Under the pieces are notes generated by a model. That model did not search any database, had not been told where the DNA came from, and was given only the letters and a program-made list of their open reading frames with translations. Shown piece after piece: positions 1 to 64,000 of a DNA stretch of 64,000 nt; the first letter of the stretch is position 1, and the number at the start of each line of letters is the position of its first letter. A program made the position numbers and the translations under genes. The DNA is from Bradyrhizobium sp. AZCC 2176 (GTDB lineage: Bacteria; Pseudomonadota; Alphaproteobacteria; Rhizobiales; Xanthobacteraceae): contig NZ_JAZHRX010000001.1 of NCBI RefSeq assembly GCF_036924645.1, positions 4,367,501 to 4,431,500 of the forward strand, written 5' to 3'.

Positions 1-91
1 AGCCCGAACTATCCGACGCGGTTGTGCAATTGCGTGGAGCACCCTCTGCAAGAGTTCAGGATTCTTATGCAGTTTCCGTGCAGACGCGCTT

Positions 92-1465
92 ATGCGCTCG
101 CGCATGTGGGACAAGTTTGATACGGGCAATCGTCTCGTCCGTATCCGCAAGCCCCACCTCTTCATGCAAATCCTCAAGCGTATCGGCATCATCCTCGTCT
201 GGCTCGCCGGACCGGTCTTCATTTTCGCAGCCGTCAACAAGAACGATCCCTATCTGATTGCGCTGCGGGGGCCGGGAAACATTGTTCTGGCCGCGGCGAG
301 CATCATCGCCATCGCTATCCTTATCCGCGGCGGCTATTGGAGGCGAGGCATCGCCGGACGGTTGCTCATTCTGCTGTGGTGCCTGCCGTCGCTGGCGATG
401 CTCGGCGCGCATACTTCGTTTGAATGGCGCAAGCGGAACGTCCTGCAGACCGATGCTACGCAGGCGCGCAGCCTTGGGCGGCACTTTATCGTTGGGTACT
501 CGTCATTCCCGGAGGTGGCAGCTCTTGCCGAGAAGGGCCTGATCTCCGGCGTCTACATCACCAGGCACAATGTCGCGGGATCGACGGCGGCGCGTCTGAA
601 AAACGAGATCGCGGCGCTGCAGGAAAAGCGGCGCGCGGCCGGCTTGCCGCCTCTGATCGTAGCCGCCGATCAGGAAGGCGGCATCGTATCGCATCTGGCG
701 CCGCCCTTGACCAGATTGCCGGCGTTATCGACGCTTGCGAGCCTTGCGCCGGATATTCGCGCCGAGAAGGCAGAGGCGTTTGGGCGCGTTCACGGGCAGG
801 AGTTGGCGGCGCTTGGCGTCAACCTGAACCTTGCGCCGGTGCTGGATTTGCGCCCCGAGATGAAGCGCAACCGGCTCGATTTCAACACGCTGATCCGCTA
901 TCGCGCGATTTCCGATGATCCGGCTGTCGTTGCCGATATAGCGCGAGCCTATGTCAGCGGGCTGGAAGCGTCAGGCGTCGGCGCGGCGGTCAAGCATTTT
1001 CCGGGGCTCGGACGCGTGCGGACCGATACCCATCATTTCAGCGCCGAACTGGATACGTCGCTCGACGAACTCGAAGCATCGGACTGGATTCCCTTCAGAA
1101 AGGTGCTGGCTGGCTCGAAAGCGCAACTGATGATCGGGCATGTGACGCTAACTTCTGTCGATCCGGCCCGTGCGGCGTCGCATTCCAAACGGGTTGTCGA
1201 CGGCATCATTCGCAGGAAATGGAACTATCAGGGCGTCGTCATGACCGACGACCTCGTGATGGGGGCGATCTATCAACGCAATGTCTGCACGGCGGTGGTC
1301 GAGGCGCTCAATGCCGGCGTCGATCTGCTGCTGGTCGCCTTCGACGGCGCGCAGTTCTATCGCATCTTTACGTGCGCCGTGGTGGCGTCGGCCGAGGGAA
1401 GGCTCGACGCAGCCATGCTGGGCGCGAGCGAGGCGCGGTTGAAAGGTGCATTCCCCGCAGATTGA
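92..1465 (+). CDS. Membrane-anchored glycoside hydrolase family 3 protein (beta-N-acetylhexosaminidase-like)
   Basis: The C-terminal two thirds (about residues 120-455) is a GH3 N-terminal (beta/alpha)8 domain of NagZ type. DQEGG is at 193-197, KHFPGLGR at 301-308, and MTDDL at 384-388 holds the expected nucleophile Asp. The first about 110 residues have three hydrophobic segments (near 28-48, 63-79 and 89-105), so the enzyme is probably tethered to the inner membrane rather than cytosolic like classical NagZ. By family it would release GlcNAc-type sugars from muropeptides or other glycans; the actual substrate is unknown. The His of the NagZ Asp-His dyad loop may be supplied by THH at 313-315. 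No clear ribosome binding site marks the start, and an in-frame ATG at 164 is equally plausible. The 3' end overlaps the convergent opgC gene. Confidence 0.8.
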   Translation: MRSRMWDKFDTGNRLVRIRKPHLFMQILKRIGIILVWLAGPVFIFAAVNKNDPYLIALRGPGNIVLAAASIIAIAILIRGGYWRRGIAGRLLILLWCLPSLAMLGAHTSFEWRKRNVLQTDATQARSLGRHFIVGYSSFPEVAALAEKGLISGVYITRHNVAGSTAARLKNEIAALQEKRRAAGLPPLIVAADQEGGIVSHLAPPLTRLPALSTLASLAPDIRAEKAEAFGRVHGQELAALGVNLNLAPVLDLRPEMKRNRLDFNTLIRYRAISDDPAVVADIARAYVSGLEASGVGAAVKHFPGLGRVRTDTHHFSAELDTSLDELEASDWIPFRKVLAGSKAQLMIGHVTLTSVDPARAASHSKRVVDGIIRRKWNYQGVVMTDDLVMGAIYQRNVCTAVVEALNAGVDLLLVAFDGAQFYRIFTCAVVASAEGRLDAAMLGASEARLKGAFPAD

Positions 1466-2640
1466 GGGGCGGGTGCGGGTAACCTCGTTATTGTCTCGGT
1501 CCGGAATGCGGGCTTGTGATCTTGTCGCTTGGACCACGATACGTAGTAGGCCACGCCCGTCATGATCAAAATTCCGGCGAGGCTGACCAGGACCTGCATG
1601 GCGAGCGAATCCGGGCCCGTGATCAGGACCAGATGTCCGGCAAACGATAGAAACACCCCGGCGCAAAAGACCGCCAGCCACTCCTGGCCGCATGTGATGA
1701 CCGGCTGCAACACTTGCCACCGGAAGCCAGACCAGTCTCGCGGCACCATGTAGCTAAACAGAAAAGCCAGCGCGAGAAAGTGAACCACCCTATGAGGGGC
1801 AAGGTTTTCCTTGTCGTTGGGAACAAAGACGCCGTGCAGGAGATCCGGGAGGATACCGGTCTGGGGAAATTTCATTGCCACCGTCACCGCCAGGGCAAGG
1901 AGCAGGTACAGCCACGCTGCGGCGCGCAGGACGGGGAGATTCTGAAGCGTATGCAGGGTGCGCATCTGATCAGCGCCGCTCAGGGCAAGCCAGGCGCCGA
2001 GCACAAACAGGAGTTGCCAGCAGAACGGGTTGAGATTCCAGCGTCCATCCGGAAACGAAGACAGATTCCAGTCGAATTGACAGGCTGCGAGGTATAGAAC
2101 AATCGAACCCGCCATCGTGGCGTTCGGCCGGCGGACGATGCCATACAGAACGAGCGGGAAGACCGCCATCAACACGATGAAAAGCTGCAGCACATCGAGG
2201 TTCAGCGGCTTGGCCTGCAGCAGGAGGCCGTGAATCAGCGTCCGGATCGTATGGTCGACGATTCCCGTGACGTTGAACTCGCCGATAAGTGCCGGCGCGG
2301 CGGATTGGCGCGCGACATATCCGATCAGATCGATATAGATCACGAATAGGACGATATAGGCGGCGTAAAGCTGCCACAGCCGCCTGAAGATACGCGTTGC
2401 CGTCACGACGAAACCGCGCTCCAGTATCATCCTTCCATAGAGGATGGCGGCAGTATAGCCGCCGACGAACACGAACAGGTCGGTGGCGCCGCTGAATCCA
2501 AAGTTGCGCATGGTCAGTAGGCTGACCACATTGTGCGGGACGTGATCCAGAAAAAGAAACCAGGCCGCGACACCAAGCAGCAGACAGAGTCGGAGATCGC
2601 CTTCGCGCGCAGCGAGTTCAGCCTTCATTGACGGATGCAT
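1357..2640 (-). CDS. opgC: OpgC-family membrane acyltransferase
   Basis: A polytopic membrane protein of 427 residues with about ten hydrophobic helices and a short charged N-terminus. It matches the OpgC family, which in other proteobacteria transfers succinyl groups to osmoregulated periplasmic glucans. Family-like features are the LDHVPHN and ATDLFVFVGGY segments near residues 31-65. The last about 60 residues are a Pro/Ala/Ser-rich tail, unlike the membrane part. The final 36 codons lie antisense to the 3' end of the GH3 gene, so the overlap covers only this low-complexity tail. No other osmoregulated-glucan synthesis gene is in the window, so the acyl acceptor is inferred from family only. 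Confidence 0.82.
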   Translation of the reverse strand: MHPSMKAELAAREGDLRLCLLLGVAAWFLFLDHVPHNVVSLLTMRNFGFSGATDLFVFVGGYTAAILYGRMILERGFVVTATRIFRRLWQLYAAYIVLFVIYIDLIGYVARQSAAPALIGEFNVTGIVDHTIRTLIHGLLLQAKPLNLDVLQLFIVLMAVFPLVLYGIVRRPNATMAGSIVLYLAACQFDWNLSSFPDGRWNLNPFCWQLLFVLGAWLALSGADQMRTLHTLQNLPVLRAAAWLYLLLALAVTVAMKFPQTGILPDLLHGVFVPNDKENLAPHRVVHFLALAFLFSYMVPRDWSGFRWQVLQPVITCGQEWLAVFCAGVFLSFAGHLVLITGPDSLAMQVLVSLAGILIMTGVAYYVSWSKRQDHKPAFRTETITRLPAPAPQSAGNAPFNRASLAPSMAASSLPSADATTAHVKMR

Positions 2641-2811
2641 TGTGGGTTAAGAACTTTGCAAGTCGGAGGAATCGAATCGCGAATCTAGCGCGACTGTCCG
2701 CACCGTCGGAATAGACTTTGCGTGAAGAATAATTAATCAAGCTCTCGGGGATTCAAGCCTGCTGAACAATCACAATGTTTTGAGGGAATAGCGCGGCGCG
2801 GCCGAACGTGG
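2641..2811. other. Intergenic stretch upstream of opgC
   Basis: A short AT-richer stretch that should hold the opgC promoter on the minus strand. I see no convincing gene, hairpin or repeat in it. Confidence 0.4.
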
Positions 2812-3087
2812 TTACGCCCGCTCGTGTTTGCGCAAGTCGCGGATGTGATCGAACTGGTTGGCTTGCAGATCGGCGCCCCTCGTGCCGATGTCGGGCAGGG
2901 CCGCCTCGCTAAGAATCTCGTCTGTGATGTCCTCGACCGAGCAATCTGCAATTTCGTGAATGAAACTGATATTGCCGTATTCACCCGATGCGACCCGGGA
3001 GATGACCTCGCGCCTTGTGATTTCCGGGTCGACGATAGCTTCGCGACCGCGGCGGCCATAGTCGATCATCACGACGAAATACTGCAT
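2812..3087 (-). CDS. Small hypothetical protein under S24-repressor control
   Basis: A soluble 91-residue protein rich in acidic residues, with no signal peptide or membrane helix. I do not recognise its family. The start is supported by a GGGAAGAGG purine run upstream on the minus strand. Its promoter has a TTGACT -35 and an AATACT -10 separated by 17 bases, and a near-perfect copy of the operator found in front of the neighbouring S24 repressor gene fills the spacer. The gene is therefore probably repressed by the product of the gene at 3257-3895 and induced when that repressor is inactivated. The context suggests a phage-derived or DNA-damage-type response gene; its biochemical role is unknown. 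Confidence 0.65.
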   Translation of the reverse strand: MQYFVVMIDYGRRGREAIVDPEITRREVISRVASGEYGNISFIHEIADCSVEDITDEILSEAALPDIGTRGADLQANQFDHIRDLRKHERA

Positions 3088-3131
3088 GCTGGCGATCTGA
3101 CCTCTTCCCGTGCGTCGGGATCGATGATGGC

Positions 3132-3160
3132 AGTATTTCTGAAAATCGGAAAACAGTCAA
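3132..3160 (-). promoter_or_regulatory. Promoter of the 91-aa gene with operator O4 in its spacer
   Basis: Read on the minus strand, TTGACT (3155-3160) and AATACT (3132-3137) are 17 bases apart. The plus-strand sequence at 3136-3152, TTTCTGAAAATCGGAAA, fits the palindromic consensus TTTCnGAnnnTCnGAAA of the three sites near 3905-3979. A weaker copy lies just upstream at about 3167-3183. A bound repressor would sit between the -35 and -10 boxes. Confidence 0.65.
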
Positions 3161-3256
3161 GTAAAAATTCGGAAAAACGGAAGTTGTTGTGCCGTGATGA
3201 CGATGCGACTGTTGCAGATGCCGAATCAGTTGATTCGGTAATCGCAACGGCGATTG

Positions 3257-3895
3257 CTATTTGTCTGGCGTGCGTCCGCCCGTCGCCCTTGTCGCCTTGC
3301 GTGCCCGGGCCGCCGCCTTGTTACGCAATCGCTCGATCTGGCCCCTGGGCAGGGTGACGCAGATCTCGCCGATCCATTCCAGCTTTACGCCGGCGATCGG
3401 CTTGGCGTTGAAGCTCGTGAGGTTGACCGAGGTCGGAGATTTTCCGCGCTCGATTGTCTTCAGATAGCGCTCGCCGGTCTTCAGGCGCACAGCGGCTTCC
3501 TCGCCGTAGAAGCTCGACAGCGGATGACGCTGTTCGCGATAGACTACAATAACGTCGCCATTCTCGTACTTCGGCAGCATGGAATCGCCGGCAACCTCGA
3601 AGGCGATGGTTTCTTCGGCGATCGGGAAGGGCAGTTCGACTTCGCCGAGGCCTTCCGGCGGCACCTGTTCGTGCTCCGGCTCGATCGAGGCGCCGGCGCC
3701 GACGCGGCCCATGATCGGCACCGAGTTCAACTCGAGATATTCGATGATCGGCGCGATTTCGGACGCCTTGATCAGGCGTATCCCGGACAGGATCTCGGAA
3801 ACCGCGCCAGGGCGAACGCCCATCGCGGTGGCCAATCCACCCTTGGTCTTGCCCGGCTTCTCCAGTCCGCGTTCGATCAACCTGATGTCCAGCAT
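3257..3895 (-). CDS. HTH-S24 (LexA/CI-like) repressor
   Basis: A 212-residue transcriptional repressor. An XRE-like HTH occupies about residues 5-50. A linker with the Ala-Gly cleavage-type site VGAGA (65-69) follows, then an S24 peptidase domain. The putative nucleophile Ser105 lies in AGDSMLP and the general base Lys is in YLKTIERG near 146, so self-cleavage looks possible as in LexA and lambdoid repressors. The C-terminus is Arg/Lys-rich. The upstream region has three palindromes of one consensus, one of them between the likely -35 (TTGATT) and -10 (CTATCG), so autorepression is likely. The divergent GcrA-like gene and the downstream 91-aa gene carry the same sites. It resembles a prophage immunity repressor more than the host LexA. 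Confidence 0.85.
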   Translation of the reverse strand: MLDIRLIERGLEKPGKTKGGLATAMGVRPGAVSEILSGIRLIKASEIAPIIEYLELNSVPIMGRVGAGASIEPEHEQVPPEGLGEVELPFPIAEETIAFEVAGDSMLPKYENGDVIVVYREQRHPLSSFYGEEAAVRLKTGERYLKTIERGKSPTSVNLTSFNAKPIAGVKLEWIGEICVTLPRGQIERLRNKAAARARKATRATGGRTPDK

Positions 3896-3904
3896 GGTCA
3901 GACC

Positions 3905-3921
3905 TTTCCGAATTTCAGAAA
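3905..3921. promoter_or_regulatory. S24-repressor operator O1
   Basis: TTTCCGAATTTCAGAAA is an imperfect palindrome fitting TTTCnGAnnnTCnGAAA. It lies between the probable start of transcription and the ATG of the S24 repressor gene. Confidence 0.65.
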
Positions 3922-3929
3922 CGATAGCA

Positions 3930-3946
3930 GTTCCGATTATCCGAAA
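3930..3946. promoter_or_regulatory. S24-repressor operator O2
   Basis: GTTCCGATTATCCGAAA fits the same consensus with one outer mismatch. On the minus strand it occupies the spacer between TTGATT and CTATCG, the probable promoter of the repressor gene. Confidence 0.65.
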
Positions 3947-3962
3947 TCAAGCTTGACTTTTA

Positions 3963-3979
3963 TTTCGGAATATCAGAAA
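3963..3979. promoter_or_regulatory. S24-repressor operator O3
   Basis: TTTCGGAATATCAGAAA lies just downstream of a TTGACT -35-like box (3953-3958) on the plus strand, so it should control the divergent GcrA-like gene. Its centre is 33 bp from that of O2, and O2 is 25 bp from O1. Confidence 0.65.
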
Positions 3980-4025
3980 TTGATTGCCGACGTCGGGCGG
4001 CGTTGACAACCGCAAGGACAACAAA

Positions 4026-4718
4026 ATGGAACTGTCGAACTGGGCGCCCGAGCACTCGGACGCACTGCGGGAATTTGTTGCCAAAGGCCTGTCCTATTCG
4101 GAGGCCGCGCAAGCGATCAATTCACGATTCAATACGTCCTACTCCCGCAGTGCTGCGCTCGGGCGCGCCCGGCGCCTGGGGCTGACGGCGGACGATCGCC
4201 GGAAGCCGTCGATGCCCACGGAGCCTGCAGAGTTGCGCGAAATCGGCGAGGCTCGCGTCAGCGCTTTCAGCGCGTCTGCGCTCCCCTGGCCGACGGCGCC
4301 GGTGTTCAAGGAGATCAGGCCGGTCAAGCTGCGCTGCGCAGCGATCGAGCCGCGGCATCTCTCCCTGATCGAGCTGGAGCGCGGCGATTGCCGCTATCCC
4401 TACGGCGGCGACCAGGAGAGCGAGGCGATCACCTTCTGCGGTCATCCGCGCCGGCCGAGTTCGAGTTACTGCACGCCGCATTTTCATTTGAGCCGCAATC
4501 CGGTCGAGATGGCCGATTGTCCGGCGAGCACCGGTGGTGGAGACGGCATGAAGAACGTTGCTGTCGCGTGCGTCGCCGACATGCTGAAACGGCTGCCGCG
4601 CCGCCATCGGATCGCCCATCTGCGTGCGCTGATCGGTCTTCAGCCAGACGGCTGCGATTGTCGGGACGAATTATCCGAATTGCTGCGTGACGAGATGTCG
4701 GGCGCATCAATCGAATAG
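4026..4718 (+). CDS. GcrA-like transcription regulator
   Basis: 230 residues. The N-terminus (about 4-55) resembles the GcrA DNA-binding domain: a Trp-initiated helix, then SYSEAAQAIN and SRSAALGRARRLGL. The C-terminus has the family's Cys/His module: LIELERGDCRYP with Cys122, FCG at 137-139 and YC at 148-149. GcrA binds sigma70-RNA polymerase and methylated promoters in alphaproteobacteria. This copy is divergent in sequence and carries an extra C-terminal segment, so it is probably an accessory paralogue rather than the cell-cycle master regulator. AAGGA about seven bases upstream supports this ATG over one at 3984. It is transcribed divergently from the S24 repressor across shared operators, and the next gene follows at 46 bp. 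Confidence 0.75.
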   Translation: MELSNWAPEHSDALREFVAKGLSYSEAAQAINSRFNTSYSRSAALGRARRLGLTADDRRKPSMPTEPAELREIGEARVSAFSASALPWPTAPVFKEIRPVKLRCAAIEPRHLSLIELERGDCRYPYGGDQESEAITFCGHPRRPSSSYCTPHFHLSRNPVEMADCPASTGGGDGMKNVAVACVADMLKRLPRRHRIAHLRALIGLQPDGCDCRDELSELLRDEMSGASIE

Positions 4719-4764
4719 ATTTGGCCGTCACAACCGAATTCCACCGCTTCAAGGAGTCCATCGG

Positions 4765-5340
4765 ATGCCGAGAACCAAACGCCGAAAGCCGCACAATCCC
4801 GCCATGGCACATGACCGAAGATCCCGCGATCTGTTGCGCAATGCCGAAGTCGCAACCGTCGAGGTTGACAATCCCTTGGCATTGGAGCCCGGCGATAAGA
4901 TCGTTGCCCTGCGTTCGATCCGCAACGATCCGCTCGCTCGCCTGCATTCCCACCGCCAGATCGACGAGGCGCAATATCAGGCCGGGCGCGCGTTCCAGAG
5001 TGATTGGGAGAAGGCCGAGCGCGGACCGCGCGCGGTCGATCCGACCCGGGAGTATGTCGATGGCGGGCAGAGCCGCGAACCGATCACCGAGGGCCAACGC
5101 AAGGCCGTGCTGCGGTTGAACCGGGCCGAACGCGAACTCGGCGCGGACGGCTCGGCGCTGGTGCATGACGTACTGGTCCAGGGGCTGACCATGGAGCAGG
5201 TCGGCCAGCGGAGAGGCCTGTGTACAAAACGCTGGAGCGACTATTTTTCAAGGCGATTCCGCGAATGCCTCGACCGGCTGGCGCTGTTGTATGGGTTCGC
5301 GACGGAGCACCCGGTCCCCGTCAAAACCCTCCCGCGCTGA
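4765..5340 (+). CDS. DUF6456-like, phage-associated regulator candidate
   Basis: 191 residues and strongly basic at the N-terminus. The middle reads HSHRQIDEAQYQAGR followed by a GPRAVDPTRE segment. The end has a helix-turn-helix-like stretch, VLVQGLTMEQVGQRRGL (about 142-158), followed by RRFRECLDRLA. This order resembles the DUF6456 family of Hyphomicrobiales, which I recall only as uncharacterised DNA-binding-like proteins. AAGGAG ten bases before this ATG decides the start. It sits downstream of the GcrA-like gene in the same direction and is probably cotranscribed, so it should also answer to the S24 repressor. The last 20 bp overlap the convergent bamA-like gene. Confidence 0.6.
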   Translation: MPRTKRRKPHNPAMAHDRRSRDLLRNAEVATVEVDNPLALEPGDKIVALRSIRNDPLARLHSHRQIDEAQYQAGRAFQSDWEKAERGPRAVDPTREYVDGGQSREPITEGQRKAVLRLNRAERELGADGSALVHDVLVQGLTMEQVGQRRGLCTKRWSDYFSRRFRECLDRLALLYGFATEHPVPVKTLPR

Positions 5341-7657
5341 ATCGCAGCGGCTGCACTACGTCGTAGGCAGCCTTGCTCAGCGGCACCGCGTAGTCGACGG
5401 TCAAGGCGCCGAACGGCGAGGCCCAGGTCAGGCCTGCGCCGATCGACGAGCGCACGACATTCCTGTTGGCGACCTGAAGCGACGCCGTCGATCCGCTGTA
5501 GCGAAATACGCTGCCGGCATCGACGAAGGCCGTGGCCCTGAGACCGTATTCGTTGGGTACGCCCGGGATTGCGCTCTGCAGTTCGGCGGTCGTTGCCCAA
5601 AACGCGCTGCCGCCGACATTATCCATCGTGGTGCCCGGCGTCAGGTCGCGCGGGCCGAATCCGTTAGGGGCAAATCCACGCACCATGGTCGGCCCGCCGA
5701 AGAAATTGTTCATCAGCGGCACCTGCTGGCCGCCCCAACCGGTGACGTAGCCGCCCTGGGCGCGAACCATGCCAACGAGGTCGCTGTTGATCGATCTGTA
5801 GTAGCGCACGTCTTCCGTCGTCTTCAGAAATTTCACATCGCCGCCAAGTCCCGCGAGATCCTGGCTGAGCTGCGACCTGATCCCGCTGGTCGGGCTCTTT
5901 GTATTGTCCAGCGTGCTGTAGGTCGTCGTGCTGCCGGGGGCAGAGACCCAGGTCGGGCCGGCGGCCGCCGCCTGCCGGACGGCCAGCGAAGGTGTCAGGC
6001 CCGAGTTGTTCGGCGAAAGCGTGATGTTCTGATTGTAGATCGAGTAGCGCCACTGCACGCCGAGTTGCTCGTTGATCGGCGTGCCCAGCTGCAGCCTCGC
6101 ACCGTAGGTGGTTGTGCCGTAGGATTGATAGCTGTTGGCGTCGCTTTGGCGGCCGAACAGTTCGATCCCCGCCGCGACCTTGGTACCGAGAAAATAGGGT
6201 TCGGACGCGGCCAGGTTGATCCCGCGCGCATATTGGCCGTAGGTGAAGGCCGCCTGGACGTTCTTGCCCGTGCCATAGAGATTACGGTCGCCAACCTTTA
6301 CCTCGACGAGTGCGCCATCAGTGGTCGAGTAACCGCCGGCGACGTTGAAATCGCCGGTCGCCTGGTCAACTGCCTCGACATCGAGGATGACATGATCCGG
6401 GGCCGAGCCCGGCCTGTTCGATATCTTCACCGTTTTGAAGTAGTTCAAATTCTTCAGGCGCCGTTCGGCCCGGTCGATCAGCGTCTTGTTGTAGGCATCG
6501 CCTTCCGCGATGTCGAATTCGCGTCGGATCACGTAATCGCGAGTGCGTGTGTTGCCATGGATCTCGATCCGCTCCACATAGGTTCGGGGTCCCTGTTCGA
6601 TCACGAAGGCGACGTCGATACGTTGCGCGGCGGCATCGCGCGTGAGGTGAGGGGTCGCCTGGGCAAAGGGATGGCCGAGCTTTGCCATTTCGATCGCCAG
6701 CAGCTCGGTAGTCTTGTCCAGGGCGTTACCGTCGAATACCGCGCCCGGATGCGCGGTAGGGAGGGCGCGAAGCTTGTCGCAATCCATGCCCGCGACATTG
6801 CAGGCGACGCTGACTTCCCGGAATTGATAGAGCGGGCCTTCGTCAATTGCGAAGCTCAGCGTAAAACCCTTCGCCGCCGGATCGTACTCGGCCTTGGCCG
6901 ATGACACGTTGACATCGGCATAACCCTTGCTGCGGTAGTAAAGCCGAAGCTGTTCCTGGTCTTGTGCGATGCGGTCAGGATCGTAGACGTCACCGCCGGT
7001 CAGAAAACTCAGCATATGCGTGGCGGAGGTTTTGATCACGGCGCTGAGTTGCCGTTTGCCGAAGGCCTTGTTGCCGGTGAAATCGATCTGCCGCACCGGC
7101 GTTTTGGTTCCCTCTGTGACTGCGTAGACGAGATCGACGCGGCCATTGCCACGGTCGATGATTTGCGGATCGACGCGGACTTCGGAGCGGCCGACACGCC
7201 GGTATGTCTCGATGATGCGGCCGACGTCGGCTTGCACCGTGGTGCGTTGCAGCGACCCGCGCGGCTTTGCTTCGACGGCGGCTGCAAGATCGGTGTCCTT
7301 GACCTTCTTGTTGCCTTCGAATGCGACGCGGTCGAGCACAGGCGCTTCGGACAGATGCACCACCAGCCGGTCGCCGACGCGTTCGATGGAAACCTTGTCG
7401 AACAGACCCGTTGCAATCAGCGCCTTCAACGCCGCATCACGCGCGGCGTCGTCGAAATGTCCGTCGGGGCCTGCATGAAAGTAGGAGCGCACCGTCTCGG
7501 CGTCGACGCGGCGATTGCCCTCGACGGTGACCGATCCTTGCGACGGCGGTGCGGTTTCGGCGACGACAGGTGTCGCGAAAACCAATCCGAGGGCGCCGGC
7601 AAGCCGGCAAGCCGATCGCCGGTGTTGCGTGATGCGTCTAATCTCTTTGATCCCCAC
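5321..7657 (-). CDS. BamA/Omp85-family outer membrane assembly protein (orphan paralogue)
   Basis: About 778 residues when started at a GTG (7655-7657) with AGGAG upstream. That start gives an N-terminus with a basic stretch, a hydrophobic core and a VVAETA cleavage-like site, so it is exported. Five POTRA-type repeats follow, the first starting at SVTVEGNRRVDAE and later ones at RVAFEGNKKV, QIDFTGNKAF and IEIHGNTRT. The C-terminal beta-barrel keeps the loop-6 motif VRGF and ends in Phe, the usual outer membrane signature. The essential bamA normally sits in an rseP-bamA-lpxD-fabZ-lpxA cluster; none of those genes is here, so this is probably a second copy. The reading frame stays open to 7834, but the added N-terminus would lack an export signal. 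Confidence 0.85.
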   Translation of the reverse strand: MGIKEIRRITQHRRSACRLAGALGLVFATPVVAETAPPSQGSVTVEGNRRVDAETVRSYFHAGPDGHFDDAARDAALKALIATGLFDKVSIERVGDRLVVHLSEAPVLDRVAFEGNKKVKDTDLAAAVEAKPRGSLQRTTVQADVGRIIETYRRVGRSEVRVDPQIIDRGNGRVDLVYAVTEGTKTPVRQIDFTGNKAFGKRQLSAVIKTSATHMLSFLTGGDVYDPDRIAQDQEQLRLYYRSKGYADVNVSSAKAEYDPAAKGFTLSFAIDEGPLYQFREVSVACNVAGMDCDKLRALPTAHPGAVFDGNALDKTTELLAIEMAKLGHPFAQATPHLTRDAAAQRIDVAFVIEQGPRTYVERIEIHGNTRTRDYVIRREFDIAEGDAYNKTLIDRAERRLKNLNYFKTVKISNRPGSAPDHVILDVEAVDQATGDFNVAGGYSTTDGALVEVKVGDRNLYGTGKNVQAAFTYGQYARGINLAASEPYFLGTKVAAGIELFGRQSDANSYQSYGTTTYGARLQLGTPINEQLGVQWRYSIYNQNITLSPNNSGLTPSLAVRQAAAAGPTWVSAPGSTTTYSTLDNTKSPTSGIRSQLSQDLAGLGGDVKFLKTTEDVRYYRSINSDLVGMVRAQGGYVTGWGGQQVPLMNNFFGGPTMVRGFAPNGFGPRDLTPGTTMDNVGGSAFWATTAELQSAIPGVPNEYGLRATAFVDAGSVFRYSGSTASLQVANRNVVRSSIGAGLTWASPFGALTVDYAVPLSKAAYDVVQPLRFSAGGF

Positions 7658-7894
7658 GTCCGGCGGGGCTCCTGTTGATCGCCTGAGATCGAATTGCGCG
7701 GGCGGGGCGAAAAAATGTCTGGGATAAGGTGAGTTGCGGGCGAGGTGCTCGCGACGGGCCACAATTTGGACGTCTTCTCTTAATGCGGATTTTCTCAGAA
7801 TTGTCGCAATGCACGCTTCATGCTTCACCATCAAGAGAGCTCAAGACGCTCGCGCACCGAACAGCGCATGCGTCTAAGCTTGCAGGAGCATCAC

Positions 7895-8947
7895 ATGCGT
7901 TATGCAGCTTTCGTTGCCGCCGCGCTCATACTGATCCAGCCGGCGCAGGCAGAGAAGACGCCGGAAGTCGATACGCGCGCCTCGCTCGGCGTCGTCCAGC
8001 AATGGATTTATAACTACCGGGCCAAGCCGGACTATGCGCATGTCCCGGCGGCCGTACGCGTGCTGTTTCATGCGCAGACATTCAAGGAGCCGGAGAACGC
8101 CGGAATCTATCTCGGCTTTGTCGCGGGTGCGATTGGCTCGAACCCGGCCAAGGCCGAGCAGCTCATTGCCAGTTTCTTTCCGGTCCGACCGGAAGACGAA
8201 TGGGTGATCGTCCGTGCCATCGCCTATTCGGGCCTGCCCGACTGGAGAAACGTTCTGCGCCGGGTGGCACCACGAATGCCGGGGCGGCGGGTCATGATCG
8301 ACGCCTACCTCGCGGGCAAGCTGCCGACCTTGACCGACATCCCGCTGGAGGAAGTAAAGCCCGGCATGATGGACAAGCTGCGCGGGGCATTCACCAAGAA
8401 TCCCTTCGCCAAGGACGAGCGCAAGCTGAACACGACGCTGACGTTTGCGAGCAACCAGGATTTGCTCGATACCCTGTGGGGCTACTATTTTGCCACCGGC
8501 TCGCATGTGCCGATCCAGCGCATCATCCAGATGCTGCCGTGGAGCAAGAGCCGCGACACGGTCGACAAGCTGACGGTCGGAAGCATGGCGCGCTACACAT
8601 TGGCAAGCTATGCGATCCGCGATGCCAGCTTGCGCCAATATCTCCGCAGCGAACTTGCCAGACAGCCGGTGGCGGTCAAGGCACCGCTCGCCGAGGTGGT
8701 TGAGGCGGCAGACACGGTGCAGATTGCAGCGCTCCGCAAGGATGCGCTCGCCGCCGTGGATGAACTCAAGACCAGGGGCTCCGATAGCCGCCGCGATCTC
8801 AGCTTCTGGGGCCAGGTCGGGGTGGGCGCGGTGGCGCTCGGTTGTGTCTCTGCGGCTGCGTTAGGGCAGGTCGCGGTCGGCATTCCCTGCGTGATCGGCG
8901 GTTCGGCCTCGCAGGGATTGCTGTCGTTCTGGGAAAAGCAGCAGTAA
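7895..8947 (+). CDS. Exported protein of unknown function
   Basis: 350 residues with a clear signal peptide (about 1-19, cleavage after PAQA). The body is mostly helical. A hydrophobic Gly/Ala stretch near the C-terminus (VGVGAVALG onward) could be a membrane anchor. I do not recognise the family. AGGAG six bases upstream supports this start over the in-frame ATG at 7820. The gene is divergent from the BamA-like gene with about 240 bp between starts, so the two may share a regulatory region. A role in the envelope is inferred from export and neighbourhood only. Confidence 0.7.
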   Translation: MRYAAFVAAALILIQPAQAEKTPEVDTRASLGVVQQWIYNYRAKPDYAHVPAAVRVLFHAQTFKEPENAGIYLGFVAGAIGSNPAKAEQLIASFFPVRPEDEWVIVRAIAYSGLPDWRNVLRRVAPRMPGRRVMIDAYLAGKLPTLTDIPLEEVKPGMMDKLRGAFTKNPFAKDERKLNTTLTFASNQDLLDTLWGYYFATGSHVPIQRIIQMLPWSKSRDTVDKLTVGSMARYTLASYAIRDASLRQYLRSELARQPVAVKAPLAEVVEAADTVQIAALRKDALAAVDELKTRGSDSRRDLSFWGQVGVGAVALGCVSAAALGQVAVGIPCVIGGSASQGLLSFWEKQQ

Positions 8948-8968
8948 TAGACAAACCACCGCCGCGGC

Positions 8969-10534
8969 TCATTCCAGCCCGGCGCGGCGAAAGCCTTCGA
9001 GATAATGTTCGCGATCAGCGTCCAGCTTCCACGGTAACTGCGTCGCGATCCAGGCGAGCGAAATATCAGGCTGCGTCCGCCGCAACTCGTGGAGCGCGGT
9101 CCGGGCGAGTTCGATCTGGCCGGTCATGCCGGCCGCGACCGTCAGCACCCGGTAGGCGCCGGTGAGGTCGCCGCGCTGGCGAGTCGCTTCCTGCGCCAGT
9201 GCAATCGCTTCCTGATAGTTTCTTCCGACGAACTGGGCGTAGGCCGCAACGCCGTAATAGATCGCGGAAGAGGGATCGCGCGGGCTCTGGCGGATGGCGC
9301 GCTGCGTCGCCGCATAGGCGTCCGTCCACCGCCCGGTATAGGACAGCGCCAAGGCATAGTATCCCTGCGCCAGCGAGAAGTTCGGGTTGAGCTGGAGCGC
9401 CAGTTCGAACTCGGCCAGGGAACGGTCGAGCCGGCGTGTGGAGAAATACACGCTGCCAAGCGCCGTGTGGGCCCAGGCATCCTCGCTGTCGGCGGTAATC
9501 GCCGCCAATGCCGCCTGCTCGGCGACGGGTGCTGCAGTTGCAAGATCGGTCCAGCCCAGATGCACGCCGAACATATGGTTGGTCGCGAACAGGGCCAGCG
9601 CCTGGCCGTAATCCGGATCGATCGCAATCGCGCGCTCCAGCAGCGCCTGCGCGGCGAGGCTGTCAGGCTTTGTCACCCGCCAATGATGCGACAACGCGCG
9701 CATCACCAGATCCCACGCGTCCACGCTGTTGGGCGGCTTGCGCCGGCTGCGAAAGTTCTCCGCCGCGTAGATCTGCGGCTCGATCGCGGTGACGATGGCG
9801 TCGGTGATCTCGTCCTGCACGGCAAAGACGTCGGTCAGGTCGCGGTCGTAACGCTCCGCCCAGATATGACTGCCCGTTGCGGTGTCGTTGAGCTGGGCCG
9901 TGATGCGCACGCGATGGCCACTCCTTCTCACACTGCCTTCGACCACGTAGCGTACGCCGAGCTCGGCGGCAATCTGCTTCATCTGGACCGGCTTTCCCTT
10001 GTAGGTGAACGACGAGTTGCGCGCGATCACGAAGAACCAGCGCAATTTCGACAGCGCGGTGATGATGTCTTCGCTGATTCCGTCGGAGAAATACTCCTGC
10101 TCACGGTCGCCGCTCATATTGTCGAACGGCAATACGGCTATCGCCGGCCGGTCGGGCAGCGTTAGTCCCGGACGCGGTTGTTCTGTTTCCACCTGCAAAG
10201 CAGCCTGTGCATCGCATGGCCCGTTCACGGCGCCGACGAAGCGAATCCCCTTGCGTGGAATAGTGCGAATGAGCCGCTGTTCCTTGCCGTTGTCGCCGAT
10301 CGCGTTTCGAGCGGCGTTGATCCGGCTGTCCAGCGTCGAGTCCGAGACGATCCGTCCTCCCCACACCAGCGCAATGAGATCATCCCGGCTGACGACGCGG
10401 TCGCGGTATTTCAACAGGTGAACCAGCAAGTCGAACACTTGCGGCTGCATCGCAATCATCTCGCCGCCACGGCGCAGCTCTCGAAGATCGGTGTCGAGGA
10501 TGTAATTGTCGAAGTTGAATTTCACGTGCCCCAT
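8969..10534 (-). CDS. CadC-like winged-helix regulator with TolB-like and TPR domains
   Basis: 521 residues from the ATG at 10534; a TTG at 10549 is a weaker alternative. Residues about 5-95 form an OmpR/PhoB-type winged helix (QPQVFDLLVHLLKYRDRVVS, then IRTIPRKGIRFVG). The middle has the TolB-like adenylate-cyclase-associated segment AVLPFDNMSGD and YFSDGISEDIITALSK. The C-terminal half is built of TPR repeats, including DAWAHTALGSVYFSTRRLD. This architecture is common in Bradyrhizobium, and its signals are mostly unknown. No transmembrane helix is visible between the DNA-binding and TolB-like parts, so unlike CadC it is probably cytosolic. It is convergent with the exported-protein gene. 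Confidence 0.82.
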   Translation of the reverse strand: MGHVKFNFDNYILDTDLRELRRGGEMIAMQPQVFDLLVHLLKYRDRVVSRDDLIALVWGGRIVSDSTLDSRINAARNAIGDNGKEQRLIRTIPRKGIRFVGAVNGPCDAQAALQVETEQPRPGLTLPDRPAIAVLPFDNMSGDREQEYFSDGISEDIITALSKLRWFFVIARNSSFTYKGKPVQMKQIAAELGVRYVVEGSVRRSGHRVRITAQLNDTATGSHIWAERYDRDLTDVFAVQDEITDAIVTAIEPQIYAAENFRSRRKPPNSVDAWDLVMRALSHHWRVTKPDSLAAQALLERAIAIDPDYGQALALFATNHMFGVHLGWTDLATAAPVAEQAALAAITADSEDAWAHTALGSVYFSTRRLDRSLAEFELALQLNPNFSLAQGYYALALSYTGRWTDAYAATQRAIRQSPRDPSSAIYYGVAAYAQFVGRNYQEAIALAQEATRQRGDLTGAYRVLTVAAGMTGQIELARTALHELRRTQPDISLAWIATQLPWKLDADREHYLEGFRRAGLE

Positions 10535-10667
10535 CGCATTTTTTCTCAAGAAACAATCAAGTCCGTCTCATGATGAGATCAAGCGTCAGGCAAAGTCCTG
10601 GTGCCATTCTCCGTGCATCCTGCCAAAATCGGGAGTTGCAACCTATTTCCCGTAGCGGAGTCATATC

Positions 10668-11442
10668 ATGACGGAAACCCAAGCCATCGGCCGGGCGATG
10701 CCCGGCAATCCAATACTAAGATTCACTGCATTTCTGTTCGGCGGTGTGGCCTATCTCACATTTCTGTTGACGATTCTGTACGCTATCGGCTTCGTATCGG
10801 GGCTCATCGTGCTGAAGGCGATCGATACCGGCGCGAAATCGGGGATGTTCGAAGCAATTGCCGTCAATCTCGCGCTGATGTCGTTGTTTGCCATTCAACA
10901 TAGCGTCATGGCGCGTATATTATTCAAACACTGGTGGAGGCAGTTTATTCCAAGGTCTGTCGAGCGCAGCACCTATGTGCTGTGCGCAAGCCTGACGCTT
11001 CTGTTGCTGTTCTGGCAATGGCGGCCGATGCCGGCCGTCTCTGGAACGTCCAGGAGCCGGAAATGGCCATGATGATCGCCACACTGTCGTTCATTGGTTG
11101 GGTGATCGTGTTCACGAGCACCTTCCTGATCAATCATTTCGAACTGTTCGGATTACATCAGGTCGCCAACAATCTCGTCGGCCGCGAGATGCCGGCGCCC
11201 GTCTTCCGGACGCCGCTCTTCTACCGTTTTGTCCGGCACCCGATCTATCTCGGCTTCATCATCGCCTTCTGGGCGGCTCCGACGATGAGCGCCGGGCATT
11301 GTTGTTCGCGGCGGTGACCACGGCCTACATCTTCGTCGGTATAGCGCTCGAAGAGCGCGATCTCGTCGGCATGTTCGGCGACGAATATCGCCGTTATCGG
11401 AAGCGCGTTTCCATGCTATTCCCCCGGCGCGGGCCGGCCTGA
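10668..11442 (+). pseudogene. mddA: Methanethiol S-methyltransferase (MddA/NnrU-like), broken by two frameshifts
   Basis: Three overlapping frames together encode one membrane methyltransferase. Frame 1 (10668 to about 11038) has four hydrophobic segments and ends in [11 protein letters not shown]. Frame 2 (about 11040-11297) continues with LWNVQEPE and carries [15 protein letters not shown]. Frame 3 (about 11299-11442) continues [19 protein letters not shown] and ends at a family-like C-terminus. Both joins are explained by loss of one base each, near 11040 and 11298. The family methylates methanethiol to dimethyl sulfide in the membrane. All motifs are otherwise intact, so this is either a very recent pseudogene or two sequencing errors. 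Confidence 0.7.
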
Positions 11443-11467
11443 TCACTTCTCAATTAAGGAGGCAGAA

Positions 11468-11893
11468 ATGATGAAGCATACCGGAAGCTGTTTTTGCGGT
11501 GCGGTCGAGGTCCAGGTCACGGGTGCGCCGGAAGGAATGGGTTATTGCCATTGCCGTTCCTGCCGTTCGTGGTCCGGCGGGCCGGTGAACGCGTTCAGCC
11601 TTTGGAAGCCGGAAGCGGTGCGGATAACGGCCGGGGCGCAACATGTCGCGACGTTCGAGAAGACCCCGATGAGCCAGCGAAAGTACTGCGCGGAGTGCGG
11701 TGGTCATCTGATGACTAATCATCCGACGCTCGGACTGGTCGATGTCTTTGCCGCAACCCTTCCGACGCTCCCCTTCACGCCCGGCGTGCACGTCAATTAC
11801 GCCGAGACGGTGCTGCCGATGCGGGATGGGCTGCCCAAGCTGAAGGATTTCCCCGCCGAGCTTGGCGGCTCCGGTGAGATGATCGCCGAGTAG
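11468..11893 (+). CDS. GFA-family (glutathione-dependent formaldehyde-activating-like) zinc protein
   Basis: 141 residues with the three zinc-binding Cys clusters of the GFA/CENP-V fold: CFCG near residue 8, CHCRSC near 27 and CAEC near 74. The family includes glutathione-hydroxymethyl adduct enzymes, but most members have no proven substrate. AAGGAGG just upstream gives a strong start; a second ATG one codon later is possible. It follows the mddA remnant by 25 bp in the same direction, and a strong hairpin terminator lies about 70 bp after its stop. Confidence 0.8.
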   Translation: MMKHTGSCFCGAVEVQVTGAPEGMGYCHCRSCRSWSGGPVNAFSLWKPEAVRITAGAQHVATFEKTPMSQRKYCAECGGHLMTNHPTLGLVDVFAATLPTLPFTPGVHVNYAETVLPMRDGLPKLKDFPAELGGSGEMIAE

Positions 11894-12211
11894 GAAAGAG
11901 GGCTTCTACAGCCGCAACGCGCAGCGAACATCGTTGGTGGTGTCAGTTCAGCGATAAGGCGCCGCTCGCCTGCCGGACCAGACCGGGGGGCGGGCGGCGT
12001 CTTTTTGGGGGACCGTGCAGTCGTGTCCGGGCCTGCAGCGCGGAGGGTAATACCGCAGCCCCGCGTGCGGTGCTTAAGAGCTATGTCAGCGACAGGTCCC
12101 GCCCTGCAAAATCGGGGTTTGGCGTTGCCCGGCTGGTTCCGGTAAGAAAAGCCTTGAAGCTGCCTGTCGTGGCGAGAGCCTTCGTTTCGCCAGGCAGAAT
12201 AACAAGAGGAA
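11894..12211. other. Intergenic region with a terminator
   Basis: About 320 bp without a gene. The first part holds the terminator at 11958-12006. The rest should contain the promoter of the CoA-transferase gene, but I see no confident promoter boxes or operators. Confidence 0.5.
11958..12006 (+). terminator. Rho-independent terminator after the GFA gene
   Basis: A long GC-rich hairpin (left arm from GGCGCCGCTCGCC, right arm to GGCGGGCGGCGTC, CCGG/CCGG at the top) is followed by CTTTTTG. Confidence 0.7.
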
Positions 12212-13504
12212 ATGCCGGAGATGACTGCCAGACCGCAATTGCCGGAGCGAACGCCGCGCGGAGTGGGTGAACCGACTGCGCTGAATGGCCTGCTGGTCGT
12301 TGACTTCACCCGGGTCGTTGCCGGCCCGGCCTGCACGCAAACGCTGGCCGATTTCGGCGCCGAAGTGATCAAGATCGAAAACCCCGACGGGGGCGACGAT
12401 ACCCGCCATTATGAACATGCGGACATCGGCGGCGAGAGCGCGGCCTTCCTCAGCCTCAATCGCAACAAGCGCGGCATTGCGCTCGATTTCAACAATCCCG
12501 CGGCGCTCGAAGTCGCGCGCGCACTGATCGCGAAAGCGGATGTCGTCGTGGAGAATTTCTCCGGCGGCGTGATGAAGAAGTTCGGGCTCGACTATGCGTC
12601 CGTCGCGCCGACCAATCCGAAGCTGATCTATTGCTCAATCTCGGCCTATGGCCGCAACGGCGAGTTCGCCTTGCGTCCGGGTTTCGATCCGATCACGCAA
12701 GCCGAAAGCGGCTTCATGTCGCTGAACGGCTTTCCGGATGGCGAGCCGGTGCGGACCGGTCCGCCGATCGTCGACATGGCGACAGGCATGTCGGCGTGCA
12801 ACGCGATCCTGTTGGCCCTGATCGCCCGCGACCGGCTGGGCCGCGGCCAGCAGGTCGAGGTCGCGCTAATCGACACCGCCGTGTCGATGACCGGGTTCTA
12901 CGGCATGGCCTACCTGATCAGCGGCGCGAATCCGGGCCGCTTCGGAAATTCGCCGAACGGCTCGCCCACGGTCGGCGTCTATCAGGCATCCGATGGGCCG
13001 CTTTACATGGCCTGCGCCAACGACCGCCTGTACCGCCGACTCGTGGTGGACGTGCTCGATCGGCCGGACCTCGTCACCGATCCCGAGTTCGCCCACAGGA
13101 AAAACCGAACCGCCAACAAGGAAAAGCTGCGCGCCATCATCGCCGGTATCTTTGCCAGCGACAGCCTTGAGCACTGGATGGCAAAGATGAAGAAGGCCAA
13201 CATACCGGTCGGCTATCTGCGCACCGTAGAGGAAGGTTTCAACGCGCCGGAAGTGCGCGACCGCCATCGTCTCAGCCGGATTCCGCATCCGACTGCGGGC
13301 ACCGTCCCCAATATTGAAACGCCGCTGCACATGAGCTTGACGCCAACCGTCGATCCCGTGGCGGCGCCGCTGCTCGGCGAGCACACTAGGGAAGTGCTCC
13401 GAAAGACCCTCGGCTATGATGAGCGGCGTATCGCAGGGCTGGCCGAGGCGGGGGCTTTCGGGAACGGCGGGCAATACGGCCTGAGCGGCGCTGATCAGGT
13501 TTGA
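12212..13504 (+). CDS. Family III CoA-transferase (CaiB/BaiF type)
   Basis: 430 residues covering the full family length. The N-terminus has the family signature VVDFTRVVAGPACTQTLAD (29-47) and FGAEVIKIENP. The catalytic Asp is Asp188 in PPIVDMATG. The C-terminal dimer-swapped domain is present (PVGYLRTVEEGF). These enzymes move CoA between acyl-CoA and a free acid such as formate, oxalate, carnitine or succinate; the substrate cannot be read from sequence. AGAGGA upstream supports the start. The alpha-hydroxy-acid dehydrogenase gene follows 175 bp later in the same direction, so the pair may handle a hydroxy-acid and its CoA thioester. Confidence 0.85.
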   Translation: MPEMTARPQLPERTPRGVGEPTALNGLLVVDFTRVVAGPACTQTLADFGAEVIKIENPDGGDDTRHYEHADIGGESAAFLSLNRNKRGIALDFNNPAALEVARALIAKADVVVENFSGGVMKKFGLDYASVAPTNPKLIYCSISAYGRNGEFALRPGFDPITQAESGFMSLNGFPDGEPVRTGPPIVDMATGMSACNAILLALIARDRLGRGQQVEVALIDTAVSMTGFYGMAYLISGANPGRFGNSPNGSPTVGVYQASDGPLYMACANDRLYRRLVVDVLDRPDLVTDPEFAHRKNRTANKEKLRAIIAGIFASDSLEHWMAKMKKANIPVGYLRTVEEGFNAPEVRDRHRLSRIPHPTAGTVPNIETPLHMSLTPTVDPVAAPLLGEHTREVLRKTLGYDERRIAGLAEAGAFGNGGQYGLSGADQV

Positions 13505-13571
13505 TGATTTGCGCCGGCCGCGATGATAGGGTTTCTGGTAGCTTCGCAGGATTCTCCACCCAGATGCATCT

Positions 13572-13600
13572 TGCAAACGAATAACATCCCTGCGTTTGCA
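13572..13600. promoter_or_regulatory. Inverted repeat upstream of the alpha-hydroxy-acid dehydrogenase gene
   Basis: TGCAAACG (13572-13579) and CGTTTGCA (13593-13600) are perfect 8-bp arms with a 13-bp spacer, centre to centre about two helical turns. No T-tract follows, so an operator is likelier than a terminator. The cognate regulator is not evident. Confidence 0.4.
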
Positions 13601-13679
13601 TGAGGCCTAACCTGTTTCAAAGCGGTAGCTTTTCTCGTTTATCTACGGCTAATGTGCCGCCAAACGGGAGAGAAGCAGC

Positions 13680-14813
13680 ATGAATGAGGGGACCCCCATA
13701 CGGCCGTCGAGGAATGTCGAACTCGGCGCCAGCGGTGAAGAATTCCAGAATCTCCACGAATTCATCCGAAAAGCCCGCTCCCGACTCAACCAGAATGCAT
13801 GGGACTATATCGTTGGCGCCTCGGAGACCGAGACCACCATGCGTCGCAACCGCATAGCGCTCGACGAGATTGCATTCCGGCCCCGTGTGCTGAGGAACGT
13901 CGCCCAGGTCGACGCCTCTACCGAGGTCTTCGGTCGCCGGCTGCGTTTGCCTGTCATGATTGCGCCGGTTGGCGCGCTCGAGATTTTCGATCCAAATTCA
14001 GGCGCCGCTGTCGCGCGCGGCGCGGGGCAGTTCGGCGCCGCTCACATGTTGAGTTCGGTGTCCGAGCCGGGGCTTGAGGGCACCGCCAAGGCCGCACCCG
14101 ATGCGTTGCGCATCTACCAGCTCTATGTCCGTGGCGACGACGCCTTTGTCGAAGATATTGTCAGCCGCACCGTCGACAACGGTTATGCCGCTTTCTGCCT
14201 GACGGTCGATACCGCGCATTACAGCCGGCGCGAGCGTGATATCGCCAAGCGGTATGTCCGCGAAAGCCGTATCCGGGCCACCGGGGGCGACTTCCAGAAG
14301 GGGCTGGAATGGCGGACCGTGAAGCTGATCAAGGACAAGTATAAAATTCCGCTGGTGATCAAGGGGATTGCGACGGCGGAAGACGCAGCGATCGCGCTCG
14401 ATCATGGCGTGGATTGGATCTATGTGTCGAACCATGGCGGCCGCCAACTCGACCATGGACGAGGGGCGATGCACGTCTTGCCGGAAATCGTCAACGCCGT
14501 TGCCGGCCGTGCCAGGATCATGGTCGACGGTTCGTTCTGTCGCGGCACCGACATCGTGAAGGCGATTGCCTCGGGCGCCGATCTGGTCGGCATCGGCCGC
14601 CTGCAATGCTGGGCACTCGCGGCCGCAGGCGAAGCCGGCATCACGCGGATGCTGGAACTGTTGGAAGATGAGGTTATCCGCTGTCTCGGGCTGCTCGGCG
14701 TCACCCGCCTTGCCGAACTCGACAAGTCTTACCTGCATGCGGCGACCGCGACGAATCCGCCGAGCGTGTTCAGCGCCTTTCCGTTGCTGGATATCGAGCC
14801 CTATCGCTATTGA
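13680..14813 (+). CDS. FMN-dependent alpha-hydroxy-acid dehydrogenase (LldD/lactate oxidase family)
   Basis: 377 residues with the complete TIM-barrel family signature. IAPVGAL (95-101) binds FMN, Lys228 lies in PLVIKGI, and the catalytic His252 and Arg255 are in SNHGGRQLDHG (250-260). The phosphate-binding part is DGSFCRGTD (283-291), then VGIGR. Family enzymes oxidise lactate, glycolate, mandelate or similar 2-hydroxy acids. The classical active-site Tyr of the YIDGGAED region is present as DYIVGASETE. GGGAGAGAAG upstream supports the ATG. It may be cotranscribed with the CoA-transferase gene. Confidence 0.85.
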   Translation: MNEGTPIRPSRNVELGASGEEFQNLHEFIRKARSRLNQNAWDYIVGASETETTMRRNRIALDEIAFRPRVLRNVAQVDASTEVFGRRLRLPVMIAPVGALEIFDPNSGAAVARGAGQFGAAHMLSSVSEPGLEGTAKAAPDALRIYQLYVRGDDAFVEDIVSRTVDNGYAAFCLTVDTAHYSRRERDIAKRYVRESRIRATGGDFQKGLEWRTVKLIKDKYKIPLVIKGIATAEDAAIALDHGVDWIYVSNHGGRQLDHGRGAMHVLPEIVNAVAGRARIMVDGSFCRGTDIVKAIASGADLVGIGRLQCWALAAAGEAGITRMLELLEDEVIRCLGLLGVTRLAELDKSYLHAATATNPPSVFSAFPLLDIEPYRY

Positions 14814-14977
14814 GAAGGGGCGGCCGCGCCGGTCGTTCGCCTGAAGCCAGCCCTGTCATTTCCGGAGTTAATCGCTCGTCAGGGAACCTGAACGGGCATC
14901 TCCGCATTATCTGGTGCGCCAAGGATGGCGCCGCCCAAACACGAGTCTAATCTCCATGGTCAAGTAGTCGCAGGCGA

Positions 14978-15184
14978 ATGGCAGAAAATCCCTTCGCTCA
15001 ATTCAGCCTCGAGAAAGCAATCGATCTTCGCTGGACGTTGCGGGATATTCAGGCTCGCCGGCTGAAAATGTCGCCGGTGAGCGAGGAAGATCTGAGGACA
15101 TTGACAGGCCTCGGCCTGGTCGAAGTGCGCGACGAAGGCCTCGTGCTGACGCCGGCCGGAACGGCCGTACTGAACGGGTCGTGA
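14978..15184 (+). CDS. Small hypothetical protein (68 aa)
   Basis: A 68-residue protein with a mixed helical profile and a C-terminal SEEDLRTLTGLGLVEV stretch followed by LTPAGTAVL. It looks like a small winged-helix-like unit (helix then beta-hairpin), but no family is assigned. GCAGGCG precedes the ATG. Its stop abuts the convergent small zinc-ribbon gene. Confidence 0.5.
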   Translation: MAENPFAQFSLEKAIDLRWTLRDIQARRLKMSPVSEEDLRTLTGLGLVEVRDEGLVLTPAGTAVLNGS

Positions 15185-15373
15185 TCAGCGCGTCTTCAGG
15201 AAGCTCTCACCGGAGTCGCAAGGTGTGCAGCGGTAGGTCAACACGTCGTAATGCTGGTCGCGCGGCTCGATCATCGCCAGCCGCATCTGCGCACCGCATT
15301 TCATGCAAGGCATTTCTATGCTGGTTTGAAACCGCGTGCAGGTTGGCGTCGGCCGAAACGTTTGCAGCATTTT
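15185..15373 (-). CDS. Small zinc-ribbon protein
   Basis: About 62 residues from the chosen ATG at 15373. Two Cys pairs, MPCMKCGAQM and YRCTPCD, form a probable zinc ribbon in the C-terminal 45 residues. The frame is open upstream to 15484 and the start is uncertain; a shorter start at the MPCMKC methionine (15313) also works. The function is unknown. Confidence 0.45.
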   Translation of the reverse strand, partial: KMLQTFRPTPTCTRFQTSIEMPCMKCGAQMRLAMIEPRDQHYDVLTYRCTPCDSGESFLKTR

Positions 15374-15661
15374 ATCCCCATGTCCCAAGAGAGACTTAAA
15401 ACCAGAGACGCCACGCCACCGACAGTCGAACCTGACCGAATCACTATGCCACACTGTTGCCACCATTGGAATCGGGCACCGCACCCGTAGGGCTACGGGC
15501 CGCGGGGAAGGAAATCATTCCTTAGGCCATTCGTCGGGCTTTGGGCCGGCCGGCTGCCGATGGCCGACGAGGTCCATGCGCCGGCGGGCCTCGGTCCAAT
15601 ACGCCGCAGACGCAGCCGGGAATTGTGCTAACCTGCCAAAGTCGACATTGGAGAAGCGACC

Positions 15662-16015
15662 ATGACTGAACCGAAACTCGAAGTCCCGGCCGAGCTGCGC
15701 GATCTGGCCGAGAAAACCATCGATCAGGCGGAAAAAGCGTTCGGCATGTTCTTCGATGCCGCCGGCAAATCCATGACGTCGATGCCCGGCGCGGGTACGG
15801 AAATTTCCAAGCAGGCGCTATCGTTTACCGAGCAAAATATGAAGGCTGCGTTCGAGCATGCTCGAAAGCTGGTTCACGCGACTGACCTTCAGGAAGCCAT
15901 GCGGATCCAGTCTGAATTCCTGCGCAGCCAGTTCACCAACGCCGGCGAACATATGCGTCAGATCACCGGCGGCGTCATATCGGCCGCAAAAGATTCGACG
16001 AAAGGCAAATTCTGA
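15662..16015 (+). CDS. Phasin family protein
   Basis: 117 residues, almost wholly amphipathic helix. It begins with VPAELRDLAEKTIDQAEKAF and includes EFLRSQFTNAGEHMRQIT, both typical of Phasin_2 proteins. Phasins coat polyhydroxyalkanoate granules and set their size and number. GGAGAAGCGACC before the ATG is a good start context. No PHA synthase gene is in the window, so the link to PHA rests on family only. Confidence 0.85.
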   Translation: MTEPKLEVPAELRDLAEKTIDQAEKAFGMFFDAAGKSMTSMPGAGTEISKQALSFTEQNMKAAFEHARKLVHATDLQEAMRIQSEFLRSQFTNAGEHMRQITGGVISAAKDSTKGKF

Positions 16016-16024
16016 GGACGCGCG

Positions 16025-16282
16025 CTAACGGCGGCGTGCGATCGCGACACCGAACAGAAAGGCGACGAACAAGCTGGCCAGCGGCGCTTCGCGGGTAATC
16101 GCGCTGATGGTCGCGAGCGGCATTCCCGGCCGCCGTGCCGCCGCAATCGCGTCGCTGAGACGACCGACCGCGATTTGCAGCGCGGCAGACACTTCCGTCA
16201 GCGTTCGCGAAACATCGGTTGCCGTGTCGATGGCGCGTTCCGCCATACCGGGCTGTGATGGCTCTGATGGTTCGAAGTTCAC
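16025..16282 (-). CDS. Small inner-membrane-anchored protein
   Basis: 85 residues from a GTG start; an ATG at 16246 is an alternative. A helical N-terminal part is followed by a C-terminal hydrophobic anchor, PLASLFVAFLFGVAIARRR. The layout resembles ElaB/YqjD (DUF883) proteins that tether to the inner membrane by the C-terminus, but the similarity is architectural. It is convergent with the phasin gene, with 9 bp between stops. Confidence 0.55.
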   Translation of the reverse strand: MNFEPSEPSQPGMAERAIDTATDVSRTLTEVSAALQIAVGRLSDAIAAARRPGMPLATISAITREAPLASLFVAFLFGVAIARRR

Positions 16283-16459
16283 GTTCTGTTACTCGGTCGC
16301 TCGGCATTTGCCGGCAACGGCTGATGTCCTGACAATACGCAGGCAGGATATTTGTTCCAGGAGTCATCTGTTCCCGAGTCATCGCTGTTGGATCGATGAG
16401 GGAACTTTCGTCGTCGTCGGGGTTTATTTTCGTCAGAGAAAATCACTGCGGATTTTCAA

Positions 16460-16744
16460 ATGGCGAGGCATTTGGCGGAAGATCGTTTGAATCGACGTGG
16501 TGGCGCGCCGTTGAAGGTTGCGATTGCGGTCGCGGTTCTCGGCGTACTCGGTATGCTGATCGTCGACCATGGGCCATGGAACAGGCCGAAGGTACAGCCG
16601 GCCTTTATGGCGAGTTATAGCTCCACGGGCGAGGCTGCCCGGGCAGCCGGTGCACAGGTGATGCCGACCGAACAGAAGCTGCAGGTGGAGCCGGAGCCAC
16701 CCGTGCCAAAGCCCGTTCACCCGGTTAACCCTACGCCGCCGTAG
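16460..16744 (+). CDS. Small single-pass membrane protein with Pro-rich tail
   Basis: 94 residues. One hydrophobic helix (about residues 19-35, VAIAVAVLGVLGMLIV) is followed by a periplasmic-looking tail ending in a Pro/Val/Glu-rich stretch (EPEPPVPKPVHPVNPTPP). The family is not recognised and there is no strong ribosome binding site. Confidence 0.5.
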   Translation: MARHLAEDRLNRRGGAPLKVAIAVAVLGVLGMLIVDHGPWNRPKVQPAFMASYSSTGEAARAAGAQVMPTEQKLQVEPEPPVPKPVHPVNPTPP

Positions 16745-16753
16745 AGCGCACGT

Positions 16754-16810
16754 TCGACTCGTCGGGCAAATCACCGGCATAACGGCATCATCACAGAAAT
16801 TCGCGGGCTT
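16754..16810 (+). repeat. Dispersed promoter-like repeat, copy R1 (degenerate)
   Basis: Shares GTCGGGCAAATCACCGGC, ATAACG and CATCATC with copy R3, in the same order and spacing, and keeps GCGGGCTT. The left arm of the terminator hairpin is lost and the -35-like box is TCGACT instead of TTGACA, so this copy is probably inactive. Confidence 0.6.
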
Positions 16811-16822
16811 CGAACGAGCGCG

Positions 16823-17008
16823 TCAGCGCACGCTGACGAATGCAGCCCAGCACGCAGCCAACCCTGCAGCCACCAGCACGAGCAGAGGATTGTCGCAAAA
16901 CGGGCTGCCATATTGGCACATCGCTACACCCGGCGAGCCGATCTCGTGACGGCCCGCTGCATAGAACACGCCCGACAGAATCGCGAGCACGGCAGCAACG
17001 AAAAACAT
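16823..17008 (-). CDS. Small membrane protein (61 aa)
   Basis: 61 residues with two hydrophobic helices, FFVAAVLAILSGVFYAAG near the start and LLVLVAAGLAACWAAFVSV at the end. A loop between them has two Cys (MCQYGSPFC). AAGGAGG seven bases before this ATG decides the start, although the frame is open to 17131. The family is not recognised. Confidence 0.6.
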   Translation of the reverse strand: MFFVAAVLAILSGVFYAAGRHEIGSPGVAMCQYGSPFCDNPLLVLVAAGLAACWAAFVSVR

Positions 17009-17115
17009 TCGACAGCCTCCTTGCGCTCTGTTGGGCCGTGGGTTGCGCCATCCATGGCCCAACGATTTCGTTTCGATGTCGCAGTGCTCAATCTGAATCT
17101 GGTTTGCTCCGGTAC

Positions 17116-17198
17116 TTGACGCGTCGGGCAAATCAGGTGCACATTGACACCATCACCGATATTGTAGAGCCCGCGCCGGAAACGGTGGCGGGCTTTTC
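17116..17198 (+). repeat. Dispersed promoter-terminator repeat, copy R2
   Basis: Begins TTGACG then CGTCGGGCAAATCA, with a -10-like CACATT 18 bases after the -35-like box. About 25 bases further on is a terminator hairpin. The sequence between the boxes matches R1 and R3, while the transcribed part is only partly conserved. Confidence 0.6.
17168..17198 (+). terminator. Terminator hairpin of repeat R2
   Basis: AGCCCGC pairs with GCGGGCT (17188-17194), with an inner CCG/CGG stem and a GAAA loop, then TTTT. Confidence 0.65.
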
Positions 17199-17319
17199 AT
17201 TTCACAAAACAATCGGAGGTCGGTTTCAATTTGTCGAAACCACTTCGTCGAATTTTCTGCAATTCTTTGACCACTCGAAAACAATTTGACATGTCGGGCA
17301 AATCACCGGCATAACGCCA

Positions 17320-17370
17320 TCATCGCGAAAATTGCAAAGCCCGCACGGAGAAATCCGTCGCGGGCTTTCT
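17320..17370 (+). ncRNA. Candidate small RNA from repeat R3
   Basis: If the boxes at 17286 and 17310 are a promoter, transcription would start near 17320 and end at the hairpin, giving an RNA of about 50 nt that contains no open reading frame. This is inferred from boxes and hairpin only; I cannot match it to a named RNA family. Confidence 0.3.
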
Positions 17371-17375
17371 GTTTG
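17336..17375 (+). terminator. Terminator hairpin of repeat R3
   Basis: AAAGCCCGC (17336-17344) pairs with GCGGGCTTT (17360-17368). The stem is extended by ACGGA/TCCGT and capped by GAAA, and is followed by a T-rich tail (CTGTTTGG). Confidence 0.7.
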
Positions 17376-17394
17376 GAATCTTTGAATTCGCTGA

Positions 17395-17560
17395 AGGCAA
17401 GCAGTGTATTACCCGTGACTGGTCCCGGTGCCGCGAGACCGCCTATGTCAGCCGCGAAGCCGGCTCTAGCGGCAGCCATCTCGCCGATCCCGATATGAGT
17501 GTCGCGAGTCCCAAGAAGGACGGCGCAAACTGGAAGGTGTGCGCAACTCATCTGAGCTGA
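17395..17560 (+). pseudogene. Possible gene remnant lacking a start
   Basis: An open frame ends at 17558-17560 and encodes CITRDWSRCRETAYVSREAG, then a Ser/Asp-rich stretch and DGANWKVCATHLS. Codon use looks coding, but I see no in-frame ATG or GTG with a ribosome site before it. It may be the tail of a lost gene. The family is not recognised. Confidence 0.25.
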
Positions 17561-17723
17561 GGCTGATCAGGCCTCCGGAGCGCAGCAGTTGTTGATCTAG
17601 GACAAGCACTTGGCCTCGGTAGGACCGATACAGCCGCGGCTTCGCGGCGATGATCTCTAATCTCGTGGTGTCGTTCTCTGCGCCAAACAAGGTTTTGAAA
17701 AACCTAGCGTGGAATATCAAGCG

Positions 17724-18026
17724 ATGACCAGAATGCAGGCTGCGGATGTCAGAGCCATCGTCGTCGAGACTCTGGCCGAACAACAGAGGATTGGTCGAGA
17801 CGATATCGATGCAATGGTTCTCAAAGCCGTCGCGACGACATTGACTTCTTTCGGAATGGACGAAGATGATCGCAAGGAGCTTCGTGCCGATTTTCAGCAC
17901 TTGCGGCGTTGGCGCAGAGGCGTCGAGCAAGTACAGAGCTATATGTTCAGGGCAGTCATCACGGTGATGATAACAGGCTTTGTCGTGGCCGTGTGGCTCG
18001 GCATCAAGGCGTCGCTAGGAAAGTGA
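17724..18026 (+). CDS. Small membrane protein with C-terminal anchor
   Basis: About 100 residues from the ATG at 17724; a GTG at 17709 adds five residues. A helical acidic N-terminal part (VRAIVVETLAEQQ) is followed by a coiled segment and a single C-terminal membrane helix, MFRAVITVMITGFVVAVWLG, with a short basic end. Such proteins occur in phage and phage-like regions, but no family is assigned. Confidence 0.5.
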   Translation: MTRMQAADVRAIVVETLAEQQRIGRDDIDAMVLKAVATTLTSFGMDEDDRKELRADFQHLRRWRRGVEQVQSYMFRAVITVMITGFVVAVWLGIKASLGK

Positions 18027-18473
18027 TCGGCTGACGTGTCGGATCCGGTCGCCTTCACCGGTATCATTCCGTCAATTCACACTTTCAATGCGAGCTATTT
18101 TTGTTGTGTTGGGAAGGCATTGCGGACATCGGCTTCGGTTGCGCCTGATGCGAGCTACGGACGCGTGCGCGCCTGAATGGGTGGTGCCAACAACTTCATC
18201 CGCGCGAGCTATCGTCTGTTCAGCCCCAGGAAGCCCCGGGCCTGGCCGCATACGCCTTATGGCGCAAGGACATAAAATAACCGCGCGTCGGTCGCGTACC
18301 TCAAATTGCTCCATTCGCCGGTGGTCTCGGTGGCCACCGGCCTTTTTTGCCTTTTTGGGACCAGCGTCCTGTGGCGGAGTAGCCATGCTTCCCATGCGCC
18401 TTGATCATTGGCGGTCAGGCGGTAGACTGACAAAGCTCGGGCGGCGCAAGCAACGGAGCAGGCGAGGAAACAT
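18027..18473. other. Gene-free interval with a strong terminator
   Basis: About 450 bp without a convincing gene. A strong plus-strand terminator is at 18317-18348, nearly 300 bp after the nearest upstream stop. A -10-like ACATAAAAT lies near 18270. This leaves room for a short untranslated RNA ending at the terminator, but no conserved family is evident. Confidence 0.4.
18317..18348 (+). terminator. Strong Rho-independent terminator
   Basis: GCCGGTGG (18317-18324) pairs perfectly with CCACCGGC (18334-18341), and a run of six T follows. Confidence 0.75.
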
Positions 18474-19700
18474 ATGGCTGGAGGCGACGGAAAGCTGGAT
18501 GCAGGTTCGTCCGCGGGGCCGGGTGCGGACAGCTATGTAGCCATGGTCGCGCGTGCCAAGGCGCTGATTCCGCAATTGCGCGATCGTGCTTCAAAGACCG
18601 AAGAGCTTCGGCGATTGCCGCCGGAGACTGAGCGTGATTTGCATGATGCCGGCTTGTTCCGGATCGTGCAACCCAAACGCGTTGGAGGCGCCGAGCTTGA
18701 CTATGTCGCGTTGGTCGATTGCGCCGATGCGCTGGGGCAGGCGGATGCTTCCGTGGCGTGGAACTTCGCCAATCTTGCCAGCCATCACTGGATGCTGGGC
18801 ATGTTTGACCGGCAGGCGCAGGACGCCGTCTGGAGCAGGAATGCCGATGCGTTGATCGCGTCGTCCTTCATCTTTCCAGCCGGCCGCGCGAGAAAGGTGG
18901 GTGGTGGATATCTCCTTCGTGGTCACTGGCCGTTCTCCTCGGGCGTCGAGTCCTGCGACTGGAACATGCTTGCCGGTGTGGTGTCATCGGACGACGAGGC
19001 TGACGGCATCGAATACCGGATATTCCTGCTCAACAAAAGCGAGTACAGGATCAACGACACCTGGAATGCGACGGGACTGTGCGGCACCGGATCGAACGAC
19101 GTATGGGTCGAGGATACCCTTGTTGCGGAGAAAATGACTGTCGCGGTCAGCGAGCTGACCGGCGGACCGACGCCGGGAAGCATGATCAACCCAAACGCGC
19201 TGTACGCGCTGCCGGTATTCACTCTCTTTCCTTATGTGTTATCGGGGGTCGGGCTGGGTAATGCGCAAGCTTGTCTGAATGATTACGTCGAATTCGCGCG
19301 GCACCGCGCGTCGACCTACAATCGTGCCAAACTCAGCGACCTGCAGACGACCCAAATCAAGATCGCGGAGGCCTCCGCCAAGATCGACGCGGCCCGCCTC
19401 GTCATGCGCACGAACTGTATCGAGGCGATGGATGATGCAAAGCGTGGCCATATTCCGGATCTTGCGCGCAAGACGCGACTTCGGCGGGACGGCGCTTTTT
19501 CGGTGAACCTCTGCACCGAAGCCGTGTCACTGTTGTTCGCGGCAAGCGGTGCACGCAGCCTGTTCACCTCAGGCGCGCTGCAGCGGCAGTTCCGCGACGC
19601 CCACGCGGTGAATTCGCACCTCGCATTCAATTTTGATGCGGCGGGAACCAATTATGGACGCGTGGCGCTTGGCCTGCCGTCCGAAAACCTGACGCTCTGA
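18474..19700 (+). CDS. Acyl-CoA-dehydrogenase-fold flavin-dependent monooxygenase, oxygenase component
   Basis: 408 residues of the HsaA/HpaH-C2/DszC type (group D flavoprotein monooxygenase). The N-terminal helical domain contains RLPPETERDLHDAGLFRIVQ, the middle domain WPFSSGVESCDW and GTGSNDVWVED, and the C-terminal four-helix domain HAVNSHLAFNFD. These enzymes hydroxylate aromatic or similar substrates with reduced flavin supplied by a separate reductase. The reductase gene follows after 10 bp, which supports the monooxygenase call over a true acyl-CoA dehydrogenase, as does the lack of the catalytic Glu region of dehydrogenases. GAGGAAACAT before the ATG fixes the start. Confidence 0.8.
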   Translation: MAGGDGKLDAGSSAGPGADSYVAMVARAKALIPQLRDRASKTEELRRLPPETERDLHDAGLFRIVQPKRVGGAELDYVALVDCADALGQADASVAWNFANLASHHWMLGMFDRQAQDAVWSRNADALIASSFIFPAGRARKVGGGYLLRGHWPFSSGVESCDWNMLAGVVSSDDEADGIEYRIFLLNKSEYRINDTWNATGLCGTGSNDVWVEDTLVAEKMTVAVSELTGGPTPGSMINPNALYALPVFTLFPYVLSGVGLGNAQACLNDYVEFARHRASTYNRAKLSDLQTTQIKIAEASAKIDAARLVMRTNCIEAMDDAKRGHIPDLARKTRLRRDGAFSVNLCTEAVSLLFAASGARSLFTSGALQRQFRDAHAVNSHLAFNFDAAGTNYGRVALGLPSENLTL

Positions 19701-19710
19701 GGCCTGGCGG

Positions 19711-20265
19711 ATGTCTGACGCACCCAAACATCCGGCCGATCCGGCCAATGAACTTGCCAGCGACAATTCGGCGATCGATCCGCGAGATTTTCGCAAGGCA
19801 CTTGGCACGTTCGCCACCGGCGTCACCATCGTAACGGCGATGGCGGCGGATGGAAGGCCGTATGGCGTGACCTGCAACTCCTTTGCCTCGGTGTCGCTCA
19901 ATCCGCCGCTGGTCTTGTGGAGTCTCGGGATGTTTTCTCAGGGACTCACGATCTTCCAGAATGCCAGCCATTTCACGGTCAATGTTCTCGGAGCTTCCCA
20001 GCAAGCACTGGCGTCGCAGTTTGCAAGATCGTCGGACGACAAGTTCGCCGGCGTGAACTGGAAGCCGGGGCTTGGCAACGCGCCGGTGTTGACCGACAGC
20101 GTCGCCAATTTCCAATGCCGTGCGGCCAATCGGTACTACGGCGGCGACCATATCATCTTCCTGGGCGCCGTCGAAGCCTACGCTTACAATCGACAGGAAC
20201 CGCTGCTGTTTGCGCACGGCGGCTTCGGCCGATTCACTGCCGGAGATGGCAACGCGTCCTCGTGA
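19711..20265 (+). CDS. Flavin reductase (HpaC/HsaB-like), partner of the upstream monooxygenase
   Basis: 184 residues. The flavin reductase-like FMN-binding split-barrel starts at RDFRKALGTFATGVTIVTA (about 27-45) and includes YGVTCNSFASVSLNPPLV and a C-terminal HGGFGRF. It would use NAD(P)H to reduce FMN or FAD for the oxygenase encoded 10 bp upstream. It has no membrane segment or signal, so both components are cytosolic. It is convergent with the deacetylase-fold gene, with 36 bp between stops. Confidence 0.85.
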   Translation: MSDAPKHPADPANELASDNSAIDPRDFRKALGTFATGVTIVTAMAADGRPYGVTCNSFASVSLNPPLVLWSLGMFSQGLTIFQNASHFTVNVLGASQQALASQFARSSDDKFAGVNWKPGLGNAPVLTDSVANFQCRAANRYYGGDHIIFLGAVEAYAYNRQEPLLFAHGGFGRFTAGDGNASS

Positions 20266-20301
20266 GCGGGTCCCTCGCGGTTCTGCGGCAGACCTGCAGT
20301 T

Positions 20302-21240
20302 TTATTTCCTTGCCATCTCCGCGCGATACCAGTCGCCAATCTCGCTGGCTGTCATCAGTGCAACGCCGTCGTGACCGAGCACATAGTCGAGCAGTGCCTC
20401 CAGGTACTTGATGCGATGCGGCACGCCCGTGATGTAGGGGTGAATCGAGATTGCCATGATCCGCGCGTTCGATGCGCCTTCGAGATATAGTCGGTCGAAC
20501 TGATCGGTGCAGCGTTTCAGAAACTGCTCCGAAGGTAGATGCTGCAACGCATGGATGACAATGTCGTTGGTTTCGACCGAATAGGGGATCGTCGTGATGG
20601 TTCCGTGAGGCGTGGCGATGTCCTGCGGCAGATCGTCGATCACCCAGTCAGCGAGGAACTCGATGCCGTTGAGGCGGAGCAAATCAAGGGTTTCTTCGGT
20701 CTCCGTGAGGCCGGGACTTTCCCATGACCGTGGCGGCTTCCCTGCAAATTTCGCAATTGTCTCGACCGAGCGCTGGATGGCTTCCGCCTGGTTCTCGACC
20801 TTGTGCATCGGGCCCTGCACGAAGCCGTGGCCCATGAATTCGAATCCGGCTTCGAGCGCGGCGGATGCGACGCGCGGGTAGGCGTTGCAGACATTGGCAT
20901 TGAGCGCCAACGTCACCGGCATTTTGCGATCGGTCAGCGCCTTGAACTGACGCCAGAAGCCGGCGCGCATCCCATATTCATGCCATGACCAGTTCGGCAC
21001 GTCGGGCAGTAGCGGCTGCCCCATCGGCGGGCTCAGCACCGTGCGAGGCATGGCGTTTTCGATCCGCCATTCTTCGACATTGAGGATAACCCACACCGCA
21101 AGCTTCTTGCCGCCGGGAAGCGTCAGCTTCGGTCGGTCGACTTGTGCTTGATAGGGGATGCGATCGCTCAATGCCACGGCAAGCTCTTCTCGAGTAAACG
21201 GGTCATTCGGCAGCCTTGGAAGTACTGGATACGCCTGCAT
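20302..21240 (-). CDS. Polysaccharide-deacetylase-fold hydrolase (allantoinase/PuuE-like)
   Basis: 312 residues of the NodB-homology fold in the branch that contains allantoinase-like cytosolic hydrolases. Visible parts are WHEYGMRAGFWR near 85-96, GHGFVQGPMHK near 137-147, the Pro/Leu-rich SWESPGLTE segment and SIHPYITGVPHR near 265-277. There is no signal peptide, so a small-molecule amide or formamide substrate is likelier than a polysaccharide. The start overlaps the end of the luciferase-like monooxygenase gene by 38 bp, so the two are cotranscribed and coupled. Family members beside monooxygenases often act on cyclic or N-acyl compounds; the substrate here is unknown. Confidence 0.8.
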   Translation of the reverse strand: MQAYPVLPRLPNDPFTREELAVALSDRIPYQAQVDRPKLTLPGGKKLAVWVILNVEEWRIENAMPRTVLSPPMGQPLLPDVPNWSWHEYGMRAGFWRQFKALTDRKMPVTLALNANVCNAYPRVASAALEAGFEFMGHGFVQGPMHKVENQAEAIQRSVETIAKFAGKPPRSWESPGLTETEETLDLLRLNGIEFLADWVIDDLPQDIATPHGTITTIPYSVETNDIVIHALQHLPSEQFLKRCTDQFDRLYLEGASNARIMAISIHPYITGVPHRIKYLEALLDYVLGHDGVALMTASEIGDWYRAEMARK

Positions 21241-22309
21241 TGACCCGAGGCATGACCTTTTCCGCCATCAGGATCATCGACTGCCGCCCGAGTTCGCGAT
21301 CCTTCCAATCCTTGCCGGCATAGAGCAGCGTGCCGAAAGGCCCGGTCTCGTCCTGAAAAGCTAGCAGTTGATCCGCCACGCTTTCCGGCGTGCCATGAAT
21401 GATCAGCTTGTCGCAGATCGATTCCAGCGTCACCTCGTCGTCGGGCTGATCGCGGCGCGTTTTGAACAATTCGATGCGACCACCGCGCTTCAGCTTGGTG
21501 AACAGCGAGCGATAGTAATAGACATAGGGCCCGTTTGGATCAGTAGCGTAGGCCTTCGCAGTTGCCGCGTCCTTGGCGACGAACACGCTCTTGGCAACGC
21601 GCCAATTTGCTGTATCCGCAGGACGGCCGGCGCGTTCGCATCCCTCGACATATTTCGGCCAGTGGCTTTTCACCCAGGCCGGCATCAGGAAGTTTGCCGA
21701 GATCGGCTCCCAGCCGCGTGCGGCGGCTTCCGTCACGCCCTTTGAGAACGGCGCCACCGCAGTGACCACAATCGGCGGGTGCGGCCGTTGCAGTGGGCGC
21801 GGAATGAAGCCCTGGCCGACATCTTCGATCAGGGTCTTCTGAACCGATATGTTCCAGAATTGGCCTTGCAGATTATAGGGCGGCTCGCTGGCCCAAATCT
21901 GAAGCACCTGATTGATCGCTTCCAGGAACATGGCATTCCTGTCCGCCTCGAGATTGCCGAACACTTCCGCGTCCGACAGCAGGCCACCGGGGCTGATGCC
22001 GAAGATCAGGCGTCCGTCGAGCATATGATCGAGCATCGCGATCGAGGCTGCAATCGCCGCCGGATGAGCGTTAGGCATGTTGACGGTGCCGGTGCCAAGC
22101 TTGATCTGCCTGGTCGCCGCCGCGAGCCACGCGATGAAAGCGACGCAAGAAGTGATATTCTCGGCCCTGTCGGTGACGTGCTCGCCGACATAGGCTTCGC
22201 TGAAGCCGAGTTCATCGGCTAGCAGGAAAGCCTCGCGGTCCTCCTTGAGCGAAAGCCGCCAATCCTTGTCGACAGGATGGATTGGCATCGTAAAGAATCC
22301 AAGCTTCAT
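21203..22309 (-). CDS. Luciferase-like flavin monooxygenase (LLM class)
   Basis: 368 residues from the ATG at 22309, where GGAAGAG precedes the start; the frame stays open to 22402. The bacterial-luciferase TIM-barrel is complete: MKLGFFTMPIHP at the start, LGFSEAYVGEH, IKLGTGTVNMPNAHP and GISPGGL. It needs reduced FMN, which the reductase at 19711 or a general one could supply. The gene precedes and overlaps the deacetylase-fold hydrolase, suggesting oxidation followed by hydrolysis of a product. It is divergent from the coxM-like gene. Confidence 0.85.
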   Translation of the reverse strand: MKLGFFTMPIHPVDKDWRLSLKEDREAFLLADELGFSEAYVGEHVTDRAENITSCVAFIAWLAAATRQIKLGTGTVNMPNAHPAAIAASIAMLDHMLDGRLIFGISPGGLLSDAEVFGNLEADRNAMFLEAINQVLQIWASEPPYNLQGQFWNISVQKTLIEDVGQGFIPRPLQRPHPPIVVTAVAPFSKGVTEAAARGWEPISANFLMPAWVKSHWPKYVEGCERAGRPADTANWRVAKSVFVAKDAATAKAYATDPNGPYVYYYRSLFTKLKRGGRIELFKTRRDQPDDEVTLESICDKLIIHGTPESVADQLLAFQDETGPFGTLLYAGKDWKDRELGRQSMILMAEKVMPRVNAGVSSTSKAAE

Positions 22310-22488
22310 GGTCTGCTCTTCCACGTAAAGGCAGGCTTTTTGTTTGGCACAAAACGTGCGTCGTTCGCCGCTCGAAAACAAGCTCAAAGTCGAAATAATC
22401 ACTCCGACAACAACTTGACCTTTGGCGTTCCCGGCCGTCTAATCCCGCGAAAATACCGATAGTGTTGGCCGGGGAGGTCACGCCGAAA

Positions 22489-23370
22489 ATGAAAGCCCCG
22501 GCTTTCGCTTACGCCCGCGCGACCAGCGTCGCGAATGCGCTGGAATTGCTGACCGCGCATGGCGAAAAGGCCAAGGTGTTGTCTGGTGGCCAGAGCCTGC
22601 TGCCGGCGATGAATCTGCGCTTGCTCGCTCCCGAACTCATTATCGATATCGGCGAGTTGGCCGAGTTACGTGGCGTTGTGGTGAAGGGTGGCCTCATCAC
22701 CATCGGTGCGCTGACACGCCACGTCGATCTCTTGAGATCTCCGGAAATAGCAGCCCATGCTCCCTTGCTGACGGATGCGGTCGCCCACGTTGCTCATCCT
22801 GCGATCCGCAATCGCGGCACCATCGGGGGAAGCCTTGCGCACGCAGACCCGGCTTCTGAACTTCCGGCCTGCATGCTCACGCTTGGCGCTACCATCATTG
22901 CGCACGGGCCGAGTGGCGAGCGGCGGATTCCGGCAAGCGAATTCTTCGCCGGCATCTACGAAACGGCGCTTGAGCCGCAGGAACTGCTAGTCGCCGTTGA
23001 ACTACCCGTGCCTCCCAAAAAATCGGTTTATTTCTTTCATGAGTTCGCCCGTCGCCATGGCGACTACGCAATCGTCGGCCTCGCAGCGCAAGCCCTCGTC
23101 AAGGATGGGCAGATTGCTGATCTTCGCCTCGGTTTCTTTGCCGTCGGTGATCGCCCGTTGTTAGCCAGATCTGCCGGCAAACTGGTCGATGTCGCCATTA
23201 CGTCTACGGTACTGTCGGAGGCGTGTTCCGCATTGGATCAAGAACTCGACCCGCTGGAGGACCAACAGGCGACAGCCGATATGCGTCGGCATCTGGCCAA
23301 GGTCCTGATGGCGCGTTGCGTATCCTCGCTACTTGATCGCCCTGGTCTCCGCGCGGGAGCATTAGCGTGA
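22489..23370 (+). CDS. Molybdenum hydroxylase FAD subunit (CoxM-like)
   Basis: 293 residues from an ATG with GGGGAGG eleven bases upstream. The FAD-binding domain has AKVLSGGQSLLP (about 29-40) and TIGGSLAHADPASE, and the C-terminal CO-dehydrogenase flavoprotein domain is complete. It is the medium subunit of an xanthine-dehydrogenase-family enzyme and passes electrons from the iron-sulfur subunit to the acceptor. Its stop overlaps the start of the next gene (GTGA), so the three subunits are translated together in the order M-S-L, as in aerobic CO dehydrogenase operons. Confidence 0.88.
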   Translation: MKAPAFAYARATSVANALELLTAHGEKAKVLSGGQSLLPAMNLRLLAPELIIDIGELAELRGVVVKGGLITIGALTRHVDLLRSPEIAAHAPLLTDAVAHVAHPAIRNRGTIGGSLAHADPASELPACMLTLGATIIAHGPSGERRIPASEFFAGIYETALEPQELLVAVELPVPPKKSVYFFHEFARRHGDYAIVGLAAQALVKDGQIADLRLGFFAVGDRPLLARSAGKLVDVAITSTVLSEACSALDQELDPLEDQQATADMRRHLAKVLMARCVSSLLDRPGLRAGALA

Positions 23371-23852
23371 CGACAGCCGTTGCGATTTCGCTTGTTGTCA
23401 ATGGTGAGCATTTCGAAGCGAATGTACTGCCGCGCCTGAATTTGGCGGATTTTCTTCGTGAGCATCTTAAGCTGACCGGCACGCATGTCGGTTGCGAACA
23501 CGGGGTCTGCGGAGCATGCACAGTCCGCGTCAATGGCGATATCGTCCGTTCCTGCCTGCTGCTTGCAGTGCAGGCGCACAATGCGACGGTTGAGACGATC
23601 GAGGGGGTCTCCGACAGCGGCGAGATTGCCGATTTGCAGTCCGCATTCCGAGAACGTAACGCACTGCAATGCGGCTTCTGCACGCCGGGAATGCTGATGG
23701 CGGCGCAGGATCTGCTGAAGCAATTGCCGTGTCCGGACCGAGAACAGATTCGCACACATCTTTCCGGCAACTATTGCCGCTGTACAGGCTATCAGGCAAT
23801 CGTCGACGCGATCGAGGCCACAACGCGTGTGCGCGCCGGACGCTTGCCATGA
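23367..23852 (+). CDS. Molybdenum hydroxylase [2Fe-2S] subunit (CoxS-like)
   Basis: 161 residues with a GTG start that overlaps the coxM-like stop. The plant-type cluster is CEHGVCGAC plus a fourth Cys in VRSC. The second cluster, in the helical C-terminal domain, is formed by CGFCTPGM and CRCTGY. The spacing is canonical, so both [2Fe-2S] centres should form. The stop overlaps the start of the large subunit (ATGA). Confidence 0.9.
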   Translation: MTTAVAISLVVNGEHFEANVLPRLNLADFLREHLKLTGTHVGCEHGVCGACTVRVNGDIVRSCLLLAVQAHNATVETIEGVSDSGEIADLQSAFRERNALQCGFCTPGMLMAAQDLLKQLPCPDREQIRTHLSGNYCRCTGYQAIVDAIEATTRVRAGRLP

Positions 23853-26242
23853 CCTCGAAACAGGCAAATCCTGAAACGCTTTCTGCGCTGGACCGTCCGA
23901 ACTCTTATATCGGCAAGACTGTGCCGCGGCCGAACCTCGAGCGGCTGATGCAGGGACGCGGGCTCTATGTCAGCGATATCGAGCTGCCGCGCATGGCGCA
24001 TGTCGCGTTCGTCCGCTCGCCGCATGCGCATGCGAAGATCAATGGCGTCGACGCCTCGGTGGCCAGGCGGATGCCGGGAGTGATCGCCGTCGTTTCAGGC
24101 AAGGAACTCTCCGCCGTCATCACGCCGTGGGTCGGCGTCCTCTCGCATTTGAAGGGCCTCAAATCCGCCCCGCAGAGCGCCATCGCGGTTGATCGCGTGT
24201 GCTGGCAGGGTGAAGCGGTCGCAGCCGTGGTGGCCAGCAATCGCGCCCAGGCCGAGGACGCAGCGGAGCTTGTCTCGGTCGATTATGAGGAACTCGAGGC
24301 CGTAACGGACATGTGCACCGCGCTTGATCCGGCCACAGCTGTGATCCACGACTCGCTCGGCGACAACCTGGCCTTTGAGCGCAATTACGATGCGGGCGCC
24401 GTCGATCAGGCCTTCGCCGAATCCGACGAGGTGGTGGAGGCGGAGTTCGTTTTCGGACGGCACACCGGCGTGACACTCGAACCGCGCGCGGTAGTAGCCG
24501 ACTGGAATGTCGCAGAAGAGAGGCTGACCATCTATCAAGGCACGCAGGCGCCGCATATGGTGCAAAATATTGCAGCGCTGCATCTCGGTTTGAAGGAATC
24601 GCAGGTCCGCGTGGTCTGTAAGGATGTCGGCGGCTCCTTTGGCGTCAAGGTTCACATTTATGCTGACGAGATGGCGACTTACGCACTGTCCAAACTCCTG
24701 CGGCGTCCGGTCAAATTCGTCGCCGACCGGGTCGAGAGCTTCAATACCGATATTCATGCTCGCGACCATCGCTGCAAGGCAAAGATCGGCGTCAGGCGCG
24801 ATGGCTCTATCACTGCATTCGAGATCGACGATTTGACGGGTATCGGGCCCTATTCGATGTATCCGCGCACCAGTGCGATCGAGGCTAATCAGGTCGTCAA
24901 TCTCGTCGGCGGCCCCTATGCGACCCGGCATTATCGCGCCCGGGCCCGCGTCGTGTTCCAGAACAAGAACGTGATGTGTCAGTACCGCGCCGTTGGCCAT
25001 CCGATCGCCTGCTCGGTGACGGAGGGCCTGGTTGACCTGGCGGCCATGAAGATCGGTATGGACCCGGTCGAAATTCGCCGTCGCAATCTGATCGCCGATG
25101 ATGCTTATCCCTGTGCTTCGCCGTCAGGTTTGCGCTTCGAGCAATTGTCGCACCATGCTGCGCTCGCCAAGCTCGTCAAAATGATGGACTACGACGCGCT
25201 GCGCGCCGAGCAGGCCGCCTTGCGAGCGAAGAACATCCATCGCGGCGTTGGCATCGCTAGTTTCATCGAGGTCACCAATCCCAGCGCGGCATTTTATGGC
25301 GTCGGCGGTGCGAAGATATCCTCGCAGGATGGCGTCGCGGTGCGGCTCGACGCGCAGGGGTCTGTGATCTGTCAAACAAGTATCACCGAGCAGGGACAGG
25401 GATCGGAATCGCTTACCGCACAGATCGTCGGAAGCGTGCTTGGCGTTTCGATGGATCGGGTCCGCGTGATCCTGGGCGACACCGACAATACGCCGTATGG
25501 CGGAGGCACCTGGGCCTCGCGCGGCGCTGGTATCGGTGGGGAGGCCGCGCTTCAAGCTACCAAGATACTGCGCAAGAACATTCTCGACGTCGCGGCCGCC
25601 GTTCTGCAATCGGCGTCGGGGGAACTCGACATTGTAAACAATGGCGTCGTGAACGCCGTCGATGGTGCCCCGCGGATTGAGTTGAGCGAGCTCGCGCGCA
25701 TTGTCTATTTCCGTCCCGACACGCTGCCGCCGGGCATTCAGCCCGAGTTCATGGCTACCAGGCACTTTGTCCCGCGCGAATACCCCTTCGCTTTCACCAA
25801 TGGCGTTCAGGCCTCCTGGCTGGAGGTCGATACCGATGCCGGCTTTGTGAAGCTGTTGAAGCATTGGGTGGTCGAGGATTGCGGCACTATCATCAATCCA
25901 CAACTGGTCGATGAGCAGATCAGGGGAGGCGTGGTACAGGGTCTTGGCGCCGCGCTATTCGAGAAATGCGTGTATGACGAACGCGGCCAGCTCACCAACG
26001 CTAACATGGCCGATTATCTGGTTCCGATGTCCGGTGAAATGCCTGACATCGATGTCGGGCATGTGGTGTCGCCTACCTTGGAATCGGAACTGGGTGCGAA
26101 AGGTGCGGGCGAGGCCGGCACGGCGGGTGCGGCAGCGGCGGTAACCAACGCGGTCAATGACGCACTCAGGCCGTTTGGAGCAATCATCACGGAAATTCCT
26201 CTGACGCCTCAGGTTGTCCTGACCGCCTTGGGACGTATCTAG
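23849..26242 (+). CDS. Molybdenum hydroxylase large subunit (CoxL/XdhB-like, not CO dehydrogenase)
   Basis: 797 residues from an ATG overlapping the small-subunit stop; the frame is open further upstream, but that part lies inside the small-subunit gene. The molybdopterin-cytosine-dinucleotide motifs are present: VGGSFGVKVH near 251-260, and the active-site Glu region GAKGAGEAGTAGAAAA near the C-terminus. At the loop where form I CO dehydrogenases have AYxCSFR and form II have AYRGAGR, this protein reads QYRAVGHP. It therefore belongs to neither class and probably hydroxylates an organic, perhaps heteroaromatic or aldehyde, substrate. No maturation genes (coxDEF type) follow. Confidence 0.87.
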   Translation: MTSKQANPETLSALDRPNSYIGKTVPRPNLERLMQGRGLYVSDIELPRMAHVAFVRSPHAHAKINGVDASVARRMPGVIAVVSGKELSAVITPWVGVLSHLKGLKSAPQSAIAVDRVCWQGEAVAAVVASNRAQAEDAAELVSVDYEELEAVTDMCTALDPATAVIHDSLGDNLAFERNYDAGAVDQAFAESDEVVEAEFVFGRHTGVTLEPRAVVADWNVAEERLTIYQGTQAPHMVQNIAALHLGLKESQVRVVCKDVGGSFGVKVHIYADEMATYALSKLLRRPVKFVADRVESFNTDIHARDHRCKAKIGVRRDGSITAFEIDDLTGIGPYSMYPRTSAIEANQVVNLVGGPYATRHYRARARVVFQNKNVMCQYRAVGHPIACSVTEGLVDLAAMKIGMDPVEIRRRNLIADDAYPCASPSGLRFEQLSHHAALAKLVKMMDYDALRAEQAALRAKNIHRGVGIASFIEVTNPSAAFYGVGGAKISSQDGVAVRLDAQGSVICQTSITEQGQGSESLTAQIVGSVLGVSMDRVRVILGDTDNTPYGGGTWASRGAGIGGEAALQATKILRKNILDVAAAVLQSASGELDIVNNGVVNAVDGAPRIELSELARIVYFRPDTLPPGIQPEFMATRHFVPREYPFAFTNGVQASWLEVDTDAGFVKLLKHWVVEDCGTIINPQLVDEQIRGGVVQGLGAALFEKCVYDERGQLTNANMADYLVPMSGEMPDIDVGHVVSPTLESELGAKGAGEAGTAGAAAAVTNAVNDALRPFGAIITEIPLTPQVVLTALGRI

Positions 26243-26279
26243 TACGAAGTTCGAAGGACGGTGGCTGCCGCCGTTCGCG

Positions 26280-27434
26280 CTATTCGGCCGCCGCGTTCGC
26301 AATCGCGCCCGCCTGCCGGTTGGTAACGACAACCTTGATCGCATCTTCGACGCGCTCGCGGGCGTATCGCAGCGCAGTCGGCAGGTCGGCCAGAGAAAAC
26401 GTGTGGGTGTGAATCTTTGTCGCATCAAATCGCTTTTCCGCCATCAGCGCCATGGCGCGGTGGGTGGCGCTACGGCCTTCGCCGCGAATTCCGAAAGCAT
26501 AGATATTGTTCTTCACGAGATGCGCGAGATCCATCGTGACTGGATCGTGCGGAAACGCAGCGAGGCAGATTTTCCCGCCGCGGTTGGTCATGTGAATGGC
26601 CTGGTTGATCGTTGCCTCGCTGCCGGCACACTCAACCACATAGTCGGCGCCGATGCCGCCGGTGAGTTGCCTAACCACTTCAACCGCGTCTTCGTCGTTA
26701 ATATTGACGACACGGTCGGCACCGAGCTCCCGGCCGATCGAAAGCCGCTTGTTGCGCGTTCCCGTCAAGATCACCGGGCTGGCGCCGAGCGCCTTGGCAA
26801 CGGCCACCGCGAGTAGCCCGATCGGACCCGGGCCGATTACCACGACGCTCTCGCCGGCTACCAACCCTCCCAACTCCGTCAGCCCATACATCGAGGTCCC
26901 CGCGGTAACGACGAGCGTCGCCTCGGCGTCGCTCATGGTGTCGGGCACCCGCGCTAGTGTGTTGATGTGATTGACCGCGTATTCGGCAAAGCCGCCGTCC
27001 GTGGTGAAGCCGTTCGCGCGATGGCCCTTCTCCGGCTTCCCGTAATTCAGACATGACGTATACATGCCTTGACGACAGCGCTTGCACTGGCCGCAGCCGG
27101 CGTGGATCTCCACGCTGATCCGCTCGCCGATCTCGAATTCGTCGACGTCGGGCCCGAGCGCGGCGACCGTGCCCATATACTCGTGGCCCGGTGTGAAATT
27201 CCTGTTGAAGGGCAGGCCGCCTTCAATGCTGGCCGGCGATCCCGAATGAATGATTTCGAGATCGGTGGCGCAGATCGCGACTGCATCGATCCGGATCAGG
27301 ACTTCGGCGCGTGAAGGTACGGGTACCGGCTTCTCCCGCAGCAGGAGCTGATCTGGATCGCCGAGCACCCAGGCTCTCATCCGGTCAGGAATCGGAAGAT
27401 CGGGCGACGTCTTCACGCCTGAAGGTTGGTACAT
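26280..27434 (-). CDS. Zinc-dependent alcohol dehydrogenase (MDR family)
   Basis: 384 residues. The catalytic zinc ligands lie in AICATDLEI and PGHEYMG. The structural zinc site is the four-Cys motif CGQCKRCRQGMYTSC. The Rossmann fold has VVIGPGPIGLLAVAVAKALGA. It matches threonine- or sorbitol-dehydrogenase-like members that oxidise secondary alcohols with NAD(P)+. GGAGACG precedes the ATG. The gene is convergent with the cox-like operon and divergent from the ABC transporter. A role in the oxidation of a product of the neighbouring pathway is only inferred from position. Confidence 0.85.
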   Translation of the reverse strand: MYQPSGVKTSPDLPIPDRMRAWVLGDPDQLLLREKPVPVPSRAEVLIRIDAVAICATDLEIIHSGSPASIEGGLPFNRNFTPGHEYMGTVAALGPDVDEFEIGERISVEIHAGCGQCKRCRQGMYTSCLNYGKPEKGHRANGFTTDGGFAEYAVNHINTLARVPDTMSDAEATLVVTAGTSMYGLTELGGLVAGESVVVIGPGPIGLLAVAVAKALGASPVILTGTRNKRLSIGRELGADRVVNINDEDAVEVVRQLTGGIGADYVVECAGSEATINQAIHMTNRGGKICLAAFPHDPVTMDLAHLVKNNIYAFGIRGEGRSATHRAMALMAEKRFDATKIHTHTFSLADLPTALRYARERVEDAIKVVVTNRQAGAIANAAAE

Positions 27435-27511
27435 GGGCGTCTCCTCTCGTGCCGGATGCTACCGGAAATCGCCGGCCGGCGAAATTGCGGATGTCGTCGG
27501 CGTCGCTCAAG

Positions 27512-27527
27512 TTTGCTGCATAGCAAA
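27512..27527. promoter_or_regulatory. Inverted repeat between divergent promoters
   Basis: TTTGCTGCATAGCAAA has perfect 6-bp arms around GCAT. It lies between the divergent alcohol-dehydrogenase and ABC-transporter starts, where an operator would be expected. No regulator gene adjoins it. Confidence 0.4.
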
Positions 27528-27619
27528 AACGCTCTGTCGCAAAACCTTCATACGCGGCCTATACTTGCACACGGGTTGGTGATGAGATCGTCAATTGCCG
27601 CCCTTGACCGGAGTGAACC

Positions 27620-28627
27620 ATGAAGACCGTCCGTTTTGTTCTTGCCTTGCTCGCGCTGTCACCGATAGCGCCCTGGCAATCCGCCAAAGCGGCCGATGTC
27701 ATCTGCTACAATTGCCCGCCGGAATGGGCGGACTGGGCCTCGATGCTCAAGGCGATCAAGACCGACCTCAACTACGATATCCCGCACGATAACAAAAATT
27801 CCGGCCAGGCGCTGGCTCAGATTCTCGCCGAGAAAAACAATCCTGTCGGCGACATCGGTTATTTCGGCGTGACCTTCGGCATGAAGGCCAAGGCGCAGGA
27901 TGCGCTCGAGCCTTACAAGCCGGCGAAATGGGACCAGGTCCCTGTCGGCCTGAAGGATGCCGACGGATACTGGACCACGATCCACTCCGGCACGCTTGGC
28001 CTGTTCGTGAACAAGGACGCGCTCGCCGGCAAGCCGGTGCCGGCCTGCTGGAAGGATCTGCTGAAGCCCGGCTATAAGGGCATGGTCGGCTATCTCGATC
28101 CGTCATCGGCCGCGGTCGGGTATGTCGGCGCGGTCGCGATCAATCTGGCGCTTGGCGGCTCCGAGACGAATTTCGATCCCGCGATCAATTTCTTCAAGGA
28201 TCTACGCAAGAACGATCCGATCGTTCCCAAGCAGACTTCGTACGCCCGCGTGGTCTCCGGCGAAATGCCGATCCTGTTCGACTATGATTTTAACGCCTAT
28301 CGCGCGAAATATTCAGAAAAGGGCAATTTCGAATTCGTGATCCCCTGCGAGGGATCGGTGGTGTTTCCCTACGTCGTCGGCCTCGTCAAGAACGCGCCCG
28401 ACAAGGAAAAAGCCAAGAAGGTGCTGGACTATCTCTTGTCCGATAAAGGGCAGGCGATCTGGACCAATGCCTATCTGCGCCCGGCACGGCCGATCGAACT
28501 TCCCGAAGCCGTAAAGAACAAGTTCCTGCCTGACGGCGATTACGCCCGCGCCAAGAACGTTGACTGGGGACGGATGGAAAACATGCAAAAAGGCTTTGTC
28601 GACCGCTATCTCGCCGAGGTCCGCTGA
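27620..28627 (+). CDS. ABC transporter periplasmic substrate-binding protein
   Basis: 335 residues with a signal peptide (cleavage near SAKAAD, about residue 25). It has the type 2 periplasmic-binding fold of the iron(III)/polyamine/phosphonate group: PEWADWASMLKAI near the start, then IHSGTLGLFVNKDAL and LLSDKGQAIW near the end. It would deliver the ligand to the two permeases and ATPase encoded directly downstream. The ligand is not readable from the sequence. Since a phosphodiesterase gene closes the operon, a phosphodiester or phosphonate-like ligand is a reasonable hypothesis. Confidence 0.85.
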   Translation: MKTVRFVLALLALSPIAPWQSAKAADVICYNCPPEWADWASMLKAIKTDLNYDIPHDNKNSGQALAQILAEKNNPVGDIGYFGVTFGMKAKAQDALEPYKPAKWDQVPVGLKDADGYWTTIHSGTLGLFVNKDALAGKPVPACWKDLLKPGYKGMVGYLDPSSAAVGYVGAVAINLALGGSETNFDPAINFFKDLRKNDPIVPKQTSYARVVSGEMPILFDYDFNAYRAKYSEKGNFEFVIPCEGSVVFPYVVGLVKNAPDKEKAKKVLDYLLSDKGQAIWTNAYLRPARPIELPEAVKNKFLPDGDYARAKNVDWGRMENMQKGFVDRYLAEVR

Positions 28628-28664
28628 GGCAATATGGCGCCTCTCGCCGGGGCGCTATCTTCTG

Positions 28665-29480
28665 ATGTCACATAGGTCTTTTGTCTGGTTGTGCCTGCTG
28701 CCGCTTATGGCGGTGACCGCGGCATTTTTCCTGTTGCCGATGGCGCGGCTCGTTATAACCGGGGCAGGCGGACCGCAGGGGCTCGCGGGATATCTCGCAA
28801 TCCTGACCGAGCCGCGTTACCGTGCGACGCTTGTCAACACCGTCCTGCTTGCCGCCGCGACCACCATTGTGACCCTGGTCGTGGCGACGATCGCCGGGAT
28901 GTTCCTGCAGCGGCATCGTTTCCCCGGCCGCGCCGTTTTGATTGCGATGCTGACCTTTCCACTGGCGTTTCCCGGCGTCGTGGTCGGCTTCTTGATCATT
29001 CTCCTCGCCGGACGACAGGGCCTGATCGGCGATTTCTCCAACCGCCTGTTTGGCGAGAAGCTGGTCTTTGCCTATTCGATCTACGGGCTGTTTCTCGGAT
29101 ACCTCTATTTCTCCATCCCACGCGTCATTCTCACCATCATGGCTGCGGTGCAGAAGCTCGATGTCGGCTTGGAAGAAGCCGCGCGCTCGCTCGGCGCGGG
29201 CCCCTGGGCGGTGCAGCGCGACGTCGTCCTGCCGGCGCTGGCGCCGGCCTTCGTTGCCTCCGGCGCGATTGCCTTTGCAACTGCCATGGGTGCGTTCGGG
29301 ACCGCGTTTACGTTGGCGACGAACATCGATGTGCTGCCGATGTTGATCTATACCGAGTTCACGCTGGCCGCGAATTTCGCGACGTCGGCCGCGCTGTCGG
29401 TCGGGCTTGGCATCATCACATGGTTCATTCTCGCGCTTGCCCGCTCCTTCAGCGGAAGTGCCGTCGCGGCGGCTGGATGA
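28665..29480 (+). CDS. ABC transporter inner membrane permease 1
   Basis: 271 residues from the ATG at 28665; the frame is open to 28560, inside the preceding gene. It has six hydrophobic helices and the EAA-type loop EEAARSLGAGPWAVQRDVVLP that contacts the ATPase. It is a PotB/CysU-type binding-protein-dependent permease. The next permease starts 4 bp after its stop. Confidence 0.85.
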   Translation: MSHRSFVWLCLLPLMAVTAAFFLLPMARLVITGAGGPQGLAGYLAILTEPRYRATLVNTVLLAAATTIVTLVVATIAGMFLQRHRFPGRAVLIAMLTFPLAFPGVVVGFLIILLAGRQGLIGDFSNRLFGEKLVFAYSIYGLFLGYLYFSIPRVILTIMAAVQKLDVGLEEAARSLGAGPWAVQRDVVLPALAPAFVASGAIAFATAMGAFGTAFTLATNIDVLPMLIYTEFTLAANFATSAALSVGLGIITWFILALARSFSGSAVAAAG

Positions 29481-29484
29481 GACC

Positions 29485-30270
29485 ATGCGCGATCGCCTGA
29501 TCTTCACCGGCCAGTTCATCTTCACCCTGCTGGTGGCCGGATTCCTGGTGGTGCCCGCGATCCTGTCGATCTCCGCCGGCGTCACGGTGAGCTACTTTCG
29601 CGGCATCCAGTCCGGCGTGACCCTGCAATGGGTCGTGCAGGTGTGGGAGCTCTATGCCGGCACCATCCTGCTGTCCTTCGTGGTCGCATTTGCGACACTT
29701 GCGGTAACGCTCGCCGCTGGCGTTCCAGCCGCCTATGCCCTGCATGTGCGGGGAGGGCGCCTGTCGCGGATCGTCGAGGAGATCATCACCCTGCCGTTGG
29801 CGATCCCTGGCCTGGCTATCGCGCTGGCACTGCTGTTGACCTACGGAGGCTTCGGCGATTTTCGCCGCTCCTGGCTATTCATTCTGACAGGCCACGTCAT
29901 CTTCACCATGCCCTTCATGGTGCGATCGGTCATGGCCGTGTTCGCGACCGTCGACATCAAAACGCTGGACGAGGGGGCTGCGTCGCTCGGCGCACCGCCG
30001 TGGCGGCGCTTCCGCGACGTGATCGTGCCCAACGCCGTGCCGGGAATATTGGCGGGCAGCCTGATGGTGGTTACGCTGTCGCTCGGTGAATTCAACCTGA
30101 CCTGGATGCTGCACACGCCGTTGACCAAGACGCTGCCGATCGGACTAGCGGACAGCTATGCCTCGATGCGGCTGGAAGTGGCCTCGGCCTATACGCTGAT
30201 CTTCTTCGTGATGATCATTCCGCTGCTGGTGGCTATGCAATTGTTTGCCGAGAAGGAAGCGAAGAGATGA
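29485..30270 (+). CDS. ABC transporter inner membrane permease 2
   Basis: 261 residues with six predicted helices, starting at an ATG 4 bp after the first permease stop. The EAA loop reads DEGAASLGAPPWRRFRDVIVP. It is a PotC-type subunit forming the heterodimeric channel with permease 1. The stop overlaps the ATPase start (ATGA). Confidence 0.85.
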   Translation: MRDRLIFTGQFIFTLLVAGFLVVPAILSISAGVTVSYFRGIQSGVTLQWVVQVWELYAGTILLSFVVAFATLAVTLAAGVPAAYALHVRGGRLSRIVEEIITLPLAIPGLAIALALLLTYGGFGDFRRSWLFILTGHVIFTMPFMVRSVMAVFATVDIKTLDEGAASLGAPPWRRFRDVIVPNAVPGILAGSLMVVTLSLGEFNLTWMLHTPLTKTLPIGLADSYASMRLEVASAYTLIFFVMIIPLLVAMQLFAEKEAKR

Positions 30271-31328
30271 GTGCGCGGGCCGGACACGGCGCTTCGGCGC
30301 GTATCGAGGCCTGCGGCAAGACCTTTGCCGACGGTACGCGCGCGCTCGAACCTGCAACGCTTGATATCGCCCGAGGTGAAACGCTGGTGCTGCTCGGCCC
30401 CTCCGGCTGCGGCAAAACCACCATGCTGCGCATCATCGCGGGTCTCGAAGTACCCGATTCCGGCGGCAGGGTAATGTTCGATGGCAAGGACATGACGGCG
30501 GTGCCGATCGAACGGCGCAATGTCGGCATGGTGTTCCAGTCCTACGCACTTTTTCCCAACATGACCGTATCGGACAATATCGGCTATGGCCTGAAGATCC
30601 GCGGGATACCGGCCAAGGAGCGGGCGGCACGCGTCGCCGAACTGGTGGCGCTGACCAATATCTCCGGGCTTGAGAACCGCCGCATCGACCAGCTTTCCGG
30701 CGGGCAGCGTCAGCGCGTCGCGCTGGCGCGCGCGGTAGCGATCCGGCCGGGCATCCTGTTGCTCGACGAGCCGCTGACGGCGCTGGATGCTGCGTTGCGC
30801 GACCGGTTGCGCGGCGAATTGAACCGCCTGCTGCGTGCGCTGGGCATCACCACGATTTATGTGACCCACGATCAATCCGAGGCCATGGAGCTCGGCGATC
30901 GTGTCGTCGTCATGCAGAAGGGGGCGATTGCCCAGATCGGCACGCCGCGCGAAATCTACTTCACGCCGCGAAGTCGCTTCGTCGCGGAATTCATTGGCGC
31001 TGCGAATATTGTCGAAGCGGCCATCGAGGGCGGTCATCTCGTGTTACCGGGCGGACGGCAGCCGATTCACTGCGACGTGGACATGCCGGCGGCGGTTGCG
31101 ATGATCCGCCCCGAAACTATTCGCGTGACTTCAGCCGAAAGTGCGTCGCTTTCGGGCATTATCGACAGCGTCAGCTTCATTGGCGACCGGCAACGGTTGG
31201 TCATCAGCGGCGCATCCAATAGATTGCTTACCGTCGACGCGCCGAATACCGTTCACGCCAAGGCCGGCGAACGGATCGGGCTATCGATTTCGCGGGACGC
31301 TGTCCGTTTGTTGCCGCCTGAAAACTGA
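30267..31328 (+). CDS. ABC transporter ATP-binding protein
   Basis: 353 residues. Walker A is GPSGCGKTT (about 43-51), the signature is LSGGQRQRVALARA, Walker B is ILLLDEPLTALD, and the switch His is in THDQSEA. A C-terminal TOBE-type regulatory domain (about 240-353) follows, as in PotA/UgpC/FbpC. It powers the importer formed by the two preceding permeases. The phosphodiesterase gene begins 8 bp after its stop. Confidence 0.9.
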   Translation: MSARAGHGASARIEACGKTFADGTRALEPATLDIARGETLVLLGPSGCGKTTMLRIIAGLEVPDSGGRVMFDGKDMTAVPIERRNVGMVFQSYALFPNMTVSDNIGYGLKIRGIPAKERAARVAELVALTNISGLENRRIDQLSGGQRQRVALARAVAIRPGILLLDEPLTALDAALRDRLRGELNRLLRALGITTIYVTHDQSEAMELGDRVVVMQKGAIAQIGTPREIYFTPRSRFVAEFIGAANIVEAAIEGGHLVLPGGRQPIHCDVDMPAAVAMIRPETIRVTSAESASLSGIIDSVSFIGDRQRLVISGASNRLLTVDAPNTVHAKAGERIGLSISRDAVRLLPPEN

Positions 31329-31336
31329 GAAGGTGA

Positions 31337-32176
31337 ATGTCGTCAAAGCCGGTTCATATCGCCCAGATTTCCGACCTGCATATCAAGCCGCCGGGATCGC
31401 TGGCCTATGGCCGGGTCGATACCGCCAAGGCGCTCGAACGTTGCGTCGCGGCGCTGAACGAATTCGATCCGGCGCCCGATTTTGTGGTCATCTCAGGCGA
31501 TCTCGCCGACACGCCGGCGGCTGAGGAATATCAATATCTCAAGCGGCTGCTGGCGCCGCTTAAACTTCCATTCGCCGGTGTTCCCGGCAATCACGATTCG
31601 CGCGAGTTGATGCGGGCTGCGTTTCCTTCCGCTTCGTATGCCTTCGTATCCGGACCGCTCAATCAGAAGATCGAGATCGCCGGGCTCGATCTGCTGTTGC
31701 TGGATTCAAGCGTGCCTCGAAAGCCGCATGGCGAACTCGGAGAGACTACGCTGCAATGGCTTGACGCTACCCTGGCTTCGCCGCCCGACCGGCCGGCACT
31801 TCTGTTCCTGCACCATCCCCCGTTCAAGGCGGGTATATGGCATATGGACAGCCAGAATCTCCTCAACGCAGACGAACTCGCGCCCATCGTGCGCCATCAT
31901 CCGCGCGTGCAATTGATCGCAACCGGGCACGTCCATCGTGCGACACTGACCATGTTTGCGGGCGTGCCGACCACGATCTGCCCGGCCCCGAATCATGCGG
32001 TCGATCTCGACCTTGCTGAGCTGCGCGAACCCTCCTTCAAGGTCGAGCCGCCGGCTTTCCATCTCCATACGTGGTTTCCAGGCGAGGGGTTCGGCACCGT
32101 CGTTACCCATCAAGTCCCCATTGGCACCTTCGACGGTCCGCATCCGTTCTTTGGCCCGGACGGAAAGCTGCTGTAG
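31337..32176 (+). CDS. Calcineurin-like phosphodiesterase (CpdA/GpdQ type)
   Basis: 279 residues with every metal-binding motif of class III cyclic-nucleotide or glycerophosphodiester phosphodiesterases: ISDLHI (10-15), SGDLAD, GNHD, LHHPP and GHVH. It has no signal peptide, so it is cytosolic. It is last in the ABC-importer operon, 8 bp after the ATPase gene, so it most likely hydrolyses a phosphodiester brought in by the transporter. cAMP hydrolysis is an alternative from family alone but fits the context less well. Confidence 0.85.
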   Translation: MSSKPVHIAQISDLHIKPPGSLAYGRVDTAKALERCVAALNEFDPAPDFVVISGDLADTPAAEEYQYLKRLLAPLKLPFAGVPGNHDSRELMRAAFPSASYAFVSGPLNQKIEIAGLDLLLLDSSVPRKPHGELGETTLQWLDATLASPPDRPALLFLHHPPFKAGIWHMDSQNLLNADELAPIVRHHPRVQLIATGHVHRATLTMFAGVPTTICPAPNHAVDLDLAELREPSFKVEPPAFHLHTWFPGEGFGTVVTHQVPIGTFDGPHPFFGPDGKLL

Positions 32177-32335
32177 CCGCCTGCCCGCCTCCTGCTGATC
32201 GATACTGGATTCGCGGCCGGGCCGTTTCACGGTCCGGGACCGATTGCAAAGTGGAGAGTTCGAGCGCAAGCTTTCCCCAAGAAATAGCGGCTCCGATCAA
32301 GCAAACTGGTCGCTGATATGTTTTGGGGAGCACGA

Positions 32336-33304
32336 ATGCGCCTGATCCATTTGCTGATTCCAGTGTTCGCGCTGCTCGCAAGCTACCAGGCGATCGCCCA
32401 GGCGAACTATCCGGACCGGCCCATCAAGATGATCGTGCCGCTGGCCGCGGCAAGTGCGGTCGATGTCGCCGCGCGGATCGTCACCCAGAAGATGGCTGAC
32501 AATATGGGTCAGCAGATCGTGATTCTCAACCAGCCGGGCGCGTCGGGGCTGATGGGGGCCGAGGCCGTCGCCCGCGCCGAACCGGACGGCTACACGATTG
32601 GCGGGTTCAACGACAGCATCATGACCATGGTGCCGAACCTGCAGTCCAAGATGCGCTGGGACATCCTCAGGGATTTCGAGCCGGTGTCGCTGGTCGCGAC
32701 GGTAGAGTGGGGGCTGGTTGCCAACAATCAAGCCAGCTTCAAGAGCGCAGCGGACCTGATCGCGGCCGCGAAGGCGGCGCCCGGCAAGGTCGATTATGGC
32801 TCGGGCGGGCCGGGAAGCCCGCAGCATCTGGCGATGGCGATGTTCGCGTCGGCTGCCGGCATATCGCTGACGCATGTGCCCTACAAGGGCGCCACCCAAG
32901 CCGCAACTGACATTGCTGCAGGCCAGATTCCCGTCGGCTTCCAGGGCCTGGGCACGGTCGCAACGCTCGTGCGTGGTGGTCAACTCAGACTGATCGCGGT
33001 GACTACCGAGAAGAGATTGTCGCAATTCCCTGATGTGCCGACTGTCTCGGAATCCGGTCTGCCCGGCTTCTTCTTCAACTCATGGTTCACAATTCTCGCC
33101 CCAGCCAATACCCCGAAGGATATTATTGCCCGCCTGAACGCCGAGGTGCTGAAGGCTGTCGGCGATCCCGATGTGCGCCGCAAGCTCGAAGAGCTGGGCT
33201 TCGCTGTGCGCGGCAACTCGGCGGAGGAGCTGCGCGCCATGACGCGCGATCAGCTTGCGAAGTATGAGCGCGTGATCAAGGAAATGGGAATCGCCAAGGA
33301 GTAG
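32336..33304 (+). CDS. Tripartite tricarboxylate transporter binding protein (Bug/TctC family)
   Basis: 322 residues from the ATG at 32336, preceded by GGGGAG. A signal peptide (about 1-22) ends near AIAQAN. The Bug-family motif YPDRPIKMIVP opens the mature protein, followed by PGASGLMGAEAVA and VPYKG. Bug proteins bind carboxylates in a Venus-flytrap fold. No TctA/TctB membrane partner is in the window, which is usual for the expanded Bug set of beta- and alphaproteobacteria. It lies downstream of the ABC-importer operon by 160 bp and may be separately transcribed. Confidence 0.85.
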   Translation: MRLIHLLIPVFALLASYQAIAQANYPDRPIKMIVPLAAASAVDVAARIVTQKMADNMGQQIVILNQPGASGLMGAEAVARAEPDGYTIGGFNDSIMTMVPNLQSKMRWDILRDFEPVSLVATVEWGLVANNQASFKSAADLIAAAKAAPGKVDYGSGGPGSPQHLAMAMFASAAGISLTHVPYKGATQAATDIAAGQIPVGFQGLGTVATLVRGGQLRLIAVTTEKRLSQFPDVPTVSESGLPGFFFNSWFTILAPANTPKDIIARLNAEVLKAVGDPDVRRKLEELGFAVRGNSAEELRAMTRDQLAKYERVIKEMGIAKE

Positions 33305-33312
33305 CCGCCGGC

Positions 33313-33336
33313 AAGCATATTGGACTTCATATGCTT
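33313..33336. terminator. Perfect hairpin after the Bug gene
   Basis: AAGCATAT (33313-33320) and ATATGCTT (33329-33336) are perfect 8-bp arms with an 8-base loop, just 8 bp past the stop. The arms are AT-rich with no long T-tract, so it could also be an operator for the regulator gene downstream. Confidence 0.4.
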
Positions 33337-33599
33337 TGCCCGAATTCTTCGCTGAAATAACCTGCTGGCGGCGCAGATTGGAACGGCCGGCAAGATCGCA
33401 GATCCTGCTGGCTTTTTGCTGCAAGCCTGCCCCGCGGGCTGCGCCGACAGTGCGATCCGGCCATGTTTCTGCCGCTATGAGGGGCATTGGTCCTATTTTC
33501 CGCCGCCAAATCGACGCGCTGGGGCGCTTTCCGGTTGAAAAGCCGGCCCGCGTTGATTACGGAAGGGCTGCCATCCCGTGTTCCCAGGAGTTGACTGGC

Positions 33600-34334
33600 G
33601 TGCCTCAACAAAGGACGGGTGAAGCTCACGGATTCTCGAGCAGCAAACTGTCGGTCTTGCGCAAGCACCCGATTTTTGCCGATCTCGAGCCAGAGGCGTT
33701 CGAGCAGCTCTGCCGTTACGCCAAACACTCCACGCTGAAGCGGGGCGCCACGCTGTTTTCCAAAGGGGATCCCGGCCACAGCCTTTACGCGGTCATTTCG
33801 GGTACGGTGAAGATGAGCATTTCCTCGCCGGATGGCCGCAACGCGATCCTGAACATCGTCGGACCCGGGGAAATTTTTGGCGAGATCGCGCTGCTCGACG
33901 GAAGAGCCCGCTCCGCCGACGCCATTGCAAACAGCACTTGCGAACTCTTCGTCATCGACCGGCGCGAATTCATCCCCTTTGTGAAAGCGCAACCGGCGCT
34001 GGCGATGAAATTCATCGAATTGCTCTGCGAGCGGCTGCGATGGACCAGCGATCAGGTCGAGCAGATCATCCTGCAGAACCTGCCCGGACGGCTCGCCAGC
34101 GCGCTGCTTCGCCTGTCCGAAAAGCACACGTCGGCGTCGCAGGGCCGAACCATCGCGATCACCCAGCAGGAGATCAGCGAGATGGTCGGCATGACCCGGG
34201 AGAGTATCAACAAGCAGTTGCGTGCCTGGGCAGGTCGCGATTGGGTGCGCCTCGAGCACGGTGCCATCGTCGTGCTGAACGCCGAGATGCTTCGTGAGAT
34301 GGCGGAGGCGGGGTCCGGCCACGAGGGCGAATAG
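33600..34334 (+). CDS. Crp/Fnr-family transcription regulator
   Basis: 244 residues from a GTG (33600) with AGGAG nine bases before; the frame is open back to 33336 but lacks a better start. A cyclic-nucleotide-binding-type beta-roll (about 25-145, with FSKGDPGHSLYAVISGTVKM and GEIFGEIALLDGRARSADA) is followed by a winged helix with recognition helix ITQQEISEMVGMTRESINKQL. The N-terminus has no FNR-type Cys cluster, so it is not an Fnr-like oxygen sensor. The FGEIALLDGRARSADA loop resembles a cAMP-binding cassette, so cAMP or a similar ligand is possible. It is convergent with the cyclase gene. Confidence 0.85.
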   Translation: MPQQRTGEAHGFSSSKLSVLRKHPIFADLEPEAFEQLCRYAKHSTLKRGATLFSKGDPGHSLYAVISGTVKMSISSPDGRNAILNIVGPGEIFGEIALLDGRARSADAIANSTCELFVIDRREFIPFVKAQPALAMKFIELLCERLRWTSDQVEQIILQNLPGRLASALLRLSEKHTSASQGRTIAITQQEISEMVGMTRESINKQLRAWAGRDWVRLEHGAIVVLNAEMLREMAEAGSGHEGE

Positions 34335-34436
34335 GGATCTGCGGCGGCCGCAGTCCGTAACTTCACGTGGCACCCCAGCATCTATGAAGCGCGCTAAGCC
34401 GAGAACGACGGGATGGCGGCAGGCTGGCCGCAACGT

Positions 34437-35123
34437 TCACATATCAAACACTGCGACCGCGCGGATCGGCGAAGCCGTCCCGCCGCGCCACTTCATCGGC
34501 AGGCCGATGAAGATGAACTGGCCGCGCCCGAGCAGCGCTTCGAGATTGCACAGGCTCTCGATATGGGTGATGTCGAGGTCGAGGCAGGCCTTGTGGACGA
34601 GAGCATTCACCTTGCCCTCAGGTCCCGGCCGCATCGAATCGATACCGAAATGCACGACGCCCTGCTGCGCCAGCCACTCGGTGGCGGCGACGTTCACGCC
34701 GGAATTGTCGCTCGAATATTCCTTGTGGGGGAATGTTCTCGCGTGGTGACCGGTGCAGAGCAGCACGGTGCCGCCCTTCGGCACCGGCAGGCCGGCCTTC
34801 GCCACCGCCGTCTCGAGGTCGGCAGGCGTGATCTCGGCGCGCGGTGCAATGTGGCGCAGGTCGATGCAGATGCCCGGCACGATGCATTTCTCCAGCGGAT
34901 ACTCATCGATGGGTATGCCGCTTTTGCCGAAATGTCTGGGCGCGTCGATATGGGTGCCGGCGTGGTCCACCATGGAGATGAACATCGACGCTAGCCCGTG
35001 CACATTTCCGGACTCGGCAAAGGATTCTTCGTGGGTCTTCCAGACGCCGTGCATGACCGGAGGGTGGCCGGGATAGCTCGGCGTGCGATGATAGAGCTCC
35101 CGGCTGAGGTCGACGATCTTCAC
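34437..35123 (-). CDS. Cyclase-family metal hydrolase (kynurenine formamidase-like)
   Basis: 228 residues from a GTG start with GGGGAG upstream. The PF04199 signature HAGTHIDAPRHF (about 53-64) supplies metal ligands, and LLCTGHH follows. The family includes bacterial kynurenine formamidases and isatin hydrolases, which open amide or lactam bonds. It is the last gene of a gntR-dctP-dctQ-dctM operon with a 35-bp gap, so it probably acts on the compound taken up by the TRAP transporter. The substrate is unknown. Confidence 0.8.
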   Translation of the reverse strand: MKIVDLSRELYHRTPSYPGHPPVMHGVWKTHEESFAESGNVHGLASMFISMVDHAGTHIDAPRHFGKSGIPIDEYPLEKCIVPGICIDLRHIAPRAEITPADLETAVAKAGLPVPKGGTVLLCTGHHARTFPHKEYSSDNSGVNVAATEWLAQQGVVHFGIDSMRPGPEGKVNALVHKACLDLDITHIESLCNLEALLGRGQFIFIGLPMKWRGGTASPIRAVAVFDM

Positions 35124-35158
35124 GCAAAGTCTCCCCGCCGCGAACTGCGGCGCCTGTT

Positions 35159-36448
35159 CTAGAACCCGAACGCCCTCGGCAGCGCCAGCGACAGCCAGGG
35201 AACGTAGGTCACGATCATCAGCACCGTAAACATCACGTAATAGAATGGCCAGATGCCGCGCATCACCTCATCGACCGAAACCTTGCCGATGGCGCAGCCG
35301 ACGAACAGCGTCGTCCCCACCGGCGGCGTCAGCAGGCCGATGCCGAGATTGAGCAGCATGACGATGCCGAAATGCACGGGATCGATGCCGAAGCTCTTCA
35401 CGACGGGCAAGAGGATCGGTGTACAGATTAGCAACAGGGGGGCGAGGTCTAGCGCCGTTCCCAGAACCAGCAGCATGATGTTCAACCACATCAGCAGCAC
35501 GTATTTGTTGCTCGATATGGCAACGAAGAACTCGGTCATCTTGGCCGGCATCTGCATCAGCGCGGCGACGTAGCCGAAGCATGATGCGGTGGCCACTAGC
35601 GTCAGTACCATCGCCACGGTCTGCAGCGTCTTGTAGACCAGTAGCGGCAGTTCGGACCATTTGTAGTCGCGGTAGATGAACATCGTGACGAAGAACGCCC
35701 AGACGCAGGCGACCGCACCCGCCTCGATCGGCGTGAAGACGCCGGTGAGGATGCCGCCCAGAACGATGACCAGCGTCACGATCCCCCATACGGCGTCACC
35801 TAGCATCCTGATCGCCTGCCGGATCGGCACAGGCTCCCCCTTGGGATGTTTGTCGCGATAGGCGTAGAACAGGCAGAGCACCATCAGCGAAAAGCCGAGC
35901 AGCAGGCCGGGGAGCACGCCGGCCAGAAACAGGCTGGTAATCGAGACCACGCCGCCGGTCGCCAGCGAATAGATCACCGAGTTATGGCTCGGCGGAATGA
36001 TGATGGCCTGCAGCGAGGCGCTGATGGTCACATTGGTTGCGAACACCCGCGGATAGCCCTTGGCGGCCATCTGGGGAATCATCACTGAACCGATCGCAGA
36101 TGTATCGGCAACCGACGATCCGGAGATGCCGCTCATGATCGTGGTCGCGAGAATATTGACCTGCGAGAGGCCGCCCCGCATGCGCGTGAAGCCGACGACC
36201 ACGGCTGCAAAGTCGACCAGCCGCCTGGCCATGCCGCCCTCGGCCATGATGGCGCCCGCCAGCACGAAGAACGGAATGGTCAGCATCGAGACCTTACCGA
36301 CGCCGCTGGCGAATTGCTGCATGACCGCGCCGACCGGCAAGTCGATCCAGAGCGCGCCAACCAGCGAGGACAGCGCCAGCGCATAGGCGATCGGCATGCC
36401 GATCGCGAAGAAGAAGCACATGCTGAGAAGGAGAACAGCGATATCCAT
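35159..36448 (-). CDS. dctM: TRAP transporter large permease (DctM)
   Basis: 429 residues with about twelve hydrophobic helices and DctM-type motifs (GIPIAYALALSSLVGAL-like start here as GMPIAYALALSS, GSSVADTSAIGSVMIPQM, and IIIPPSHNSVIY). It forms the sodium-driven transport core with the small subunit encoded 5 bp upstream. The gene order P-Q-M is the standard TRAP order. Confidence 0.9.
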   Translation of the reverse strand: MDIAVLLLSMCFFFAIGMPIAYALALSSLVGALWIDLPVGAVMQQFASGVGKVSMLTIPFFVLAGAIMAEGGMARRLVDFAAVVVGFTRMRGGLSQVNILATTIMSGISGSSVADTSAIGSVMIPQMAAKGYPRVFATNVTISASLQAIIIPPSHNSVIYSLATGGVVSITSLFLAGVLPGLLLGFSLMVLCLFYAYRDKHPKGEPVPIRQAIRMLGDAVWGIVTLVIVLGGILTGVFTPIEAGAVACVWAFFVTMFIYRDYKWSELPLLVYKTLQTVAMVLTLVATASCFGYVAALMQMPAKMTEFFVAISSNKYVLLMWLNIMLLVLGTALDLAPLLLICTPILLPVVKSFGIDPVHFGIVMLLNLGIGLLTPPVGTTLFVGCAIGKVSVDEVMRGIWPFYYVMFTVLMIVTYVPWLSLALPRAFGF

Positions 36449-36453
36449 GGGAG

Positions 36454-36981
36454 TTACTCGATCGGTACGTGGGCGTCGCTGCCGTCACGCGGCGGCGGGC
36501 CGATGGTCAGGCGTTCGACGACAAACAGGAGCATCATGGCGCCGCTGACCGCGATCGGAAGATAGGTGATGCCGACCGACAGCCACGGAAATTCGTCCAC
36601 CGAATTCTCCCAGGTGGTGTGAACGAGCCGGAGCCCCCACACCACCATGAAGATCGCAATCACGCCCATTAGGACTTCGCTGAGGAACAGCGAGGCGCGG
36701 CGCAACAGCGGCGGCAGCAAATCGGTGCCCACCGTCATGTTCATGTGGATACGCTGGCGATAGCAGTTGGCCGAGCCGATGAAGGTGATGCCGACGGTCA
36801 GCAGCACGGCCATCGGTTCGGGCCAAGACGAGGCACTGTTGAGGATGTAGCGGGTATAGACGGCCCACGGAATGACCGCCGAGACCAGCACGAGCGCCAC
36901 GCACGCGATCACGGCGCCGGTCCAGTAAACCGCATCGTTCACACGCCGGAAAATTCCGGCCGCAGAATTGAACATTTCCAC
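36454..36981 (-). CDS. dctQ: TRAP transporter small permease (DctQ)
   Basis: 175 residues with four hydrophobic helices and the DctQ feature SANCYRQRIHMNMTVGTDLLP in the middle loop (the key part is CYRQRIHMNM). It pairs with DctM to form the membrane unit. It lies 93 bp after the dctP stop and 5 bp before dctM. Confidence 0.88.
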   Translation of the reverse strand: MEMFNSAAGIFRRVNDAVYWTGAVIACVALVLVSAVIPWAVYTRYILNSASSWPEPMAVLLTVGITFIGSANCYRQRIHMNMTVGTDLLPPLLRRASLFLSEVLMGVIAIFMVVWGLRLVHTTWENSVDEFPWLSVGITYLPIAVSGAMMLLFVVERLTIGPPPRDGSDAHVPIE

Positions 36982-37074
36982 CTCAGAGAATGCGCTTCAA
37001 ATCGCTTCAGCAGCTTGGCGAGGCGGTGGCCGGAACAGACGTGGTCCGGCCACTCGCCAATCGCGAGCCTGGCG

Positions 37075-38076
37075 CTAGTTCACCGCCTCGATGCGCTTGA
37101 CCATCGCTGCGTATTTCGCGCCGTACTTGTCCCAGACTGGTTTGACGGCGTCCTGGAACGGTTTCTTGTCGATGTCGGTGATGATCTCGGTGCCGGCCGC
37201 CTTCATCTTTTCGATGGCGATGTTCTCCGCTTCATACCAGAGCACGCGCTGTTCGGCCTGCGCTTCCTTCGAAAGCTTCTTGATCAACGCCTGATCTTCC
37301 GGCGACAGCTTTTGCCAGGAGATGCGTGAAAAGACCAAAAGCTCCGGAATGATCAGGTGTTCGGTCATCGTGAAATACTTGGCCACCTGATAATGGTTCT
37401 GCGCGATGAACGATGGCGGATTGTTCTCCGCGCCGTCGACCACGCCCGTCTGCATCGAGCTGAAGACCTGATCGAAGCCGAGGGCTACACCGTTGCCGCC
37501 CAGCGCATTCATGGTGTCGACAAAGAGCGGATTGCCCATCATCCGGACCTTGAGGCCCTTGAGGTCGGCAATGGTCCGGATCGGCCGCTTGTTGTTGTAG
37601 ACGTTGCGCGAGCCGGCGTTCATCCAGCACAGCGCGATCAGGCCGGTCTTTTCCGCCGCTGAAATCTTCGCCAGCAATTCGTCGCCGATCTCGCCGTCAA
37701 TCACCTTCTCCATGTGCTTGGAGTTGCGGAAGACGAACGGCATGTTGAAGACGTTGACGTCGTCCACGACGGGGCCGACGGCGCCGACCGAAATACGGGC
37801 GATCTGCAGTGCGCCGAGCTGGGCCTGCTCGATCATTTCCTTTTCGCCGCCCAACTGCATCGACGGGAACATCTGGATCGTCAGCCGGCCGTTGGTGGCG
37901 GCTTCCAGCTTCTTGCCCATCCGGACGACGGCTTCGACGGTCGGATAGCCGAGCGGATGAACGTCCGATGCCTTCAGCACCATTTTCGTCTGCGCAAATG
38001 CGGACGATAGCGGCGTCGTGGCTGCCATCGTGGCCCCGAGCCCTGCGCTCAACTTGATGAAGTCGCGGCGTTTCAT
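37075..38076 (-). CDS. dctP: TRAP transporter substrate-binding protein (DctP)
   Basis: 333 residues. A TAT-like signal peptide (KRRDFIKLSAGLGATMAAT) opens the protein, suggesting export in folded form. The DctP fold is shown by GGEKEMIEQAQLGALQIAR, KGLKVRMMGNPLF near 165, and the conserved Arg that binds the ligand carboxylate in that segment, followed by VVDGAENNPP. A carboxylate ligand is likely from the conserved Arg. It is preceded by gntR at 45 bp and followed by dctQ and dctM. Confidence 0.88.
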   Translation of the reverse strand: MKRRDFIKLSAGLGATMAATTPLSSAFAQTKMVLKASDVHPLGYPTVEAVVRMGKKLEAATNGRLTIQMFPSMQLGGEKEMIEQAQLGALQIARISVGAVGPVVDDVNVFNMPFVFRNSKHMEKVIDGEIGDELLAKISAAEKTGLIALCWMNAGSRNVYNNKRPIRTIADLKGLKVRMMGNPLFVDTMNALGGNGVALGFDQVFSSMQTGVVDGAENNPPSFIAQNHYQVAKYFTMTEHLIIPELLVFSRISWQKLSPEDQALIKKLSKEAQAEQRVLWYEAENIAIEKMKAAGTEIITDIDKKPFQDAVKPVWDKYGAKYAAMVKRIEAVN

Positions 38077-38121
38077 GTTGTTCCTCCTGATGTTGTTTAT
38101 CGTTTTATGGACGTCTGAACT

Positions 38122-38865
38122 CTAGGGTCGCTCGTCGAAGTACTCCGGATTGATGTGTTGGGTAGCCGAGATGTTCTCGAGAAGGCTTTCGAGGTGGATC
38201 TCCATCGCCCGCCTTGCGCCCTCTGCGTCATGCGCCTCGATCGCGGTGAGGACAGCCTGGTGTTCGACGATCACTTTGGCGATTCGCCCGTGCTGGGGCA
38301 GGGTTAACCGGCGATAGCGATCGACGTGAACCTTGACCTGCTGGATATACTTCCAGATTCCTGGATAGCCGGCGACATCAGCGACTGTAGCATGAAACAT
38401 TTCGTCAGCCTGATGGAACGTATCGCTGTCCCCGGCGGCGCTGGCCTCGCGCTGCCGCTCCAGGATCGACTGCAGCGCCAGTATTTGGCTCGATGTCGCA
38501 CGTTCTGCGGCGAGCCGCGCGGTGGTTTCCTCCAGCGCCTTGCGGATGATGATGGCCTCGGGAAGTGCGGCCACCGGGATGCGCGAGACGAAGATGCCGG
38601 ACTGGGGATAGATCTCGAGCAGGCCTTCATCCGATAATTTGAGGATCGCCTCGCGAACAGGCGTGCGGCTCACGCCGTAGGAGAGCGCGATTTGCGCTTC
38701 CGAGATGATCTCGCCGGGCCGGCGCTGCAGCGACACCAGTTCGACCCGAAGATCGGAATAGATCTTCGACGCCGCTGTTGCCGCGCGCGGCCTGCCGCTG
38801 CGGCGGGTGCCGGCGGCCATTCGTCGAACAGTAGGATCCGTCTTTTTCGATGCGCGGGCGGGCAT
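38122..38865 (-). CDS. GntR-family (FCD domain) regulator of the TRAP operon
   Basis: 247 residues from the ATG at 38865; the frame extends to 38964 but the added part lies upstream of the likely promoter. It has a basic N-terminus (MPARASKKTD), then a winged helix (EAQIALSYGVSRTPVREAIL, DEGLLEIYPQSGIFV), then a C-terminal FCD ligand domain with the metal-binding-type DEMFHATVADVAG. It is the first gene of the dctPQM-cyclase operon and should sense the transported compound. A palindrome overlaps the -10 region of its own promoter, suggesting autoregulation of the whole operon. Confidence 0.88.
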   Translation of the reverse strand: MPARASKKTDPTVRRMAAGTRRSGRPRAATAASKIYSDLRVELVSLQRRPGEIISEAQIALSYGVSRTPVREAILKLSDEGLLEIYPQSGIFVSRIPVAALPEAIIIRKALEETTARLAAERATSSQILALQSILERQREASAAGDSDTFHQADEMFHATVADVAGYPGIWKYIQQVKVHVDRYRRLTLPQHGRIAKVIVEHQAVLTAIEAHDAEGARRAMEIHLESLLENISATQHINPEYFDERP

Positions 38866-38882
38866 GGCTGCTTTCTCGATTG

Positions 38883-38896
38883 ATATATTAGTATAT
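38883..38896. promoter_or_regulatory. Probable GntR operator overlapping the gntR promoter
   Basis: ATATATTAGTATAT is a palindrome with 5-bp arms (ATATA/TATAT). On the minus strand TTGTCA and TAATAT, 16 bases apart, form a promoter whose -10 box is inside the palindrome. The site is 18 bp before the gntR start codon. Confidence 0.5.
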
Positions 38897-38991
38897 GAAT
38901 TGGCTTTGACAATCGGAAATCGAGCCGCGCGTTGGTTTTGTGCCGTGCGCCCGGAGAGGCTCATCCAACAAGTGGAGCTCTACGCTGGCGC

Positions 38992-39699
38992 CTAGCCTCG
39001 GCCGCCGATGAAGCCGGCGCGTGTCCGCTGTTCAAGTTGTCCGGCGCCCGTCAGCAAGTCGATCAGGTTCTGCGCTTGTTGCGGGTGGACGGCGGCGATC
39101 GTGATGCCCGCCGTGTACATTGTTGCAAGTTCGCAGCCCGGCGGCAGTGAACCGGACAAGATGACGCCCTTGGTGCTGATGATCTCGGTCGATTGCGTAC
39201 AACCGAGCGGACGTCGCGCCTCGGACGCCGCCAGTTCGCGCATCGCGGTTGCGCCATTCGGGAAAATCCTGAGGCGGGCGGCGACCTCGTCGGCGATACC
39301 GAGCTGCTGGAGGACATTTGCAACGTGAATTCCGGCCGTCGAGGTTTTGGTATCCGGCACGAAGATCGCGTCCGACCCCAGCAAGGCCTCGCGCAAATCA
39401 GCGGCATCCCTGACGGCGGCCGCGGGATCGCCGGTGCGAACGGCGAGGGCGGTCTCGACCAGGCCGATATCGGCCATCGAAGTGCCAACCACCAGCTTCT
39501 CCTCCGCCAGTCTGGCCACGAGCGCAGCTGTCAGAATGACGATGTCTGCCGGCGTGCCCTCGCGCAATCTGTCGGCCATGACGCCGACCGCGCCAAACTC
39601 GCCTGCGATATCGAAGCCGGTCTGGGACCTGAAAGCTGGCGTCAGGCTCGCGAGCAGGCCCTGTGCCGCACCGCCGCTCAGAATGTTCAGCGTGCTCAT
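38992..39699 (-). CDS. ModA-like substrate-binding-fold protein without signal peptide
   Basis: 235 residues with the two-domain periplasmic-binding fold of the molybdate/sulfate group: NILSGGAAQGLLASLTPAF near the start, FGAVGVMADRLREGTPADIVIL, and IFVPDTKTSTAGIHV in the middle. It starts directly in the mature fold with no signal peptide, so it should stay in the cytosol. It overlaps the stop of the molybdenum-hydroxylase large subunit gene (ATGA), so the two are tightly coupled. It may be a cofactor or substrate chaperone rather than a transporter part. No ABC partner is nearby. Confidence 0.7.
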   Translation of the reverse strand: MSTLNILSGGAAQGLLASLTPAFRSQTGFDIAGEFGAVGVMADRLREGTPADIVILTAALVARLAEEKLVVGTSMADIGLVETALAVRTGDPAAAVRDAADLREALLGSDAIFVPDTKTSTAGIHVANVLQQLGIADEVAARLRIFPNGATAMRELAASEARRPLGCTQSTEIISTKGVILSGSLPPGCELATMYTAGITIAAVHPQQAQNLIDLLTGAGQLEQRTRAGFIGGRG

Positions 39700-41837
39700 G
39701 CGGTCAATTCCATCGCGGCGATGATTCTATCGCGCGTGATCGGTAGATCGCGCACCCGCACACCGAGCGCATCGAACACCGCGTTGGCGATGGCTGCTGT
39801 AACCGGGCCATGGGCAGCCTCGCCGGCGCCGACCGGCTCGACATCGGGCCGCTGGATGACCTCAACCTCGACATCGGGCACTTCGCTGAAGCGCAGGATC
39901 GAATATTCCGTCCAGCCCGTGCTAGTGATGCGTTGCCGGTCGAAGCGGACGCGTTCCTTCAGCACCCAACTCGTGGCTTGAATGGCGCCGCCCTCGATCT
40001 GGTTGATGACGCCGTCCGGATTGATCGCTTCGCCGACATCGACCGCCAGTGTCAATTTCCTGACGCTGATCTCCTCGGCACCCTCGATCTCGGCGATCGC
40101 AGCGCAATAGGCGCCGGTGTTCTTGTAGCGGGCAAAGGCCACGCCGTGACCGATGCCCGGCTGCTTGTCGGGCTTCCACTTGGCGCGGGTGGCAACGGCG
40201 CGGATGACATCCTTGGCCCGCTCATCGCGCAAGTGGCGCAGCCGGAACGCGACCGGGTCCTCGCCGCGCTCGGCAGCGATTTCATCGAGGATGGATTCGA
40301 TCGCAAACACATTGCCCTGCGCGCCCAGCGTTCGCAGCGCTGAGGTACGGATCGGCATGGTCGTCAGGCGATGGCTTTCGATGCGCCAGGATGGAAAATC
40401 ATAAAGCGGGACCGAGTTGCGATCGCTGCCGCCGCCGTTGGCCTGCGGTGGATTGGTCGAGACCATGCGCGGAAACGGGTCGGCCAGCTCGAACCCCGCC
40501 AACAGCGCGGGGAGTGCCGCACGCCCCGGACGTGCTACGTGACCATTGCCCCAGATCGCGTGCCGCCAGTCGATGATTTCACCCTGCGTGTCAAGATCGG
40601 CCTCGATCTCGATCGCCATCGCCGCCCCAAAGGGTGCATCGGACATTTCGCTCTGGCGCGACCACTGTACGCGCACCGGCAGGCCGCCGGCGGCTTTGGC
40701 GAGCAGTACGGCATCGAGCGCGACATCGTCGGCGGCATTGTGGCCGTAACAGCCCGCGCCTTCCATGTGCTCGACCGTGATGTTTTCGACCGGCAGTTTG
40801 AGAACCAGCGCCAGATCGGCGCGCAGGAGATAGATGCCCTGGCTGTGGGTCCAGACATGGACGCGGTCGCCGTCCCACTGCGCCATGGCGCAGGACGGCG
40901 CGATCGATGCGTGCGCAATGTAGGGGCGGGTATATTGCCGCCGGATGGTCCGCGCCACCGTGCCGGACGATGCGGTCGTTTTCTTGTCGATCGTCGTCGC
41001 TTCCGATGGCTGGGCTTTCAGGAATGAAGCCAGATCGTTTTCATCGGGCAGGGGCTCGCCGTCGGACCAGGACGCGCCTTTGCGCAGGGTATTGAGCGCC
41101 GCGTCCGCGCCATGCTCGGTCTCGCTGACGACACCGGCAAAACTGCCGTCGCGCACGATCGCGACGAAACCAGCGACGGCGCGGACGCCATCCTCCTTCA
41201 ATTCGATAAGTTTGGCGCGCGCGTTCTCCGGCCGCAGCACGCGGCCATGCAGCATTCCCGTCAACGTCTGATCATGAATGAATCGCGGCCGGCCCAAAAC
41301 CTTGTCCGGAATGTCGATCCGCTGAGTTGAATTCCCGGCCAGCGCCCGGCGCGATGCGATCTTTGGCGTTATCCCGGGCGTGGCGTCCCGATCGAGCGAG
41401 ACTTCCTTGGCAAGCTCCCAATAGCTGGTCCTGACATTGCCCGGTCCTGAAATGGTGCCGTCCTCGATGTCGAGCGCATCGATATCGACCCCTAGCCGTT
41501 CCGCCGCCTGCTGAAGAAATATCCGGCGAACCTCTGCGCAGGCATGGCGCAGCGCGCGGCCGGATTGCTGGATGGAAAGGCTGCCCGATGTGACGCCCTC
41601 GTTGGGGCTGGCCACAGTCGATGCCCGGACCATCTGCACGCGCGACAGATCGACATCGAGTTCGTCCGCGGCGATCTGCGCCAGTGCCGTCACGATGCCT
41701 TGCCCGATCTCCACCTTGCCAGGCGAGATCGCTACCTGTCCGGTGCTTGAGAACTTCAGCCACGACGACAGCTTCGGGTTCGCGGCGAGGCTAACCGGCA
41801 GTGCAGGCGGGGAGGGAGCAGGCGCCTTCTGACTCAT
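39696..41837 (-). CDS. Molybdenum hydroxylase large subunit (isoquinoline 1-oxidoreductase beta-like)
   Basis: 713 residues in the IorB arrangement, in which two molybdopterin-binding domains are fused after an N-terminal FSSTGQVAISPGKVEIGQGI motif (key part GKVEIGQGI). The dinucleotide-binding residues lie in EHMEGAGCYGHNAADDVALD, and the active-site Glu region is EPVGAGEAAHGPVTAAI near the C-terminus. These enzymes hydroxylate N-heterocycles or aldehydes. This one has no visible TAT signal, unlike many periplasmic IorB enzymes. It overlaps the small subunit start-stop (ATGA) on one side and the ModA-like gene on the other. Confidence 0.87.
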   Translation of the reverse strand: MSQKAPAPSPPALPVSLAANPKLSSWLKFSSTGQVAISPGKVEIGQGIVTALAQIAADELDVDLSRVQMVRASTVASPNEGVTSGSLSIQQSGRALRHACAEVRRIFLQQAAERLGVDIDALDIEDGTISGPGNVRTSYWELAKEVSLDRDATPGITPKIASRRALAGNSTQRIDIPDKVLGRPRFIHDQTLTGMLHGRVLRPENARAKLIELKEDGVRAVAGFVAIVRDGSFAGVVSETEHGADAALNTLRKGASWSDGEPLPDENDLASFLKAQPSEATTIDKKTTASSGTVARTIRRQYTRPYIAHASIAPSCAMAQWDGDRVHVWTHSQGIYLLRADLALVLKLPVENITVEHMEGAGCYGHNAADDVALDAVLLAKAAGGLPVRVQWSRQSEMSDAPFGAAMAIEIEADLDTQGEIIDWRHAIWGNGHVARPGRAALPALLAGFELADPFPRMVSTNPPQANGGGSDRNSVPLYDFPSWRIESHRLTTMPIRTSALRTLGAQGNVFAIESILDEIAAERGEDPVAFRLRHLRDERAKDVIRAVATRAKWKPDKQPGIGHGVAFARYKNTGAYCAAIAEIEGAEEISVRKLTLAVDVGEAINPDGVINQIEGGAIQATSWVLKERVRFDRQRITSTGWTEYSILRFSEVPDVEVEVIQRPDVEPVGAGEAAHGPVTAAIANAVFDALGVRVRDLPITRDRIIAAMELTA

Positions 41838-42304
41838 CCTGCCGCCATTTCTTCCGCCGCGCGCAGCACCGCCCGGACCATGCGATTATGCGAACCGCAG
41901 CGGCAGAGGTTGCGGTCGAGCGCTTCCTTCACCTCGCGGCTTGACGGCGACGGGTTTCGCTTCAATAGCGCCGCTGCGCTCATCAGGATGCCGGAGACGC
42001 AATAGCCGCATTGCATCGCCTGTTCGGCGATGAAGGCACGCTGCAGCGGATGCGGGCGCTCGCTCGTTCCCAGTCCTTCGATCGTCATGACATCCTTGTC
42101 CGCCACCGACCAGAGCGGCGTGTCGCAGGCGGACACTGCGCGGTCGCCGATAATCACGTTGCAGGCGCCACATTCGCCGGCGCCGCAGCCGAAATGCGGC
42201 CCGGTCATGCCGAGTTGCCCGCGCAGAACATCCAGCAATGACCGGTCGGGATCGGCGTCAATTTCCGTCTCGGCGCCGTTGAGGCGAAATCGAACGCTCG
42301 GCAT
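41834..42304 (-). CDS. Molybdenum hydroxylase [2Fe-2S] subunit (IorA-like)
   Basis: 156 residues with two [2Fe-2S] clusters: CGAGECGACN plus a fourth Cys near SACDT, and CGYCVSGIL with LCRCGSH. The second motif reads CRCG instead of the CRCTGY of the other operon's subunit, which is typical of the IorA branch. It lies 27 bp after the Bug gene and overlaps the large-subunit start by four bases. No FAD subunit is encoded here, so electrons probably go to a cytochrome or other carrier. Confidence 0.88.
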   Translation of the reverse strand: MPSVRFRLNGAETEIDADPDRSLLDVLRGQLGMTGPHFGCGAGECGACNVIIGDRAVSACDTPLWSVADKDVMTIEGLGTSERPHPLQRAFIAEQAMQCGYCVSGILMSAAALLKRNPSPSSREVKEALDRNLCRCGSHNRMVRAVLRAAEEMAAG

Positions 42305-42331
42305 CGAGGGCGAACCTTCTCTTGTGGCTTC

Positions 42332-43303
42332 TTATTGCGGCGGCTTGTCGAACTTCTTGACCACTTCGGCCCACTTCACAATATCGCCGCGCAGAAATTT
42401 GTCGAACTCATCCGGCGTCATCGACATAGGAACAGCGCCCTGCTGGGTCCAGAGCTTGACGATATCGGGTCGTTTCACAACTGCGTTCACGGCCGCATTG
42501 AGTTTGTCGACGATCGGCTTTGGCGTGCCCGCCGGCGCCATCAGGCCGAGCCAGATCGTGGCCTCATAGCCGGGAATGCCGGCTTCGATCACTGTCGGCG
42601 CATTGGGCAGGACGGTCGATCGCGTCTTGCCCGTGGTGGCCAGCGCGCGCACCTGATTTTCGGCGACGTTGGGTGCCATCGCCGGAACCGCGTCGATCAT
42701 CATCTGCACCTGGCCGCCGATCACGCCGCTGCGCGCCTCGCCGCTGTTGCGGTAGGGCACGTGCAAGACGTCGATGCCGGCCATGGCTTTGAACAGTTCG
42801 CCCGCCATGTGGTACGGCGTACCCTGGCCTGATGACGCGTAGTTCAATTTCCCGGGCTGCGATTTGGCGAGCGCGATGAACTCCTGCAGCGTCTTCGCCT
42901 GCACGGAGGGATGAACCACGATGACGAGGTCGGAGTAGTTGACCGGCGCGATCGGCGCGAGATCGCGCATCAGTTCGTATTTGCGCTGCGGGACCAGCGA
43001 TTCATTCGCGGTCTGGGTATTGGACATCATCAGCAGCGTGTAACCGTCCGGCGGCGACTTGGTGACTTCCTGCGTGCCGATGACACCGCCGGCTCCCGTG
43101 CGGTTTTCGATCACGAAGGGCTGGCCGAAACTCTCCTGCAGAATGTTGCCGATCTGGCGGGCGGTGACGTCGGCTGGCCCGCCGGCGCCGAATGGAACAA
43201 TCACCTTCACCGGCCGGGAGGGGTAATCCTGCGCCTGCGCACCGGTGAGCGATATTGCGAGCAGAGTTGCAGCCAGAGCCAATACAATTCGTGGGCCCGT
43301 CAT
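42332..43303 (-). CDS. Bug/TctC-family substrate-binding protein
   Basis: 323 residues with a signal peptide cleaved near GAQAQD. The Bug motifs are YPSRPVKVIVPFGAGGPAD and ENRTGAGGVIGTQEV. It is the first gene of the operon that continues with the IorAB-like enzyme and the ModA-like protein, so it probably binds the substrate of that hydroxylase in the periplasm. It is divergent from the TAT-exported binding protein gene, with about 170 bp between starts. Confidence 0.87.
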   Translation of the reverse strand: MTGPRIVLALAATLLAISLTGAQAQDYPSRPVKVIVPFGAGGPADVTARQIGNILQESFGQPFVIENRTGAGGVIGTQEVTKSPPDGYTLLMMSNTQTANESLVPQRKYELMRDLAPIAPVNYSDLVIVVHPSVQAKTLQEFIALAKSQPGKLNYASSGQGTPYHMAGELFKAMAGIDVLHVPYRNSGEARSGVIGGQVQMMIDAVPAMAPNVAENQVRALATTGKTRSTVLPNAPTVIEAGIPGYEATIWLGLMAPAGTPKPIVDKLNAAVNAVVKRPDIVKLWTQQGAVPMSMTPDEFDKFLRGDIVKWAEVVKKFDKPPQ

Positions 43304-43477
43304 TTCTCCATCCCCTGACTCTTTTTGTTCCTTTCGGCAAGTTTAGCTGCAATGCGAACGGGCTGTCGACGAAAGACTGGCTGCGCGCGTTTGAAATAAA
43401 AGATAGGCTCGGGTGTAGCGGTCCGAGCAGGGACGAGCCCGAACAGAAGGCTCAACAAACGGCAATTGGGAGCGCCA

Positions 43478-44542
43478 ATGAAAAACTCGATCTCGCGACG
43501 CAATGTGCTCCAGGGCGCCGCCGCCGTTTTCGCAGGCGCAGCATTTTCCACGCGCGTCATGGCCGCTGCGCCGTCGCCGGAGGCCGTGACGCCGGCGCTG
43601 ATCGACGCGGCGAAGAAGGAAGGCAAGGTCATCTATTACACCTCGACCGATTTGCCGGTCGCGGAGAAGCTGGCCAAGGCGTTCGAGGCGAAATATCCGG
43701 GCATCGCGGTGCGCGTCGAGCGCACCGGTGCCGAGCGCGTATTCCAGCGCATCGGCCAGGAATATTCCAGCAATATCCACGCCGTCGACGTGGTGAACTC
43801 GTCCGACGCCGCGCATTTCATCGTCTGGAAGCGCGACGGCATTCTGGCGCCTTACGTACCGGAAGAGGTGGCAAAATTCTATCCGGCCGAGCACAAGGAC
43901 CCGGACGGCCAGTTTGCGAGTTTTCGCGTCTGGCTCAGCATCATCGCCTACAACACCAATCTGGTGAAGGCGGAGGACGCGCCGAAGAGTTTTGCCGATT
44001 TGCTCGATCCCAAATGGAAGGGCAAGATCGTCAAAGCGCATCCGGGTTACAGCGGCACCATCATGACCGCGACCTACCAGATGCAGCGCGATCTCGGCTG
44101 GAGCTTCTTCGAGCAGCTTGCCAAGCAGAACATCATGCAGGTGCAGTCATCGGCTGATCCGCCGAAGAAGCTCGATCTCGGCGAGCGCGCGGTGATGGCC
44201 GACGGCAACGAATACAACATCTTCCAGATGAAGGAGGCGGGGCGTCCGGTCGAACCGGTTTATGCCGCAGAAGGGTCGCCGCTGATCATCGGGCCGAACG
44301 GCGTCTTCAAGGATGCACCGAATCCGAACGCCGCAAGGTTGTTCCAGTCGTTCAGTCTCAGTCGCGAGGCCCAGCAACTCATCATCGATGTCGGCGGCCT
44401 CCGCTCGGTGCATTCGCAAACCGTCGAAAAGGCGGGACGCAAGTCGCTGAAGGACATCAAGACCATGAAGGACGACGCCGCGGCGGTAGAGAAGGAGAGC
44501 GAATCGATCAAGGCGCGCTACACAAAAATCTTCCGCATTTGA
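43478..44542 (+). CDS. TAT-exported ABC-type substrate-binding protein (iron/small-molecule group)
   Basis: 354 residues from the ATG at 43478 with GGGAG upstream. The start has a twin-arginine signal, SRRNVLQGAAAVFAGAAF. The mature fold is the type 2 periplasmic-binding fold (FbpA-like): VIYYTSTDLPVAEKLAKAFE, DLLDPKWKGKI and HPGYSGTIMTATYQ. No permease or ATPase genes are linked; the operon continues with an MmgE/PrpD protein after a start-stop contact. The protein may share a transporter encoded elsewhere. Confidence 0.82.
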   Translation: MKNSISRRNVLQGAAAVFAGAAFSTRVMAAAPSPEAVTPALIDAAKKEGKVIYYTSTDLPVAEKLAKAFEAKYPGIAVRVERTGAERVFQRIGQEYSSNIHAVDVVNSSDAAHFIVWKRDGILAPYVPEEVAKFYPAEHKDPDGQFASFRVWLSIIAYNTNLVKAEDAPKSFADLLDPKWKGKIVKAHPGYSGTIMTATYQMQRDLGWSFFEQLAKQNIMQVQSSADPPKKLDLGERAVMADGNEYNIFQMKEAGRPVEPVYAAEGSPLIIGPNGVFKDAPNPNAARLFQSFSLSREAQQLIIDVGGLRSVHSQTVEKAGRKSLKDIKTMKDDAAAVEKESESIKARYTKIFRI

Positions 44543-44547
44543 CCGAT

Positions 44548-45921
44548 ATGGCCTCCGGACTGCCCAGGATTTCGGTCGCCGAAACGCTTGCCGAAAAGAT
44601 CGTCGCACTGCGATCCGGCGCATTGCCGGCTGCCACCGCGCGCAAATGCGAGGACCTGCTGATCGACGTGATCGGACTATGCGTCACCGCGCGCAACGAG
44701 GCCTACGTCAGAAGCGCGCTCGGGGGTTGCGACGATGACGGCCTGTGTACCGCGATTGGGCATAAGCGTGCGCTGAACGCGGCAGGAGCCGCCTTCGTCA
44801 ACGGCACCGCCGCGCATGGCGAGGATTTCGACGACACGTTTGAGGGCGGCCCGGTTCATGCAGGCGCCGTGATCGTGCCGGCTGTGCTCGCTGCCTGCGA
44901 GCGGCATAACCCTGACGGCCGAATGGCGCTGGTCGGGATCGCCGTCGGCACCGAAGTGCTCTGCCGGCTGAGTCTCGTGGTGCCAAAGGCCGTCCACAAA
45001 GCCGGCTTCCATCCGACAGCGATCTTCGGCGCTATGGCCGCGGCCGCCGGTGTCGGTACAGCGCTTGGTCTCAATGCCAGGCAGATCGTTGATGCGCTCG
45101 GCATCGCCGGCAGCATGGCCGGCGGCATTATCGAATATCTCGCCGAAGGCGCCTGGACCAAACGGCTGCATGCCGGATGGGCGGCGCAGTCCGGTATCCG
45201 CGCCGCGCTGCTGGCGCGGGCAGGGTTCGTCGGCCCGCGCACGGTTTTCGAAGGCGTGCACGGATTGTTCCATGGCTTTGCACACACCACGGAGGGGGAT
45301 TACGGCGCGTTGACCAGCGATTTCGGCACCCGCTGGGTAACGGACACGCTGGCGTTCAAGCCTTATCCATGCGGGACGATGGCGCAGCCCTATATCGACT
45401 GCGCGCGCCGGCTGGCCGCGCGTGGCATCAAACCCGAGGATGTCACCGAGATCGTCTGCGAGGTGGCGGAGGGAACGGTGCACCGGCTGTGGGAGCCGCT
45501 CGCCGACAAGCAGCGTCCGCGCAACGGCTATGCCGCGAAATTCGCCGTGCCTTATCTGCTGGCCACCGGATTCGTGCATGGCGGGGTCGGGCTCGGCGCG
45601 TTCACGGAAGGCGCGATCAGCGATCCGCGTGTGCTGGCGCTTGCAGCCAAGGTGAAGTTCGTGATTGACCCGGATAATCCCTATCCGAACAATTATACTG
45701 GCCATATCCGCGCCGTGCTCAGGGACGGCAGCGTAGTTGAGGAGCGTCAACCGTACTTGCGCGGCGGCGCACAGGAGCCACTGACGCGGCAGGATGTGAT
45801 CGACAAGTTTTTGCTCAGCGCGGAGCATGGCGGTTGGAGCGCCGTGCAAAGCGACGCGGCGCTGAAATTGATGGCGGGGCTGTACAATGGCTGCATCGAT
45901 CTTTCCTCGTTACGCGGGTAG
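44548..45921 (+). CDS. MmgE/PrpD-family protein
   Basis: 457 residues from the ATG at 44548; a TTG at 44539 overlapping the previous stop is an alternative. It has the helical MmgE/PrpD fold with NGTAAHGEDFDDTF, HPTAIFGAMAAAAGVGTAL and KPYPCGTMAQPYIDCA. The family includes 2-methylcitrate dehydratase, cis-aconitate decarboxylase-type enzymes and many members of unknown substrate. The neighbours (SDR, molybdoenzyme, enoyl-CoA hydratase) are not those of the methylcitrate cycle, so a different carboxylic acid is likely. Confidence 0.82.
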   Translation: MASGLPRISVAETLAEKIVALRSGALPAATARKCEDLLIDVIGLCVTARNEAYVRSALGGCDDDGLCTAIGHKRALNAAGAAFVNGTAAHGEDFDDTFEGGPVHAGAVIVPAVLAACERHNPDGRMALVGIAVGTEVLCRLSLVVPKAVHKAGFHPTAIFGAMAAAAGVGTALGLNARQIVDALGIAGSMAGGIIEYLAEGAWTKRLHAGWAAQSGIRAALLARAGFVGPRTVFEGVHGLFHGFAHTTEGDYGALTSDFGTRWVTDTLAFKPYPCGTMAQPYIDCARRLAARGIKPEDVTEIVCEVAEGTVHRLWEPLADKQRPRNGYAAKFAVPYLLATGFVHGGVGLGAFTEGAISDPRVLALAAKVKFVIDPDNPYPNNYTGHIRAVLRDGSVVEERQPYLRGGAQEPLTRQDVIDKFLLSAEHGGWSAVQSDAALKLMAGLYNGCIDLSSLRG

Positions 45922-45927
45922 CGGCTC

Positions 45928-46680
45928 ATGACCAAGGAACTCGCCGGCAAGGTCGCTGTCGTCACCGGCGCAGGCCGCAATATCGGCCGCGCGATCGCGC
46001 TGACCCTGGCGGAGGGCGGCGCGTCCATCGTGGTCAATGCGCGCAGCAACCGCGCCGACGCGGAAGCTGTTGCACGCGAGATCGAAGCCGCAGGTGGCAA
46101 GGCGCTGGTTCAGATCGGCGACGTCGCCGACGCCATGGCGGTGCAGGCCATGGCGGATGCTGCCGTGAAGCAATTCGGCCGTATCGATATCCTGGTCAAC
46201 AACGCGGCGCTGCGCCGCGAAAAGCCTTTTGCCGAGATGGACTACGCGGCGTGGCGCGAAATCCTCGATGTGACCCTCGATGGAACGTTTCATTGCGTGA
46301 AGGCCTGTCTGCCGGCGCTACGCAAGTCAGGTGCGGGAACCATCGTCAATATCGGCGGCCTCAGTGCGCATACGGGCGCGAAGAATCGCGCGCATGTGGT
46401 GACGGCGAAGGCGGGCATCATTGGCCTGACGCGGGCGCTGGCCCACGATCTTGCCGATGACGGCATCACCGTGAACTGCGTGGTGCCCGGGCTGATCGGC
46501 ACGCCACGTCCCAAGGACAGACCGGAGCCGGCGCACCATTTGATCCATCAGACCATCACCGGCAATCGGGGCATGCCGGAAGACGTCGCCGCAACCGTGC
46601 GTTTCCTGTCCGGGCCCGCCGCGCGCTACATCAACGGCCAAGCCATCCACGCCAATGGCGGCGCCTATTTAGGCGCCTGA
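45928..46680 (+). CDS. SDR-family protein lacking the catalytic tyrosine
   Basis: 250 residues with the classical Rossmann fold: cofactor motif TGAGRNIG (13-20), NNAA at 91-94 and a Ser at 146. The YxxxK position reads VVTAK (157-161), so Lys161 is kept but the catalytic Tyr is Val157, with His156 next to it. It is either a reductase with an unusual mechanism or a non-catalytic member. The C-terminus ends in GGAYLGA, as in classical SDRs. It starts 6 bp after the MmgE/PrpD stop. Confidence 0.8.
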   Translation: MTKELAGKVAVVTGAGRNIGRAIALTLAEGGASIVVNARSNRADAEAVAREIEAAGGKALVQIGDVADAMAVQAMADAAVKQFGRIDILVNNAALRREKPFAEMDYAAWREILDVTLDGTFHCVKACLPALRKSGAGTIVNIGGLSAHTGAKNRAHVVTAKAGIIGLTRALAHDLADDGITVNCVVPGLIGTPRPKDRPEPAHHLIHQTITGNRGMPEDVAATVRFLSGPAARYINGQAIHANGGAYLGA

Positions 46681-46764
46681 TGCATGGCTAAAGGCCGTTT
46701 TTGCAGGTGCACCGCCGGACAAACCCTCTCGGCGACCGCGGCGTTTGATGTTACCTAGAAACGC

Positions 46765-48861
46765 ATGAACCAGCATGCCAAGGTCGATATCCGCCACTCC
46801 ACCTGTCCGCACGATTGTCCGTCGGCCTGCGCGCTCGACATCGAGGTAATCGACGGTCGTTCGATCGGCCGGGTCCGCGGCTCCAAGCTGCAGACCTACA
46901 CGGCGGGCGTCGTCTGCGCCAAGGTCGCGCGCTACGCCGAGCGCATTCATCACCCGGATCGGCTGCTCCATCCGATGCGCCGCACCGGGCCAAAGGGTTC
47001 GGGCCAGTTCGCGCGGATTTCCTGGAATGAGGCGCTCGATGAAATCGCCGCGCGCTTCGATCAGGCCGAGCGCGAATTCGGCGCCGAATCCGTCTGGCCG
47101 TATTACTATGCCGGCACGATGGGGCTCGTCATGCGCGACGGCATTAATCGCCTTTCGCATGTGAAGAAATATTCGCGCTTCTATTCGACCATCTGCGCCA
47201 ACATCGCGCGCGTCGGATTTGCCATCGGCACCGGCAAGATCGCCGGCGTCGATCCGCGCGAGATGGGGGCATCCGATCTCGTCGTGATCTGGGGCACCAA
47301 TCCGGTGAACACCCAGGTCAACGTGATGACGCATGCCTCGCGCGCCCGCAAGGAGCGCGGCGCGAAGATCGCGGCGATCGACGTCTACAATAACGACACC
47401 ATGAAGCAGGCAGATATCAAGATCCTGCTCCGTCCCGGCACCGACGGCGCCTTCGCTTGCGGCGTCATGCATGTGCTGTTTCGCGAGGGTTACGCGGACC
47501 GCGCCTATATGGATCGCTACACCGATTGTCCCGGCGAGTTGGAAGCGCATCTGGCAACACGTACGCCGGAATGGGCCTCGAAAATCTCGGGCGTGCCGGT
47601 CGACGAGATCGAGGCATTTGCGCGCCTCGTCGGCCAAACCAAACGTTCCTTCTTCCGGCTCGGCTACGGCTTTACCCGCAGCCGCAACGGTGCGGCGCAG
47701 ATGCACGCGGCGCTTTGTATCCCGGCCGTGACGGGCGCCTGGCAATATGAAGGCGGCGGCGCATTCTTCAACAATGCCGGCATCTGGAAGTTCAACGAAT
47801 CCATCATCGAGGGCCACGATGCGATCGACCGAACCACACGCTGGCTCGACCAGTCCAAAATCGGCCGCATCCTGACCGGCGATACCGAGGCCCTGAAGGG
47901 CGGCGGTCCCGTCAAGGCGATGCTGATCCAGAACACCAATCCGGTGACGGTCGCGCCCGAGCAGGCGCTGGTGCGTCAGGGCTTCGCGCGCGAGGATCTG
48001 TTCGTCGCGGTACATGAGCAGTTCATGACCGAGACGGCGGCCATGGCCGACATCGTACTTCCGGCCACGATGTTCATGGAGCATGACGATCTCTATTACG
48101 GCGGCGGGCACCAGCATATTTCGGTGGGCGCGAAGCTGATCGATCCGCCCGGCGAGTGCCGTTCCAATCACGAGGTGCTGCAAGGCCTCGGCCGCCGCCT
48201 CAACGCCGTGCATCCCGGATTTGAGATGACGCCGCGCGAGTTGATCGATGCGACCCTGAAGCAGAGCGGCCACGGCGATATCGAGACGCTGGAAGCCGAT
48301 CTGTGGCGCGATATCCAGCCGGATTTTCGCACCTCCCATTATCTCGACGGCTTCGCGCACGCCGACAAGAAATTTCACTTCAAGGCCGACTGGGCGAATC
48401 CGCCGTGGGGCAATCCGGGCCTTGGTCCGTGGGCCGAGATGCCCTCGCTGCCCGATCACTGGACGATCATCGAGGAGGCGGATGAGAAGCATCCGTACCG
48501 CCTGGCGACGTCGCCATCGCGCAGCTATCTCAACACCAGTTTCAACGAGACGCCGGGATCGCAGGCCCGCGAGGGCATGCCTTCGGTAATGATGCATCCG
48601 GAGGACGCCGCAGGCCTTTCGATCGCCGATGGCGACGCCGTGACGCTCGGCAACACGCGCGGTGAAACTACGCTGACCGTGAAATTGTTCGACGGCGTGC
48701 GGCGCGGCGTTCTGATCGCCGAATCCATCCATCCGAACAAGGCCCATATCGGCGGCCGCGGCATCAACATGCTGACCGGGGCCGAAACGGTCGCTCCCGT
48801 CGGCGGCGCGGCGTTCCATGACAACAAGGTGTGGGTGAAGAAGGCTGCGCCCGCCGGCTAA
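46765..48861 (+). CDS. Bis-MGD molybdenum oxidoreductase (BisC/formate-dehydrogenase superfamily)
   Basis: 698 residues. The N-terminal [4Fe-4S] site is CPHDCPSAC plus Cys51 (Cys14, 18, 22, 51), and the three catalytic domains and a C-terminal dinucleotide-binding domain follow (SYLNTSFNETPG, then MMHPEDAAGLSIADGD). The STICANIA segment offers a Cys as a possible molybdenum ligand. It has no TAT signal, so it is cytosolic. No electron-transfer subunit is next to it. Many such soluble members hydrate or dehydroxylate organic substrates, as acetylene hydratase and pyrogallol hydroxytransferase do, and the position between an SDR and an enoyl-CoA hydratase fits a catabolic role. Substrate unknown. 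Confidence 0.85.
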   Translation: MNQHAKVDIRHSTCPHDCPSACALDIEVIDGRSIGRVRGSKLQTYTAGVVCAKVARYAERIHHPDRLLHPMRRTGPKGSGQFARISWNEALDEIAARFDQAEREFGAESVWPYYYAGTMGLVMRDGINRLSHVKKYSRFYSTICANIARVGFAIGTGKIAGVDPREMGASDLVVIWGTNPVNTQVNVMTHASRARKERGAKIAAIDVYNNDTMKQADIKILLRPGTDGAFACGVMHVLFREGYADRAYMDRYTDCPGELEAHLATRTPEWASKISGVPVDEIEAFARLVGQTKRSFFRLGYGFTRSRNGAAQMHAALCIPAVTGAWQYEGGGAFFNNAGIWKFNESIIEGHDAIDRTTRWLDQSKIGRILTGDTEALKGGGPVKAMLIQNTNPVTVAPEQALVRQGFAREDLFVAVHEQFMTETAAMADIVLPATMFMEHDDLYYGGGHQHISVGAKLIDPPGECRSNHEVLQGLGRRLNAVHPGFEMTPRELIDATLKQSGHGDIETLEADLWRDIQPDFRTSHYLDGFAHADKKFHFKADWANPPWGNPGLGPWAEMPSLPDHWTIIEEADEKHPYRLATSPSRSYLNTSFNETPGSQAREGMPSVMMHPEDAAGLSIADGDAVTLGNTRGETTLTVKLFDGVRRGVLIAESIHPNKAHIGGRGINMLTGAETVAPVGGAAFHDNKVWVKKAAPAG

Positions 48862-48932
48862 TTCCCACTTGCAGTCTACCGCCATCCTGCCGCAAATGTT
48901 TTCAAAGCAACAGCAGACAAGCGAGCGGGACA

Positions 48933-49715
48933 ATGACCGACACGAGCAGCGTGATACGCGAGAAGCGTGGACAGGCGTTCTGGATTACCATCAACCGGCC
49001 GGACAAGCGCAACGCCATCAATGCCGACGTGGTCGCCGGCATCGCCCGTGGCTATCGCGAAGCGCATGACGACAAGGATGTCCGCGTCATCGTGCTGACG
49101 GGGGCGGGCGACAAGGCGTTTTGCGCCGGCGCCGACCTGCAGAACAGCGGCGCAGCGTTTGCGACGGATTTTTCCAGACCCAATGTCGACTACGCCGATC
49201 TGCTGCGGCTGTCGCAGAACGCCACCAAGCCCGCAATCGCGCGGGTGGGCGGCGTCTGCATGGCCGGCGGCATGGGGTTGTTGTGCATGACCGACATGGC
49301 GGTCGCCGCCGATCACGTGATTTTCGGTTTGCCCGAGGTGAAGGTCGGCGTGTTCCCGATGCAGGTGCTGAGCCTGCTGCAGTCGATCGCGCCAAGGCGG
49401 CTGGTCAGTGAATGGTCGCTGACCGGCGAGCCGTTCGACGCGCACATCGCTAAGGAAGCCGGCCTCCTGAACTACGTCGTGCCGTCGGCCGAGCTCGACG
49501 CCAAGGTCGAGTGGCTGGTCAGCCGCATCGTCGACAAGTCGCCGACCGCGATCCGGCGCGGCAAATACGCCATGCGGGCGATCGCCTCGATGTCGTTCGA
49601 TGAAAGCATCGCCTACACCGAAAGCCAGATTGCGTTGCTGGCGATGACGGAAGACGCCAAGGAAGGCCTCAAGGCCTTCAGTGAAAAGCGCAAGCCCGCG
49701 TGGACGGGCAAATAG
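48933..49715 (+). CDS. Enoyl-CoA hydratase/isomerase-family protein
   Basis: 260 residues from the ATG at 48933, preceded by GAGCGGGA; the frame is open to 48831 but there overlaps the molybdoenzyme. The crotonase oxyanion-hole motifs are AFCAGADL (near 64-71) and VGGVCMAGGMGLLC. In place of the two catalytic Glu positions of mitochondrial hydratase, the second segment reads LPEVKVGVFPM with one Glu, so the reaction may be isomerase- or hydrolase-like. It closes the operon and a hairpin follows. Confidence 0.85.
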   Translation: MTDTSSVIREKRGQAFWITINRPDKRNAINADVVAGIARGYREAHDDKDVRVIVLTGAGDKAFCAGADLQNSGAAFATDFSRPNVDYADLLRLSQNATKPAIARVGGVCMAGGMGLLCMTDMAVAADHVIFGLPEVKVGVFPMQVLSLLQSIAPRRLVSEWSLTGEPFDAHIAKEAGLLNYVVPSAELDAKVEWLVSRIVDKSPTAIRRGKYAMRAIASMSFDESIAYTESQIALLAMTEDAKEGLKAFSEKRKPAWTGK

Positions 49716-49733
49716 CTTGGTGGCCGTTTCTAC

Positions 49734-49755
49734 GCGAGCTCTAGAGAGAGCTCGC
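49734..49755. terminator. Perfect hairpin after the enoyl-CoA hydratase gene
   Basis: GCGAGCTC (49734-49741) and GAGCTCGC (49748-49755) are perfect 8-bp arms with a 6-base loop, 19 bp past the stop. No T-tract follows, so termination would be weak. Confidence 0.45.
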
Positions 49756-49784
49756 AAAGGTAAATCAATGGCTTACGACGCTTT

Positions 49785-50078
49785 TTAGATGTCATTTTGA
49801 GGAGGGGCTGGGGCAGCTTTTGTTCGCTCCTCACGATGCTTCTTGGAGCCCGAGATCAGCTGTTTTCGCGTGCGCTTGGCATATGTTGGCAGCTGGCGTG
49901 TCGATCGATGACGGGCCGCGGCACGTAACTCAGCATCTGTAAGATCGCTGTCGGCACCTTCCGTGAAGCCACCGTGGCGGAACGAGGCAAATGAGAGTTC
50001 AGGTCGAAGTCCGCCGGCTTCGATCCCTCGCGCGATTATGAGTCGCTCGCCGGAGGCACTCGCCTTCGGGGCCCGCCG
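49785..50078 (-). pseudogene. Tyrosine recombinase (phage integrase) C-terminal remnant
   Basis: An uninterrupted minus-strand frame without a start encodes the catalytic C-terminus of a tyrosine recombinase. It contains SFASFRHGGFTEG (the Arg-His box), then a helix, AARHRSTRQLPTYAKRT with the His/Lys-box and the nucleophile-type Tyr, then a charged tail ending KAAPAPPQNDI. The N-terminal two thirds is missing. The remnant marks past insertion of a mobile element next to the hipBA and nucleotidyltransferase genes. Confidence 0.7.
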
Positions 50079-50361
50079 TCATTTCATTCCGGCGTCGCTA
50101 TCACTGCCCCTATGCGGGTGCCTTAACCGGTCTCGCGACTGCAGTCGGTCCCGCGTCCCGCCGCGGTTCCCGCGTCGGCGCTATGCTGACGCTCCTGCCG
50201 CTGCCTCTTTCTCCTGCCTGCGCTTCGCTCCGGCGCGATCTCACTTGTCACGGGTTGGGGGAGCAAAATTGGAGGCTCGATGCGAGCTACAGCAATCATC
50301 ATGGAGCCGCCCCCGTTTGGGTGGCTCAGGTGCGTTTCGCAAAGTCAGTCGAATATGGTTC

Positions 50362-50398
50362 ATAAATAGATCGTATATATCCAAATGGGTTGTTTATA
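50362..50398. promoter_or_regulatory. Probable HipB operator, copy A
   Basis: ATAAATAG, two bases, CGTATA, then TGTTTAT 29 bases from the element's first base. The 7-bp ends ATAAATA and TGTTTAT form an imperfect inverted repeat. A second copy with identical internal spacing lies 72 bp downstream. Confidence 0.55.
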
Positions 50399-50433
50399 CC
50401 ACATGCCCATCGACACTTTCGTCGGATTGTTAT

Positions 50434-50470
50434 ATAAATAGGCCGTATAAGGTAATATGATCTGTTTATG
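50434..50470. promoter_or_regulatory. Probable HipB operator, copy B
   Basis: The same element as copy A: ATAAATAGGCCGTATA at 50434-50449 and TGTTTAT at 50463-50469, again 29 bases apart. It ends 11 bp before the hipB ATG and overlaps AT-rich -10-like sequence (TATAAG, TAATAT). Confidence 0.55.
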
Positions 50471-50481
50471 GACATCACGTA

Positions 50482-50817
50482 ATGCCGAAAACCCAACGCC
50501 CTCTCTCGCCCTATGCCGCTGATGCGGTGGCCCTTCTTGGCCAGCTCATTCGCAAGGCACGCATTGAACGCAAGCTCAAGGCCGTCGAGGTGACCGACCG
50601 GGCGGGGATCTCGCGTGGCCTCCTGCGGCGCATCGAGACGGGCGACGCCGGATGCACGATCCGCGCGGTCTTCGAGGTCGCGACTATTGTCGGCGTGCGA
50701 CTATTCGATACCGATCAAGCCGCACTATCCAAGGCGGTCGAAACCAGTCGCGAAATAATGACGCTGCTGCCGAAATCGGTTCGCAGTCCGCGCATCGAGG
50801 CCGACGATGACTTCTGA
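50482..50817 (+). CDS. hipB: HipB-like antitoxin (XRE family)
   Basis: 111 residues with an XRE helix-turn-helix at about 28-60 (KAVEVTDRAGISRGLLRRIETGD) and an acidic C-terminal tail (EADDDF). Its stop overlaps the hipA start by 11 bp, the usual translational coupling of hipBA modules. It would bind the two duplicated operator elements upstream and repress the operon together with HipA. It is longer than E. coli HipB (88 aa). Confidence 0.8.
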   Translation: MPKTQRPLSPYAADAVALLGQLIRKARIERKLKAVEVTDRAGISRGLLRRIETGDAGCTIRAVFEVATIVGVRLFDTDQAALSKAVETSREIMTLLPKSVRSPRIEADDDF

Positions 50818-52087
50818 TGCCAACTACAGCCAGGCCTTTGTCTGGGTCTGGCTTCCGGATCAAACGGAACCTGTCGTCGCCGGCCTTCTGTCGGCGAGTG
50901 GCAAGCAACTCGTATTCAACTACGGGCGAAGCTACCTTGCGCGCAAGGATGCCGTTCCCCTCTACGCACCGGAATTGCCGCTGCGAACCGGAATCTTGCC
51001 ACTCACGACGGGATTGAGCATGCCGAATTGCATTCGCGATGCGGCTCCCGACGCATGGGGCCGCCGCATCATCATCAATCGAAAATTCGGCGCGCAGGGC
51101 AAGAATGTCGATCCCGGCAACGTCGATGAGCTTACCTGTCTGCTGGAATCCGGTTCCGATCGCATCGGTGCATTGGATTTTCAGGCATCCTCCGCGGATT
51201 ACGTGGCGCGAGAAGGAGGCGAGGTCTCTCTCCTCGACCTCCTGACCGCCGCTGCGCTGGTTGAAAAGGGCGTTCCGCTCCCGGCCGAACTCGACCAGGC
51301 CCTTCTCCATGGAAGCTCGATCGGGGGCGCGCGCCCCAAGGCGATGATCACGTCGGGCAACAAGAAATTTATTGCGAAATTCTCATCGCAGAACGACCTC
51401 TACGGCGTCGTCAAAGCCGAGTACATTGCCATGCGCCTGGCCGCCGAAGTCGGCCTGACCGTTGCCCCGGTGAGCCTTGAGCGCGCAGCGGGAAAGGACG
51501 TCCTCCTTATCGAGCGCTTTGATCGCGTGAAAGTGGAAGGCGGCTGGAGCCGGAAAGCCATGGTCTCCGCCCTCACGTTGCTCGAACTCGACGAGCTCAT
51601 GGCCCGCTATGCCAGCTATGAGCAACTTGCGACCATCATTCGTCACCGATTTCAGGCGCCAAGGGAGACTCTGAGAGAACTCTTCGCGCGAATGCTGTTC
51701 AACATCCTCTGTGGAAACACCGATGATCACGCGCGCAATCACGCCGCCTTCTGGAACGGCAAGGAACTGTCCCTGACCCCAGCGTATGACCTTTGCCCGC
51801 AAAATCGAACCGGTGGAGAAGCCACCCAAGCCATGCTGATCATGGGCCAAGAACGTGCCAGCCAAATCGCACTGTGGCTGAAAGCGGCGCCTCTGTTTCT
51901 GATGAGCAATGCTGACGCAATTCTGCTTGCGACCAAACAGGTCAAGACGATCGTTCAGCGCTGGTCCGCTATATGCGATGAGGCAAAGCTCAACAAGGTA
52001 GATCGGAATTTTCTCTGGCGCCGCCAGTTCTTGAACCCGTATGCCTTCCTGGAAGCACCGGCAGCCGTAACGACGCTGATGGATTAG
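50807..52087 (+). CDS. hipA: HipA-like serine/threonine kinase toxin
   Basis: 426 residues of the HipA fold. The N-terminal subdomain (about 10-110) is followed by the Gly-rich loop GSSIGGARPKAMI, the lysine region KFIAKFS, the catalytic loop GNTDDHARNHAAFW and the metal-binding LTPAYDLCP. E. coli HipA phosphorylates glutamyl-tRNA synthetase and promotes persistence. The key kinase residues are kept here, so it should be active, but the target may differ among HipA branches. The Ser pair in the Gly-rich loop is where autophosphorylation would be expected. Confidence 0.85.
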   Translation: MTSDANYSQAFVWVWLPDQTEPVVAGLLSASGKQLVFNYGRSYLARKDAVPLYAPELPLRTGILPLTTGLSMPNCIRDAAPDAWGRRIIINRKFGAQGKNVDPGNVDELTCLLESGSDRIGALDFQASSADYVAREGGEVSLLDLLTAAALVEKGVPLPAELDQALLHGSSIGGARPKAMITSGNKKFIAKFSSQNDLYGVVKAEYIAMRLAAEVGLTVAPVSLERAAGKDVLLIERFDRVKVEGGWSRKAMVSALTLLELDELMARYASYEQLATIIRHRFQAPRETLRELFARMLFNILCGNTDDHARNHAAFWNGKELSLTPAYDLCPQNRTGGEATQAMLIMGQERASQIALWLKAAPLFLMSNADAILLATKQVKTIVQRWSAICDEAKLNKVDRNFLWRRQFLNPYAFLEAPAAVTTLMD

Positions 52088-52392
52088 AAATGCACCTCGA
52101 CCGCAGGACGCCACTTGATGTTGCAAGCGGCCTCCGGCGGCAGATACAAACTCAGCGTTCGCTTTCGAACATTAAGCGTGCGAGACCGCCTTCTTCAACT
52201 CTGCGATTCCAAGAAATTGTTAGCATATCACGTGACCCTGGAGGACGCGCTATATCCGCGAGCATTGGGATGAGATCTACGCGCTTGCCGGCTGAACAGT
52301 TTGCCATTCAACGCGACCGGCGAAGACAGAACGATGTCTGGAGGGTTTATGAGTTGAGTAGCTCGAACTTCCTACGAGCGTATTGAAGACGC
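52088..52392. other. Gene-free stretch between hipA and the phosphoesterase gene
   Basis: About 305 bp. A 98-codon open frame (52090-52386) has no ribosome site and an unnatural-looking composition. I see no convincing gene, operator or terminator here. Confidence 0.35.
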
Positions 52393-53115
52393 TCAGACCT
52401 CAATCAAGGCATAGGGTCGACCGGTGGGCTTCTCGATTGATCGGGCCACGTTGTAGACCCGCGCGCCTCCGGGCGTGTGGCCTTCATAGCGGCCCTGATG
52501 GGCATGACCGTGCACCACCGCACTCACCTTAAATCGATCGATCGTTTCGCCAAGACGTGACGAACCGAGGAACGGAAGAATCTCCAGTGGCTCGCCCTCG
52601 ACCGTATCGAGAATCGGCGCATAGTGTAGAACGACGACAGCCTGCTTGCTCGCCACCGCGCGCATGGCATTTTCGAGGCGCGTCGCTTCATTGACGGCTT
52701 CGGCGACCACACTCTTGACGACGGCCTCGCCGAACGAAGCAAGCATGCGGCGGCCGAACCCACCGATGAAGCCTTTTACCCCCACGAAGGTGACGCCGTC
52801 GATTTCGTACGACTGCCCGTTGAGCAGGTGCATCCCGGCACCCTTCAAAATGCGCTTTACGTCTTCAGTCTGCCCGGACTCGTAGTCGTGATTTCCGAGC
52901 ACGCCGACAACGGGAATAGAGCAGGCGCGCAAATCCTCCGCCAGAAGTTCCGCTTCGGACGGCTTGCCGAGGTCAGTGAGGTCGCCGCAAAGGACGAGCA
53001 CCTTGGCCTTGGTCGAGAGCTCGGCAAAGAGCTCTCGGAAGGACGACGTGCGGTCCTCCTTCACGTGGAGATCGCCAATGGCAGCGAAGGTGAGCTTGTC
53101 GGGCTTTTCGGACAT
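52393..53115 (-). CDS. Calcineurin-like metallophosphoesterase of an island gene pair
   Basis: 240 residues from the ATG at 53115; an upstream in-frame start at 53175 would overlap the preceding gene. All metal and catalytic motifs are present: GDLHV (Asp15, His17), CGDLTD near 43-48, GNHD (74-77), VLHYAP and GHAHQG. It has no signal or membrane segment, so it is cytosolic. It starts 4 bp after the stop of the nucleotidyltransferase gene. The pairing suggests it hydrolyses a nucleotide or phosphoester product made, or a modification placed, by that enzyme; that is inference. It is a different branch from the importer-linked phosphodiesterase at 31337. Confidence 0.82.
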   Translation of the reverse strand: MSEKPDKLTFAAIGDLHVKEDRTSSFRELFAELSTKAKVLVLCGDLTDLGKPSEAELLAEDLRACSIPVVGVLGNHDYESGQTEDVKRILKGAGMHLLNGQSYEIDGVTFVGVKGFIGGFGRRMLASFGEAVVKSVVAEAVNEATRLENAMRAVASKQAVVVLHYAPILDTVEGEPLEILPFLGSSRLGETIDRFKVSAVVHGHAHQGRYEGHTPGGARVYNVARSIEKPTGRPYALIEV

Positions 53116-53119
53116 CGCG

Positions 53120-53911
53120 CTACTCACTGTCCGCGTCTGTGTCGACAAAACCCCATTCCTCAACGGCCGGCTCATAATCGACCTGCGAAAACAGGCGCCC
53201 CCGACATATCTTCACGCGCGGAGGAGGAAGCTCGAACTGTGTCTTCAGGCGCGCGACCAGTTCGTCCATCAGCCAGCGCGGCACGCAATCGCGCTCGCTC
53301 GGATAGGCCCAGCGGAAGTTGAGTAGATGTGCCAGAAGCACCTCCCAATCCAACTCCATGTGGGCAAGCAGACGCCGCCAGTCGATCTGATCGTGCTGCT
53401 TGAGAATGAGATGCGCGATATCCGCGCCGTCGTAACGGTGCCGCAGTTGGACGAAGGCCTTGGACCAGATCAACTCGGTCGGGGCGATGATGCGCATCTG
53501 CGTGCCGAACACCTCGATATGCGGCGCGGATTCGAACCATTGGTCGGTCACGGGAGCCATGCCATGCCAGCACGCGAAGATCACATCGAAGAAGTGCTCG
53601 TCCTGGAAGACTTTGCCGAGCCAGCGTTCGTCCTCGATTTCGACGGTGTATCCGAGGTTCCGGAAGTGGTTGAGAACACGGGGATAATCAGTCGGCTTGC
53701 ACACGATATCGAGATCTTTGGTGGCGCGCGCCACGCCGGTATAGGCGCTGAGCGCATACGTGCCTGCCAACAGAAACGGAAGGTCGAGCTTCGCGAGCTC
53801 GCGCAAGGCCTGGGCGTAAAACACCTCGGCGCGGGCCGATGGCACGGTCGGTGTGGCGGCTGCAGCGACCGTCTCTATAGATCCAGTGACCGGTCTGATC
53901 TCCTTCGCCAT
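53120..53911 (-). CDS. Nucleotidyltransferase-fold protein of an island gene pair
   Basis: 263 residues. A polymerase-beta-type active site is intact: LLAGTYALSAYTG with Gly50-Thr51, then ATKDLDIV with Asp66 and Asp68, and a third acidic residue at Asp109 in FFDVIFA. The core resembles AbiEii/NTP_transf families, and the C-terminal half is helical (LLAHLLNFRWAYPSERDCVP). The first about 28 residues are Ala/Thr/Pro-rich and probably disordered. Family toxins of this fold add nucleotides to tRNA or proteins, but I cannot assign a substrate. The partner phosphoesterase gene follows after 4 bp. Confidence 0.78.
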   Translation of the reverse strand: MAKEIRPVTGSIETVAAAATPTVPSARAEVFYAQALRELAKLDLPFLLAGTYALSAYTGVARATKDLDIVCKPTDYPRVLNHFRNLGYTVEIEDERWLGKVFQDEHFFDVIFACWHGMAPVTDQWFESAPHIEVFGTQMRIIAPTELIWSKAFVQLRHRYDGADIAHLILKQHDQIDWRRLLAHMELDWEVLLAHLLNFRWAYPSERDCVPRWLMDELVARLKTQFELPPPRVKICRGRLFSQVDYEPAVEEWGFVDTDADSE

Positions 53912-54679
53912 GAAGGCTCACTCGAAGCTCATCGGCTTCGGCCATGAGGGTGCCTATTTGACAATCGAACAGAGCATGCAAAGTTCCGCGCGCCCTTGGT
54001 CCCACCGGCAACAATCCGGTTTGCAATGGTCGATGGCCTTCGCTTTCAGCTCGTGCCTTGGCGACTGGCGTCGGAACAGCACCTCGGAAGGCAGATCTCA
54101 GGTCTCATGATGCCTAGGGGCAAGGTCGACTGGGATTCGGGACGAGAACTTGCGTCACGTAAGCCTCGAACGCCAAGCCCTCCATGGCGCCGTCGAGGAC
54201 CATCGGCGCAGTCATGCCGGTCGCCCTGAGCGCGCCGACGAAGGTCGTTGCCTTCCAATGGCCGTGCGGGAGCGCTGCGGCCAGCGGTGGCCATGAGACC
54301 ATCGCCTTCTAACGGCAAAGACGCCACCCACAATGAACCCAAGCTTGTCCTCGTTCGAGTTTGGCCGGCCATTCTGAAACGCCTTGGAAAACAATGAGGC
54401 ACTTCTTACCCAAACAATTTCGTAAAGCATTGAATTCATTGCTTTGTCTCAATTTCCTAGGGAGCGCCAAAATGCACGATATTCCGTGATATTTTGCGAT
54501 CGGAGTTCCGATCGGGAGTGCCAGCCCGTCGATCGACTGATCTTGCAAGCGGTGGTGCGCAGGAGTCTTGCCCCTGCCTCGGAGACTGTTTGCCAGTTCG
54601 CAGGGTTTCTTAGGCGCCTGTCGACTGCAACGCGATTTGCCCATCTACCGGCGTCCGTTCGTCGCCGCACACGATCTGC
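53912..54679. other. Gene-free region with IS remnant
   Basis: About 770 bp upstream of the nucleotidyltransferase gene. It contains the IS630-type remnant (54114-54345) and otherwise short unsupported frames. Any promoter for the nucleotidyltransferase pair should lie at about 53915-54110 on the minus strand; I see no clear boxes. Confidence 0.5.
54114..54345 (-). pseudogene. IS630-family transposase fragment
   Basis: The frame at 54114-54302 encodes ALPHGHWKATTFVGALRATG and AAPMVLDG-like TAPMVLDGAMEG, then AFEAYVTQVLVP, which is the middle of an IS630-type DDE transposase. The upstream part (to about 54345) seems to continue in another frame, and the DNLGSHK-type segment that should follow is lost. 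It is decayed, and no terminal inverted repeats were identified. Confidence 0.65.
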
Positions 54680-55687
54680 TCATTCCCGCTCCATGATGTC
54701 GGCGATCGCCTTGATGCGGCTTCTGGCGTATTTCGGCAGGCCGGCGCTCAGTGAATCGCCGCTGTTGAAGGAGCTGTTGCCCATGAGCAATTGCGCGGGC
54801 ACGAGGTTTCGCAGAATGGGCGTTTTGCTGTGTTCCCTTTGCTTGCTCAGCACGTCGTTCCTGACCGCAATCAGGATGTAGACCGTCGCGATGGCGGCTT
54901 CCCGCTCGGTCGGATGCTGTTGCAGAACCGCAAGCAGCTTGCCGAACTGGATGACCTGGTTCACCCAAAAGATGCTCTGCTCGAGCCCGCTGGTGACCGT
55001 GGAGTCGAGCCCTGTCAGGCTCGGCAGCTCGGCAAGGTGCGGCTGCGTGACCAACATGATCTCACTCTGGAACTCGATGAAATCCGGAATGGGCTTTTTG
55101 CTCTCCTCGCGCAGCTTGTTGGCAAGCTGAATGCCCGCCGGAATTTTCCCTTCGAACATGTAGCGGGACTGCACGCAGATCGCCTTCGCGTCCTCGCACC
55201 AGCGGCGATTCGGCGGACGGTTGTGCGCGGCGCCCGCGTCCGTGTTTGGAACAGCATCGCCCGCCGTAATCGGCCGGTGCTTGACTGCCGGATCGATCTG
55301 CTCGAGGAACGCGACATTCGCATACCGCGACAGATCCAATGCCGCTGCCGGTCTTGGAAGTCGAAACCGCGCCTCCGCCTGGTAGACCGAGAGCTTCAGC
55401 TGCATTTGTTGCTTGAGCGTGGGCTCAACGAAGCTCGGGAAGAGCGAGAGGAAGCGCCGCTGAACCGGACGTGAGCGGGCCCAATCGTCGAAAGGAATGA
55501 GCCCGGTCGAGGAATCGGCGAGCTTGTCGTTGCGTTGGTCGGCGAAGATGATCGTGCGCGGTTTGATCTGTGCGATCGGAACGCTGGCGGCTGCGGGCAC
55601 GTCCTCCAGCTGGAATTCCTGCGCGGCCGCGCCCGTGCAAGTGGCCACGCAGGCGGCGATGAGGACAGCGGCACGGTGGAGTCTCAT
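54680..55687 (-). CDS. Exported protein of unknown function coupled to the PBP gene
   Basis: 335 residues from the ATG at 55687; a TTG at 55702 overlapping the PBP stop would add five residues. A signal peptide (RLHRAAVLIAACVATCTG, cleavage near AAAQE) shows export. The mature part is helical with a Cys pair (RRWCEDAKAIC). The family is not recognised. The start-stop contact with the penicillin-binding protein gene suggests a periplasmic role connected with peptidoglycan synthesis, but this is position-based only. Confidence 0.65.
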   Translation of the reverse strand: MRLHRAAVLIAACVATCTGAAAQEFQLEDVPAAASVPIAQIKPRTIIFADQRNDKLADSSTGLIPFDDWARSRPVQRRFLSLFPSFVEPTLKQQMQLKLSVYQAEARFRLPRPAAALDLSRYANVAFLEQIDPAVKHRPITAGDAVPNTDAGAAHNRPPNRRWCEDAKAICVQSRYMFEGKIPAGIQLANKLREESKKPIPDFIEFQSEIMLVTQPHLAELPSLTGLDSTVTSGLEQSIFWVNQVIQFGKLLAVLQQHPTEREAAIATVYILIAVRNDVLSKQREHSKTPILRNLVPAQLLMGNSSFNSGDSLSAGLPKYARSRIKAIADIMERE

Positions 55688-55698
55688 GGCGTCAATGC

Positions 55699-58542
55699 TC
55701 AATTCAGCCGCCGCCAGAAATAATCGGGATCGACTAGGAGCGGCGGTCGCGGGAGGCGATCTTCGTCATCGGGATATCCGCGCGAGGAGGGATAGTCGCG
55801 CGGACCAAGACGCCAGCTCGGGAATGGAAAGGGCGGCCGGTTATCGCCGTAAAGGCGGTTATCGTAGGACCGGAATGGCCCGTCGTCTTCGTCATTACCG
55901 CCACGATGGACGTAGCTTTCTGCACGCGAGACAATCCGAAATTGCGTATCATCGATTCTGCCCGACGGATCCCTCTTGAGGTACTCGGTGAAAGCGCGCC
56001 CGGAGCCGGCCGGTGCAGGATCGCCGGTATAGGGATCGATCGACAGAACAACGAGCTGACGCATGGCTTCGCGCGAAGGGCCGTTCAACGCCGTCTTGGG
56101 AGCGTGCAGCTCCCAGGCTGCCTGCACGATCGGCTCGAACATCGGCAGCGCCACTTTCCCTCCGGTCTGGCCGTGCCCAAGGGTGCGGCGCCCACCGTCG
56201 CCATTGTCGTAGCCGACCCAGATGGCGATTGTGACGTCATTTGTGAAGCCGACGAACCAGGCATCGGCCGAATTATCAGTGGTACCAGTCTTGCCGCCGA
56301 CATAGGGCGAGAGATGCTTCACCACGCGCGCGGTTCCGCGCGCGAGCACGCCCTGCAGCATTGATTTCAGCTGGTAAAACGACGCGCGGTCCGCGAAGCC
56401 GATCCAGGACACCGCATGCGGATCGTGCTGGTAGATTGGGCGGCCGTCCTGTTCGATCGTTTCGATCGCATGGGGCTGGGGCCGTGCGCCTTCGTTGGCA
56501 ATCGCTGCATAGAACGCCGCAAGGTCGATGAGCCGCACAGCTTGGGCGCCGAGCACGAACGGGTAGTACCGCATGCATTCTTTGTAGAGCTGCGCTTCCA
56601 TCGCGAGCTCGCAGACCCGGTCGAGGCCTCGCTCGGCGCTGTCGTCGAGACCGGTCGCGAGCAGTTGCGCGGTGGCGAGATTCCGGGAGTTTTCCAGCGC
56701 ACGCCGCAGTGTAATAGCGCCCGAAGCGCCGCCCTCGTAGTTCCTCGGAGACCAGAAGCCCCGCTGGCGCGCGTGGACCGTCGCCCCGATCGGTGCCAGC
56801 GTAATGGGTTCGTCCATCACCAGCGTGTTGGGCTGCAATCCCCTCCGAAGGGCAGCTAGGTAGGTCAGCGGCTTCAAGGTGGAGCCGGGTTGCCTCAGGC
56901 TCTGGACGACGCGGTTGAGCTGGCTTGCCGGATACGAAAAGCCGCCCGCCATCGCGAGAATGCGGCCGGTTTCGTTCTCGAGTACGAGCGCTGCTCCCTG
57001 CACGGTCGGTCGAATGCGCAGATCGGCACGCGCCGCTTGCTTACCATTGGCTTTGCGCGCCTGCACGTAGACCACGTCGTACGGCTTAAGACTGCGCCGG
57101 ATCGCTGCGCTCCAGGTATTCAGCGGCAGGATGCTTCCGTCGGTCAGACCGACGTTGATCCCACGCGTATTCTCCAGGACGACCGCCGATTCCCAGTGAA
57201 CGTCATAGAGAGGTAGCCGCGTCGTCTTCAACGCCACGAGCCAGGCCGGTTCCGTGGCCCTCCGGTCTGCCGCAATCAGACGGACAGCATCGGAAATATT
57301 CGCCTCGGATCCCTCAAATTTGTAACGACCGGTGGCGAGCTCGTACCGCGCGAGGCCCTCCTGCAATGTCGCTTCAACTATGCGCTGCAAGGCCGAGTTG
57401 ACGGTCGAGCGCACCGTGTAGGAGGAACTGGTAAGAGTATCGAGGCCCGCGACCACCTTTGCCTCGCGGGCGATGTGATCGACGAAGTGAAAGCCGAAGT
57501 CCCGGCGCGTCGGCCGGTACTCGACGAACTGCGGCAATACCGCTTGCACCGCGGCGGAGTCGATCATGGCGTCGTCCTGCATGCGGCCCAGCACGTAGGC
57601 AAGGCGCTCGCGCGCACGCTCAGGGTGGTGGTCGGGATTGAAGTAGTTTGGTCCCTTGGCGAGCCCGGCGAGCAGTGCGCCCTCAACTGCGGAGAGCGCC
57701 TTGGCTGGTTTGCCGAAATAGCTGCGCGCCGCCATCTCGATGCCCCAGGCTCCGCGACCGAGATAAATCGAGTTGAGATAGAGCTCGAGGATTTCCGCCT
57801 TGGTCAGGGCGCGCTCCATCCGAGAGGCAACGATCATTTCGCGCAGTTTTCTTTCGTAAGTGATGTCGTTGCCCACCAGCAGGTTCTTGGCGACCTGCTG
57901 CGTAATGGTCGAGCCGCCCTGCGGACGGCTCGGCTGCGTGAAGTTGCCGATGAAGGCGCGGACCAGTCCGCGCTCGTCAATGCCAGTGTGTTGGAAGAAA
58001 CGCTTGTCCTCGGCAGAGATGAATGCGTTGCGCGCCGCTTCTGGGACATCCGCAAGCTTGACCCAGATGCGGCGATTGTTCGGCGCGTAAATTTCGGCAA
58101 GGCGCTCGCTCTTGTTGTCGAGGACTACGCTGGTGCCAGGAAGCCTGAGGTGCTTAAGCTGCTCGGCGTCGGGCAGATCCTTGACCGCGCTGTTGTAGAA
58201 AGCGATGACCTGACCAAGATCGACCTGAGATCCTTCCACTTTTTCGACCTTGCAGAACTGCTTGTAGGCCACGTGGAGGTCGGCCAGATTCAGTCCTTTG
58301 AGCGCATTGATCTCGGTGCTCAACGCCTCCCTGTCATCCATGGCAGTGGCAATCAGATCGTCCAGGTTGATGTCCTCGATGTCGAAAGCCTTGCGCATGT
58401 GGGCGCAGCCGGCACTCAAAAGCTGCGCCACCTCGAAGCGATCGCGCACCGCATCGAACTCCGTCTTGACCCCATCCGGTCGGGTAGTGACCTGGCTGAA
58501 GGCAAGCGCCGTGGCGAAGATCTTGATGAGAATCGAGTCCAT
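55699..58542 (-). CDS. Class A penicillin-binding protein (bifunctional transglycosylase/transpeptidase)
   Basis: 947 residues from the ATG at 58542; a TTG at 58602 is also possible. A hydrophobic N-terminal anchor or signal (ILIKIFATALAFSQV) precedes a helical segment of about 110 residues not seen in standard PBP1A. The GT51 domain has SAEDKRFFQHTGID with the catalytic Glu near 178 and RPQGGSTITQQVAKNLL. The transpeptidase domain has RQPGSTLKPL (active Ser and Lys), ENSRN and GGKTGTT. A Pro/Asp/Arg-rich tail of about 70 residues follows. All catalytic motifs are intact, so it should polymerise and cross-link peptidoglycan in the periplasm. Confidence 0.88.
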   Translation of the reverse strand: MDSILIKIFATALAFSQVTTRPDGVKTEFDAVRDRFEVAQLLSAGCAHMRKAFDIEDINLDDLIATAMDDREALSTEINALKGLNLADLHVAYKQFCKVEKVEGSQVDLGQVIAFYNSAVKDLPDAEQLKHLRLPGTSVVLDNKSERLAEIYAPNNRRIWVKLADVPEAARNAFISAEDKRFFQHTGIDERGLVRAFIGNFTQPSRPQGGSTITQQVAKNLLVGNDITYERKLREMIVASRMERALTKAEILELYLNSIYLGRGAWGIEMAARSYFGKPAKALSAVEGALLAGLAKGPNYFNPDHHPERARERLAYVLGRMQDDAMIDSAAVQAVLPQFVEYRPTRRDFGFHFVDHIAREAKVVAGLDTLTSSSYTVRSTVNSALQRIVEATLQEGLARYELATGRYKFEGSEANISDAVRLIAADRRATEPAWLVALKTTRLPLYDVHWESAVVLENTRGINVGLTDGSILPLNTWSAAIRRSLKPYDVVYVQARKANGKQAARADLRIRPTVQGAALVLENETGRILAMAGGFSYPASQLNRVVQSLRQPGSTLKPLTYLAALRRGLQPNTLVMDEPITLAPIGATVHARQRGFWSPRNYEGGASGAITLRRALENSRNLATAQLLATGLDDSAERGLDRVCELAMEAQLYKECMRYYPFVLGAQAVRLIDLAAFYAAIANEGARPQPHAIETIEQDGRPIYQHDPHAVSWIGFADRASFYQLKSMLQGVLARGTARVVKHLSPYVGGKTGTTDNSADAWFVGFTNDVTIAIWVGYDNGDGGRRTLGHGQTGGKVALPMFEPIVQAAWELHAPKTALNGPSREAMRQLVVLSIDPYTGDPAPAGSGRAFTEYLKRDPSGRIDDTQFRIVSRAESYVHRGGNDEDDGPFRSYDNRLYGDNRPPFPFPSWRLGPRDYPSSRGYPDDEDRLPRPPLLVDPDYFWRRLN

Positions 58543-58602
58543 GACCTGCCGACGGTCGAAAGCCGCCTCCGTAAGGTCCTTTTGTAGAACAATAGTAAAC
58601 AA

Positions 58603-59270
58603 GGCTGTTTTGAGGAAAAAGTTCCCGCTAGCTCGCTTTGGCCGCGGTGAGATGGGGAAGACAGTGGGGACCTCCGGCTCCGCCGATGCACGGCGATGGG
58701 CATGTCGGGATTAGACCTTCGAGCTACCAAAAACGCAGTTGTCCCAGGCGCTGGGTCCCTGGATTCAGGTGGGCTGCACACACCGCTCGTTCCCTCGATT
58801 CAGGAAATTCGACCGGTTGCGGCGCCGACGTAACTCGGTCAACGAGCTAAGGTGACAGTGTGATTGGCGGCAAGCCGGCGCAGATGATGAGGCTGGCCGA
58901 TGCAGCGCCGGTGCGGTTTACAAGTGGATAGCCCAGCTGGGCCCCAGGTGTCAGCGATGTTGGTATTCTTGTTGGTATTTCGATTTCCAGAGGCCTGCGA
59001 AAAGCACTGGGAATAGGCGCCCTTATGCTCTTGCGACGCCGCTGGTCACCAATTGCCCCGTGAGCGTTCGGGGCGGAGGACCCTCGACAATATCCGGGCG
59101 GCCCAAGCCTTTGCGGCCGATTACGTCGCTAACGAAGAGATCATCTACGGCTGAGCGCAACCGTGCGATGGCGCGCCCCGCCGCTTCTCCGGCTCTTCAG
59201 CACCGCTCCGGGCCGCGGAACCAACGCTGCGGCCAGTGCGTTTTAGAAGCACAGCATTGGCAGCGCACTC
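58603..59270. other. Gene-free region upstream of the PBP gene
   Basis: About 670 bp. A short open tail ending at about 59155 (RTLDNIRAAQAFAADYVANE) looks like the C-terminus of a lost gene, but no start or family is visible. No RNA gene or strong hairpin is evident. Confidence 0.4.
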
Positions 59271-59837
59271 ATGAATGCCCTTTTTCCGGTCGTGCTTGCC
59301 GCGGCGCTCCTCAGTGCCGCCATCGCCACGATGCCTGCGGATGCTGCTCCTCGAAAAAAGAAGGCCGCGGTCTCCCCTGCAGCTAGCGTCGCTCAGCCAC
59401 CCACGGACAGATTTTTGGCCTGCGACGTCCGGGTGCGAGACTATCTTCGCGAAGGCGGAGCCGCGATACGGGTCACCAAGATCGAAGTGGATGATGCCCG
59501 ACTGCAGTTGAACATTCATCATGAGTACGGAGAGGCGGGAAAGTCGTCTCGAAAATACCTGCGCGGGGATAGTGAAGAAGAAATGCGCAAAAATCTGCGC
59601 GGAATATTGGATGAGTTTGCGGCGGCTGCGAAGGCCGCAGCGGCTGGTCGCGCTTGGTATGTGATCGCTGCTCGCAAGGTCATGCCGGACCTCCGCGACG
59701 GTTCGGGCGAGAATACGAGTCCGTGGACAGCCATTGTCCTCGCGGATTTCGAGGGAAAATGCAGACCCATCACGTTCTATCAGTCTGTCGATCGGAACAA
59801 GCTCAATCCTGAACTGAGCAAGAAATTGGATGAGTGA
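59271..59837 (+). CDS. Small exported protein of unknown function
   Basis: 188 residues with a signal peptide (ALFPVVLAAALLSAAIA, cleavage near PADAAP). A short basic Lys/Pro linker (APRKKKAAV) follows, then a globular domain with one Cys in FLACDVRVRDYL and another in GKCRPITFY, possibly a disulfide. The family is not recognised. It stands alone between gene-free stretches. Confidence 0.6.
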   Translation: MNALFPVVLAAALLSAAIATMPADAAPRKKKAAVSPAASVAQPPTDRFLACDVRVRDYLREGGAAIRVTKIEVDDARLQLNIHHEYGEAGKSSRKYLRGDSEEEMRKNLRGILDEFAAAAKAAAAGRAWYVIAARKVMPDLRDGSGENTSPWTAIVLADFEGKCRPITFYQSVDRNKLNPELSKKLDE

Positions 59838-59996
59838 AGTTTTGCGCTTGAAGTGATTTAACGCGTGAAGACAGATCGCCACTGAGGTCGAGATCAGACA
59901 CAGCCCCGCAGTGGAGATGCGGCTCGATCATCTAACCCTTGCCGCCAACCGGCGAGCCGGCCAGCCAGGATCAATCATCGACCTAGCTGACGACCG

Positions 59997-60425
59997 CTAC
60001 CCTGCATTAGCCTTCAGTCCGGCGGCTTCGATGCCTGCGACGGCGCAGGCCTCGTCATTGTCCGATGTGTCGCCGCTGACACCGACGGCGCCGAGCAGGC
60101 CGCCGCCACCCTGGATCAGTACGCCGCCGGGCACCGGCACCAGACGTCCCTGCGCCAGCGCATTGACCGCGCTGACAAAATAGGCCTGTTCCTGGGCGCG
60201 CTGGAACAGCGCCCGCGATCCCATGCCCATCGCAAGCGCGCCATAGGCCTTGCCGTGCGCGATTTCGGCCCGCATCAGGCTGGTGCCATCCTGCGCCGCC
60301 GTGACCTTCACACAGCCGCGGGCATCCAGAATGGTGATGACCAGCGGCTTCAGTTTCTTCTCGACGCCCTTGGCAAGGGCGGCATCGAGGATCTTGCGGG
60401 CGACGTCGAGGGTGAGTTCGGCCAT
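59997..60425 (-). CDS. GlcG/HbpS-family (DUF336) protein
   Basis: 142 residues, the full length of the GlcG/HbpS family: LDVARKILDAAL at the start, then VITILDARGCVKV, and GGLLGAVGVSG (with GGVLIQGGG) near the C-terminus. AAAGGA before the ATG supports the start. It follows the large FAD/iron-sulfur oxidase gene by 28 bp in the same direction. In E. coli glcG lies in the glycolate oxidase operon, so the pairing repeats a known association. The biochemical role of GlcG is not established. Confidence 0.85.
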   Translation of the reverse strand: MAELTLDVARKILDAALAKGVEKKLKPLVITILDARGCVKVTAAQDGTSLMRAEIAHGKAYGALAMGMGSRALFQRAQEQAYFVSAVNALAQGRLVPVPGGVLIQGGGGLLGAVGVSGDTSDNDEACAVAGIEAAGLKANAG

Positions 60426-60453
60426 AAATGGGTTCCTTTGCGATTGAGTGGGA

Positions 60454-63396
60454 TTAGTGGTTGGACCGCGCGCTGTCGAGACTCATCGCGAGCACCCGAG
60501 CGACGTGCAGTGCTGCACGGTTCGTGCCATCCTTGATCTGGTGCCGGCAGGAGGTGCCGTCGGCAACGATCAGCGTGGTAGCGTCGGCGCGGCGTACCGC
60601 CGGCAGCAGCGACAGCTCGGCCATTTCCATCGAGGCTTGATAGGTGTCGGCGCCATAGCCGAACGCACCGGCCATGCCACAGCAACTGGATTCGACGGTT
60701 TCGACACCGAGATCGGGAATGAGGCGCAGTATTTTTTCGACCGGCTTGAACGCGCCGAATGATTTTTGATGGCAGTGGCCGTGAACCAGCGCTTTTGCCT
60801 GGATAGTGCCGAGCGGCAGCTTGAGGCAGCCGGCCTCCGCTTCGCGAACCAGAAATTCCTCGAACAACAATGCATGCGCGCTGACGCTCTTGGCATCATT
60901 GTCCGAGCGGAGCGAGAGCAGTTCGTCGCGGAGCGTCAGCAGGCAACTCGGCTCCAATCCGACGATCGGCACGCCGCGCGCCGCGAACGGCGCGTAGGTC
61001 GCGACCAGTCTCTCCAGTTCGCTGCGCGCCTGTTCGACCAGACCGGCCGAGAGGAATGTCCGCCCGCAACACAGCGGACGGGCGCGGTCGACGGGTCGCG
61101 GAATGTGAACGCGATACCCACCCTCGACCAGCACCCGCAAGGCGGCATCGAGATTCTCGCGCTCATAGGCGCGGTTGAAGGTGTCGGCGAACAGCACGAC
61201 CTCACGGCCATTGGCGGGGCCAAATACCTCGGCGTCGGCCTTGAACACATCGCGCCGGAACGCGGGCAGGGCGCGCTTCGCGCTGATGCCGGCAAGTTTC
61301 TCGAACAGCGCACGCAATAGCGGACTGTTGTTGCGCCAGTTGGCGAGCGGAGCGAAGCGGGAGGCCAGATCCGCATAGCGCGGCAGATAGGCGACCAGCC
61401 GGTCGCGCAGCGAAAGGCCGTGCTTCTCCGCGCGCGCTGCCAGCACCTCGATCTTCATCTTGGCCATGTCGACGCCGGTCGGGCATTCATGGCGGCAGGC
61501 CTTGCAGGATACGCAGAGTTTTAGCGTATCCATCATTTCATCTGAGGCCAGCGCGTCGGGGCCCAACTGGCCAGAAATGGCCAGCCGCAGCGTGTTGGCA
61601 CGGCCTCGCGTCACATCCTTCTCATTGCGGGTCGCGCGATAGGACGGACACATCACGCCGCCCTCGAGTTTTCGGCAGGCGCCGTTGTTGTTGCACATCT
61701 CGACCGCGCCCTGAAAGCCGCCGCCGGCGCCGGGATAGGCCGACCAATCGAGCGCGGTCTTCAACTCGCCTATGCGATAGTCCGGCCGATAGCGGAACAA
61801 CGAACGATCGTCCATTTTGGGCGGATCGACGATCTTGCCGGGATTGAGCAGATTGTCCGGATCGAAGCGCTGCTTGACCTCGCGGAAATCGGCAACAATG
61901 CGGGAGCCGAACATCGCTTCGTGAAACTCGGAACGAACCAGCCCGTCGCCATGCTCGCCGGAGTGTGAGCCCTTGTACTCGCGCACCATCTCGAAGGTCT
62001 CTTCAGCGATGGCCCGCATCGCCTTGACGTCCTTTTCGAGCTTCAAATTGAGGACGGGGCGCACATGCAGGCAGCCTTCGGAGGCGTGCGCATACATGGT
62101 GCCGCGCGTTCCGTGCCTGGCGAAGATGGCGTTGAGCCGTTCGGTATAGTCGGCGAGATGCGGCAGTGGCACCGCGCAATCCTCGACAAAGGAGACTGGC
62201 TTACCCTCCTGCTTCATCGACATCATCACGTTGAGGCCGGCGGCGCGGAAGTCGGCGATCCCGGTCTGCAATGCGGGCTCGGTGATCTCAACCACGCCGC
62301 CCCATTTGCGTTGCGGCTTGTCCCAGCCAAAGCCGAGATCGGCCATCAGCTCGCCGAGCTGCTTCAGCCGATGCAGGTTTTCGGCCTGATCTTCCTCGGC
62401 GAATTCCACGACCAGCACCGCGTCGGGATCGCCGCGCACGGCGGTCGCGATGATCGGCTGAAACATCGCGATGTCACGGCCGAGCGCGATCATGGTGCGG
62501 TCGACCAATTCCACTGCGATCGGCCGCAGCTTCACCAGATGCTGCGCCGCATCCATCGCTTCGTAAAAACTGCCGAAATGGCAGACGCCCAGCGCCTTGT
62601 TGCGGATCACAGGCCACAGCTTGAGTTCGACCTGCGTGGTGAAGGCCAGCGTGCCTTCGGAGCCGACCAGAAGATGGGCCATGTTGTTCGGCGCGTTGCG
62701 CGGCACCAGCGCATCGAGATTGTAGCCGCCGACGCGGCGCTGCACTTTTGGAAACCGCTCCGATATCTCGCCGGCCTCGCGTTCGCCGAGATCGAGCATG
62801 TCGCGGAATAGCGCAAGCCCGCTCTGCGGCGAATTCACCTGCGCCAGATCCCGCGGCACCTCGCCGAAATGCAGACGCGTGCCGTCGGCAAGTGCCGCAT
62901 CCATCGACAGCGTATTGTCGCGCATGGTGCCGTAACGCAGCGAACGGCCGCCGCAGGAATTATTGCCGGCCATGCCGCCGATGGTGGCGCGCGAGGCGGT
63001 GGAGACGTCGACTGGAAACCACAGCCCGTGTTTTTTGAGCTGGCGGTTGAGGTCGTCAAGCACGATGCCGGGCTCGACCACGCAAGTGCGGTTCTCGACG
63101 TCGAGCGAAAGCATCCGATTCAGGTGCTTGGAGAAGTCGACAATGATTCCCTCGTTGACGGTCTGGCCGCATTGCGAGGTGCCGCCGCCGCGCGGAGTGA
63201 CGATTAGGCCGTCGTCACGGCAAATGGCAAGCGCCTTAAGGGCCTCGTCCATGCTGCGGGGCGCCACGACGCCCGCCGGCATGATCTGGTAGAACGAGGC
63301 ATCGGTGGCATAGCGGCCGCGGTTGAAGGCATCGAAGAACACGTCGCCAGTCATGTTTGACCGCAGGCGTCGCTCGAGCGTTGAGGCGTTTTTCAT
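60454..63396 (-). CDS. Fused FAD/[4Fe-4S] 2-hydroxy-acid oxidase (GlcD-GlcF/Dld-like)
   Basis: 980 residues from the ATG at 63396; a TTG at 63417 adds seven. The N-terminal half is an FAD_binding_4 plus oxidase C-terminal domain, as in GlcD and D-lactate dehydrogenases (TPRGGGTSQCGQTVNEG near 52-68, GGMAGNNSCGGRS). The next part carries two ferredoxin-type [4Fe-4S] sites (CNNNGACRKLEGGVMCPSY and CVSCKACRHECPTGVDM). The C-terminal third has two CCG cysteine-rich motifs (LCCGRTFLS and SSCCGMAGAFGYG) as in GlcF/LutA. It thus fuses subunits separate in E. coli glycolate oxidase. It probably oxidises a D-2-hydroxy acid and feeds the quinone pool. Confidence 0.87.
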   Translation of the reverse strand: MKNASTLERRLRSNMTGDVFFDAFNRGRYATDASFYQIMPAGVVAPRSMDEALKALAICRDDGLIVTPRGGGTSQCGQTVNEGIIVDFSKHLNRMLSLDVENRTCVVEPGIVLDDLNRQLKKHGLWFPVDVSTASRATIGGMAGNNSCGGRSLRYGTMRDNTLSMDAALADGTRLHFGEVPRDLAQVNSPQSGLALFRDMLDLGEREAGEISERFPKVQRRVGGYNLDALVPRNAPNNMAHLLVGSEGTLAFTTQVELKLWPVIRNKALGVCHFGSFYEAMDAAQHLVKLRPIAVELVDRTMIALGRDIAMFQPIIATAVRGDPDAVLVVEFAEEDQAENLHRLKQLGELMADLGFGWDKPQRKWGGVVEITEPALQTGIADFRAAGLNVMMSMKQEGKPVSFVEDCAVPLPHLADYTERLNAIFARHGTRGTMYAHASEGCLHVRPVLNLKLEKDVKAMRAIAEETFEMVREYKGSHSGEHGDGLVRSEFHEAMFGSRIVADFREVKQRFDPDNLLNPGKIVDPPKMDDRSLFRYRPDYRIGELKTALDWSAYPGAGGGFQGAVEMCNNNGACRKLEGGVMCPSYRATRNEKDVTRGRANTLRLAISGQLGPDALASDEMMDTLKLCVSCKACRHECPTGVDMAKMKIEVLAARAEKHGLSLRDRLVAYLPRYADLASRFAPLANWRNNSPLLRALFEKLAGISAKRALPAFRRDVFKADAEVFGPANGREVVLFADTFNRAYERENLDAALRVLVEGGYRVHIPRPVDRARPLCCGRTFLSAGLVEQARSELERLVATYAPFAARGVPIVGLEPSCLLTLRDELLSLRSDNDAKSVSAHALLFEEFLVREAEAGCLKLPLGTIQAKALVHGHCHQKSFGAFKPVEKILRLIPDLGVETVESSCCGMAGAFGYGADTYQASMEMAELSLLPAVRRADATTLIVADGTSCRHQIKDGTNRAALHVARVLAMSLDSARSNH

Positions 63397-63471
63397 CCCA
63401 AATCCAAAGTGATCCAAGAGGGCTGTTGCAACCCCTCAACGGGATTATGCACTTTTTACAGGACGAATTAC

Positions 63472-63487
63472 ATTATGAATTCATAAT
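63472..63487. promoter_or_regulatory. 16-bp perfect palindrome, probable GntR operator
   Basis: ATTATGAATTCATAAT is a perfect palindrome 76 bp upstream of the oxidase ATG and 8 bp past the gntR stop. FCD-type regulators typically bind AT-rich palindromes of this size. It is well placed to control the oxidase-glcG pair. Confidence 0.6.
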
Positions 63488-63494
63488 CGGCAAG

Positions 63495-64000
63495 CTAGCT
63501 GCCCGCAGCCGTAGCCGTGCTGGCACTCCGCGCCACAGCCAGATGTTCAATGGCGGCGGTTCGCTTGTTGCGCAAGTGCTGGAACAGGATGTCGCTCAGT
63601 TCGCTTGCCGCGCGGCGGCGCAGCGCATCCAGGATCGCTTCGTGCTCGCGCATGGCCTCACCCCATCGCTGTCGCTTGCGCGCGAAATTGGCGGAATAGC
63701 GGACGCGGCGGATCCGGCCGGCAAAGCTGGCATAGGCCGCGCGCAGGGTCTCGTTGCGTGCGGCAGCAACGATGCTCTCGTGGATGCGCTGGTTGACCTG
63801 AAAATAGCCGTGCATGTCGCTGTTGAGGTAATGGCCGTACATTTCATAGTGCAGCCGCTCGATCGCGGCGATTTCCTCGTCCGTGATGGCCTCGCAGGCA
63901 AGGCGTCCGGCGAGGCTTTCCAGGCCGGCCATCACGTCGAAAAGCTCCTCCAGATCCCGCGCGCCAAGCTGGCGCACGCGGGCGCCGCGGTTGGGCAGGA
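63495..64000 (-). CDS. GntR-family (FCD domain) regulator, partial (5' end beyond window)
   Basis: At least 168 residues of the C-terminal part are visible and the frame runs to the window edge. The FCD ligand domain is complete: ELFDVMAGLESLAGRLACEA, then HGYFQVNQRIHESIVAAARN, then MREHEAILDALRRR. The winged helix lies beyond 64000. It is the nearest regulator to the oxidase-GlcG genes, in the same direction, so it should control them, probably with a hydroxy acid as ligand. Confidence 0.8.
   Translation of the reverse strand, partial: LPNRGARVRQLGARDLEELFDVMAGLESLAGRLACEAITDEEIAAIERLHYEMYGHYLNSDMHGYFQVNQRIHESIVAAARNETLRAAYASFAGRIRRVRYSANFARKRQRWGEAMREHEAILDALRRRAASELSDILFQHLRNKRTAAIEHLAVARSASTATAAGS

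Follow-up and report, generated by a model that had tools for sequence, protein, structure and literature searches.

A gene pair in a genomic island of Bradyrhizobium

What do two adjacent genes do that encode a nucleotidyltransferase (NTase) and a metallophosphoesterase (MPE), separated by 4 bp (53116-53119) on the minus strand in Bradyrhizobium sp. AZCC 2176? The window, by which we mean the whole 64,000-nucleotide stretch of DNA analysed here, comes from a 7.15 Mb genome in a single contig. A first-pass annotation had proposed a new toxin-antitoxin or anti-phage system and knew of no named system with exactly this pair; our literature searches likewise found no published description of it. 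The pair and its surroundings comprise the following features.

49712..59997, genomic island of about 10.3 kb holding the pair, delimited by comparison with relatives
50482..52087, plus strand, hipB-hipA (Pfam), toxin-antitoxin neighbours downstream of the pair and outside the unit
52393..53115, minus strand, MPE gene, 240 aa, calcineurin-like Metallophos (PF00149)
53120..53911, minus strand, NTase gene, 263 aa, NTP_transf_5 (PF14907)
53962..53987, minus strand, EcfG/RpoE2-type promoter element GGAAC-N17-ATTG, its first G 76 bp from the NTase start
53996..54226, plus strand, C-terminal DUF3363 remnant matching the end of the profile, upstream of the NTase promoter element
about 54129..54296, IS630 transposase remnant, a DNA match only

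The DNA just before the island, which includes an enoyl-CoA hydratase gene, is matched in 40 of 40 genus genomes, the window's included, and six of these 40 were compared with the window over 14.5 kb at the island site. The site is empty in two of the six, with about 49710 joined to about 60000 by 5 or 11 bases; three carry other inserts there (0.7, 0.9 and 4.4 kb), and in one the right-hand match is absent from the stretch compared. L179 and L182, both among the six, have a left-hand match that extends to about 50015. Since the site is empty or different in relatives, the pair sits in an insertion of about 10.3 kb at a variable site. The longest exact word common to the two island edges (200 bases each) is only 9 bases, and no tRNA was found in 44000-60000. 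As for the mobile setting that had been described, Pfam confirms hipBA beside the pair, and the IS630 remnant is supported by 71-73% identity to DNA annotated as IS630 transposase, in four of the eight plasmid rows among the matches listed (137 matching records); the integrase remnant was not confirmed, its ORF at 49963-50460 having no Pfam or PHROG match. The DUF3363 remnant had been missed. DUF3363 is presumably relaxase-associated, and the remnant suggests decayed conjugative DNA beside the pair.

Two intact active sites

Both genes had been read as intact, the MPE with all of its metal motifs, and the Pfam matches and near-invariant residues bear this out. The NTase matches PF14907 above the cut-off (E = 1.9e-10) and carries the motifs G50-T51, T64-K-D66-L-D68, D109, K151 and R157-x-R159-x-D161-G-x-D164. 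G50, D66, D68 and D109 are invariant in 108 of 108 aligned sequences, T64, K65 and K151 are kept in 107, and T51 of the G-T motif in 98. Structure comparison of an AlphaFold2 model (pLDDT 86.9) gives MenT1 as the nearest fold, followed among the next neighbours by ANT(2'') and LnuA; MenT1 scores about 4.5 Z units higher than these two, though Foldseek separates them little (E-values of 4.8e-7 and 7.2e-7). The MenT catalytic residues T39, D41, K137 and D152, as given in PMC10435456, plausibly correspond by motif order to T64, D66, K151 and D164. The alignment to MenT1 extends as far as residue 202, and residues 203-263 of the NTase (53123-53305), with a Cys-Arg-Gly-Arg motif at 236-239, form a conserved C-terminal segment of about 60 aa outside it. 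The AbiEii Pfam profile scores 18 bits, below its cut-off of 22.5. A CD-NTase (CBASS) identity was rejected, just one distant Foldseek row (CdnE) pointing that way.

The MPE matches PF00149 with E = 4.6e-15. Mechanical ORF calling extends the frame to 53175, and the start at 53115 is that of the closest relatives, which are also 240 aa long. D15, H17, D45, H76, H164, H202 and H204 are invariant in 107 of 107 aligned sequences and N75 is kept in 106; together we take these eight residues to form a complete binuclear metal site. The AlphaFold2 model (pLDDT 87.9) resembles, in fold and metal site, the calcineurin-like phosphodiesterases Rv0805, Mre11, MPPED2, GpdQ and TT1561. The MPE is unlike them in sequence, being only about 16-22% identical to the top-ranking chains of those names. 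An identity as Mre11 or as a purple acid phosphatase was rejected, the rows showing fold only. No NCBIfam model reached its cut-off for either protein. The suggestion of the first-pass annotation that one enzyme makes and the other breaks a bond fits both modelled folds.

The two genes are inherited as a unit

Sequence searches gave 1477 relatives of the NTase and, of 8000 scored, 7855 of the MPE. A scan of species genomes found 278 relatives, of which the best 80 were taken as loci; in 79 of these best 80 a close MPE relative lies directly after the NTase. The exception, L032 in Microvirga lenta, has an intact NTase, and no MPE was found in the 20.8 kb of DNA that includes it. With a promoter element and no downstream MPE, this NTase (10001-10759 of L032) offers a natural test of whether a lone NTase does harm. 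The two genes share a strand in all 104 loci that have both, leaving aside a Streptomyces locus and one from genome G775.

The co-occurrence across genomes on which the first-pass reading depended also holds in taxonomic samples. In the Bradyrhizobium sample the NTase occurs in 13 of 146 genomes, the window's included, and the MPE (E <= 1e-40) in 14, the fourteenth being a fragment; by coordinates, all 18 NTase copies of this sample adjoin an MPE. In the family of genome G659 each gene occurs in 15 of 199 genomes, the same genomes for both, and the genes are adjacent. The NTase was found in 5 of 289 genomes of a class-level sample, and the MPE in 13 of 398 genomes of a phylum-level sample at 1e-25. 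Among plasmid records the NTase is present in 127, and a Streptomyces MPE query matches 107, with similar lists of genera. Both genes are present as open frames on Sinorhizobium meliloti pSymB.

Four genomes of the genus sample carry the pair more than once (3, 2, 2 and 2 copies), which suggests mobility and does not name the mover. For many pairs of Bradyrhizobium loci, the region of similarity starts about 77 bp upstream of the NTase, with a conserved GGAAC at this left edge, and closes shortly after the MPE stop codon. At about 1.6 kb it covers little beyond the promoter element and the two genes. It is longer between L006 and L009 (4.1 kb), L113 and L114 (3.4 kb) and L115 and L116 (5.5 kb); L112-L120 share further long pieces, and several Bradyrhizobium pairs share other flanking pieces. 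The pair was rejected as a defined mobile element: the shared length varies, the outer similarity fades gradually, and no obvious terminal inverted repeats were seen when the edges of the shared stretch were read by eye.

The surroundings vary as well. In Microvirga, 15 flanking families each recur in at least 18 of 31 loci, and no flanking family other than the pair itself reaches more than 3 of 27 taxon labels, so that the pair lies at different sites across genera and at a stable locus in at least one genus. From 27 varied loci we chose 161 flanking proteins and scanned 101, from 25 loci; the commonest family among these 101 is alpha-amylase, with five members. An NCBIfam scan of ten large neighbours assigned three to the alpha-amylase kind (GlgX, TreY and a trehalose-enzyme-like protein), left one unmatched, and identified the remaining six as methionine synthase, PurL, malate synthase, a chemotaxis receptor, a GGDEF protein and a glycosyltransferase. 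A HEPN protein, the partner in MntA-HepT, is absent from the 25 commonest of 148 flank families, the adjoining gene being PF00149. The NTase and MPE are thus one co-inherited unit that occurs in varied contexts.

Several loci lie at the margins of this distribution. A second Bradyrhizobium subtype (L112-L116, L120 and L122), with an NTase about 47-51% identical, has near-identical copies at several sites in one genome; G-G replaces G-T in those of its NTases that were displayed, and the end of the L112 MPE is altered. Loci labelled Mycobacterium sp. KBS0706 (L017) and uncultured cyanobacterium (L021) hold close relatives of the alphaproteobacterial pair; L017 has flanking families in common with Inquilinus, so its record title may be wrong. 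Genome G775, of another class in the same phylum, has an adjacent but divergent MPE and NTase (9446-11606 of L141), and its NTase ORF extends about 150 aa beyond the matched part. On a Streptomyces plasmid (6782-8517 of L125), NTase, BON-domain and MPE genes are consecutive; this MPE shares about 40% identity with that of the window, and the divergent NTase is without the Thr, Lys and second Asp motifs. In Nonomuraea, no MPE lies within 6 kb of the NTase. With motifs missing in one case and the MPE missing nearby in the other, we rejected the actinomycete loci as the same system, and pairing is not strict in Actinomycetes.

A promoter element of the general stress response type

Upstream of the pair lies an element of the type used by EcfG/RpoE2, the sigma factor of the PhyR-NepR system, for which the literature gives the motifs GGAAC-N16-CGTT (PMC3892343, PMC7083833) and GGAAC-N17-20-GTT (PMC6599016). 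GGAAC-N17-19-TT precedes the genes in 82 of 88 loci, compared with a rate of 5.7% in random windows from the same DNA; a slightly different, relaxed GGAAC pattern, with later loci added, is present in 99 of 106 (the misses being L021, L035, L059, L067, L080, L084 and L112). The loci counted are not all independent of one another: Microvirga supplies 31, some come from multiple copies within a single genome, and at least two genomes are represented twice (L008/L119 and L083/L146). Counted by taxon label, a label scoring when at least half of its loci match, the relaxed form is found in 24 of 29 labels, N17-20-GTT in 19 and N16-CGTT in 6, compared with 11.6%, 9.6% and 3.5%, respectively, of 1379 other ORFs predicted in the same flanks by a simple ORF caller.

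The N17-20-GTT form is present in only 2 of 11 Bradyrhizobium loci; the window is among the nine that miss it, its -10 being ATT rather than GTT. A NepR profile match over the cut-off is found in the window's genome, and 75 bp upstream of this nepR ORF lies GGAAC-N17-ATT, with the same -10 variant, which makes the ATT variant plausible in this genome. ORFs that are sigma-factor-like and PhyR-like, assigned by reading rather than by family search, adjoin nepR. A Sigma-70 scan found no promoter-like site. Other ECF sigma factors also recognise a GGAAC -35, which leaves some doubt as to which sigma factor acts. The pair differs from recognised members of the EcfG/RpoE2 regulon in not being named in the main texts of the stress-regulon papers searched, where neither 'phosphoesterase' nor 'nucleotidyltransferase' appears (one search covered the former term alone); three presumed S. 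meliloti gene tags were not found in PMC3616915.

Alternative explanations

The pair could belong to a small-molecule pathway, in which the NTase would activate or inactivate a metabolite, or make a nucleotide compound that the MPE hydrolyses. ANT(2'') and LnuA are among the NTase's structural neighbours, and the kin of the MPE include the small-molecule phosphodiesterases GpdQ and Rv0805. We nevertheless consider this reading rather unlikely: MenT1 outranks ANT(2'') and LnuA by Z score if hardly by Foldseek, and none of the flanking families besides the pair recurs beyond 3 of 27 taxon labels. The pair's NTase, unlike ANT(2'')-Ia and LnuA, is nearly always found with an MPE.

A toxin-antitoxin system, as the first-pass annotation suggested, would have the NTase block translation by modifying tRNA in the manner of MenT, with the MPE as an enzymatic antitoxin that reverses the damage. 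The NTase shares with MenT1 and the AbiEii-MenT group its modelled fold, the G-T and T-x-D-x-D motifs, the Lys and the downstream Asp; the pairing is near-obligate, contexts vary, some genomes hold several copies, and hipBA adjoins the pair in the window. The partner, however, is a metallophosphoesterase, which is no known antitoxin type, and not MenA or AbiEi; L032 keeps its NTase without an MPE, and the sole unpaired MPE of the genus sample is the fragment. The NTase comes first in gene order, surroundings are shared throughout Microvirga, and the EcfG-type element, the C-terminal segment and the fit to PF14907 in place of AbiEii/DUF1814 further set the pair apart from MenAT and AbiE. Because two MenAT/AbiE features failed (the profile cut-off and the antitoxin type), we do not file the pair there, although it may work similarly; we consider a toxin-antitoxin system rather unlikely.

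Another reading would make the MPE the phosphatase of the NTase, which phosphorylation of Thr64 would switch off and the MPE switch on again. T64, two residues before the first catalytic Asp, lies at the place of the MenT phosphosite and is present in all but one of the aligned sequences; T39 of MenT1 and S78 of MenT3 are inactivating phosphosites according to PMC11375011. The correspondence of T64 to the MenT residue, however, comes from motif order and not from a checked superposition, and no kinase or MenA-like gene is paired with the NTase. In the same paper, MenT1 T39A is still active at a lower level, so T64 may be kept for catalysis. We find this very unlikely.

Least probable, and to our minds remote, is an anti-phage defence module. 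The PADLOC candidate PDC-S10 (E = 8.5e-16) and the viral protein family phrog_1649 (E = 7.7e-16) match the MPE, PADLOC's AbiEii matches the NTase weakly (5.9e-6), and the distribution is patchy with varied contexts. PDC-S10 shares a family resemblance with the MPE; to our knowledge nothing is known of it beyond its PADLOC entry name, and no literature naming it was found. The anti-phage phosphoesterase model DS-9 (NF053862) gives the MPE 18.5 bits against a cut-off of 420. Among the 101 flank proteins six PADLOC models match at 1e-10 (GlgB five times, mad3 twice, and mad2, two RT-Protease_XI models and AriA once each), a scan without a matched control that indicates the absence of a clear defence signal and is not proof. 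No NTase relative was found in phage records or viral contigs (40 pattern matches in the latter, none confirmed), and conservation is high, with mean column identity of 69% and 76% among the rows aligned. Beyond the PADLOC and PHROG matches nothing positive was found for defence, and, taken with the stress promoter element and the shared Microvirga flanks, these results do not support the anti-phage part of the first-pass proposal.

A proposed write-and-erase couple under stress control

The explanation that we put forward, giving it an even chance, is that the pair serves the general stress response of alphaproteobacteria as an effector module and works as a write/erase couple. Stress would free the sigma factor EcfG from its anti-sigma factor NepR, and the operon would then be transcribed from a GGAAC-N17-18-(G/A)TT promoter, as the conserved sequence implies. 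Judging by fold and motifs, the MenT/AbiEii-like NTase would use an NTP to attach an NMP to a hydroxyl group on some cellular target, for which the 3' end of tRNA or another RNA may be the first candidate. The MPE, with its phosphodiesterase-type binuclear metal site, would cut the NMP phosphodiester, so that the mark would be removable. Making both writer and eraser from a single transcript would suit a modification needing limits or quick reversal.

From the promoter sequences we strongly infer that the general stress response regulates the pair; the models argue with moderate force for an NTase that adds and an MPE that removes; and the analogy with MenT1 hints weakly at tRNA as the target. 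Several points speak against this explanation. The flanking genes are a mixture that would not on its own suggest stress, and presence is patchy in groups expected to have EcfG. Likeness of fold does not fix the substrate, ANT(2'') and LnuA being enzymes that modify antibiotics, and MPE folds fit phosphomonoesters and cyclic nucleotides too.

A more specific form of the stress reading, which we offer tentatively and think doubtful as a whole, is a reversible nucleotidylation arm: the MenT-like NTase would cap tRNA or other RNA under stress, the phosphodiesterase would uncap it on recovery, and a compact unit of one promoter and two genes would spread and plug into the EcfG network of its host. 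The NTase may then be a toxin turned regulated effector.

Many EcfG target genes have no known function. If the stress reading is right, it would link toxin-like nucleotidyltransferases with the EcfG general stress response, and would provide a testable writer and eraser, in one operon under one promoter, in rhizobia amenable to experiment, Sinorhizobium meliloti among them. A MenT-like NTase beside another enzyme need not mean toxin-antitoxin or phage defence.
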